Made by a program: the position numbers and the translations under genes. 44,118 bases of DNA from Planctomycetota bacterium (GTDB taxonomy: Bacteria; Planctomycetota; Phycisphaerae; WQYP01), in contig JAJZNX010000068.1 of assembly GCA_021852275.1 (NCBI GenBank), forward strand, positions 1 to 44,118, written 5' to 3'. Below the pieces are notes generated by a model. The model searched no databases. It was given only the letters and a program-made list of their open reading frames with translations, and was not told where the DNA came from. This document shows positions 1 to 44,118 of this stretch, piece by piece. Each line of letters opens with the position of its first letter. Within the stretch, counting starts at the first letter, position 1.

Positions 1-88
1 ACATCAGTACCGCCGCAGAAACCACCGTCACCTCGTTCCGTTCAACCCGATGCATCGCATCCAGGCGAACCCGTTCATTAGCCGACAT
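1..88 (-). mobile_element. N-terminal fragment of a probable IS transposase, truncated by the window edge
   Basis: Reverse-strand ORF from ATG at 88 reads MSANERVRLDAMHRVERNEVTVVSAAVLM and runs off the window. It resembles the N-terminal HTH region of ISNCY-type transposases and is followed outward by short direct repeats at 132-178 typical of IS ends. Confidence 0.45.
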
Positions 89-131
89 AAGTAAGTTTTC
101 CATTCTGTCTGGTATACCCCAGACTCGTAGG

Positions 132-178
132 TGACACTTCTATTTCGGCTAAGGGGTGACAATTCTACTTCGGTACAA
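132..178. repeat. Two tandem imperfect repeats, candidate IS terminal/subterminal sequence
   Basis: GGTGACACTTCTATTTCGGCTAA followed by GGTGACAATTCTACTTCGGTACA, just upstream of the putative transposase start. Confidence 0.5.
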
Positions 179-301
179 CACGGGGGATGTTATATCGCTT
201 GAAGAATTTTTAGGAATCCTCTACAATACGGGACTGGACATGGGGGTAGATTGGTATTTGGGCTGTTAAACGGTCCACAGGGTTATTTTTCAGGACGGGT
301 T

Positions 302-673
302 ATGCCGACAATTAATCAGTTGCTTCGCCGGCCGCGGCGTTCCTTGGAACGCATCAACAAGGTTAAGGATCTGGAATCTTCGCCGCAGCGCCGCGGGGTG
401 TGTCTTTTGGTAAAAACCATGACTCCTAAGAAGCCCAACTCGGCGCTGCGTAAAGTGGCCAGGGTGCGGCTATCCAATGGCAAGGAAGTAACGGCATACA
501 TTCCGGGTATTGACCATAATCTGCAGGAACACTCCATTGTGCTGGTGCGTGGTGGCCGGGTGCGCGATTTGCCCGGTGTGCGGTACCATATTGTGCGGGG
601 TGTTCTGGATGCCAGCGGCGTGGAAGCACGGCGTCGGAGCCGATCCAAGTATGGAGCCAAGAAGCCTAAATAA
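302..673 (+). CDS. rpsL: 30S ribosomal protein S12
   Basis: [13 protein letters not shown]...[32 protein letters not shown]...[24 protein letters not shown]...[12 protein letters not shown] is a textbook S12. Start set to the ATG at 302, inside the longer ORF. Confidence 0.98.
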
Positions 674-796
674 TTTAATGCCGGGCGCAAGGATTAAGTA
701 AAAGTTTCGGTTGGCAATGGGCCGGCCGGCAAAATCTAGAGACCTTCAAGTATCCCGAATCGGCTGATTCGATACGGAGAAAAGAAAGGATTATTC

Positions 797-1273
797 ATGG
801 GTGCAAAATCGTTTACTGCCAGTGCGGATATACTCAAACCCGATCCAGTTCATAATTCGCTGCTTTTAAGCAAATTCATCAATTGCCTGATGTACGATGG
901 GAAAAAATCGACTGCTCAGCGAGTGGTGTACGGTGCGTTTGAGGTGATTGGCAAACGGGTCAAAGACGCCAAGCCGATCGACGTATTTAATCTGGCGATG
1001 GAAAACGTCAAGCCGAATGTGGAAACTCGTTCTCGTCGGGTTGGTGGACAAAATTACCAGGTGCCAATGTCGGTATCCAAGAAGCGCCAGCAGAGTCTGG
1101 CCATTCGCTGGATATTGGAAGCTATTCGCGCAAAAGGCGGCAAGCCCATGGTGGAGCGTCTGGCTGATGAACTTATTGCGGCCAGCCGCCGGGAGGGCAG
1201 CGCCATTCAAACCCGGGAAAACGTTCATAAGATGGCTGAAGCCAACCGCGCCTTTGCGCATTTTGCGTGGTAA
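797..1273 (+). CDS. rpsG: 30S ribosomal protein S7
   Basis: 158 aa with S7 signatures ([83 protein letters not shown]). Adjacent to rpsL. Confidence 0.98.
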
Positions 1274-1357
1274 GCTTGTGTGATGTCTGCGGCTTGTCGA
1301 CTCTGTAGCCGCACCTGGTAATTTTTCTAATCGTGGGCTGGCAGTGTATAATAATCT

Positions 1358-1830
1358 GGGGTGGCCAGGTGATCGCCCGGCGAGAGCCGGGAGGAAAGTC
1401 CGAACACCGCAGGGTACGGTGGTGGGTAACGCCCACCCGTCGGCTTGGGCTTTGGCCCGGGACGATGCGGGAAAGTGCCACAGAAAATAAACCGCCGATG
1501 TCGGCTGGTCCGGCAGGTAAGGGTGAAAAGGTGCGGTAAGAGCGCACCGCGGCGATGGTGACATCGTCGGCATGGAAAACCCCACCGGGTGCAAGACCAA
1601 ATAGGAGGCCGAAGCGCTGTCCCGGCGCGAGCCTGCCATACGCGACAATGCCCCCGTCAAGGAAGTCGCCGGCAGGATGGCAGTGTGTGAAGTACGAAGT
1701 TTTCGCAAGAAAATTAGGAAACAACGCTGGTGTAGGCTTCGGGTAGGTCGCTTGAGGGCAACAGCAATGTTGCTCCCAGATAAATGATCACCGCCGGTAA
1801 CGGCACAGAATTCGGCTTATCGGCCATTCC
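1358..1830 (+). ncRNA. rnpB: RNase P RNA, bacterial class A
   Basis: Conserved blocks GAGGAAAGTCCGAACACC, CCACAGAAAATAAACCGCC, GGTAAGGGTGAAAAGGTGCGGTAAGAGCGCACCG, CACCGGGTGCAAGACCAAATAGG, GGGTAGGTCGCTTGAGG and 3' TTCGGCTTATCGGCCATTCC. 5' GGGGUGGCC pairs with 3' GGCCAUUCC (P1), defining the ends. TATAAT at 1347-1352 precedes the 5' end. Confidence 0.93.
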
Positions 1831-2065
1831 AAGAGCGGGCCGCGGCGGTAATATCGCTGCGGCTCGTCCATTTTTGGGGGTTTGCGCAGACAGAGCGTCC
1901 GGCCGGCGATTTCGCGTAGCCCGCTGGGTGCGGCATGTCCCCCCTGGCAGTTGTCGGGTATAATCTGCCCCGGGTGCTCGGCAAAGCGGCTTGGCTTGGG
2001 CCAGCAGTTCATGGGAGAAGGCCGGTTCGGCGAACTCCACCGGTCGCATTGTGAGAATCTTTTTC

Positions 2066-3469
2066 ATGGTTAAGCAGCACCATCAGCTTCTCAAGTTCGG
2101 TCTGGGCCTCATGGACGGCTTGACGGTGGTTGCCGCATGGTTTTTGGCCTACGCGATTCGCTTTTCATTTTTTCCGCACGCCAAAGCGCTGCCATCCATG
2201 CACAGTCTGATCGAAGGCCTGATATTGACCCTGGCTATCGCTGCGGCGGTTTTCAGCGGCACCGGCCTGTACAAGCCTCGCCGCGATCGGCGTATTCTGG
2301 AGGAATTGCAGGCCGTTATCGTGGCGTGTGTTGTTTGCTGGGTGGTGTTAATTGCGGCGCTGTATTATCTGCGCAGCACCCCTTTTACCCGTGGCATGTT
2401 GTTGGCGTTGCTGCCTACACTGATGGCCATGCTGGTGCTGGAACGAACGATGTTTCGATCGGTGCTGCGTTTTGCCCGCAATCAGGGGTGGAACCAGCGT
2501 TACGCCATTATTGTGGGCACCAACCGCCTGGGCCAGCGGCTGTTGGAAACCTTGCGCGAAAATAGTTGGACAGGCATCAAGGTGGTCGGGTTTGTCAGCG
2601 TGGAAAATCAGCCCTTGGCCGGCGGGCATATCCGCGGAATTTCCATCGCCGGGCCTCTGGCGGAACTGCCGCAGATTATTCGCACCATGCGGCCGGACTG
2701 CGTATTTGTGGCCCTGCGTTCGCATGAAGCGGCGCTATTGCCGCAGGTGGTGGCCCAGCTTGAGTGCACCAGTGTGGATGTGCGGGTGGTGCCGGATTTG
2801 CGGGTTTCACGCTATCCAGTGCGTGTATCAATCAGCGAACTGGATGGCATGCCGATTGTATCGCTGCGCGAGAATCCGTTGGCGGGCTGGTCGGCTCTTT
2901 ACAAGCGAGCCTTCGATATCGGTGGAGCTTTGCTGGGCTTGGCGATTTTTGCCCTGCCCATGGCCGTCATAACCATGATGATTAAAAGGTCCGGTTCCGG
3001 CCCGGTTATTTACCGCCAGAGGCGCATCAGTATCGGTGGTCAACCGTTTAATATTTTCAAATTTCGCACCATGATTCCCACTGCAGAAAATGCCTGCGGA
3101 GCGGTGCTGGCGTGCCCGGACGATCCTCGCTGCACCCGATTGGGCCGGTGGCTGCGCCGCACCAGTCTGGACGAATTGCCGCAGTTGTTCAACGTACTCA
3201 AGGGAGATATGTCCCTGGTCGGGCCGCGGCCGGAGCGTCCGGAGATCATGGAAAAAATTGTGGAGGAAATTCCGGGCTTCGCCACGCGGTTGAAGATGCG
3301 GGCGGGTATTACCGGCTATGCCCAGGTACGTGGTTACCGCGGACGAACCAGTTTTCGCAAACGGCTGCAATATGACCTGTATTATCTCAATCATTGGTCG
3401 CCGCTGTTGGATTTACGCATTCTGGTGGAAACGCTGTTTCGTGGTTTTCACCATCCCAATGCGTATTGA
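2066..3469 (+). CDS. Exopolysaccharide biosynthesis polyprenyl glycosylphosphotransferase (WcaJ/PssY-type sugar transferase)
   Basis: N-terminal TM segments, a CoA-binding-like domain (YAIIVGTNRLGQRLLETL) and a C-terminal bacterial sugar transferase domain (KRAFDIGGALLGLAIFALPM; FKFRTM; LRRTSLDELPQLFNVLKGDMSLVGPRPERPE; RAGITGYAQVRGYRG). Confidence 0.93.
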   Translation: MVKQHHQLLKFGLGLMDGLTVVAAWFLAYAIRFSFFPHAKALPSMHSLIEGLILTLAIAAAVFSGTGLYKPRRDRRILEELQAVIVACVVCWVVLIAALYYLRSTPFTRGMLLALLPTLMAMLVLERTMFRSVLRFARNQGWNQRYAIIVGTNRLGQRLLETLRENSWTGIKVVGFVSVENQPLAGGHIRGISIAGPLAELPQIIRTMRPDCVFVALRSHEAALLPQVVAQLECTSVDVRVVPDLRVSRYPVRVSISELDGMPIVSLRENPLAGWSALYKRAFDIGGALLGLAIFALPMAVITMMIKRSGSGPVIYRQRRISIGGQPFNIFKFRTMIPTAENACGAVLACPDDPRCTRLGRWLRRTSLDELPQLFNVLKGDMSLVGPRPERPEIMEKIVEEIPGFATRLKMRAGITGYAQVRGYRGRTSFRKRLQYDLYYLNHWSPLLDLRILVETLFRGFHHPNAY

Positions 3470-3542
3470 GACCGCGGGGTGGCGTTTCTGGTGCAAACCG
3501 TGGATAATCAGTGCCGGATCACCATGGATTGGAGTTTGTATT

Positions 3543-3842
3543 ATGATGATCGCTAAAGTGGTTGCCACCGTCGTGGCAACGGTTAAAGACGCCGGATTTG
3601 ATACCAAAAAACTCATTGTGGTACATGCCCATGTTCTCAAGGATGGTCAGCTTATTCCCGGACAAACCGTGGTGGTGGCCAATGATGATCTGGGTGCCGG
3701 CGAGGGTGATTTTGTGCTGGTCACGCAAGGCAGTTCGGCCCGTTTGGCACCCGGCATGAAAAACTGCGCCACTGATGCGGTGGTGATTGCCCTGATCGAC
3801 CGAATTGATGCCAATGGGCAGCCGGTGTTTTATAAAAAATAG
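3543..3842 (+). CDS. EutN/CcmL-family (BMC-P) microcompartment vertex-like protein 1
   Basis: MIAKVVATVVATVKDAGFDTKKLIVVHAH...TVVVANDDLGAGEGDFVLVTQGSSAR...TDAVVIALIDRID matches the EutN/CcmL pattern (IAkV.G.vvat.k...l.g.kl..v.....G..vva.D.vGAG.Ge.Vlv..GssAr...D..vvaivD). Confidence 0.88.
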   Translation: MMIAKVVATVVATVKDAGFDTKKLIVVHAHVLKDGQLIPGQTVVVANDDLGAGEGDFVLVTQGSSARLAPGMKNCATDAVVIALIDRIDANGQPVFYKK

Positions 3843-3869
3843 TCCTTGGTTTGGCGGGTAGTCAGCTTT

Positions 3870-4145
3870 ATGTTCACCGCGGTAGTAAAAGGTTCTCTCA
3901 CCAGTACAATCAAGCATCCGTCGATGAAAGGGGTGCGGCTGATGATTGTGCAGCCTGTGGACCCTGTAGCCGGAATCAGTAGCGGTTTGCCGCAGATTGC
4001 CGCAGACGTGCTCGGTGCCGGCATCGGCACGCGGGTGTTGGTAAGCAGCGACGGACGCGCCGCCCAGGATATGTTAAAAATGGATAAATTCAGTCCGGTT
4101 CGTCTGGTGATTACGGCTCTGGTAGACGAGGCGGCCAAAACCTGA
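3870..4145 (+). CDS. EutN/CcmL-family (BMC-P) protein 2
   Basis: MFTAVVKGSLTSTIKHPSMKGVRLMIVQPVDP...AADVLGAGIGTRVLVSSDGRAAQ...VRLVITALVDE; same family pattern. Confidence 0.85.
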   Translation: MFTAVVKGSLTSTIKHPSMKGVRLMIVQPVDPVAGISSGLPQIAADVLGAGIGTRVLVSSDGRAAQDMLKMDKFSPVRLVITALVDEAAKT

Positions 4146-4186
4146 CTGCGCATAAAGAGGTCTGACACAGTTAAGGAATCAAGTTT

Positions 4187-4453
4187 ATGTATATGGCGCG
4201 AGTCATGGGTCAGGTGGAGGCTTCCGTGCGGGCGGCCGGGCTTGGTCCACACAGGCTGGTGCTGCTTCAGCCGCTGGATTTTCAGCAGCAGCCCATTCGC
4301 TGGACGCTTGTCGCCATCGATCTGGTGGGTGCAGCCAATGGCTCTCTGGTGGCGTATGAAGAAGGGCGTGAAGCCGCCAATCCGTATGATCCGCCGTTGC
4401 CGGTGGATGCCTGCGTGGTGGCGCTGGTGGATGGCTATAATTACCAGCCTTAA
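4187..4453 (+). CDS. EutN/CcmL-family (BMC-P) protein 3
   Basis: MYMARVMGQVEASVRAAGLGPHRLVLLQPLDFQQQPIRWTLVAIDLVGAANGSLVAYEEGREAA...PVDACVVALVDGYN. Confidence 0.85.
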   Translation: MYMARVMGQVEASVRAAGLGPHRLVLLQPLDFQQQPIRWTLVAIDLVGAANGSLVAYEEGREAANPYDPPLPVDACVVALVDGYNYQP

Positions 4454-4475
4454 TTACCAGCCCTGATGTGCTGAT

Positions 4476-4919
4476 ATGAGGATTTGGTCAGACGGCGTTT
4501 GGACTGATGATTTTGGCCAGGCCCGTTGGGAACAGCCTGCTGGTGGTGATACAAAGGATCTGATCATGTTTTTTCTTGGCGCAACGGACCAACGAGTGTC
4601 AGTGGTCAACGATGCCGGTGTAGAAGTATACCATGCGGAGCTGCGCAATCTGGTGGCGGTTATCACCCATTTGCGCGGCCACATTAGGGCGGTGTGTATT
4701 GCCAGTCCTGCCGGCCAGATCGATCCGAATCTGCTTTCGGTATTGGAAGGTCAGCTAAAGCTTGATCCCGCGTTTCAATCTCTGCAGACCATGCCTTTCA
4801 GCCCCGGTTTAGACGCTCGACTGCTGGCTTTGGCGGCGTTGGTGGCGGCCACCACAGTGGGTCATTCGAATAAAGAAAAGAAGGGCCAAGACAAAAAAAC
4901 TAAGAAAGGCAGACGATAA
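4476..4919 (+). CDS. Hypothetical protein with basic Lys-rich C-terminus
   Basis: 147-aa ORF in the same direction as the BMC-P genes, overlapping the next start (ataATGgc). C-terminus KEKKGQDKKTKKGRR. No confident family. Confidence 0.6.
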   Translation: MRIWSDGVWTDDFGQARWEQPAGGDTKDLIMFFLGATDQRVSVVNDAGVEVYHAELRNLVAVITHLRGHIRAVCIASPAGQIDPNLLSVLEGQLKLDPAFQSLQTMPFSPGLDARLLALAALVAATTVGHSNKEKKGQDKKTKKGRR

Positions 4920-5818
4920 TGGCCGCACCAGTGCATCCGTACAGTGATTATGGTATCGCCCTGCAGACGCTGCGCTTCGCCCGCAACTGGCTTGGCATAT
5001 TGCTGTTTACCTGCGTGCTGTTGCAGGTGGTGGGGTTCCTGCTGATGCGCTTCACCAGCCAGCCGTTTGTGGCATCGCGGCCGGTGATCCATCGGCCCTT
5101 AACGCGACTGGTGCGGAAGCAGCACTTTTCCGCCACCACGGTTTCCGGTCAATCCCGTGCCACAGCCGGCGGCACCGGTGTGAGTTCGCTGGATGATTTG
5201 AACACGGCATCCGCCCGGCAGTTTCGCATCAACCGATGGACCGTGCGCACCAAGGCCGGCCGCGAATTAAATTTGCGGTCGCAGTGGGAAACCACGTATT
5301 ATCTGGCGGTGCCGGTGACTCAGCTTCTGGGCTTGCTGGCTGCGGCCTCGCAGGCCATTTTGATTTTTCTGACGCTGATTATGATTCTGGTGGCCCAGGC
5401 CCCCGGCGTTGCCCATCTGACGCGCAGTCTTAACTGGGCGGTTATACTGCTTTTTATGGTGCTGCCCTGGCAGTATTTTTTTCATGGATTTCCAATCCCC
5501 GGCGTGCTGTATAGCTGGCATGAATTGCTGCATACCTTGGGGCTGGTCTACCTTCTGCCCCCCGGCCAGGGAATACCCTTTATCCCACGGCTGCTGATTG
5601 TGGCGCGATATGTCGGCTGGCCCGCGCTGGCCATGGTGGTGATGCTGGTGACCGCGGAGCGTTTTCGTGCCGGCACGCGATTAGCCATCGGCCACCCGCT
5701 GCAAAGCATGATGCGTCCCGGATCAACTTCGACTGGAACCGCGCGGCCCAATGTCGGTTCCAGTGCCAGTCCCGGTGTCAGTCCGCCGCCCACCCCACGA
5801 TCTGGGTTGAAGCTGTGA
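4919..5818 (+). CDS. Hypothetical multi-pass membrane protein
   Basis: 299 aa with several hydrophobic segments (NWLGILLFTCVLLQVVGFLLM, AILIFLTLIMILVAQA, WAVILLFMVLPWQYFF, YVGWPALAMVVMLVTA). Start overlaps the preceding stop. Confidence 0.7.
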   Translation: MAAPVHPYSDYGIALQTLRFARNWLGILLFTCVLLQVVGFLLMRFTSQPFVASRPVIHRPLTRLVRKQHFSATTVSGQSRATAGGTGVSSLDDLNTASARQFRINRWTVRTKAGRELNLRSQWETTYYLAVPVTQLLGLLAAASQAILIFLTLIMILVAQAPGVAHLTRSLNWAVILLFMVLPWQYFFHGFPIPGVLYSWHELLHTLGLVYLLPPGQGIPFIPRLLIVARYVGWPALAMVVMLVTAERFRAGTRLAIGHPLQSMMRPGSTSTGTARPNVGSSASPGVSPPPTPRSGLKL

Positions 5819-5855
5819 ACTTTGAAGCACGTTTTCATCTGCGGCATACAGGTCG

Positions 5856-6680
5856 GTGACCATGCGCTTGTCTCGAGAACTTAGATTTGCCTTGAAGGCG
5901 GCAGGGGTGCCGGTGGACGGGGTGAATAATTTTGCGGGCCATCCGGCGCTGGACGGCGTGGCACCATTTTTAACGCTGGCGGCCGTGGTGGAGGGTGAAC
6001 CGGACCCGGCCACCGGCATGGTAATCAACATCAAACGTATTGATCAATTGCTGCGTGACCACCTGGTTCCGATGATTGGAGCCTATTGGCGGGAAGCGGC
6101 AACACCGGGGCGACCGTGGGGCGGGGCGGATTTGCTTTTGCCGATGGTTACTTGGCTGGAAGCCAGGTTGCATCCCGGCCGGCTCCACGCCCTGCGGTTG
6201 GAGTTAAGTCCTTTTTTGTCGTACCTTTGTTTGCTCAAGGAGTCGCCTGTGGTGCGTTTATCCGAGCGTTTTGAATTTTCCGCGGCCCATCGTCTGCATA
6301 GCCCGCAGCTTGGCGAGCAGGCCAATCGCGAAGTCTTCGGCAAGTGCAACAACCCCAACGGCCATGGGCATAATTACGAATTGGAAGTGGTGATTGCCGG
6401 AGAGCCGGACCCCCGCACCGGGTTGATTATGCCGGTGGGAGAATTGCAGCGACTGGTCAACCAGCGGGTGATCACAATCTTTGATCACAAGCATCTGAAT
6501 GTGGATTGCGAAGAATTCAGGAATCTCAATCCCACTGTCGAAAACATTGCCCGGGTGATTTTCGACAAGCTCGCGGACGGTTTCAGCGGAACAGTTCGGC
6601 TGGCGGCGGTCAAAGTATGGGAAACGCCCAAAACCTGGTGCGAAGTTACGGCACCCATCACGTCAATTCGCGATTTCTGA
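5856..6680 (+). CDS. Tandem PTPS/QueD-like protein (6-carboxy-tetrahydropterin synthase family)
   Basis: C-terminal half has PTPS motifs: FSAAHRLHSPQLGEQANREVFGKCNNPNGHGHNYELEVVIAGEPDPRTGLIMPVGELQ...FDHKHLN...PTVENIARVIF...VKVWETPKTWCEV. N-terminal half contains a degenerate echo (LTLAAVVEGEPDPATGMVINIKRIDQLL). Confidence 0.88.
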   Translation: MTMRLSRELRFALKAAGVPVDGVNNFAGHPALDGVAPFLTLAAVVEGEPDPATGMVINIKRIDQLLRDHLVPMIGAYWREAATPGRPWGGADLLLPMVTWLEARLHPGRLHALRLELSPFLSYLCLLKESPVVRLSERFEFSAAHRLHSPQLGEQANREVFGKCNNPNGHGHNYELEVVIAGEPDPRTGLIMPVGELQRLVNQRVITIFDHKHLNVDCEEFRNLNPTVENIARVIFDKLADGFSGTVRLAAVKVWETPKTWCEVTAPITSIRDF

Positions 6681-7812
6681 ACAGGGCGATCGCGGCGGCA
6701 AGGGCCGCACCGATGTACAGCAAGCCGTACGTACACGAAATAACGACGTATTCCCATACCTGGCCAATGGTGGGGGCGTTTTTAATGAAATGCCCCGGCA
6801 TACTGATGGGGCGATACACCAGACACTGATTGATGTCAAAATTGCTCAAAAATGGCAGCAGATAACTGATGCTCTGCACCACCTCCTGCCAGGGATGAGC
6901 CAGATTGAGCAGCGGAATGAACCGCGTCAGATTGGCACCGATGTACAGCAGCACAATGGCCGTCATGTTCAGCGCCAGACTATACCGTGTGGAAATGGCG
7001 GTGCTGATGGCCGCCAGTGTGGCTATTTCCATATATTGCATGATAAAGGCCGGCAGCAGCACGATGACGCTGCTGAAATTGCTCCAGAATAAAGCTTGTC
7101 TTTCCGCCATGTCGCTGACATCCAGGTCGATGCGCTTATCCGAAAAAAAACGCAGGTAATCGCAGCCGGCAGTGCAGATGGTGGTAATGGCCATCACCAC
7201 AAAAATCAGGCATAGAATACCCAGGTACTTTCCTACCACCACCTGCCAGCGGGCCACCGGTTTGCTCATCAGGGTCAGCATCGTCCGGTTTTCAATTTCT
7301 TCATCCACCACTTTACCGGTGGCAAAGACCATAATGACCAGTGAAAACATCAACACGAACGATAAGGCCACATCGCGGAACATTTCGGTATCGTCGCCGA
7401 AAGTGTTAAACGGCACGAACGCCGTGATGATGATGGCTGCCAGGCACAGCAAAAATACAATCAGCGTAAACGGCTGCAGCAGAGCTTCGTAATACGTTAC
7501 GCGGGCAATGGCACCCAGGCGGGAAAGGCCCAGCAGCGGCAGAAATAAAAACTCCACAATTCCCGGAATCAACCAGGCTCCGGCCAGGGAAAAAGAGAGT
7601 GTGAACCACAGCCGCCAGTTGTCGGCAGCGGTGGCAATGACATTGGCATAGGCGCTGGCTACGCCGTGGTTATGTTTGGATGCGATATCGGAAACGCCGG
7701 CCGTGTGGTAGGCCATATCAATAAGATGATTCCAATAAGTCCAGCAGCCCAGCGAAATCAAGGCCAGCGCCAGCAGGACTGTAAAATAGAGGATGGTTGA
7801 TTTTTTCAGCAT
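6658..7812 (-). CDS. ABC-2-type transporter permease
   Basis: Multi-TM protein with FATGKVVDEEIENRTMLTLMSKPVARWQVVVGKYLGIL, typical of ABC-2 permeases. Internal ATG at 7812 (MLKKSTILYFTVLLALALIS) is a likely start; the ORF extends to 7845. Confidence 0.8.
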   Translation of the reverse strand: MLKKSTILYFTVLLALALISLGCWTYWNHLIDMAYHTAGVSDIASKHNHGVASAYANVIATAADNWRLWFTLSFSLAGAWLIPGIVEFLFLPLLGLSRLGAIARVTYYEALLQPFTLIVFLLCLAAIIITAFVPFNTFGDDTEMFRDVALSFVLMFSLVIMVFATGKVVDEEIENRTMLTLMSKPVARWQVVVGKYLGILCLIFVVMAITTICTAGCDYLRFFSDKRIDLDVSDMAERQALFWSNFSSVIVLLPAFIMQYMEIATLAAISTAISTRYSLALNMTAIVLLYIGANLTRFIPLLNLAHPWQEVVQSISYLLPFLSNFDINQCLVYRPISMPGHFIKNAPTIGQVWEYVVISCTYGLLYIGAALAAAIALFRNRELT

Positions 7813-7851
7813 GGGTCTTTTTCCAGGCAGGGCCTTACTCACCAAAATATT

Positions 7852-8127
7852 TCAGTAAACAATACGGACCGGCGGTGCCAGGCCGACGGGGTTTTCAGTG
7901 CTGTGGGCCACGTCATGAATGAATCCTTCAAAATGCCGCCGGATGTCCGCCAACAAACCACGGATTTCCGCCGTCTCTCCTTCCAGCACCAATTCTACGC
8001 GACCATCGTGCAGGTTGCGCACTGTTCCGCCAAGCGGGCGGTGGCGAGCAAGTTGTACCGTGGTGAGGCGGAAGCCCACGCCCTGAACACGCCCCGAAAA
8101 AATAATAATGTGGCGCTCACTGACCAT
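7852..8127 (-). CDS. acyP: Acylphosphatase
   Basis: FSGRVQGVGFRLTTVQLA plus GGTVRNLHDGRVELVLEGE, carrying the catalytic Arg and Asn motifs. Confidence 0.95.
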   Translation of the reverse strand: MVSERHIIIFSGRVQGVGFRLTTVQLARHRPLGGTVRNLHDGRVELVLEGETAEIRGLLADIRRHFEGFIHDVAHSTENPVGLAPPVRIVY

Positions 8128-8179
8128 AGTCTATTCGCCTGCATGTCATATTTTTCCAAAAGAAGCCGGACGGCCACTA

Positions 8180-10216
8180 TCATCCTCGTCGCACGGTTCC
8201 ACCAAGCCGGCGGAACCGGGCTATGGCCATGAGTGGAAAGTATAGCCGATACAAATGATATTTCAGGTAAAACACCCTGGGAAAGCCGGTCCCTGTAAAC
8301 CACGGCTCTTCCCAGTCGCCGGTCGGGGTCTGATGATCCATAAGCCAAGAGATCGCATTTTTAACGGATGGGTCATGCGGACCATCAACGGCCATGAGTC
8401 CCATGGCTCCCCAGGCGGTTTGCGAAGCCGTGCTGGGTCCTTGGCCTTTGAGCTTTGGATTATCATAGCTCTGGCAGGATTCACCCCAACTGCCGTCGGC
8501 TTTCTGGCAGGATCTGAGCCAGTCGGCGGCATGGCGGATAAAACGCTGATCCATACGTTCCTCCACCAGACGTAGACCGGTGAGCACCTGCCACGTACCA
8601 TAAATGTAGTTCACTCCCCATCGGCCAAACCAGCAACCTTCTGGCTCCTGGGTTTCACGTAAAAATCGCACGGCCTTGATAACTGCCGGATGCCGATGAT
8701 CAAAACCATTGTGTCCCAGACATTCCAGCACGCGCGCCGCAATATCCGGACAAGATGGGTCTTGAATGGCGTTATGGTCGGCAAAGGGCACGTGCTCCAG
8801 AATGGGGCGGTTGCGCGTACGATCAAATGCAGCCCAGCCGCCATCATCATTTTGCATGGCCAACAGCCAGTTCAGGCCGCGGTTCAGGGCGGTTTGTGCG
8901 GACTTACCACCCAGGCGACGCAGCGCCATGACCACCATGGCGGTGTCATCCACATCCGGGTAGTGCGGATTGGCGAATTCAAAAAACCATCCGCTGGGTT
9001 CCACATCCGGACAATTTTTGCTCCAATCGCAGGCCGTGCGGCACTCCTTGGCCAGCAGCCATTCCGTGGTTTTGCGGGCAATGGGATGATCCGGCGACAT
9101 GCCAAACTCGGCCAGGGCGTTGAGCGCGATGCCGGTATCCCAGACGGCCGACCAGCAGGGTTGAATGCGAATGGTATCGTCCTGGCGGATAAAAAGGTTT
9201 TTTAGATCACGCTGCGCCTTTTGTACCAGTGGATGATCACTGGGGTACCCGAGCGTTTTAAAGACAATCAGGATGTAGACCATTGGCGGGAAAATCGCGC
9301 CCAGTCCATCCGAGCCTTGCAGGTGTTCCACCAGCCATTTTTCCGCTTCGCGCAGGGCCTTGGGACGCAGGGGTGTTACGGCGGTTTTTTGATAACGTTT
9401 CAGCGACAGATCCAGCAGCAGAAACATTTCCCGCCAACTTTTGGGCAACCCGCGCAGCCGCCCTGCCGAGCTGTTGGCCGCGGCGGGTTTGTTGAATAAT
9501 TCACTGATGCCCTGTTTGGCCTGGACCTTGCGCACCGGGCGATGCGCGCTGACAATGGCCAGCGGAAGAATCATGGTGCGGCTCCACGCGGAGACGGCAT
9601 AGAGGTTAAAGTAAATCCACTTGGGAAGCAGCACTATTTCCGGAGGAATGTTAGGACAGGCGTTGTAGCTGATCTGCCCCAAAGCCGCCAGAAAAAATTT
9701 GGAAAAGCTGTTGCATTGTTCCGCGCCGCCAAGTTCACGACATACGTTGCGGGCGGCTCGCATGTGCGGGCTTTCCGGATCGTCTCCCATCAATTTCAGG
9801 GCAAAATATGCCTTGACTGTGCCGCTAAGATCGCTGCTCCCTCCGGGAAACATATTCCATCCGCCATCCGCCTGCTGGAGTCGACGTAGATAATTGGCGA
9901 TCCGTGGCAAGTCCGGGTCGTTTTCCTCTTCCAGAATAAATTTCATCAAAATGTATTCTGATTCCAGGATGCTATCGCCCTGAAGTTCGCCTACCCAATA
10001 ACCGGCTGGATGATGCTGGCTTAGCAGGCAATTGGTGGCTGCGAGTAAACTTTCGTCAAGGTTGGGTGCTTCCGAAGAGGTCGAGCCGTATGTGCCCAAT
10101 TCCGGCACAGATTCAGCGACTTGGGATTCCGCAGCGACTGGGATTGCCTCTGTAGCCGACGTCAATGGCTCTATTTGCGAAAATAATTGGTTTTTAAAGC
10201 TGGCCGATTCATTCAC
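8180..10216 (-). CDS. shc: Squalene-hopene cyclase
   Basis: 678 aa with QW repeats (QQADGGWNMFPGG, QNDDGGWAAFD, QEPEGCWFGRWGVNYIYGTWQVL, QKADGSWGESCQSY) and the catalytic DVDDTA motif (PHYPDVDDTAMVVMALRR). Confidence 0.96.
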   Translation of the reverse strand: MNESASFKNQLFSQIEPLTSATEAIPVAAESQVAESVPELGTYGSTSSEAPNLDESLLAATNCLLSQHHPAGYWVGELQGDSILESEYILMKFILEEENDPDLPRIANYLRRLQQADGGWNMFPGGSSDLSGTVKAYFALKLMGDDPESPHMRAARNVCRELGGAEQCNSFSKFFLAALGQISYNACPNIPPEIVLLPKWIYFNLYAVSAWSRTMILPLAIVSAHRPVRKVQAKQGISELFNKPAAANSSAGRLRGLPKSWREMFLLLDLSLKRYQKTAVTPLRPKALREAEKWLVEHLQGSDGLGAIFPPMVYILIVFKTLGYPSDHPLVQKAQRDLKNLFIRQDDTIRIQPCWSAVWDTGIALNALAEFGMSPDHPIARKTTEWLLAKECRTACDWSKNCPDVEPSGWFFEFANPHYPDVDDTAMVVMALRRLGGKSAQTALNRGLNWLLAMQNDDGGWAAFDRTRNRPILEHVPFADHNAIQDPSCPDIAARVLECLGHNGFDHRHPAVIKAVRFLRETQEPEGCWFGRWGVNYIYGTWQVLTGLRLVEERMDQRFIRHAADWLRSCQKADGSWGESCQSYDNPKLKGQGPSTASQTAWGAMGLMAVDGPHDPSVKNAISWLMDHQTPTGDWEEPWFTGTGFPRVFYLKYHLYRLYFPLMAIARFRRLGGTVRRG

Positions 10217-10443
10217 TTTGATACAGATCCCGATTCAACCTTACTGTATACCACGCAAGTATCGTCCGCCAAGCCATTCGGAAAAATCCAACTTGCAATG
10301 GCTGAAAAACCAACGATAAAACTAACAGAAGACAGCGGTTTGGGCAAGCCTCGCGGGCCGCTCGCCGCGGTGTGGGGGTAGCCATGAACGCTGCTTACGC
10401 TTATACTGCGCGCTTGGCCAATGGTAGTAAGAATGGAATCTCC

Positions 10444-11076
10444 ATGATCGCCCGAGTCAACGGAATCATTGCTGAAGTAGGCGAAGAGTCTGTGTTGGTA
10501 ACGGTCGGCGAGATCACGTATGAGTTGCACGTCCCCGCCGTGGATATCCCGCATGTGCAGGCCCATAGGGGCGAGAAATGTCTGTTTTTTACCCTCGAAT
10601 ACATAGAGGGTAACGCCAGTTTTGGCCAGCTTGCGCCGCGATTGCTGGGCTTTTTGCGCAATGATGACAAAGCTTTTTTTCAAAAATTCATTACCGTAAA
10701 AGGTATAGGCCCGCGCCGGGCGCTGCGGGCCTTGACCGCGCCGGTAGGCCAGATTGCCTCTGCTATTTGCCGCAAGGACTCCAAATTTCTTACCAGCCTG
10801 CCGGAAATCGGCAAGCGCACCGCCGAACAGGTCATTGCGGAGCTGTCCGGCAAGGTGGACCATTTTGCCACAGGCGGGGCGGGTGCGGCATCTGCGGACC
10901 CGGCCACCCACCGGCTTGATGAACTTGAGCAGGCCATTACCGCTTTGGTTTCCCTGGGTGAACGCCGGGTCGAGGCTGAAAACTGGGTGGATCGGGCGTG
11001 CCGGGCGGACCCGGCGCTGAAAAAGACCGCGGATATTGTCCGTGCGGCCTACCGCCTTAAGGCTGGTACTGCATAA
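10444..11076 (+). CDS. ruvA: Holliday junction branch migration protein RuvA
   Basis: MIARVNGIIAEVGEESVLVTVGEITYELHVP...LYGF-like region...KGIGPRRALRAL...LPEIGKRTAEQVIAELSGKV; immediately upstream of ruvB. ORF extends to 10372. Confidence 0.95.
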   Translation: MIARVNGIIAEVGEESVLVTVGEITYELHVPAVDIPHVQAHRGEKCLFFTLEYIEGNASFGQLAPRLLGFLRNDDKAFFQKFITVKGIGPRRALRALTAPVGQIASAICRKDSKFLTSLPEIGKRTAEQVIAELSGKVDHFATGGAGAASADPATHRLDELEQAITALVSLGERRVEAENWVDRACRADPALKKTADIVRAAYRLKAGTA

Positions 11077-11094
11077 ATCCAATTCGGAGATATC

Positions 11095-12168
11095 ATGGCT
11101 CGAGAGCGAATTGTTACAGCCTCAACCCTTCCGGAGGATGAACCCTCCCGCTCCGGTCAGTTGACGCTGCGTCCAAAAAAGCTGGGCGATTATATCGGTC
11201 AGCCGGAGCTTATTGAAAAACTTCGCATCAGCGTGCAGGCCGCTAAAACCCGCAATGAAGCCATGGAACACGTATTATTACACGGCCCGCCGGGTCTGGG
11301 AAAAACCACACTGGCGCACATCGTGGCCTCGGAACTCAATGGTTCAGTGCCGCGCATCACCAGCGGCCCCGCTCTGGTGCGCCCGACGGATCTGGTGAGC
11401 ATTTTAACCAACCTGGGCCGGGGCGATGTGCTGTTTATTGATGAAATCCACCGTATTCCCGCAGCCGTCGAAGAATACCTGTATCCTGCCATGGAGGATT
11501 ACTGCATTGATGTGATGATGGGGGCCGGCACGCATGCCCAATCCATGCACATGGAAATTCAGCCTTTCACGCTGATCGCCGCCACCACGCGGGCGGGATT
11601 GCTTTCCGGACCGATGCGATCCCGTTTTGGCATCGTGCATCATCTGAATTTTTATTCTCCTGAAGATCTGCTGCGAATCGTGCGGCGCTCGGCGGAGCTT
11701 CTGCAATTGCCGGCCGAAGAAAAATCTCTGCTGCTGCTGGCGCATCGGGCCCGTGGCACACCGCGGGTGGTCAATCGCCTGTTGCGGCGCGTACGTGATT
11801 TTGCCGTGGTGCGCGGTCAGGGGCAGTTGACTCCGGCCATTACCCAGGATGCATTGGATCTGGAAGCAATAGATGCCATGGGGCTTGATGATCTGGATCG
11901 TCGCTTCATGCGGGTGCTGGCCCGCGATTACGAAGGCGGCCCGGCTGGACTGGAAGCTCTCGCCGCCACCATGGGTGAAGAATCGGACACTCTGGAGGAT
12001 GTGGTGGAACCGTTTCTGCTGCAAATAGGTTTTTTGCGGCGAACGCCGAAAGGCCGGCAGTTGACCGCGGCCGGCTTCGCCCATATCCACTTAAAGCCGC
12101 CAGCCCAGTACTCTGCCTCCGCAGCGTCCCAGGCGTCTACCCTCTTTCCTCCATCGGAATCATCATAG
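11095..12168 (+). CDS. ruvB: Holliday junction DNA helicase RuvB
   Basis: LRPKKLGDYIGQPELIEKLRI, HVLLHGPPGLGKTTLAHIVASEL, LFIDEIHRIPAAVEEYLYPAMEDY, TTRAGLLSGPMRSRFGI, RARGTPRVVNRLLRRVRDFA. Confidence 0.98.
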   Translation: MARERIVTASTLPEDEPSRSGQLTLRPKKLGDYIGQPELIEKLRISVQAAKTRNEAMEHVLLHGPPGLGKTTLAHIVASELNGSVPRITSGPALVRPTDLVSILTNLGRGDVLFIDEIHRIPAAVEEYLYPAMEDYCIDVMMGAGTHAQSMHMEIQPFTLIAATTRAGLLSGPMRSRFGIVHHLNFYSPEDLLRIVRRSAELLQLPAEEKSLLLLAHRARGTPRVVNRLLRRVRDFAVVRGQGQLTPAITQDALDLEAIDAMGLDDLDRRFMRVLARDYEGGPAGLEALAATMGEESDTLEDVVEPFLLQIGFLRRTPKGRQLTAAGFAHIHLKPPAQYSASAASQASTLFPPSESS

Positions 12169-12234
12169 ATTGAGATATTGCGCCGGCAGAGTGGTGGTGT
12201 CCGCGGCTAAACAGCGCCGCAGTCTTGCCGGACA

Positions 12235-12498
12235 TCAATCTTCGCCAAAGTGGGCATTCACCAGTCGTTCTAAGGCATCCAGGGCACCGGCGGCGTCATC
12301 ACCTTCGGCTTCCAGCTTAAGGCCCGTGCCTTCGGTGGCCGCCAGCATCATCATGTGCATGATGCTTTTGCCATCGACGCACTGGTCCCCTTTCCACACG
12401 CGAATGTTGCTGTGAAATTGATTGGCCAAGTCCACAAACTGCATGGCGGGGCGGGCGTGTAACCCCAATTTATTGCTGATTGTTATGAACCGATCCAT
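12235..12498 (-). CDS. HPr family phosphocarrier protein
   Basis: MDRFITISNKLGLHARPAMQFVDLANQFHSNIRVWKGDQCVDGKSIMHMMMLAATEGTGLKLEAEGDDAAGALDALERLV, with GLHARPA carrying the active-site His. Confidence 0.93.
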   Translation of the reverse strand: MDRFITISNKLGLHARPAMQFVDLANQFHSNIRVWKGDQCVDGKSIMHMMMLAATEGTGLKLEAEGDDAAGALDALERLVNAHFGED

Positions 12499-12559
12499 GG
12501 ATCCTGCGTTAATACATTGGCTGCCCACGCAGTATTGCCACATGGCTGCGTTGGCTGGG

Positions 12560-13045
12560 TTATTGGCTTGGGCGGACGGTGGCGGCCTGATCCACTTCAG
12601 CAATCAGGTCCATCGTTTCCTGTCGTGTGGCGGCCTGCCGCAGAAAGCGACGGAAGGAATCCTGCTGGAGATAGCGAAAAATAACTTCCATCGCTTCAAG
12701 GTGCAATTCCGGAGTTTCCGGCGGCGAAAGTAACAGAACCACCGTGTACACAGGAGCTTCATCGAGCGAACAAAAATCAATGCCCTCTGAACTGCGGCCA
12801 ATTGTGGCTACACGCTTTTTAACCGCGGGGTGTTTGGCATGGGGCACGGCGACGCCCTTGCCAAAGCCCGTGCTGCCGTGTTTTTCCCTATCCAGCAATG
12901 CTTTGGTAAGGGACGCGACCTGATCCACGGGCACCGCGCCTGTCTGCGCCAGTGCTTCAACCAGCTCCCGGATAGCACCCTCGCGCTGGGTAGCCTTGAT
13001 TTGCGGCACGATGGCGTCTTTGACAATTAAATCAGCAAGTTTCAT
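12560..13045 (-). CDS. PTS EIIA domain protein, PtsN-like
   Basis: 161 aa; GSTGFGKGVAVPHAKHPAVKK (active-site His context), VVLLLSPPETPELHLEAMEVIFRYL. Confidence 0.9.
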   Translation of the reverse strand: MKLADLIVKDAIVPQIKATQREGAIRELVEALAQTGAVPVDQVASLTKALLDREKHGSTGFGKGVAVPHAKHPAVKKRVATIGRSSEGIDFCSLDEAPVYTVVLLLSPPETPELHLEAMEVIFRYLQQDSFRRFLRQAATRQETMDLIAEVDQAATVRPSQ

Positions 13046-13181
13046 AACAACCTCGAAACACGCCCTTCACCGGGATATTCCCTGGCCCGCATCAAGAACC
13101 GCGTGGCCGGCCGTGCCGGCTCACGTCCGCAGGGTGTTCGCCACTTTTCGATATTGCAAGCTTCGCCGTGAGCTTGCCGGG

Positions 13182-13490
13182 TTATGCGTTCGGATGTTTA
13201 CGGTTCCGAAATCGCTCCTTATGGTCAGTAAGTTGTCGCTCCAGCTTATGCACCGCCTGATCAATGCACGCATACAGGTCTTCACCGACGCACGTACCGA
13301 CGAACATATTGCGATGTTCGGCGCTGACAATAATCTCCACGCCTTTTTGCTTGTCGGCACTGCCATCAAGGATCACTTCTATTTCCTTGATCAGATCATA
13401 ATGTTTGAGCAGTTTTCCGGCTCTTTCCTGGGCATGCTCTTTAATTGCCGCCGTTACATCCAAGTGGCGGCCGGTCACCGTGATAATCAC
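13182..13490 (-). CDS. hpf: Ribosome hibernation promoting factor (HPF/YfiA family, short form)
   Basis: MIITVTGRHLDVTAAIKEHAQERAGKLLKHYDLIKEIEVILD...EIIVSAEHRNMFVGTCVGEDLYACIDQAVHKLERQLTDHKERF. Confidence 0.93.
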   Translation of the reverse strand: MIITVTGRHLDVTAAIKEHAQERAGKLLKHYDLIKEIEVILDGSADKQKGVEIIVSAEHRNMFVGTCVGEDLYACIDQAVHKLERQLTDHKERFRNRKHPNA

Positions 13491-13758
13491 CAGTTATGCT
13501 CCTGAAAAATAGCGGCAACACCGATATCGGCACAAGCCGATTCATCGGTGAATCTTCTCTGGATAAAGTATCTTGGGCCGGCATCAGCGTCAACCGTACC
13601 AGGTTCGGCGGTGGATGCCGGCGCCGTTTTTTGCCGCAGTGATGTGGGTTGGGATTCAGGCAACATAAGATTCAAATGCCATCCCCGTCTTTTCCGGGTC
13701 CGCGGTGTGTCTGGATGAATGGCACCGTGCTCCGCTTCTGCACCCGGCAGCTCCAATT

Positions 13759-16386
13759 TTACGCAGGACCGCCGCTCCCGATTTGCAGATGGTGTTCAAG
13801 GCCATTTTCCGGGTAAATGCAAGTCAGTCTCCAGGTGGCCGCTGATTTTTCCAACTGTATTTCCTTGGCCTTTTGCGGCAGATGCACCTGTAATCCCAGT
13901 CCGCCGGCATAGGTAAACTCCACCGTGCGATCCGCCACGATATGGGCCGTTGCCGCCGGCAAATGCAAGGTCCATTGGACCAGACCGTCGGGGCTGTTTT
14001 CCGGTGTGTCAACAATACGCAATCGGGCCGGTGAATCCCAGTAAAATGTCCGCGTTATTAATGGCATGGGCTGCCCGGGAGGAAGGTCGATAATTTTGCC
14101 GGCTCGGTCAAAACGTGGGAAGGGAATTCGGCAACGTATGAGATAGCCGCCTGCGGCCGTCCTCTGGCAGGTTGTTACCTGATAACCGGCGAGGTCTAAA
14201 TGTTGCACCGGCTTATGGTTGGGGAAGCCGAGTACATTGTGACCGAGGTGCTGGAGCTTGAGTGGTCCGCCACCCAAGTCAGCATCGGCGCACAGAAGTT
14301 GCCGATGGTAATACCACCAGAAACTGCCCTCATCCGGATGGTAATGGCCCCAGGCGTCGCCGCAGCGCACCAGCAGCAGGCTTTCTTCGGGGGTATCAAA
14401 GCCGGTGCGGGCCATGGCTCCATAGCCCGGCAGAGCCAGCACATCGGGCATGGTTGGGGCTTTAGCGGCAGGGATGGAGGTTGGATCAGTCTGCAGGAGA
14501 GGTGAAAATATGCTGACTTGCGCCTGCTGCTGGGTAAGTTCAGCGCCAGTTTGCCCCCAGGCCCAAAGATACGTATCTTTTTCATCCGGGCATAAGTTCG
14601 CCAGCCAGCCAAATAGATAGCCGTATCCACCCTTGTGTTGATAGCCATGATCGCCGACGGCTGGGATGCCGCGATGACCGTCAAGAATGGTGTCGGGCGG
14701 CGAAAGCAGCGGTATGAAAAAACGGCACATGGCCCGGAAGGCCGGGTTTTTCAACAGATCCACCCGCTGGTCCGCCGGCAGATGACGCAACGCCAGCGCC
14801 AGCGGCAGCAGCAGCAATTTCACGTGGTTGGCATACGTATGGCTTTCCTCCCAGCAGCCATAGCCATCGGGAAACGGCCAGACGAAACAGCGCATCTGGG
14901 CGTTAAACTGAGTTATGGCGTGTTTCCGCCACCGGGCCGCATGGGGATGGTGGGGCAGCAGGCAGCCGGCCAGGCCGACAAATACATATACGTCGGTATG
15001 GAAGTTCTGATTGAGCATTCCGCGGTAGAGCGAATTGTGGCAGCCTTGCTGATCGTATGGGACTTCGGGCGGCTGGTGGCAGAAATGCCAGGGATAAAAA
15101 TCTCGGCGCTGCAGCAGTGCTGCCAAATCGGTGATCAAGCCGGCCGCCCGGCTTCGGTCGGCTGCGGAAAGTTCTCCGCTGTAGTCGAGCAGATGAAACA
15201 TCGCCGCGGCGGGACCGAGTTCCCGGCAAGCCACCGGATTGCCAAGGGGATGTAGATAGCCGGCCTCCGTCAGACCGGCGTAAAACCGATCAAGGGTGCT
15301 GAAGAGGTGGTCACGGGCGGCGGCGAAATCGCCCCGCCAGAACGGATTGCTGCCGGCCAACGCAGGATTTTCCGCGATGCGCCGGCGTGCCAGGTTCAGA
15401 GCCTGATGATCACCAAAAGCAAAAGCCGCCGGTCTACCCAGCGAAAGCTTATCGTAAAGCCGTCGCTGCTGGGCCAGACGTTCGGGTCGGGCGAATCCGT
15501 GTCGGGCCATGCGGCGCGCCGGCCACGCCGCGAAAGGCTCTCGACCCAAGTCGCTCGGGTCGTCGCGACTTACTTTTTCCAGAATCGGCTTAGCAGCGGC
15601 ATGAACCAGCAAAAAACTTCGCCGAATACGCCGTCCCGGTAAGGGGAAGCTTACCGCCGCCGCCGGCCCATGATCTTTGGCTGGTCCTACACTGGCACTG
15701 GTCCATTTTGGGTGGGTCCAGCAGCCCGGGCGCAGCACGATAACGCCGGAGCAAAAGCCACTTTTTTCCGCCATAAACCAGTCGCGAAAGTTAAAAAGTT
15801 GTCCGTGTTGGCTGTGCGCCCCAAGTCGCAGGTTGACGCTTTCCGTGGCCTCGCTGACGGCTGTGGCATCGGTGCTGATCGTTGCAAGCTGCTTGTGCCA
15901 ATGGAGTGTTGTGGCCGGTAAAATCAATCGCCATGGCGATGCCGCGATGTCGGCAACTTCCAATACCTCAATGACCGGTTCGTTTTCATGGCCACGGAGC
16001 CGGAGTGTCCAGTGGCCTTGGGCAAAGGTTATACGTAAACGCACATCGCCGCGTCCGGTGCGCGCAAGTTCACAGCGTTGCCATGGTTGTGGAAAGTTTA
16101 GAATTCCGCTGGCCCAACGGTCCTGGGGGGAATCAAAATTAAGCTCCACAGACGCATCATTTTTGGAATCATCTTTGCTCATGGTGGACCGAATGCGAAG
16201 TGTCAGGCCAAAGGCTTGGGACAAGGTAAAAACACGGTCTGGATTCGGTGTATTTTTTGGCTGATTTTTAGTCATGACTCCATCCATGGAATAAATGGCC
16301 GACAGCAAACCACTGTCTCTTCGTCGGGGACGGATTATCAGCGGTGCGAGGCGGGTGGTCAAGTTATACACATCGATTCTTGACAT
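13759..16386 (-). CDS. Heparinase II/III-like polysaccharide lyase-type protein
   Basis: 875-aa ORF with an alpha-barrel-like middle (NFHTDVYVFVGLAG; CWEESHTYANHVKLLLLPLALAL) and a C-terminal motif (ESLLLVRCGDAWGHYHPDEGSFWWYYHRQLLCADADLGGG) reminiscent of the heparinase II/III H..D.gsf....g...l.D.G pattern. Downstream Met codons are alternative starts. Confidence 0.65.
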   Translation of the reverse strand: MSRIDVYNLTTRLAPLIIRPRRRDSGLLSAIYSMDGVMTKNQPKNTPNPDRVFTLSQAFGLTLRIRSTMSKDDSKNDASVELNFDSPQDRWASGILNFPQPWQRCELARTGRGDVRLRITFAQGHWTLRLRGHENEPVIEVLEVADIAASPWRLILPATTLHWHKQLATISTDATAVSEATESVNLRLGAHSQHGQLFNFRDWFMAEKSGFCSGVIVLRPGCWTHPKWTSASVGPAKDHGPAAAVSFPLPGRRIRRSFLLVHAAAKPILEKVSRDDPSDLGREPFAAWPARRMARHGFARPERLAQQRRLYDKLSLGRPAAFAFGDHQALNLARRRIAENPALAGSNPFWRGDFAAARDHLFSTLDRFYAGLTEAGYLHPLGNPVACRELGPAAAMFHLLDYSGELSAADRSRAAGLITDLAALLQRRDFYPWHFCHQPPEVPYDQQGCHNSLYRGMLNQNFHTDVYVFVGLAGCLLPHHPHAARWRKHAITQFNAQMRCFVWPFPDGYGCWEESHTYANHVKLLLLPLALALRHLPADQRVDLLKNPAFRAMCRFFIPLLSPPDTILDGHRGIPAVGDHGYQHKGGYGYLFGWLANLCPDEKDTYLWAWGQTGAELTQQQAQVSIFSPLLQTDPTSIPAAKAPTMPDVLALPGYGAMARTGFDTPEESLLLVRCGDAWGHYHPDEGSFWWYYHRQLLCADADLGGGPLKLQHLGHNVLGFPNHKPVQHLDLAGYQVTTCQRTAAGGYLIRCRIPFPRFDRAGKIIDLPPGQPMPLITRTFYWDSPARLRIVDTPENSPDGLVQWTLHLPAATAHIVADRTVEFTYAGGLGLQVHLPQKAKEIQLEKSAATWRLTCIYPENGLEHHLQIGSGGPA

Positions 16387-16507
16387 TGGGGCATGAATAT
16401 GGTACTATTTTGGATGAGATGGTTGGTGTTTTGCAGCCTGCGGGGTCAAGTAGGCTGCGAGGCACTGGGAATGTTGTAAAAAAGGTGGAATTATGCCTGG
16501 TGGGTCC

Positions 16508-17704
16508 ATGATTGAAAAGCCGTTGCCGAAGATGACCACTTGGAATCAGCAGCGCATTGTGCGGAAGTTGGAAAGCCTGTTGGATGACCCGGAGGTTTGT
16601 CCACAGGGTGTATTGCCGGCTGAACGAAAACTCGCGGAGCTATTGGATATCAGCCGGCAAACCGTTCGCGTGGTGCTGGCGGAACTGCAGGAACATGGTC
16701 GGATTGTAACGCAGGGCGGTACCCGCGTGGCGGTGCGACATACGGACGATGGTACCACATTCACAGGTGGAACCGCCCGCGGAAAATCCAGGCACCGGAC
16801 CATCGGGGTGGTCTGGGCCCATCATCACGGGCAGGTTCGGCCGCCTCTGGAAAATCGTGTTCCGCCGGGTTCATGGTCCCAGGTGCGGTTCGGCATAGCG
16901 GATGCTTTGCAGGCCCGGGGAGACAGCGTCTTGCTTTTGCAGCCGGGAAATTTGCAGGATAAGCCGGTGGATTGGCTGGCGGCGCAGCGGTTGGACGGGC
17001 TGATCATTGGTACGGAAGTGCCGGAGGAGATTGTCGTTCTATTGGCGGAGGCCAGACGGGCCGGCCGGATTATCGTTACCTCCCAGGACGAACCATGGAG
17101 CCAGGCGATGGACCGGGTGGTACCGGACCATCAGGGCGGGGCGTATGCACTTACCGAGTTTTTGATCAAGCGCCGGCGGCGAAAAATATTACGATTTTGG
17201 GCCGGCGTTGCCAACGGCACGCCGCGCCCGGCGTGGCTGACCCAGCGGGATATCGGCCATGAGCGAGCCATGCGCGAGGCTTCATTGGTGGCCAGGCCCG
17301 CCTTGGAATTCCGGGAAGTCCAGGACACCTGTGAAAAGGTGCATGATTGGTTTGAAATATGTAAGCATCTGTATGCCGGCTATTTGGCACAGGCCTTTAC
17401 CGCTGACGCTCCGGACGCCATTATGGCCCTGACCGACGGGCACGTGCCGGCGGTTATTGCTGCCTGCAGACTGCTGGGTAAGCGCGTTCCGGAAGATGTG
17501 GCGATCGTCGGCTTTGATAATTATTGGGCGGATGTTCCGGAACGGCGCTTTGAATCCACCTCCCCATGGGCCAGCGTAGACAAGCACAACCACGACATTG
17601 GCCAGGCCATGGTCGAATTGCTGTTGTCGCGGTTGGCGGAACCAACGCCCACACCGCCGCAGCTTCGGGTGATGAAAACGGATCTGATAGTGTTACCGGG
17701 GTAG
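16508..17704 (+). CDS. GntR-type HTH / LacI-type ligand-binding hybrid transcriptional regulator
   Basis: N-terminal wHTH (VLPAERKLAELLDISRQTVRVVLAELQEHGRIVTQGGTRVAV) and C-terminal periplasmic-binding-like domain (PDAIMALTDGHVPAVIAACRLLGKRVPEDVAIVGFDNYW). Divergent from the lyase-like gene. Confidence 0.87.
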   Translation: MIEKPLPKMTTWNQQRIVRKLESLLDDPEVCPQGVLPAERKLAELLDISRQTVRVVLAELQEHGRIVTQGGTRVAVRHTDDGTTFTGGTARGKSRHRTIGVVWAHHHGQVRPPLENRVPPGSWSQVRFGIADALQARGDSVLLLQPGNLQDKPVDWLAAQRLDGLIIGTEVPEEIVVLLAEARRAGRIIVTSQDEPWSQAMDRVVPDHQGGAYALTEFLIKRRRRKILRFWAGVANGTPRPAWLTQRDIGHERAMREASLVARPALEFREVQDTCEKVHDWFEICKHLYAGYLAQAFTADAPDAIMALTDGHVPAVIAACRLLGKRVPEDVAIVGFDNYWADVPERRFESTSPWASVDKHNHDIGQAMVELLLSRLAEPTPTPPQLRVMKTDLIVLPG

Positions 17705-17892
17705 GGGGCTGATTCTGGGTGTGGCCGCGGGACTGCAAAAGCCGCAGCTTCTGGGAGTGGCGATCGGTTTATTAATGGTATAGTTATGGAATAGCCTGGA
17801 GTTTTCTCGGCCATTGCGATTGGTTTTTTACAGGCATGGCGGGGGATATTTGCTAAAAACTGCCGGGCATAAATAATTTTCTGATATTTAAT

Positions 17893-17920
17893 TTGACATA
17901 TTGGTTTAATCTGGTATTAT
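17893..17920 (+). promoter_or_regulatory. Sigma-70-type promoter upstream of PEP-CTERM gene 1
   Basis: TTGACA-N16-TATTAT, spacer ends CTGG. Related to six other copies in the window. Confidence 0.65.
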
Positions 17921-18003
17921 AGGGGTTAGTCGCAATCAACGAGATCTTGAATTTTGGGGTTTTAATTCCCGGGCCGGGTGTTCCGGGTTGGGAAAGTTTA
18001 GAG

Positions 18004-18037
18004 GCGTTTCAAAAATAGGAGAATTAAGATGAGACGC
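18004..18037 (+). promoter_or_regulatory. RBS-enclosing stem-loop (copy 1)
   Basis: GCGTTTC (18004-18010) pairs with GAGACGC (18031-18037) across aaaaataggagaattaagat, which contains the Shine-Dalgarno. The G of ATG is in the stem. Confidence 0.5.
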
Positions 18038-18889
18038 AAAATTAGTTTCGGTGTTGGTAGTGGCGTTGGGGTGGCATTGTTGGGAACTGCGGTGATGACG
18101 GCAGGGATTGGCAGTTGCGGTGCCAGTGTTCTGTTTAATGTAAATTTCAATAATGATACGGTGGGCAGTCAGCCGGCCACGGCTTCTTACGTACCTGGTG
18201 TAACATCGATTGATCCGACGGCGATCTATACGACCAGCGGCAGTTATACTGCGACGGTGGAGTCCAGTGTTGGGGGTTTGACGGGTACACCGGTACAGCT
18301 TCAATCCAATAATGATGGTAACCCTGGGTACCAGCCACAACTGGCCTTTAACATTCCGACCGCCATCACCACGGGAACAGTGAGCATTTCGTGGCAGTCG
18401 GAAATGACCGCTTATACGCCACCCACCAGCGGTACGGCAGAAAGCGATGTAACCTTTCGTGCGGGCGGCCCCACAGGCCTGTTTATTTCGCCGCAATATA
18501 CCTGGATTCAAAATACGAATTCATCGGTGTACGGCGGCGTGATTCAGACTCAGCTTGGGACCGATCAGACCGTATCCGGCGCGAATGTTAACTGGACGGT
18601 TAACGGTGGGGTCGATAACTTTTCTCTGGTGTTTAGTCTTTCTACAGACCAGTATACTTTATCCCGTAATGGCAGCCCGATCATAACCGGGGCTTTGGGA
18701 TCCAGCGCCAGTGCTGGATTCAATTCGTTTTCGATCTTGGGCGGAAGTGCGCTGGGTGGGTCCAACGGCCAATGGACCGCAGGCGTTGACAATATCGTCA
18801 TCGCTACACCCGAGCCAGCCGCGCTGGGCCTGATGATTCCTGCGGGTGCGGGCCTATTGCTGTTGGGCCGTAAACGCAAAACGGCCTGA
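18029..18889 (+). CDS. PEP-CTERM sorting domain protein
   Basis: Secretory N-terminus MRRKISFG... and C-terminus TPEPAALGLMIPAGAGLLLLGRKRKTA. Confidence 0.88.
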   Translation: MRRKISFGVGSGVGVALLGTAVMTAGIGSCGASVLFNVNFNNDTVGSQPATASYVPGVTSIDPTAIYTTSGSYTATVESSVGGLTGTPVQLQSNNDGNPGYQPQLAFNIPTAITTGTVSISWQSEMTAYTPPTSGTAESDVTFRAGGPTGLFISPQYTWIQNTNSSVYGGVIQTQLGTDQTVSGANVNWTVNGGVDNFSLVFSLSTDQYTLSRNGSPIITGALGSSASAGFNSFSILGGSALGGSNGQWTAGVDNIVIATPEPAALGLMIPAGAGLLLLGRKRKTA

Positions 18890-19092
18890 GGCCGGCGTTC
18901 AGCAGTCAGTGGGGGGGCGGGCTTCCCGCCCGCCTTGGCGGCCAAGATGGCCGTCCCCCATCGCCGCGGCCCACAATATGCGGTGAATCCCCCGGTGGTC
19001 GGTTAAAAAATAACCCACGAGGTGCCGTGGCAAAGAAATCCGGCCTTTCCGCCGCAGCTCACGGATTGGGTGAAGTTGGGAATTGATGGGGA

Positions 19093-19109
19093 GGGGGCAT
19101 GGTACCCCC
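19093..19109 (+). promoter_or_regulatory. Conserved G5/C5 hairpin upstream of pseudopilin-like gene 1
   Basis: GGGGG-CATGGTA-CCCCC. The same hairpin at 35090-35106 precedes the second pseudopilin-like gene. Confidence 0.45.
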
Positions 19110-19131
19110 GGCTTGATAAAAGAGATTTATC

Positions 19132-20079
19132 ATGGTCAGCCATCCCTTTGTTCGGCAAATACGCCAAATCTCACAGCCCCCAAATGAATGGCCAGAAGAG
19201 GCGTGTCAAGTTTCCCATTTCCCATCTCCCGCTTCCCGTCTCCCGTCGCCCGTCTTGCGGGCCGCAGCCCGCGAGCCTGTCCCGATAACCGACAGAAGAT
19301 CACGGAGATCGGCGTTCACCCTGGTGGAATTATTGGTGGTGATTTCGATTATCGCCATTTTGATTGCCTTGCTTTTGCCGGCGCTGGCGGCGGCGCGGTT
19401 GGATGCGGAAAGCGTTGCGGATGAGTCGAATCTGCGGCAGCTTGGCATGGCGTTTGCTCAGTACACCGTGCAAAGCTTTGATTACCTCCCGGCGGCGGTG
19501 GCGGGCATTCCGCCCAATGGTGCCAATTTCGGTATTTGGGCTCCGACCTGGGATGATGCCATTGCGCCATACCTCGGCGTAACCGGCAAATGGAATCAGG
19601 ACAACGCTCCGGTGTATGCCAACGGAAGCGCGGTGCAATGTGCGGTTCTGCGCAGCCCCTTCGATTTCGAGTATGGCTGGGACAATTTACAGCGGAGATC
19701 CTATGAAATGGTGGCCTCCAATACAGTCGACACCATGGGCGGATACAACAGCACTATGTGGTACGGACAGTATGGTGCGGTGGCGCCATTCCGATGGCTG
19801 AGAGTGCGTAATTTCATGGATATGGATGTTGTGAGCAACACCGGGTTTATTAAGGACCGTTTCAGCGGGGTTAACTACGATCCTAACCAGACCATGGGTT
19901 TTGCCGGGGGATCTTTTACGGATTGGTTTGGCACGCCCGTGAATAACCCGCAGCAGGGCATATCCAACAACACCAGCAATGTGCTGTTTTTTGATTTCCA
20001 CGTGGCTACCGTGCAGGATGGCGGCCTTTATGGCTACAATAATTCGTGGAAACTTTTCGGATGGTATTATAAACCGTAA
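19132..20079 (+). CDS. Type II secretion/type IV pilin-like protein with prepilin N-terminal methylation motif
   Basis: [56 protein letters not shown]-terminus includes [16 protein letters not shown], as in planctomycete DUF1559/H-X9-DG-type proteins. Confidence 0.85.
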
Positions 20080-20425
20080 CCGCCGAGCGGAATTGTACCG
20101 TGGTGTTCATCGCATCCCCCAACCTTGTCGGCCCGAGCTATATTGTTGTTTATTGTCGCGCCGTTCGGCGACGGCGATGCTCGGCGATTTCTCTGGAGGG
20201 CTTCACCTTGCTGTTTAATTCAATTGTCGCCACACCAATTGAGTCATAGGTATTGGTAAACAGGGCATCTTCGCGGCAGCGCTCAAGCACTTGGAGATAA
20301 GCCGCGTCGGCTGCGTCAGGATCTCTGGGCGGGATGAGCATCGGTGGATTGGGGTTGCTGTTGTTCCGGCGGTGACGAAATCCCAAGACGGGGTGTGAAA
20401 GCACGCGGAACGTTAATTAGTTTAT

Positions 20426-20453
20426 TTGACATGCGGTTTTTAGTTGGTATAAT
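20426..20453 (+). promoter_or_regulatory. Sigma-70-type promoter, distal copy of a tandem pair
   Basis: TTGACA-TGCGGTTTTTAGTTGG-TATAAT. Confidence 0.75.
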
Positions 20454-20472
20454 AATGGTTGATTAGGGTTCG

Positions 20473-20490
20473 GCAGCCTGATCTGGCTGC
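20473..20490 (+). promoter_or_regulatory. Leader hairpin
   Basis: GCAGCC-TGATCT-GGCTGC; preserved with a G-T wobble at 33201-33218 (GCGGCC-TGATCT-GGCTGC). Confidence 0.5.
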
Positions 20491-20574
20491 ACAAGGTTGA
20501 TGTTTAATCCGCGGGCTGGGTGTTCTGGTTCGAGAGGTACTGTGTGTGGCAAAATAATTCCAGTTGGATTTTAT

Positions 20575-20602
20575 TTGACATGCGGTTTTTAATTGGTATA
20601 GT
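20575..20602 (+). promoter_or_regulatory. Sigma-70-type promoter, proximal to PEP-CTERM gene 2
   Basis: TTGACA-TGCGGTTTTTAATTGG-TATAGT. Confidence 0.75.
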
Positions 20603-20693
20603 AGTGGTTAATCAAGGTTAGCGGTCCGTTGTGGCTGCCAAAATTTGATATTCAATCCGCGGGCCGGGTGTTCCGGTTCGGGAAATTTTAGAG

Positions 20694-20725
20694 GCGTCTT
20701 AAAAAAGGAGAATAAGATGAGACGC
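20694..20725 (+). promoter_or_regulatory. RBS-enclosing stem-loop (copy 2)
   Basis: GCGTCTT (20694-20700) with GAGACGC (20719-20725) around aaaaaaggagaataagat. Confidence 0.5.
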
Positions 20726-21478
20726 AAATGTAGTTTCGGTTTTGCTGGCGGTGCTGGTGTGGTGGCAGCGGCGATGCTGTCGATGACAATTACTGGTGTT
20801 GCGCAAGCCGCCCCGGTTATAAGTTACAGTTGGTTAACGGCGGCAATCCCTGCACCGTCCGGCAATGTGTTGGAAACTCAGGTTGTCGGGGATCTGACAG
20901 GCTCAACCGGGGCGGGTAATAAGCAGGAGCAGTTGTCTCCCGTTGTTTCAAGCGGCTACCAGGCTACGTTTAATGGTGCGAAAAACTACGATCTGAGCCT
21001 GCCAACCGGAACATACACTTTGTCGTTTGATTTTGAGCTCATCGTCAAGCCGGATCAGTTCTTCACATACATGCGTTCGGGAAACGGCGGCAACTCCCTT
21101 TTTAACGGACCATCCCTAACCGGCCTTTCGACGAGTCAGTGGTATCAAGCATCGGCCACAGTGACCGTAACAAGTGGGCCGTGGGCAGGCGATACGGAGA
21201 TAGGGTATACGGAATACCCACACAGTCCGGCGGTTACTGCCGAGGTGCTGTATGACAACTTCTCTTTTGTTGCCACGGGTGGCGGGTCAGTTTACGAAGC
21301 CAATCCGATCAGCTTTGCTGGGGATACAGCCGGTCAACCGGCACCATCGTCGCAGATCGCAAATGACAATTTTAATACCTCGGAGGTGCTGGCCGTACCC
21401 GAACCGGCCACGCTCGTTTTGATGGCGGCTATGGGTGCAGGTCTGCTGATGGTAGGCCGAAAGCGCAAACCGGCCTGA
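20717..21478 (+). CDS. PEP-CTERM sorting domain protein
   Basis: Start at ATG 20717 (MRRKCSFGFAGGAGVVAAAMLSMTITGVAQA). C-terminus VPEPATLVLMAAMGAGLLMVGRKRKPA. Confidence 0.9.
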   Translation: MRRKCSFGFAGGAGVVAAAMLSMTITGVAQAAPVISYSWLTAAIPAPSGNVLETQVVGDLTGSTGAGNKQEQLSPVVSSGYQATFNGAKNYDLSLPTGTYTLSFDFELIVKPDQFFTYMRSGNGGNSLFNGPSLTGLSTSQWYQASATVTVTSGPWAGDTEIGYTEYPHSPAVTAEVLYDNFSFVATGGGSVYEANPISFAGDTAGQPAPSSQIANDNFNTSEVLAVPEPATLVLMAAMGAGLLMVGRKRKPA

Positions 21479-21497
21479 ATGCATGCTTATTCAGAGA

Positions 21498-21522
21498 GGC
21501 CGGTGGCGCATCGCTACCGGCC
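21498..21522 (+). terminator. Candidate transcription terminator hairpin
   Basis: GGCCGGTGGC-GCATC-GCTACCGGCC then CCTTTCC, 20 bp after the PEP-CTERM gene stop. Confidence 0.45.
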
Positions 21523-21636
21523 CCTTTCCATCTGGTGCGGCGGGGCAGGTGGCGGCGAATTCCTCCGCAGCCCAAAACCTCCGCGTTGTGCGGTGAATTC
21601 CTCCAGGTGGAAGAAATAATTCTGATTGGATTTTAT

Positions 21637-21664
21637 TTGACATGCGGTTCTTATTTGGTATGAT
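21637..21664 (+). promoter_or_regulatory. Sigma-70-type promoter upstream of PEP-CTERM gene 3
   Basis: TTGACA-TGCGGTTCTTATTTGG-TATGAT. Confidence 0.72.
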
Positions 21665-21758
21665 GGTGGTTAATCATGGTTGTTGGTCTGTTCCGACGGC
21701 CGATTAAGTTTTGCTGTTAAACCGCGGGCCGGATGTTCAGGCCTGGGAAAATTCAGAG

Positions 21759-21791
21759 GCGTTTCAAAAAAGGAGAATTAAGATGAGACGC
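21759..21791 (+). promoter_or_regulatory. RBS-enclosing stem-loop (copy 3)
   Basis: GCGTTTC (21759-21765) with GAGACGC (21785-21791) around aaaaaaggagaattaagat. Confidence 0.5.
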
Positions 21792-22640
21792 AAATTAAAT
21801 TCCGAGAGATTTTGCTTGTCGGTAGCGGTGTTGGCTGCTGCTGCAGGGTTATCTTTGGTGCCAGTAATCAGCCGGGCTTCTACCGTAACTGTTACGCAGT
21901 CCTGGACAGACTCCAATCTCTCCTCTCTGCCCAATGGTGCAAGTTCCACCTATTTCAAGATTATCGCTGGCAGCACCGTGACAGGTCTTAACGACAGCAA
22001 TAACGTCGTGGAATTCGATAGCACCGCGAGCCAGAATTTAGGCTGGCCGACTTTTAGTTTTGGCAATTATTTTGAAACGTGGGGTAATGCGGTTAACACC
22101 AGCACCTACGACCCTAATGCCACGGTCACATTTACTTTGTCGGAATCATTGGCTTCGGGTGTCAGCGGAGAGAAGGCAGACACCCAGCTTCCCTCCTATT
22201 ACACCACCTCGCAACAGCAATATCAGAATAAGTTCCAGGCAGTGTATTCTGACGGCAGTAATCTGTACCCGGCATGGACTGCCTACAACAACATGAGCAC
22301 GACATCAACATCCATGGCGACAGTCAGCTCAGCGGCGATGACAACTTTGTCAAATTATTACAGTTATGCTCCCAGTTCTAACCCGAGCATTGTGACAGGA
22401 GCCAGCATTCCCGTGTCGTATATCAACAATGGCAACAGGGTGTGGTTGACCGGTTTTAGCACCACGACATCTGACTTCAGTCAGAAATCGGGAACTGGTT
22501 ATGCATCTGTGGCCTACCTGGACAACTTTAGTGTTACGGTAGCCACGACCTACACTCTTCCCGAACCGGCCACGCTCGTTTTGATGGCGGCTATGGGTGC
22601 AGGTCTGCTGATGGTAGGCCGAAAGCGCAAAGTAGCCTAA
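21783..22640 (+). CDS. PEP-CTERM sorting domain protein
   Basis: Start at ATG 21783 (MRRKLNSERFCLSVAVLAAAAGLSLV). C-terminus LPEPATLVLMAAMGAGLLMVGRKRKVA. Confidence 0.9.
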   Translation: MRRKLNSERFCLSVAVLAAAAGLSLVPVISRASTVTVTQSWTDSNLSSLPNGASSTYFKIIAGSTVTGLNDSNNVVEFDSTASQNLGWPTFSFGNYFETWGNAVNTSTYDPNATVTFTLSESLASGVSGEKADTQLPSYYTTSQQQYQNKFQAVYSDGSNLYPAWTAYNNMSTTSTSMATVSSAAMTTLSNYYSYAPSSNPSIVTGASIPVSYINNGNRVWLTGFSTTTSDFSQKSGTGYASVAYLDNFSVTVATTYTLPEPATLVLMAAMGAGLLMVGRKRKVA

Positions 22641-22656
22641 GACCACGCTTTTTCCG

Positions 22657-22695
22657 GGAGGCCGGCGGCAATTTGCCGCCGGCCTCCTCTTTCTT
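22657..22695 (+). terminator. Intrinsic terminator
   Basis: GGAGGCCGGCGGC-AATTT-GCCGCCGGCCTCC followed by TCTTTCTT. Confidence 0.7.
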
Positions 22696-22953
22696 GTTGT
22701 CGCCATTGCAGCTCATGGGTGGTAAAACAGGCCCTTGCAGTACCTTTGAGGCATCGGCCGTACCCGGACCGCCAGGGTTTGATCTGATGGCCGACGGTAT
22801 GTGGGGTATGCTACTTTGGCGAGCACACGAAATACGAAAAAGGACGACGAGTCTATACCAGAAGTTGCGTGTACTGCTTCAACAAATGGTGCGGGTTTCC
22901 AGGTGCAGGGAATCTTACTTGCAGAAAGTATACCGGGTAGTTAATTCAAAGGA

Positions 22954-24234
22954 ATGAGAATGCATCAACGGAGGTTATTATACCGGCTGGTGATATTGGC
23001 TGGGTCAGCCGGTGTGGCGTTGCTGGGGGGCTGTGTTAAATCGGCTTCCGGGCAGATTGATGTGCCCGCCCCGGTACGCGTTCCTGAACACGTGCAGAGA
23101 GGGTCAGGATTATTTTCAATGCTTGCCCCGCATGCGCTGGTGGTGGTGGGGCGTGCAGCTCCGGCTGTGGAGCAAAAGGCGGCAGCGCAACTGGCTAAGG
23201 CCCTGCGCGAAGCAGGTGGACCGGCACATAATCTGTTCCATGCCCACCACGTCAATGCGGATTTGGAACTTGCCGCCACGCATCATCTGCTGGTCGTGGG
23301 TACTGGTGCTGACAATCGCATTCTGGCACGTGTTCCCAGCCACTGGGCGATGAACCGCAATCGCTTTTATCGCACGCACAAACCTTATGCGCCGTGGATG
23401 CCCGCGCATGGCTATTACGTGGCTGGTTATGGTGTGTTTCCTTCAAACGAAGCGGTTGGCTATGTGGAATGTGATCGCAATCCGTACTGGGCCTACGCGA
23501 CGAATCTGCTGATGATGCGGCGCCATGGTCCAAAACCCAAGCTTGCCTACCGGCAGATTGTACGCTTGACCGGCAATTCTCCCGCCGGGGTGGTTCTGGC
23601 CGTGCGCGCCTTTTTGAATGAGCATTTACTCAACGGTGTGGCGACGGCCAACAATACGATGCCGGGGGCGATGAGTTTATGGACCCTCGATACGGCGCAT
23701 CTGGCGTTGCCCGGAGAGGCCCCTGGTTGGATTCCCGAGGGAACACTGCATGCGGGAAGGCGATCGCTGATTTTTGCGGGTTGGCAACTGGCGGATTCCA
23801 TGATGTATGCCGGCTTGCGCGAGGTGAGCGGCCAGACGGCGCAAAAGATATGGCGGGCTAAGTACTTAACCGAACGGGGCTGGAATTATTCGCACCATGT
23901 TGTGATTAATCCGGAGTTTCCCATGTCGCGCAGTCCCCTGTTTGATGCCTCCCTGGCCAGACGCGCCGGCGGGAATGAATTTTTTGTGGCGCAGTTCGCA
24001 TCGACCGCACAGGCCCGATTGGCCCAACAAGCCGCGGAAAAATCACTCAATAACCGGGGGCGCTACAGCCAGGCTCCATGGCAGACTATGGTGGTGGATG
24101 GTGTTCAATGGCAGCAGTCCCGTTTTGATTTTAACACCACGGTTTTCGGCAAGTATCTGGTGATGGAGAGTTTCGGTAAGAACCACGTTTCATTGGCACT
24201 AACAGCGATATCGAAGGCGATGGTGAAGCGATGA
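22954..24234 (+). CDS. Putative secreted lipoprotein, unknown function
   Basis: Signal peptide with lipobox LLGGC (RLVILAGSAGVALLGGCVKSA). 4-nt ATGA overlap with the next gene suggests translational coupling. Confidence 0.7.
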   Translation: MRMHQRRLLYRLVILAGSAGVALLGGCVKSASGQIDVPAPVRVPEHVQRGSGLFSMLAPHALVVVGRAAPAVEQKAAAQLAKALREAGGPAHNLFHAHHVNADLELAATHHLLVVGTGADNRILARVPSHWAMNRNRFYRTHKPYAPWMPAHGYYVAGYGVFPSNEAVGYVECDRNPYWAYATNLLMMRRHGPKPKLAYRQIVRLTGNSPAGVVLAVRAFLNEHLLNGVATANNTMPGAMSLWTLDTAHLALPGEAPGWIPEGTLHAGRRSLIFAGWQLADSMMYAGLREVSGQTAQKIWRAKYLTERGWNYSHHVVINPEFPMSRSPLFDASLARRAGGNEFFVAQFASTAQARLAQQAAEKSLNNRGRYSQAPWQTMVVDGVQWQQSRFDFNTTVFGKYLVMESFGKNHVSLALTAISKAMVKR

Positions 24235-27200
24235 TGTTTTTGCACCGCAAGAGGTTCTTAGCCCGATCCAAGCGAAGACCGCGCGTGGGCGGGTATGTTG
24301 GCCTGGTCGTACTGTGGACATTGGCATTTGCGACCGGTTTGGCTCGAGCACGACCAACCGAACGAGTGCTGGTGGTGGGGCAAAAGTTACGTGCGGTGGC
24401 CAGGCTCTGGCAGAAACAGCCGTCGCTGGCCGTTAAGACCAGCAGCACCGCGGCATTGCCCGGCGATCCGGCCGTTCTGGCAACGCACTGCGACGTGATC
24501 GTCATTGAGCCGGAGAAACTCAAGCCTGCGCAGATGCAGGCCTTGGAAGCGTTTGTGCGGGGCGGCGGGGGGTTATGGATTGCCGCGGACAGCCACGATT
24601 GGACCAGTTGTGCAGGTAGTTGGTGGTCTGTACTTTCGGGCAGTGTGCCGCTGGATGCACGCGTGGCATTGACAGCCAGGCTTCAGGCGAAGAGGCATTC
24701 GCCGCTGGCGGGGCTGAATTTCGCATCTCTGGGACGATTGGCCCGGGTGCAAAGCGTAGCGCCGCCCGGAGAGAGCCGCCTGGGTTTGCTCAACATGCTT
24801 TCGCCGTGGAGTTTTTCCAAACCGCTATGGCAGGACAACTGGCAATGCTGGCTGACCATGTCCGATCCCGAGCGGTTGCCGGCGCTGGTTGTAACACATT
24901 ACGGTGCCGGGCGTACGGTGGTATCGGGTGTACGGTTGACGGTGACATCGCTGCTGCGGTGGAAAGATTATGGCCGTATGTGCCGGCGGGTGTTGCAATG
25001 GATGGCTCCGCGGATAAAGATACGTGTATCGGTTCGGCCAAGGGTGCTGGTACAGGGTTTGACCGGACCTGCCTGGTGGTCAGCTCCGCTGGCGGCGGGA
25101 TTGCGCGGCATGGGGCAGCGTCGGACCTTGGCGGGTTTGCTGTTACCACCGGAGGCACTGGAAGAAGCGGGCTACCATGCATCGACGAAAACGGTGGCAC
25201 CCTGTGAAATACTGCTGGGACCGGCCGCTCAAGATCGGGCCGCCCCCGGGGCGCGTCTGATTCTGCGAGCTCCGGATTTGACTGCATCTACGCAGGAACA
25301 GACCTTCGACTGGCATAAGGTTCGCACGCTCTCGCAACTACGCCGGGTACAACAATTATCTGTGGGTGGTGTCTGGCGCGATGTAACGCTGCCTGATCTG
25401 GTGAAGCCGACAGCCGAGGCATTACCGCACCTGATTCTTCCCGTGGGTCGGCCGGCGGTATCTTTGCCGCAAGCCTGGCGCATGCGGTTCACCAAAGATT
25501 CAGATAGTCGCGAAGGCCGCGAGCATGGCTGGTTTAAGCCGGGATATAACACACAGTCCTGGCCGCAGGGCAAGCTTGGCCGGCAGACTACGCAGCTTTT
25601 TGGCGCCAGCACCGGTTACGATGGAGCCATCTGGTACCGCGGCTGGATCAAGGTAGGTGCGGCATCACAGACCGCCAACGCCGCCCTGGTGTTGCAGGCT
25701 CAGGACGATTCGATGCGTATCTACATCGACGGCCAAGATGTTGCCGTCGCGCCGCAAACCGTGGTGTTGCCGCTGCGTAAAATCGGCCCAGGCAGGCATC
25801 TGCTGGTGGTTCGCACCTATGGCAACCTGCGTCATAACTACGGCCTGATCAACATTCAGGCCAGATTTTTGCCACTGTTGTGGCGGGCTGATCCAAAGAT
25901 GCGCGGCTGGGAAAAAGGCTGGATGCAGCCGAAGGTGGATACCCGCAACTGGAAGCCCGTGGCCCGGAATTTTGGCACCCAGGCGAGCACCCGCCAGGGC
26001 TGGGTGCGCTTTGCCGTGGATGTGCCGGCCCATGCGGCGCCATATGAGATGGTGATTCATAGTGCGCTGAACCTGACATCTCATGTGTTTGTTAACGGCA
26101 GGCTGGTTGGAGCATACGGTCTGGAGCGTGCGGGACGGTATGTTTTACCAGCCGCGGCCTTTCGCAGCGGGCGTAATGTAGTGGTGTTGTGGGCTCATTG
26201 GTTCGATGCCCAGGCCAAATCAATTCAGCCGCAGATTGTGCCGTTGGGGCAGTTGGAATATCGCGCTACCATCAAGGCCAAACGTAATGGAGAGAGCCTG
26301 CTGGCGAAGCTGAACTATCCAAACCAGACGTTTTATTACCAGCCGGCGGCGGTTAGCATGACAGTCAATGGGCTTGCGGTGGGGGGATGGCTATGCAACC
26401 GCGGGTCACAGCCAATGCTGCTGGCGGCGCACGTTCTTCGCGCAGGGAAAAATGACGTAAGTATCCGTATGACGCGGTCTGCCCATGGCACCTGTGGTCT
26501 GGCATCTTTGTCCGCAGTACAGATTCCGGCGGACATGCAAACGCCGCTGGCGGGGTGGGAAGAATTACCGGGTAACCTGGCGTCGGCCGGGTGGTATCTG
26601 CCCGGTGCTGCGGGCGGCCATTGGAAGCCTGTGGGTCGCACGGATTTACAGTCACGCAAAAAAATCTGGGAGGTTCATCCCACCCTGAATCTGAAATGCC
26701 AGCGGTATGTTTACCGAACCTTCCTGCGGTTGACCGCGGGCGATCTCAAACGAATCTGGACTCTGGACCTGGACGGCCCGGTGATTAAACGCCTGCTGGT
26801 GAACGGTCAGGTGATAACACCGGTGGAGGGCCGCTATTATCCGCTCAATGCAGCACTGCACCGGGGTCTTAATGAAATTGCCTGCGCTCCGGATGAAAGT
26901 ACGTGGCGGGGTTTAAATATCCGTGTGCCATTCGGTTACGGTGGAGGTGTGCATATACCGGTGCTGCGGCATGATGTGGCACCACTGATACCCGTGGTTC
27001 CTGCCCTCCAGACATATCAACTCAATCATGTATTTTCGGTAGGTCGTTGGAAACCACCCGTCGACAGCCGGACCTTGTTGGCCTGGCCCAACGGTGCGCC
27101 CGCTGTGGTCATGTACCGTACCGGCAGGCTGATGGAAATTCTCGCAGCACCGGGCATATTCGATCAGGTGTTGCCGGGGCCGGATCTGGCGAGCCGAGCC

Positions 27201-30044
27201 ATGCAGGATGGCGGTACACCCGTGATCGAATACGAATACGGCCAGCAGATTTATCGAGATCTTTTTCGCGGTGACCGAATTGAACAGCTACTGCCTGCTC
27301 TTTTGGATTTGGGAAGGCGGCGGCCGGCCTATATTCAGTCCCTGCAGGCGCGTGGTCATGCGGTTCTCGTGACCATACGCAGCGGTTCGCGCAATACTTC
27401 AGGGCAACTGGCATGGCGTTGGCTGGATTGGGAAGGGCAATATCTTCAATCGGGTGAAAAGGCGGTGTCAATCGGAGTCGGTGGAAACAAAATAGTATCC
27501 ATTCCCATGCCGAATCGTGCGAAGATGCCGACGGGCAGTCGTCTGGGGCTGTTCTATCACCTGCGCTTAGGCTTGCTGTCAGCGCACAAGCGAAAAATAT
27601 ACAGCTATGTCAGCCGGGTAATTGCACCCAATCTGGCCGTCGCGGTGGCCATTCGGACGGGCAGCGATCTTCACGCTTTGGATGCGGCGACTGCACCTTT
27701 TGCCAAACGCATCTTGAATGAATCGATCGATCAATTGGTTCAGCGGTCCATTTACCTGCCCGGTCAAACGGTGACTCTGCATCTTTTTGCCACCAGCAAC
27801 CGGCCCCGGAAAACACCGGTAAGCGTAGAGGTAAAAGCTGTCGGCGGTTTGACTGGGCAAACGGTGGAAAGAGATTTCCAGTGGACTCTTTCTCCCTGGG
27901 CTCAGAAGCGCATAAGGATTCACCTGGGGCCAGACTGCACGCGGGTGCAGCAGCCGTGGCGTGTGGCGGTAACTGCGTCAGCAGGGGCCAAGGTTCTTTC
28001 CCGCGACGGGCTAAGCTTTGTCGTGGCCATGCCGCAGGGACAGGTGCGTGATCGGATGGTGGCGGAGTGTCAGGGGCGCGGGGCGGGCGGTTACATGTGG
28101 TCTATGCCACCCAACGCTCACGCATTGGAGCACATCTATGGCACAGATGCCTTGCCTGCCAAAGGCGGGGGACCGTGGTGGACGAGGGTGCGTTATGGAG
28201 GCGACGGCAACTGGCTTATCGCCGAGGGTATTCACCGTGGCGCCGGCAACGGGGATCAGACCGGACTGCTGTGGGGGCCGTTTTACGAGCAATATCGCGG
28301 TGAAATTATGGACAGCTATGGATGGTTTCCCAACGGAGAAAGCATCCGGCAATGGTGGGCACCGTACGGCGTACGACAAATCGCGCGGCTTTGGGGACGC
28401 AAATCCGTGGTTTTTGCCATGAGCGACTGGTGGCAATACGACGCAGGGTATCCGGAAGACAGCTACACCACCATGCAGATGTTTAATGCCTGGTTGGAGG
28501 CCCATAAGGGGCAGGTGATCGCCGGCCAGAGGCTGGACGGCCAACCGGTTATCCGTCCCACGCTTTCGGGCATGATCCGGGCGGTGCAGAAGCAATATCC
28601 GAATGTTTACCGGTACTTCGTTGTGCAGGGATTGGCGGACGATGCCGCGTACACCAACGCCAAACTTGATGCCGTGGCACCGGGAACTATTCAATCAGGT
28701 CAGGCGGCCTATGCGGATTGGCTGCCGGATACGGTCGGCGGCGCGGCCCTGGCGGGCAAATGGGCTGCGGCATTGGCCATCAATATCGTAGATGCGGACA
28801 ACCATCCTTTTGCCGGCGACTGGCAATACGCTCTGGAAACCGAAAGTCTGCGTGCCCTTGGCCCTTCCGGCAGTCTGGACAATTCCTGGGAGCGGCCTCA
28901 GCTTTATCACGCGGTGCGTCAGGCCGTGGTTAACAATTTGCCTCTGGATCCCGCGGAGTGGCAACGAAGACAACTTGATTCCCGCTGGCAGGTGATTGCC
29001 AATGCCAAGGGAGATTTTAAGCGGGTGTTGAATCTGACCTGTGATGAGTACATGGCGTCTCCACATGGCGGATTGCTGCCGCGTTATCCGGGGGCGCACA
29101 TCGGCCATGGAGCCTTGCCGGATCATTGGCGTATCAACAATCGGCTGGATCGGCTGGAAATGACGATTGGCGTAAAGCAGCCCTTATCGCCGTTGCTGGT
29201 GGTAGGTGATAACGGCCTGAATTGGGTGCGCTATTACCGCATGTTGGGTAAACTACGCAGTGCCGGCCTGCCCCTCGGTGGTGCGGTAAGCATTGCGAAT
29301 TTGAATGCTTTGGACCCACGGCAGGTGCCGGGGCTGGTTTGGCTGGCGGGACAAACGGTCGATGCAGCTTCGCTGAAGGCGGTGATGCGACTCGTGTCCA
29401 AAGGCGTGCCATTGCTGCTGGTCGGGCAGGTTCCACAAAAGGCTGGACGTATCAATCTGCGGCAATGGCTGGGTGTATTCTATGTTGCCACGCCGCCGCA
29501 CGGGCCGCTGCAGCAAAGGTTCTATCCAACCGCGGGGGTGCGCGGAAGAGATCTGGCAGATATGGCTGGAGCGGGAGGTTTTATGCCCCCATCGCATTAC
29601 ATTCTCTCCAAATCAGGGCCTTTAAAGCCTGTCGTAACGCGGCAGGGACGTCTGGTGGTGGGCGTCTATCATAAAGGCCCCATGAAACTGGTATTCGCAA
29701 CTCCGGTGGGGCGGCGGGTGTCGCAAAGCGATCCGGCGGTGCTGCGGGCCGCGGTGCAGGCTTATGAGGCATTGCGGAATCCAACCGTGCAATGGCCTGG
29801 CACGGCGACGGGTTATGCGTTCAAAGGCTACGATGGATACACGTATATCGTGGTACAGAATTTGCGGTCACGATCGAGCAACGTCCATTTGCGGGTACAT
29901 GAAGCGTCCAACGTAAAGTGGCATGCTGCCGATTTGTTGACGGGGGCGCGTATTACCGTCACCACGAAACACCATGCCTTGGTGTTGCAGGTTCATCTGA
30001 CGGCGGTTGGAGCCACGGTCGTTGTTCTGGCGAAAGCGAAGTGA
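24231..30044 (+). CDS. Giant (1937 aa) secreted multidomain protein, putative carbohydrate-active
   Basis: Hydrophobic N-terminal segment (GLVVLWTLAFATGLARA), GATase-like domain (CDVIVIEPEKLKPAQMQALEAFVRGGGGLWIAADS), repeated GH2-like jelly-roll segments (WYRGWIKVG...MRIYIDGQDV; GWVRFAVDVP...SHVFVNGRLVGAYG), and a Trp/Tyr-rich region (GGYMWSMPPNAHALEHIYG...GLLWGPFYEQYRGEIMDSYGWFPNGES). Confidence 0.7.
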   Translation: MMFLHRKRFLARSKRRPRVGGYVGLVVLWTLAFATGLARARPTERVLVVGQKLRAVARLWQKQPSLAVKTSSTAALPGDPAVLATHCDVIVIEPEKLKPAQMQALEAFVRGGGGLWIAADSHDWTSCAGSWWSVLSGSVPLDARVALTARLQAKRHSPLAGLNFASLGRLARVQSVAPPGESRLGLLNMLSPWSFSKPLWQDNWQCWLTMSDPERLPALVVTHYGAGRTVVSGVRLTVTSLLRWKDYGRMCRRVLQWMAPRIKIRVSVRPRVLVQGLTGPAWWSAPLAAGLRGMGQRRTLAGLLLPPEALEEAGYHASTKTVAPCEILLGPAAQDRAAPGARLILRAPDLTASTQEQTFDWHKVRTLSQLRRVQQLSVGGVWRDVTLPDLVKPTAEALPHLILPVGRPAVSLPQAWRMRFTKDSDSREGREHGWFKPGYNTQSWPQGKLGRQTTQLFGASTGYDGAIWYRGWIKVGAASQTANAALVLQAQDDSMRIYIDGQDVAVAPQTVVLPLRKIGPGRHLLVVRTYGNLRHNYGLINIQARFLPLLWRADPKMRGWEKGWMQPKVDTRNWKPVARNFGTQASTRQGWVRFAVDVPAHAAPYEMVIHSALNLTSHVFVNGRLVGAYGLERAGRYVLPAAAFRSGRNVVVLWAHWFDAQAKSIQPQIVPLGQLEYRATIKAKRNGESLLAKLNYPNQTFYYQPAAVSMTVNGLAVGGWLCNRGSQPMLLAAHVLRAGKNDVSIRMTRSAHGTCGLASLSAVQIPADMQTPLAGWEELPGNLASAGWYLPGAAGGHWKPVGRTDLQSRKKIWEVHPTLNLKCQRYVYRTFLRLTAGDLKRIWTLDLDGPVIKRLLVNGQVITPVEGRYYPLNAALHRGLNEIACAPDESTWRGLNIRVPFGYGGGVHIPVLRHDVAPLIPVVPALQTYQLNHVFSVGRWKPPVDSRTLLAWPNGAPAVVMYRTGRLMEILAAPGIFDQVLPGPDLASRAMQDGGTPVIEYEYGQQIYRDLFRGDRIEQLLPALLDLGRRRPAYIQSLQARGHAVLVTIRSGSRNTSGQLAWRWLDWEGQYLQSGEKAVSIGVGGNKIVSIPMPNRAKMPTGSRLGLFYHLRLGLLSAHKRKIYSYVSRVIAPNLAVAVAIRTGSDLHALDAATAPFAKRILNESIDQLVQRSIYLPGQTVTLHLFATSNRPRKTPVSVEVKAVGGLTGQTVERDFQWTLSPWAQKRIRIHLGPDCTRVQQPWRVAVTASAGAKVLSRDGLSFVVAMPQGQVRDRMVAECQGRGAGGYMWSMPPNAHALEHIYGTDALPAKGGGPWWTRVRYGGDGNWLIAEGIHRGAGNGDQTGLLWGPFYEQYRGEIMDSYGWFPNGESIRQWWAPYGVRQIARLWGRKSVVFAMSDWWQYDAGYPEDSYTTMQMFNAWLEAHKGQVIAGQRLDGQPVIRPTLSGMIRAVQKQYPNVYRYFVVQGLADDAAYTNAKLDAVAPGTIQSGQAAYADWLPDTVGGAALAGKWAAALAINIVDADNHPFAGDWQYALETESLRALGPSGSLDNSWERPQLYHAVRQAVVNNLPLDPAEWQRRQLDSRWQVIANAKGDFKRVLNLTCDEYMASPHGGLLPRYPGAHIGHGALPDHWRINNRLDRLEMTIGVKQPLSPLLVVGDNGLNWVRYYRMLGKLRSAGLPLGGAVSIANLNALDPRQVPGLVWLAGQTVDAASLKAVMRLVSKGVPLLLVGQVPQKAGRINLRQWLGVFYVATPPHGPLQQRFYPTAGVRGRDLADMAGAGGFMPPSHYILSKSGPLKPVVTRQGRLVVGVYHKGPMKLVFATPVGRRVSQSDPAVLRAAVQAYEALRNPTVQWPGTATGYAFKGYDGYTYIVVQNLRSRSSNVHLRVHEASNVKWHAADLLTGARITVTTKHHALVLQVHLTAVGATVVVLAKAK

Positions 30045-30051
30045 TGGCACG

Positions 30052-31872
30052 ATGAAAATTGGTGCAAGCTATTATCCGGAATTGCTGCCCCAGGAAGATT
30101 GGTCGCGGGATTTAGCCGCCGGTCACAAGATCGGCTTGTCCTGCCTTCGCTGCGGGGAGTTCGCATGGTCGCGATTATCTCCCGTCCCTGGCGCATGGCA
30201 TGTGGATTGGGCTAAACGCTTTCTCGATGTGGCGGCGAAGCACGGTTACGATGTGATCTGGTGCACTCCAACCGCGGCTCCTCCCCCGTATCTGCATGAT
30301 CGCTGGCCGGATTTACAGGCCGTCGGGGTGGATGGAAGCCGGCCGCCGGTCGGCGTGCGGAGAAACTATTGCCCGTCGCATAAGGGATATCTGGCACTGG
30401 CCGAACAAGTGGCCGGGCGTTTGGCCGATGATTTGCATAAATCCTCCGCTATTGCCGGTTGGCAAGTGGATAATGAACTGGCCGGGGATGGATTTACGTG
30501 CTGGTGTGAAAATTGCAGAAAGGCGTTTCACGCATGGCTTTTAGATCGTTATCAATCACTTGATGCGCTCAATGAGCAATGGCAGACGGACATCTGGAGC
30601 CAGCGTTACACCGCGTGGGAACAGATTCCAATGCCATTCCAGAACATCTCTTCTCACGCTCCGGCGCTGCGCCTGGCGTATCGCAGATTTCGCTCGGAAG
30701 TGTGGAGAGCCTTCTATGAGCGGCAGGCGAATGCCCTGCGCCGCCGCGGAGATTGTACGGTTACGACCAATTTTTACGATTTTACCTGGGATGTGCCTTT
30801 TGATTTATGGCAGTGGAGCGGTGGCTTGGATGCCATGGGAATGTGCCGCTATGTGGAGGACGATCTTTACATGCAGTTTTCTCTGGCCGTGGGGCGTGGA
30901 ATCGCTGCCGACCGACCGTTGTGGGTTCTGGAGCAGAAAGCCGGTCAGCAGGGTGCCCAAAATTTATTTCCGGAGAACCTATCGCGTCTGAAGGTGCATT
31001 TACGTCGGTGTGCCGAAGCGGGTGTGTCCCGTGCCATTTACTGGCACCTGCGGCAGCACTCCGCAGGATGTGAAATGGAGCACGGGGCGGTATTGCGGCA
31101 TGACGGCAAGCCGACGCGAATAGCACGGGCGATCGCCGCTGCCATTGCGGAAACAAAAATAATTGCCGCAGTCGAAACGGCCCAGGGTGTTCAACTGGTA
31201 TTTTCGTTCCAGCAGCATTGGGCCAACGCCCATCGGCCGGCCATGCCCACAAAATGGGATTATCGTGCGCGGCTCGAACAAGACTGGTACGCCGGAGCAA
31301 AAGATATTTTTGGTGAGGTGGCGGTGGCTTGTCCCGTGACTGAGGATACGCCGCGTGTTTTGCTCATACCGCTGGCGCAAATGGAAGAGCCGGGACTTAT
31401 TGATAAAATCGGTCGTTGCCTGCAAAGTGGCGGCACCGTTGTGTCCACCGTGGATCTGTGCCGGCTGGATATGGAAAATGGTGTTTACCGCCGTCGTCCG
31501 CTGTGGATATTGCAACGTTGGGTGAAAGTTCCGGATCTTGAGATCCTGCATTTGCAAGATGGCTTTGCGGTTGATGGTCGGATTGGGGCTGCGCGGTTTA
31601 AAGGAACGATATTCTGGGCGTTGCCAGAGGGGCCGGCCATGGGGCATGTCCGGGCGATTGGGCGGCTGCGCTGGAAGAACATGAGCGGACCTGTCGCATT
31701 GGACTTCAAGATTGGTGCTGGGCGGTTGGTAGTAAGCCTGGCCGAGCTGGATCGCTGCGGAGTGACGGCGTTGATTCGCGCTGCGGTGCCGAAACGGGAT
31801 ATACCGGCATCCGATGTTCCAGCCACAGGACGCAAGCCTGCACGCGCCAAGCATGTGGCGGGTACGTCATGA
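30052..31872 (+). CDS. GH42-family beta-galactosidase
   Basis: IGASYYPELLPQEDWSRDLAAGHKIGLSCLRCGEFAWSRLSPVPGAWHVDWAKRFLDVAAKHGYDVIWCTPTAAPPPYL; GWQVDNELAGDGFTCWCENCRKAFHAWL (acid/base region); PLWVLEQKAGQQG (nucleophile region). Confidence 0.93.
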   Translation: MKIGASYYPELLPQEDWSRDLAAGHKIGLSCLRCGEFAWSRLSPVPGAWHVDWAKRFLDVAAKHGYDVIWCTPTAAPPPYLHDRWPDLQAVGVDGSRPPVGVRRNYCPSHKGYLALAEQVAGRLADDLHKSSAIAGWQVDNELAGDGFTCWCENCRKAFHAWLLDRYQSLDALNEQWQTDIWSQRYTAWEQIPMPFQNISSHAPALRLAYRRFRSEVWRAFYERQANALRRRGDCTVTTNFYDFTWDVPFDLWQWSGGLDAMGMCRYVEDDLYMQFSLAVGRGIAADRPLWVLEQKAGQQGAQNLFPENLSRLKVHLRRCAEAGVSRAIYWHLRQHSAGCEMEHGAVLRHDGKPTRIARAIAAAIAETKIIAAVETAQGVQLVFSFQQHWANAHRPAMPTKWDYRARLEQDWYAGAKDIFGEVAVACPVTEDTPRVLLIPLAQMEEPGLIDKIGRCLQSGGTVVSTVDLCRLDMENGVYRRRPLWILQRWVKVPDLEILHLQDGFAVDGRIGAARFKGTIFWALPEGPAMGHVRAIGRLRWKNMSGPVALDFKIGAGRLVVSLAELDRCGVTALIRAAVPKRDIPASDVPATGRKPARAKHVAGTS

Positions 31873-31924
31873 GTGGCGGCGGCGTATTCGAGCAGTTAGA
31901 TATGGTGGCGGTTTGTGAGGCGGT

Positions 31925-32860
31925 GTGATCATGCAGATTGGTGACCGAAATGTCAATTCCCAGCCGGCGATAAACGGCAGATTTTTTGAAGGCGTCTGGG
32001 GTCATCGCATTTTCACCTCCTGGTTTTATTTGTTGATGGCACTGTTGCTTGTGGGTTTAACATGTTACCGGCGATGTTATGCGACTCTGCCCGCAGCAAT
32101 TCCACACCTGGTTGTTCCGCATACCGTAATGAATCCAGGCGTTACAGCCCGGCCGTCGGATCCAGCCTGGACCGGACCGCCGCTTATCTCGCATTTGACG
32201 CTTTCACTGGGCTGTAAACCGGCCGGTCATCCTCTGCCGACAAAGATTTGGTTGCAGTGGAACCGGAATTGGCTGTATATCCGTTTTGTCTGTCTTGGAC
32301 CAAAGCCCTATGCTCCCTATGGGAACAAGCGAAACGCGCCGCACTATCGCGGCGATGTAGTGGAGGTATTCCTGGACCCGGTGGGTGACAGTCGGCAGTA
32401 CTTCGAGATTGAGGTTTCCCCGGCCAACGGTGTGTTCATGCAGAACACCTTAATTACCACCAAGCCGGAATCGCAGGCGAATGGTGTACTGACCGGGAAT
32501 ATTTTACGGCGCAATTATTGGCCTGATCCCGGCTACGATATTCGCGGGCTCCGAACCGCGGTGTCGATCCATCGTGCGGGCAAAGCGTATGTTTGGACCA
32601 CGGACTTGGCAATTCCCGCCGCGAGCGTACTGAAACGCACGGGGCGCAGGCGCTTTCGCAAGGGAATGAAATTGCGGATGAATTTACTGCGATATCACTA
32701 CACCGGACCGCTCAATGATGCGCATCGCCAGCTTGTGGCGATGAATTGGTCACCGGTGGCGTGCGGGCGTCCGCACGTATCCCCCATGCGGATGGGGTGG
32801 TTGCTTCTGGGCAAACGTCCCCGGCGGGAGCCGCTTCATATCCGGAGGCGTGGTCAATGA
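31925..32860 (+). CDS. Secreted CBM9-like carbohydrate-binding protein
   Basis: N-terminal TM/signal (ILTSWFYLLMALLLVGLTCY-like stretch), then IWLQWNRNWLYIRFVC...YRGDVVEVFLDPVGDSRQYFEIEVSPANGVF, characteristic of CBM9-like modules. GTG start at 31925 or ATG at 31931. Confidence 0.7.
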   Translation: MIMQIGDRNVNSQPAINGRFFEGVWGHRIFTSWFYLLMALLLVGLTCYRRCYATLPAAIPHLVVPHTVMNPGVTARPSDPAWTGPPLISHLTLSLGCKPAGHPLPTKIWLQWNRNWLYIRFVCLGPKPYAPYGNKRNAPHYRGDVVEVFLDPVGDSRQYFEIEVSPANGVFMQNTLITTKPESQANGVLTGNILRRNYWPDPGYDIRGLRTAVSIHRAGKAYVWTTDLAIPAASVLKRTGRRRFRKGMKLRMNLLRYHYTGPLNDAHRQLVAMNWSPVACGRPHVSPMRMGWLLLGKRPRREPLHIRRRGQ

Positions 32861-32925
32861 CGTGCGCCGTTGGGAGGATGGATAATGTCGCAAGTATTCG
32901 CGGCATAAAATATTTAAAAATTTAT

Positions 32926-32953
32926 TTGATCTGCAGCGATTTCATGGTATAGT
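32926..32953 (+). promoter_or_regulatory. Divergent copy of the repeated promoter
   Basis: TTGATC-TGCAGCGATTTCATGG-TATAGT with the same TTTATTTGA lead-in as other copies. Confidence 0.5.
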
Positions 32954-33153
32954 TATGGTTGCAAATTGTAAATTCAAGTCCGGTATTTGGGCTTGGAGGC
33001 ATATTACAGGTGATGTCGAAAAGCGATAAAGGGTCGCAAAGCCAGTTTCCGGATTCAAGTTCCGATCATCGGTCTTTCCGGCGAAACATGTTTGGCGTTT
33101 ATTCGGGGCGTCTGACGAACCCGCAAATAGAGGTAAATATTTTTTGGATTTAT

Positions 33154-33181
33154 TTGACATGCGGATTTTAATTGGTATAAT
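33154..33181 (+). promoter_or_regulatory. Sigma-70-type promoter, distal copy of a tandem pair
   Basis: TTGACA-TGCGGATTTTAATTGG-TATAAT. Confidence 0.75.
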
Positions 33182-33303
33182 AATGGATAATTAAGGTTCG
33201 GCGGCCTGATCTGGCTGCAAAAGGTTGATGTTTAATCCACGGGCCGGGTGTTCTGGTTCGAGAGGTACTGTGTGTGGCAGAAATAATTCTGGTTGGATTT
33301 TAT

Positions 33304-33331
33304 TTGACATGCGGTTTTTAGTTGGTATGAT
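33304..33331 (+). promoter_or_regulatory. Sigma-70-type promoter, proximal to PEP-CTERM gene 4
   Basis: TTGACA-TGCGGTTTTTAGTTGG-TATGAT. Confidence 0.73.
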
Positions 33332-33422
33332 AGTGGTTAATGAGAATTGGCGGTCCGTTGTGGCTGCCCAAATTTGACGTTAAATCGGCGGGCCGGGTGT
33401 TCCGGTTCGGGAGATTTTAGAG

Positions 33423-33455
33423 GCGTCTTAAAAAAGGAGAAATAAGATGAGACGC
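33423..33455 (+). promoter_or_regulatory. RBS-enclosing stem-loop (copy 4)
   Basis: GCGTCTT (33423-33429) with GAGACGC (33449-33455) around aaaaaaggagaaataagat. Confidence 0.5.
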
Positions 33456-34952
33456 AAGGTGAGTTCCGGGAGAATTAGCATTTCCGTGGCGATACTAGCG
33501 GCGCTGCAGATGATTGCCGCTGTTTCAGCACAAGCGGGCACCACTTACTATTGGGATCCGACGGGATCAAAAACCACGACTGGCGGTGGTAACGGCACGT
33601 GGGATACAACCTCCGCCAATTGGTACAATGGTGCCAGCGACGTCGCATGGGTGAACGGCTCTTCAAGTTATGCAAACTTTGTTGCCAATAGCACGACATT
33701 AACTTACGCGGTAACTATGGCTTTCGGAGCCGACATTACGGCTGGCAGTCTGACCTTTACGCCTACTTCTGATTCCTATGGGTTCAGTATTGATGCTCCG
33801 ACGTCAACTAGTCAAACAGCGAGTCTCAACATCGGTACGCTCTATGTTTCAACGCATGGCGGGACGGTGACTTTTGGACCTAATGGGGGCACCAGCGGCA
33901 CACTCATCGTCACGATCGGCAGCGTCGATAACACGGGAGACGGTACCGCCGGCATCCAGGTCATTGGATCAAATGACACGGTGAATCTGACTGGATCAAG
34001 CAATGGGTCGACCACCGTGGATGGGGGAACACTTAACGTGAGCCAAGCCGGTGGATTTGGCTCGAGTCTCGTGTTCAGGGTCGGAACGATCAACGCACTG
34101 ACAGACATGACTTCCAACGTCAATATGGGCGAGTTGGCGGGTGGCATCACCTTCGGCGGCGGACAGACGCTGGAGTTCACCAACAGCGACGCAGCTCCTA
34201 CAGACAACAATGCCCCCGTCAGCACTGTCGCCGATGTGCTGGCCAGCACCACCGTGCAGTGGGATGGCAACGAAAATAACAATGACACCTCATCTCAGGG
34301 TGCGACGGCCACATTGGAGAAATCCGGTTCCGGTACCCTGATCCTGACGGGCAACTATTATTCGGGTGGTGCCACAACAGTAGCAACAGGCACACTGGAA
34401 GTGGATGGATCGTTTGCCACGAACGCATACTCGAAGAGTACCAGCGCCTTTACGGTTGACAGCGGCGCCACGCTGCAGGGCACGGGTTCGATTGCCGGCA
34501 CGACGACGGTGAACAGCGGTGGTATTCTGGCTCCGGGAACCGCCATGGCGTCGGCCGGCCATAGCACCGGCACCACACTCACCCTCACCGGTGGTGCCAC
34601 GCTCGACAGTGGCAGCGTGCTGGATTTTACGCTCGGTTCAACCAGTGATTTGATTAACACGTCTGCTCTGACATTGAATCAGAATATCACCATCAACATT
34701 ACACAAGGTTCGGGTTTTGGCTCCGGCATCTATAAGTTGATTGGCTATACCAGTCTAACTGACAACAGCGCCGGATTTTCCGGTTGGACCATCAACGGAC
34801 TGTCCGGACTTAATTACAGCCTGTCCAACGATACTGCTACCAATTCGATTGATTTAACGGTGGCACCTGTGCCCGAACCTGCGGCGCTGAGTTTGCTGGC
34901 CATTGGCGGCGTGGGCCTGCTGCTGGTTAGCAGGCGGCGAAAAATGGCCTGA
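33447..34952 (+). CDS. PEP-CTERM protein with autotransporter-associated beta-strand repeats
   Basis: [11 protein letters not shown] signal; beta-helix-like repeats ([56 protein letters not shown]); C-terminus [27 protein letters not shown]. Confidence 0.92.
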
Positions 34953-35089
34953 TCGGCCAAGGGTGAAAGATGGCTGGTGGCGGATGGTATACGTTCGGCC
35001 ATTCGCGAATATTCGCAACGGAATGGCCGGGACAATAAAAGTCGGCCTTTCCGCCGCAGTCCACAGATGGGTAAAGTTGGGAATTTGCG

Positions 35090-35106
35090 GGGGGCGTGGT
35101 ACCCCC
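35090..35106 (+). promoter_or_regulatory. Conserved G5/C5 hairpin upstream of pseudopilin-like gene 2
   Basis: GGGGG-CGTGGTA-CCCCC, equivalent to 19093-19109. Confidence 0.45.
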
Positions 35107-35127
35107 GGTGTGATAAGGAGATTCATC

Positions 35128-36039
35128 ATGATTAGCTTTCCATTCGCCCGGCCAATACACCAAAACTCTCCGCCCCCAAGTGCGGTAGAACCGTTGCCCG
35201 TTTCTTTCCTCCGACATTCCATCCGTCGGTCCGCTGGTCGCATGGCGTTCACCCTGGTGGAATTATTGGTGGTGATATCGATTATCGCGATACTCATCGC
35301 CCTGCTGTTGCCGGCTCTGGCGGCGGCGCGGTTGGATGCGGATAATGCGATCAGTTCGTCGAATCTGCGGCAGATCGGGCTGGGGTTGCAGGAGTACACC
35401 AACGATTACGATGGTTATTTGCCGCCAGCCATGGGAACCACCGGCTGGGGACAAAACGGTTCGGGCTGGATCACCCTGTTAGCGTTGGGTTATGTGCCCA
35501 ATAACTCCAGCAGTCCCATCAACTACTCGAATGGATATGTAACCACCAGTCTGCTGGACAACATCCATGACCGCGGAGTGTTTTTCGATCCGACCGACAT
35601 CGTTACCGCAACGAATGTGTATTCTAAGGTTCCAGGATTCAGTTCCTACAAGGCGATCGATCTTATGGGATGGGAGGGAGTGTCCACGGGTGGTGCCGTC
35701 GGCTTAAGGCTTAACCAGATACCCAATGACAACCAGGGTTGGTACGGCGCCAAAGCCGGCATGGTGGTTCCGATCGTGGCTCTGGACATTTGGCCCAACT
35801 GGAGTGGCGAAATAGTTGTGCCGTGGGATTACGGTTTTACCTATCCGCCCAGCGGTGCCCCGCCTCTGGCCTCCAGCGGCTTAACCGATGATCTGTTTAC
35901 CAGCACACCGTATGCGGACGGCAAACGGCCGATACTTTTCAGTGATTTTTCAGTTGATGCCATGGGATTTATGGCCTGGAATGATCCGCACGACATAAAT
36001 ACGAACCAATATCGGTTCCACTTTCCGCGAGGCCATTAA
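35128..36039 (+). CDS. Pseudopilin-like protein with prepilin N-terminal motif
   Basis: Start at ATG 35128 after [72 protein letters not shown]. Paralogous to 19132-20079. Confidence 0.87.
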
Positions 36040-36107
36040 GGCGGCAGAGTGCGGATTTCGGATGTCCATTGGATTACAACAAAGGGATTTTATACTTGAA
36101 TAATGTG

Positions 36108-39100
36108 ATGATCGGTGGCGGCGCAGTGACGCGCCGTAAATCCCAAGTGTTAACAATTTTGGTATTGAGCATGGCGGTAACAGCAGGGGGGCTGATATCG
36201 GGTTGTGAAAAAAAAACGATGCGGCAGGCCTCTATGCCTTCGCAACCGCCGGCACCATCCAGAACAGTCTACCGCTCAACACCCAAGCCCAGCAGCCCGG
36301 AGGCGGTTCTGCAACAGCCGTACCAGGATCGGCTGCAGGCGGCGTTTCCATTTGGTGACGGCTCCTACTACCTGATTCCGTGGCGGTCGTATATGGATAC
36401 CTGGCCGGCATCGCGGCTAACCAATTGCATCGGTATTAATTTTAATGTGCCATCCTGGGAGGCCAATGCCACCGCCGAAGTGCTGGCCAAGGCAGGATTT
36501 CGCCATGCCCGGATGGAAGTGGGCTGGGGCAGCATGAGCTACAAGCACCCCGGCCAACTGCGCGATGTGAAAAGCATTGTTACCATGCTCCATGCCTTGC
36601 AGCGCTGGCATATTCGGCCATTGATACTGCTTAACGCGAATTCGGGTTATCCATGTCCGATTCGCTGGACGCGGGCGGTTTTAGCCAAGGCTGCGCCGGT
36701 GGGTGCACGGGAAATATATTTTAAATCAACTGCGGGATTGAAGCCCGGTTATTCCGGGTTGCAGGGTCAGGCTTATCAAATGGGTTATCCGGTGATCACC
36801 GCGGTAAACGCCAAAACGGGACGATGCACGCTGTCGGCACCGCTGGCCAAGGCGCTTAAGGCCGGACCGATCAATATTCCCACGCGCAAGTACCAGCCAT
36901 TTGCGGAAGAGGTTTTTGCCGATGGCAAGCCCAATCCGGCGGCCTGGCAGACCGTGCAAGGCTGGATGACCTACGTTAAGGGAATATGTACAACCGTTCG
37001 CCAGGCCTTGGGCACGAAGGGTAAGGCCAACGCCGGCTTCGATCTGGAAGTGTGGAACGAATTAGGTTTTGGCAGCCAATTTTTGAACATCGAAATTTAC
37101 TACAATCCTCCATTAAAGTTTCAACACCCCATGCCAACCAATGGTAACTGCCGTTGGTTTTTGCCGGGGTTGTCGTACCACAGCCATGGACTCACCCGCA
37201 CCGGTGATGAAATTATATTGCCGATGACGGTGGATTATGTACGTAACCCGGCCAATGGGCTGCCGGGGGTCAAGGTGATTGATGGCTTTTCCAACATCAC
37301 GCCGTGGGCCAATGGTGCGGGTATGTGGCCGGGACAAACCGGGTTCAGCCGCCATTATTACACCGGGTACGATCCGCACCAATTACAAATATCACCAAAA
37401 CATCCGTATATGAAGTACGGGACGCTGATCAATGCGCTGGGTGGACAGGATCGCCGCAGTGGCGAGGTGCAACACGTGTGGGGAAGACTGGACGCCCTGG
37501 ATCCGGGCAAATTTTTCATACCCAGCTTTAAGATGAGCCAGCCGGAGATGTGGTATTTCGGCTACCATACGGAATCCGTGGTGCGCGACCTGCAGCCGTT
37601 TCCCAGTCCATTTGGGGGCCACTTTCGTTTTGCCAATCCTGGCAACGGCCAGGCCACGGAAGTGTGGATGACGGAATGTAATTTCTGGCGGCGTATGTGG
37701 GCCAACCAGTTGGAAAAAGAAACGCACGTGGTCCGCAATAATCCACAACTTCATGCCTTGATGGAATATGAAGCCGCCAAGATGGACCTGCGGCAATTTG
37801 TATTTCAAAGTGCCAAAGGGCTTTCGGTGGAGTGCATGTTTGCAGCCAAGGGCCATGATGATGGTTTTGGAGTTTTGCCGGATTCATTCTGGACGGCCTT
37901 GAAGCAGAGCCACGGCAAACTTACCGCCGTGAGCTTGGCCCACACCGGTTACCAGATTAAAGTGCTGTCTCGGCTGACCCGGTTGTTTGCAGCCGGCAGT
38001 CCCCTGGCGGTGCCATGTCCGCTGACCGTAAAAAAACTGGTAGAGCATCGGCCGCTGCTGGTCTTCAAGGGTGATGGCACGCCGGAGCACCCCAACATCT
38101 ACAACCGCGACGATTTCGCATGTTTGCCGTTTGAGTTTTCGGCGAGCCGCTATGCGGTGGTTTATTACGTGGTAACGCGGAACGTTACGCATTCGTGGAA
38201 TAAAAAAGACGGCTTGCTGGATCCGGCACGCTACAACATGCCGGCGCAGGTATTTGATTTAACGCTGGGCAACATCTGCGGGACCGGGGCCACCGTTTCG
38301 GCCTATGATCCGATGACCGGCAAAACATTGCCGGTGCGGGTCCTTGCGGGCACGCGCAACAGTCTGACGGTTCGGCTGGCAACCGTCGATTATCCGCGGT
38401 TTTTGCTGATTAAAGAGGCACGGCCCAGTCCGTTGATTTTAGCCCCCCATTTGGCGGTGCAATCCAACGGTGCGGCCCGGGTAAGTTTCAAAACCAACGT
38501 GATTGCACCGGCCATGGTTACCTGGGGTGAACTGCCGATTCGGACGCGCGATGGCCAAATGCGACTACCGGCTGCCGTGGCGGCGAATAAAACCCTGGCG
38601 TATCAGATTCCCAATTTACGTCCGCAGGCGGGTGTACGACTGACGATTCATAGCCACGGGCTTACTGCGCGTTGGCCGATCTGGGGTTTTGATGTGGCCG
38701 GTGTGAACTGGCCGCATCGAACGAATTATGCGATCGGACCGGGGCCGACGGCAGAAAAGACGGCTATTTATGTGCCGCCATTGCCGCCGATTCCCGCCCG
38801 GCCTGCGGGTTACACCGCCCAGGCACCCAAGGGGCTGGTGTGGGCGCATCCAGCCAATGGAGTAAGCACGCTGCAAGTTGGCACGGGCAGCACCATGGTA
38901 CGGGTGCGATTGCGGGTTATTCCCCGCCCGGCCAATGTGCCCGATGGCGTGATCAACGTACTGCCGGAGCTTTTTGTGCCGGACCGGATTCAGGCGTTTG
39001 TGGTATTTCGATGGCACGATGCTGCGGCGTGGTTCATTCACCTGCAATTAAACCCCGCGTCGCATCCTTTAACCAAAGAATTAACCCGCACGTACATGAT

Positions 39101-39212
39101 TGCACCGTTACAGCATGGATGGCTGAAATTATCATTTGCGGGTACGGCGGACGGGATGGCGCGATGGGGAAAGGTGATTCGAGCGGTACAGCAAGGGATT
39201 CATTTTAATTAA
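36108..39212 (+). CDS. Putative secreted/lipoprotein glycoside hydrolase, clan GH-A-like (GH39-like by eye)
   Basis: Signal with possible lipobox (VTAGGLISGCEKK). LEVWNELGFGSQF (acid/base-like NE) and EVWMTECNFWRRMW (nucleophile-like E). Start chosen at ATG 36108; the ORF is open from 36069 (TTG). Confidence 0.6.
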   Translation: MIGGGAVTRRKSQVLTILVLSMAVTAGGLISGCEKKTMRQASMPSQPPAPSRTVYRSTPKPSSPEAVLQQPYQDRLQAAFPFGDGSYYLIPWRSYMDTWPASRLTNCIGINFNVPSWEANATAEVLAKAGFRHARMEVGWGSMSYKHPGQLRDVKSIVTMLHALQRWHIRPLILLNANSGYPCPIRWTRAVLAKAAPVGAREIYFKSTAGLKPGYSGLQGQAYQMGYPVITAVNAKTGRCTLSAPLAKALKAGPINIPTRKYQPFAEEVFADGKPNPAAWQTVQGWMTYVKGICTTVRQALGTKGKANAGFDLEVWNELGFGSQFLNIEIYYNPPLKFQHPMPTNGNCRWFLPGLSYHSHGLTRTGDEIILPMTVDYVRNPANGLPGVKVIDGFSNITPWANGAGMWPGQTGFSRHYYTGYDPHQLQISPKHPYMKYGTLINALGGQDRRSGEVQHVWGRLDALDPGKFFIPSFKMSQPEMWYFGYHTESVVRDLQPFPSPFGGHFRFANPGNGQATEVWMTECNFWRRMWANQLEKETHVVRNNPQLHALMEYEAAKMDLRQFVFQSAKGLSVECMFAAKGHDDGFGVLPDSFWTALKQSHGKLTAVSLAHTGYQIKVLSRLTRLFAAGSPLAVPCPLTVKKLVEHRPLLVFKGDGTPEHPNIYNRDDFACLPFEFSASRYAVVYYVVTRNVTHSWNKKDGLLDPARYNMPAQVFDLTLGNICGTGATVSAYDPMTGKTLPVRVLAGTRNSLTVRLATVDYPRFLLIKEARPSPLILAPHLAVQSNGAARVSFKTNVIAPAMVTWGELPIRTRDGQMRLPAAVAANKTLAYQIPNLRPQAGVRLTIHSHGLTARWPIWGFDVAGVNWPHRTNYAIGPGPTAEKTAIYVPPLPPIPARPAGYTAQAPKGLVWAHPANGVSTLQVGTGSTMVRVRLRVIPRPANVPDGVINVLPELFVPDRIQAFVVFRWHDAAAWFIHLQLNPASHPLTKELTRTYMIAPLQHGWLKLSFAGTADGMARWGKVIRAVQQGIHFN

Positions 39213-39225
39213 GGAGCTTATACCC

Positions 39226-42200
39226 ATGTCCATTGAAACCACCGCACAGGAAACTCCAGTGGCAGCGGTACCTGAGATATCGGTCCGGCCGACGGGGGGC
39301 ATCCCGCTGGAAACAGGGATGACCCGGCGGAACTTTTTATTGTTGATGCAGTTGGCGGGTCTGGCTGTGGCGGGCAGCAATGCTGCGGGTCAGATGATGA
39401 CCGGCAGAAGAATGGGGGACTTTAATGATGTGTTTGGTGTTCATCCCGAGGCCCGCGTGCACCAATATGCGGCCGTGCTGACGAAGTCCAGCCATCCGGG
39501 GTGCATTTTTTATCAAGGTGAAACCCCGCACCTGACCTTTCAACTGCAGAACCTGAGTAAAAAAATAATTAAATGCCGCGGCAAAGTGGACATTATCGCC
39601 TATGGTACGCGCGGCATTACCGGCAATATCTGGGTACCGCAGGTCTACAAGATTAAAGACGTTGGATCTATACCCTTGGACGTAGATATGCCGGGCGGTA
39701 ATGGATTTCAGGATTTTACACTCGACGTACCCCTGCCCGCGGTCAATGGCGGTTATTCACTGGTGGTGGATCTGGGGGTCCATGGTCGGCGGACGCTGAC
39801 GAGCCTGGTTCGCACTTTCCGGTTGGATCATCTGCCGCGGACGCAATATCCGCAGCAGTCCCTGGATAATGTAACGCCTCCGGTACTGGAGCGACTGGGC
39901 ATACAGGCTATTCGTTACGATATTGGTTATCTGTGGTCCGGTGATCGTGGCTATATGCGGCAGATGCAGCAGTTGGAAAAGAGCCTGCGGGAATTGCATA
40001 AGCACAAGATCACGTGCTTGCTGGAAATAGGTGCGGGCACAGCCCCGCAGCCGCTGGGTATGCCCCGCCCGCATCTAAATAACGAGGGGATGATGGAAGG
40101 CGGAAAATGCGATTACGCGTGGCTGCCCGAGTATGACCAGGATTACAAAAAGTTTGTTTATCATCTGGCCAGCAAGTATGGGTGGCCCAAAGGCCCCATC
40201 ACCGCGTTTGGCTTATGGAATGAGCCGTGGGAGGGAAGTTCCATCAGCGGCTGGCAGGCGGACATGCTGCGTTATCGGGAATTGTATAAACTGATGGGTG
40301 ACGCTATTTTTGAAGCCCGCGATAAGGCGGGGGTGCAGGTATTGCTGGGCGGGGCCTGTTCATCCATGAATGCATGGGACAAACTTTTCCCTGAAGGGTT
40401 GGAGAACAGCCCGTTTTGGCCGCAATATTTTGACTTCTGCTCGATACATTATCAGGGTTTGGGGTCTCCCTGTCTGTATCGGCAATGGGACCAGCGGAAG
40501 TTTTATCAGGGCCGTGTGAAGGTGTGGGACACGGAAAGCTGGGTGGCCAATACGGACGACCGGGTAGCTGGTGTATTGGCGAGCAATCGCGCGGCAGGTT
40601 ATGACCGGTCCATGGGAATCTTTTATGGCAACGTAATTGGTGGACTTGGCGGTGGCGGTTGGGCAAAATCTATACTTATTCGGGCAAAAAATGGTGCGGG
40701 AAAGACGATAGAGCGCAGAATCCCCGAGCCGCTCTTTGCGTGGTCCACGGCGGCGTCCCTGTGTGCGGTGCAGCATTTTCTCGGGGAGCGGCAATTTAAG
40801 GAAATTCTGTTTCAGCATGGTTTGCCATGGGTTTATGTTTTTGACGGTTTAAACGGGAAGCAAGAAGACGGCACGGTGGTGGTGCTGGGGGATTTATCCG
40901 TCATGAACGGAGATAATCCGGATCGTATCCCGTATCGGACCGTCCGCAGTATGCACGAAGTGCAGGCCAAAGCGAGGCTGCACCAGGAACTCTCTGCACT
41001 ACCGGCGGGGGCGACGGCCCAGAAGGCCAGTTTGGAAAAGGCCCTGCGGGAGCCGATGGCGTGGGAGGATGTGCGGATGATCCTCCAGGCTCCGGGGAAT
41101 GAGTTCTCTCTTCACGACTACTACGGTAACGCTGTGCCGGCGGAAAATGGCCAGATTACCATTCCCCTCAATACCAATGGCTATTTTCTTCGCGCCAGCG
41201 GCAAACCGGGTTCGTTTGCGGCGCTGTTAAGTGCGATTAAGGCTGCGCGGATCGAAGGCCTGCAGCCCGTGGAGTTGATCGCGCATGATTTCACCGCACC
41301 GATTGAGACGCACCCGGTTCTCCAAGTGGTCATTGCCAATGTGCTCAATCGGTCGGTTGCGGGGACGCTGCAGGCGGAGATTAAAGGCCTGAAATTAAGC
41401 GGTCCGCAACATATCCATCTGGCGGCACACGAGCAAAAGACCGTGGAACTCCAGGTGGTGGCGGGTACGCCCAGCCCGGCCAATCTGTATCCAATGGCGA
41501 TCAAGTTTGATGCCGGCCGGGACGGCCTTGCGGTCGGGTACGATACCCTGCGGGTGAACCAGATCAGCCGCAGAACAATACGTATTGACGGAGATCTGGC
41601 CGATTGGGATGGCGTGCTTCCGCAGACCATTCAAACGCACGAAGCCGCGAAAGAATCGCTTACGGAAGCGGCGTGGCTGCCGATGAAGGCTTTTGAGGCA
41701 GGCCAGACCGGCGGCCTGGCCACAACGTACCTGGCGTATGACCATGACTATTTTTATTTTGCGGCCAAGGTGGCGGGTGATACCCAACATGTCGGAACTT
41801 GGCGCTTTGCAGAGCAGGAAAAATATGCCCACGAGTGCTTTTATCCAGAGATTGCGCACCAGGTAGAATCCAATAAATCGCTGAAAATGCAGGAGCAAAT
41901 TGCGCCGGCAGCCGCAGGAGAAACCTGGGCACTGCAGCGGCCGGATGGTCGGGGACGTATCAATGGGCGGTGGACCGACGATCGCGGGGTCAATGTGCAA
42001 TCATTCGCCATTGATTTTGATATTCCAGACGATGCGCCCCAGCAGGTTGCTGTTTATGTGCCTCCGGGCCACTTCGCACCACAAGGCCAGGTGCTGGAGC
42101 TTTTGGATAGGTCATCCGGCAAAGTGATCAGCCGTAAATCACTTCATCGTCTTTACCACGGTGTTTACGCTGTGTATGTGATGCGCGGAAAGATGCGTTT

Positions 42201-42999
42201 GTTGATAGAGGCATGGGGCAACTGGTATGCTTCGCGCGTTGGCGGCTTTTTCTTTGATCCGGCCCGGCCGGATGCGAAGGTGGGTTTTGTTCATTTTGAT
42301 TACAAAACCAGCGGTAATTGGAAGGGGACCTACGGAACCGCAGGCTACAACGTGATCGGAACCAGGCCGAAGTATCCATTGCACGTGCAGGTGACAGTAC
42401 CCGAACACGTGGATGTAGAGGCCTTACATTGGCCACAGGGTGTGCGGCGATTTACCTACCGCAAAAATCCAGTAACACCGGGGTGCGGATCGCCTATGGA
42501 CAACATCCAGATTGCTTTCAATGCGGTTCCTGACGAGGACAAAAAACAGTGGATTACCAACTTGCCGGGCCGTCCGCCGAAGTTTATCTGGTATAAAGAC
42601 ACCGATTATGAATACTCCTTGAATCTGGTGGCGGAAAAATATGGCGGCGGAACGGAAATCTGGCGGATCTTGGTTCCGGGGATGCCACCGAAGAATTTTT
42701 ACCCGCGGCAGCCGAAGAGTCCCTGGGATGGGGCGGTTACGGACGGCAAGCTGGTCATTAAGTACGTGGGCAACACGCGGCTGGTGGAATGTGCGATTCC
42801 CTGGAAGGAAATACCGGATGTACACAAGCTGATGCTCGCGCGTAAACCCGTAAAATTTACCTGCCGGGTCAACCGGGTTGGAGGCGGTCCCCTCATGGAA
42901 CTGCCGATGCATCGGCTGGCTTCGCGGGTCAACACGCCGGCTCTGGATGCCCAATGGGAACCGCACTGGGCCAATGAGCTGGTATTTGGTTGGGAGTAG
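39226..42999 (+). CDS. Putative Tat-exported glycoside hydrolase (clan GH-A-like) with C-terminal CBM9-like domains
   Basis: Tat-like TRRNFLLLMQLAGLAVAGSNA; FGLWNEPWEGSSISGW and VKVWDTESWVANTDDR as candidate catalytic motifs; IRIDGDLADWDGVLPQTIQ and later sandwich-like segments resemble CBM9. Confidence 0.62.
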   Translation: MSIETTAQETPVAAVPEISVRPTGGIPLETGMTRRNFLLLMQLAGLAVAGSNAAGQMMTGRRMGDFNDVFGVHPEARVHQYAAVLTKSSHPGCIFYQGETPHLTFQLQNLSKKIIKCRGKVDIIAYGTRGITGNIWVPQVYKIKDVGSIPLDVDMPGGNGFQDFTLDVPLPAVNGGYSLVVDLGVHGRRTLTSLVRTFRLDHLPRTQYPQQSLDNVTPPVLERLGIQAIRYDIGYLWSGDRGYMRQMQQLEKSLRELHKHKITCLLEIGAGTAPQPLGMPRPHLNNEGMMEGGKCDYAWLPEYDQDYKKFVYHLASKYGWPKGPITAFGLWNEPWEGSSISGWQADMLRYRELYKLMGDAIFEARDKAGVQVLLGGACSSMNAWDKLFPEGLENSPFWPQYFDFCSIHYQGLGSPCLYRQWDQRKFYQGRVKVWDTESWVANTDDRVAGVLASNRAAGYDRSMGIFYGNVIGGLGGGGWAKSILIRAKNGAGKTIERRIPEPLFAWSTAASLCAVQHFLGERQFKEILFQHGLPWVYVFDGLNGKQEDGTVVVLGDLSVMNGDNPDRIPYRTVRSMHEVQAKARLHQELSALPAGATAQKASLEKALREPMAWEDVRMILQAPGNEFSLHDYYGNAVPAENGQITIPLNTNGYFLRASGKPGSFAALLSAIKAARIEGLQPVELIAHDFTAPIETHPVLQVVIANVLNRSVAGTLQAEIKGLKLSGPQHIHLAAHEQKTVELQVVAGTPSPANLYPMAIKFDAGRDGLAVGYDTLRVNQISRRTIRIDGDLADWDGVLPQTIQTHEAAKESLTEAAWLPMKAFEAGQTGGLATTYLAYDHDYFYFAAKVAGDTQHVGTWRFAEQEKYAHECFYPEIAHQVESNKSLKMQEQIAPAAAGETWALQRPDGRGRINGRWTDDRGVNVQSFAIDFDIPDDAPQQVAVYVPPGHFAPQGQVLELLDRSSGKVISRKSLHRLYHGVYAVYVMRGKMRLLIEAWGNWYASRVGGFFFDPARPDAKVGFVHFDYKTSGNWKGTYGTAGYNVIGTRPKYPLHVQVTVPEHVDVEALHWPQGVRRFTYRKNPVTPGCGSPMDNIQIAFNAVPDEDKKQWITNLPGRPPKFIWYKDTDYEYSLNLVAEKYGGGTEIWRILVPGMPPKNFYPRQPKSPWDGAVTDGKLVIKYVGNTRLVECAIPWKEIPDVHKLMLARKPVKFTCRVNRVGGGPLMELPMHRLASRVNTPALDAQWEPHWANELVFGWE

Positions 43000-43110
43000 C
43001 CGTTTATGGCCGCATGGGGAGATGTGCGATCTTTGAACTGAGCGGTATAACCTGAATAATATGAATTCTTACGGTTTCTTTTTCAGGAGTATGCCACCTT
43101 GGGTAGCAGT

Positions 43111-44118
43111 ATGACAGAAGGCATGTCTGTCACACGGTGGCGCGCTGTCTGTACCCTGATGGTATTGGCCACAACCCTCTCTCTTGGTGGGTTTGTGGAC
43201 GCTGCCACCGTAGCTCTCGCAGGGATAAAGTCCCGTCAGTTGCCAGTGCTTCAGAGCTTCGCCCAACGCGCCAAGTGGACGGTGGTGAATGCCTCTCCGG
43301 ATGGCCCCTGGTCGGGGGCACGTGTGGTGATTTGGCAGGCCAATGCAGCGCGGCTGAAGATAACTCCCGAGCGGGCAAAGGCACTGGGCCGTTTTGTCAG
43401 AACCGGCGGCGGTCTGCTGCTGACGATGAGCCGACGACCGGGAAGCAGTGTGATGGCGCTTGCTTTCATGCTGCCGACGACTGGCTGGACCGCGGTTGAC
43501 AACCGTCCCGAAGGCCCAACCACCGCCACTCGCTGGGCCCCGGCGTTCTGGGGAACCGTGGTGCCGCCGATGCTTAATGTGGATTATCACTTTGGTATTC
43601 ATCGTGTAGCGGCGAGGGAAAGAGGCCAATCGCGGTACGACATCTTTGCGCGCAAGATTCCCTATCTGAATCTGAAATTGAAACCCGGTCAGCACTTCTG
43701 GACTCGGCCGCTGTTGGATTGCGACTGGCGCGTGCTCGTACGCAGTGATCGTTTTGACCGTGTGCCGTTGATGCTGGCCGGCCGGTACGGTGCCGGGCAT
43801 GTCATTGTATTTGCATCCTCGGCCAGGGCACTGGAGCCGTGTTGGCATGACCCGGACACCGCAGTATCCCTTATGCGATGGTTGACAGCATCCGTATCAA
43901 GGGCCGATTTGCCCGCCGCGCCGCCAAGGCTCCATCCTCAACTGATAACCGACCGTCAGGAACATGGGTTTACCGTGATTCTGCACAATCCTGACAGGTT
44001 GCCTCTGCCGGTGAAACTGGTGGGCAGGATCTTGAGTTGGGAACACGCTTACGTCACCACTATGACCCAAAACATTACCGTGCCGGCGGATGGCGATGGA
44101 ACTTCCCTCCCACGGCTC
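43111..44118 (+). CDS. Secreted protein with GATase-like domain, truncated at window edge
   Basis: ORF open to the window end: MTEGMSVTRWRAVCTLMVLATTLSLGGFVDA (signal), VVIWQANAARLKITPERAKALGRFVRTGGGLLLTMSR, VPLMLAGRYGAGHVIVFASSA. Confidence 0.65.
   Translation, partial: MTEGMSVTRWRAVCTLMVLATTLSLGGFVDAATVALAGIKSRQLPVLQSFAQRAKWTVVNASPDGPWSGARVVIWQANAARLKITPERAKALGRFVRTGGGLLLTMSRRPGSSVMALAFMLPTTGWTAVDNRPEGPTTATRWAPAFWGTVVPPMLNVDYHFGIHRVAARERGQSRYDIFARKIPYLNLKLKPGQHFWTRPLLDCDWRVLVRSDRFDRVPLMLAGRYGAGHVIVFASSARALEPCWHDPDTAVSLMRWLTASVSRADLPAAPPRLHPQLITDRQEHGFTVILHNPDRLPLPVKLVGRILSWEHAYVTTMTQNITVPADGDGTSLPRL

Follow-up and report, generated by a model that had tools for sequence, protein, structure and literature searches.

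The window analysed here is the whole 44,118-nucleotide stretch of a planctomycete contig, and it carries four genes for PEP-CTERM proteins, all on the plus strand. Gene A (18029 to 18889) was identified from its translation, which starts with MRRK and ends in TPEPAALGLMIPAGAGLLLLGRKRKTA, without a Pfam match. Genes B (20717 to 21478) and C (21783 to 22640) score over the cut-off for TIGR02595, and gene D (33447 to 34952), which contains an autotransporter-type repeat, matches PF07589 and PF12951. Adjoining gene A on the same strand is a regulator gene (16493 to 17704) in which a domain search found a GntR HTH and a LacI-type sugar-binding domain. Pseudopilin-like proteins (19132-20079 and 34903-36039) and a GH42 beta-galactosidase (30007-31872) are also encoded in the window, which further holds a weak match to CBM9 and large proteins, of which one weakly matches GH39. 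A bacterial class A RNase P RNA is located at 1357-1835 on the plus strand (278 bits).

All four genes begin within a potential stem-loop that has the Shine-Dalgarno sequence (SD) AGGAG in its loop. The preliminary description of this DNA had placed a 7-bp stem at each gene, and its coordinates proved exact, with 7/7 pairs in 4/4 window genes. At gene A the stem-loop spans 18004-18037 (plus strand, as for the others), with the 5' arm GCGTTTC at 18004-18010, the SD at 18017-18021 and the 3' arm GAGACGC at 18031-18037. The same 3' arm is found at 20719-20725 in gene B (stem-loop 20694-20725; 5' arm GCGTCTT, 20694-20700; SD, 20706-20710), at 21785-21791 in gene C (21759-21791; GCGTTTC, 21759-21765; SD, 21771-21775) and at 33449-33455 in gene D (33423-33455; GCGTCTT, 33423-33429; SD, 33435-33439). 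It consists of the G of the ATG (18029, 20717, 21783 and 33447 in A to D) plus codons 2 and 3, and an eighth A-U pair is possible that takes in the U of the AUG. Loops in the window are 18-20 nt long. Each copy has exactly one G-U pair, C and U each facing one of the G's of GAG, which confirms the earlier statement that the CTT and TTC versions of the 5' arm both pair. The AGA CGC codons had been called rare-looking; among the arginine codons of the ORFs counted, this is true of AGA (45/737), whereas CGC is common (219/737). Predicted stem energies in the window are -9.0 to -10.3 kcal/mol, and the z-scores calculated against shuffles, about -1.9 to -2.4, are modest.

The stem-loop belongs to a longer cassette in which an extended -10 promoter, an upstream hairpin, a linker, the stem-loop and the signal-peptide start (MRRK) follow one another, and whose promoter consensus is approximately TTGACA-N16-TATAAT. 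Promoter-like elements on the plus strand are TTGACA-N16-TATTAT, read from the sequence, for gene A (17893-17920), and TTGACA-N16-TATAGT with an extended -10 TGG for gene B (20575-20602), for which 0 matches are expected in shuffles. The corresponding elements of genes C and D lie at 21637-21664 and 33304-33331. The upstream hairpin of gene B lies at 20660-20680 on the plus strand, with equivalents near 17966-17992, 21722-21745 and 33389-33409. Over approximately 165 nt the promoter-leader is 79-91% identical among three of the window copies, and the gene A copy matches over a shorter stretch. The sequences show the four copies to be paralogues of one promoter-leader cassette and not independent, so that taken alone they give little proof of a selected stem. 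Truncated promoter-leader copies without SD or start codon are found in tandem upstream of gene B (20421-20535, plus strand) and gene D (33144-33263, plus strand); these may be remnants, or the source of transcripts traversing the full leader. Genes B and C share near-identical 3' PEP-CTERM-coding DNA (21408-21470 and 22560-22632) as well as the 5' cassette, with largely different bodies, and look as though both gene ends had been copied as modules.

The leader is also present in two genomes of the same genus (G002 and G004) and in one of the same family (G023). Ten further leaders from these genomes all show 7/7 pairs, with no unpaired 5' arm among them, giving 14/14 with the four of the window; this set includes the related leaders e and f of G002. 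Pairing is kept in arm variants that change codon 3 from Arg to Cys (GCGTCTT/GAGATGC and GCGTTTC/GAGATGC), to Gly (GCTTCTT/GAGAGGC) or to Ser (GCTTCTT/GAGAAGC), codon 3 being CGC, TGC, GGC or AGC among the 14 leaders. In the 98 cells of this alignment there are zero mismatches, and all non-Watson-Crick cells are G-U; loop length ranges from 17 to 23 nt. The proposal that selection acts on the pairing of the RNA, not on the protein, is thus supported, since the pairing outlasts both amino-acid-changing substitutions in codon 3 and changes in the 5' arm. In contig C27 of G002 (L238, 10013-11239), leader e and 28 codons are fused into the middle of leader c, which creates a short upstream reading frame ahead of the PEP-CTERM gene.

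Searches blind to the 5' arm were also carried out. Among ATGAGANGCAA starts in 28 genomes of the family, 14/14 family leaders pair 7/7. Four other hits in these genomes include a G014 gene that pairs and its G025 relative, which does not; the remaining two have no credible reading frame and are unpaired. Across approximately 85,000 species, 8/8 Planctomycetota leaders pair, compared with 0/8 unrelated hits, the named records being Planctomycetota MAGs, one of them labelled Phycisphaera mikurensis. The complete stem occurs at 0/28 near-identical ATGAARNGCAA starts in the same genomes, and thus at 0/38 unrelated look-alike starts (2 + 8 + 28), a tally that excludes the G014 gene, which has a complete stem. 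A homologue of gene A in G002, situated in an operon without the cassette, was seen by inspection to have no such stem. When the arms were re-dealt among the 14 leaders, the observed pairing was reached with P=0.01, and pair counting gave 99% of cells paired as against 95.1+/-1.1 when shuffled and 24-56% when slid. A covariation check had been recommended in the preliminary description; two-sided change was found in one column pair, in just two sequences from one genome, and the covariation is real but thin. These counts overstate independence, the 14 leaders being related, and the comparative support, which leans on leaders e and f of G002, is real but modest.

PF07589 gives 58 PEP-CTERM matches in the genome, or about 59 genes with gene A. 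Retrieval of the other genes, together with DNA and model searches of the genome, revealed the full stem-loop at only 4 of these, so that the earlier description of a stem in all four PEP-CTERM leaders holds for the window and not for the genome. In the 47 other PEP-CTERM leaders that could be tested there is no enrichment for SD-enclosing stems (mean 7.49 versus 7.63 in re-dealt sequences). An element common to a whole PEP-CTERM regulon was rejected on these grounds, and the suggestion of a co-regulation device for such a regulon is not supported; the absence of the stem from other PEP-CTERM genes indicates a local leader family instead. The model search of the genome and its relatives that had been proposed did recover the copies in G002, G004 and G023, but no wider high-score spread, as there was no high-score match outside G000, G002, G004 and G023 in a class-wide search of 298 genomes. 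The stem-loop is confined to one leader family, in carbohydrate loci of a small number of genomes from the family to which the window belongs. A PEP-CTERM gene from another family (G162:C88:6572-6605, L148) has GTGTTTC/GAAACAC around its SD (E=4.5e-4), and was left out of the counts because it was found with a pairing-aware model. It is suggestive, with the same design possibly arisen independently. A further match, G049:C17 (E=2.8e-5), was discarded as it has no PEP-CTERM end. A stretch on the minus strand of G000 C93 (11930-11993, L131) resembles part of the leader (E=1.6e-6 with the sequence model); its start is degraded, and it may be a relic.

The leader marks PEP-CTERM genes within glycoside-hydrolase loci, those of the relatives holding enzymes of families 2, 5, 42 and 63-like. 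Homologues of the window GntR/LacI-type regulator adjoin the leader at two loci of G002 and in G004, and the GntR and LacI-type pair of Pfam domains also occurs in G002 C27 and G023 C172. Such a sugar regulator is present in 5/5 loci where visible (the window, G002 C75, G002 C27, G004 C1 and G023 C172).

At 37 C the SD is predicted to be 0.81-0.99 unpaired in 13/14 leaders, and 0.89-0.99 in the four of the window; the minimum-energy fold of G002f is a different structure. Most leaders have synonymous codon pairs that would fold more stably, so that the stability of the stem is not maximised; this ranking is not decisive, since there are folds of greater stability that differ in structure.

Shared ancestry alone might explain the pairing, if the leader was copied recently, initiation favoured AGA after ATG, the signal peptide favoured basic residues, and the match between the arms was coincidental or neutral. 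The identity that three copies show across the entire cassette and stem z-scores of about -2 are consistent with this, and by our own estimate a chance 7/7 arm match would arise at a few per cent per leader, making a single ancestral coincidence possible. We consider this explanation unlikely, however, because the G023 leaders keep their arms despite a diverged linker, the pairing survives changes in codon 3, and the unrelated look-alike starts tallied above lack the complete stem. An inverted repeat in DNA, bound as an operator by a dimer of the neighbouring GntR/LacI-type regulator, would fit the recurrence of that regulator beside the leader. This is very improbable given that the arms lie between 17 and 23 nt apart depending on the leader, that the half-sites show G opposite T and no other mismatch, and that the repeat straddles the start codon approximately 110 nt downstream of the promoter; variable loop length and exclusively G-U departures point to RNA rather than to a DNA operator of fixed geometry. 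Occlusion of the start codon by the stem would suit a stem that opens in response to temperature, as an RNA thermometer, or to a metabolite, but we give such a device scarcely any credence, as the mean start-codon accessibility predicted for the window copies barely moves (0.33-0.36 at 10 C and 0.39-0.45 at 55 C). Furthermore, no strong shared alternative partner for either stem arm, of the conserved and mutually exclusive kind expected of a two-state riboswitch, was found in class I leaders; a perfect 7-bp competitor for the 5' arm exists in G002f only. Rfam at gathering score returned RNase P only for the whole window, and nothing relevant was found in 17700-22800 at E<=5, which leaves the leaders tested with no match to a known Rfam element. 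The near-flat folding and the lack of a shared alternative partner disfavour both thermometer and simple riboswitch readings, and leave the translational switch raised in the preliminary description a conjecture.

FourU and ROSE thermometers, in which the SD is paired, likewise have a stem at the start site, but in the window leaders the SD is open at 37 C and the fold is predicted to be stable to 55 C, so predicted melting gives a thermometer no support. Among initiation hairpins that overlap coding sequence, that of the MS2 coat gene likewise has a stem over the initiation region, whose stability sets translation; the AUG is there in the loop, whereas here the stem contains it, with codons 2-3 as an arm. 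A protein clamp is another candidate, in which CsrA on the GGA of the loop SD would stabilise the closed form and couple the surface protein to the Csr system, by analogy with RsmA at psl, where binding of the protein in the loop of a hairpin strengthens the pairing of the SD (PMC7652899). At psl the initiation region of a surface or matrix gene is closed by a hairpin whose loop is bound (PMC7652899, PMC2984543), as would be the case in the PEP-CTERM leader, but the psl leader pairs the SD itself, whereas here the SD is in the loop, the AUG is in the stem, and the protein partner is a candidate. The csrA gene is present in 27/28 genomes checked, with at least two copies in most genomes of the window's family, and every loop of the 14 leaders has a GGA at the initiation region, as CsrA targets do. 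This motif is weakly specific, however, since any good SD contains GGA. In addition, SELEX ligands mostly had hexaloops, and at most four contiguous pairs (PMC7652899), in contrast to the 17-23 nt and 7 bp seen here, and a conserved second site is not in evidence; on balance we find a CsrA clamp decidedly doubtful.

We favour, as somewhat the more probable account, a genuine RNA stem-loop that gates the start of translation in one PEP-CTERM gene family, its leader being a duplicated cassette. Selection has probably acted on the stem as a feature of the RNA, and it is best read as a translation-damping initiation hairpin. Once codon 3 is transcribed, the nucleotides of codons 1-3 would pair with GCGTYTY upstream of the SD, leaving the SD single-stranded in an A-rich loop of 17-23 nt and the U and G of the AUG paired. 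The 30S subunit could then dock on the SD, yet placement of the AUG would need 7-8 bp to be opened, so that the stem would lower and gate initiation and make it sensitive to whatever stabilises or opens the stem. The sequences show the potential to pair, the retention of pairing in relatives and the genomic setting; from these we infer that the stem forms in vivo, represses, and is regulated rather than acting as a fixed rheostat. It probably holds down a surface protein produced in sugar-degrading loci, the transcription of which is probably set by the GntR/LacI-type regulator. It is conceivable, if unlikely, that these leaders represent a hitherto undescribed family of initiation hairpins acting in cis, in which codons 2-3 supply one of the arms. 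Such hairpins would gate PEP-CTERM translation in glycoside-hydrolase loci under sugar regulation, by way of a trans factor such as CsrA, and would spread onto different protein bodies by duplication of a promoter-leader-signal-peptide cassette.

The start-codon stem is a concrete and testable candidate for PEP-CTERM regulation outside the Proteobacteria, in a group for which little RNA regulation is known; a search of the literature available found no work on PEP-CTERM leaders in planctomycetes. It also illustrates how RNA pairing can constrain signal-peptide codons, with amino-acid changes tolerated if the stem is kept. For specialists the finding is neat rather than very surprising, and the distribution seen is narrow. 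The sigma-54/PrsK-PrsR motif is likewise a conserved element upstream of PEP-CTERM genes, but it belongs to the promoter DNA and has been reported from Proteobacteria alone (PMC1569441), whereas here a sigma-70-like promoter is combined with an RNA stem. By inspection, the window promoters lack the sigma-54 -24 GG / -12 GC motif and have the TTGACA-N16-TATAAT-like form instead. The paper describing that motif anticipated that further PEP-CTERM regulatory elements were still to be found (PMC1569441). A second class of PEP-CTERM leader was observed at L037, L047, L053, L065 and L068 in the window's own genome and at L242 near 9730 in G023, in which a hairpin like CCCGCCCGGATTGGCGGG precedes a further hairpin, the end of which lies immediately upstream of the SD. 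The arms of this SD-proximal hairpin (GCCCC/GGGGC, GCTCCC/GGGAGC and others) differ between copies and still pair, and this class may offer a better case for covariation than the start-codon stem.
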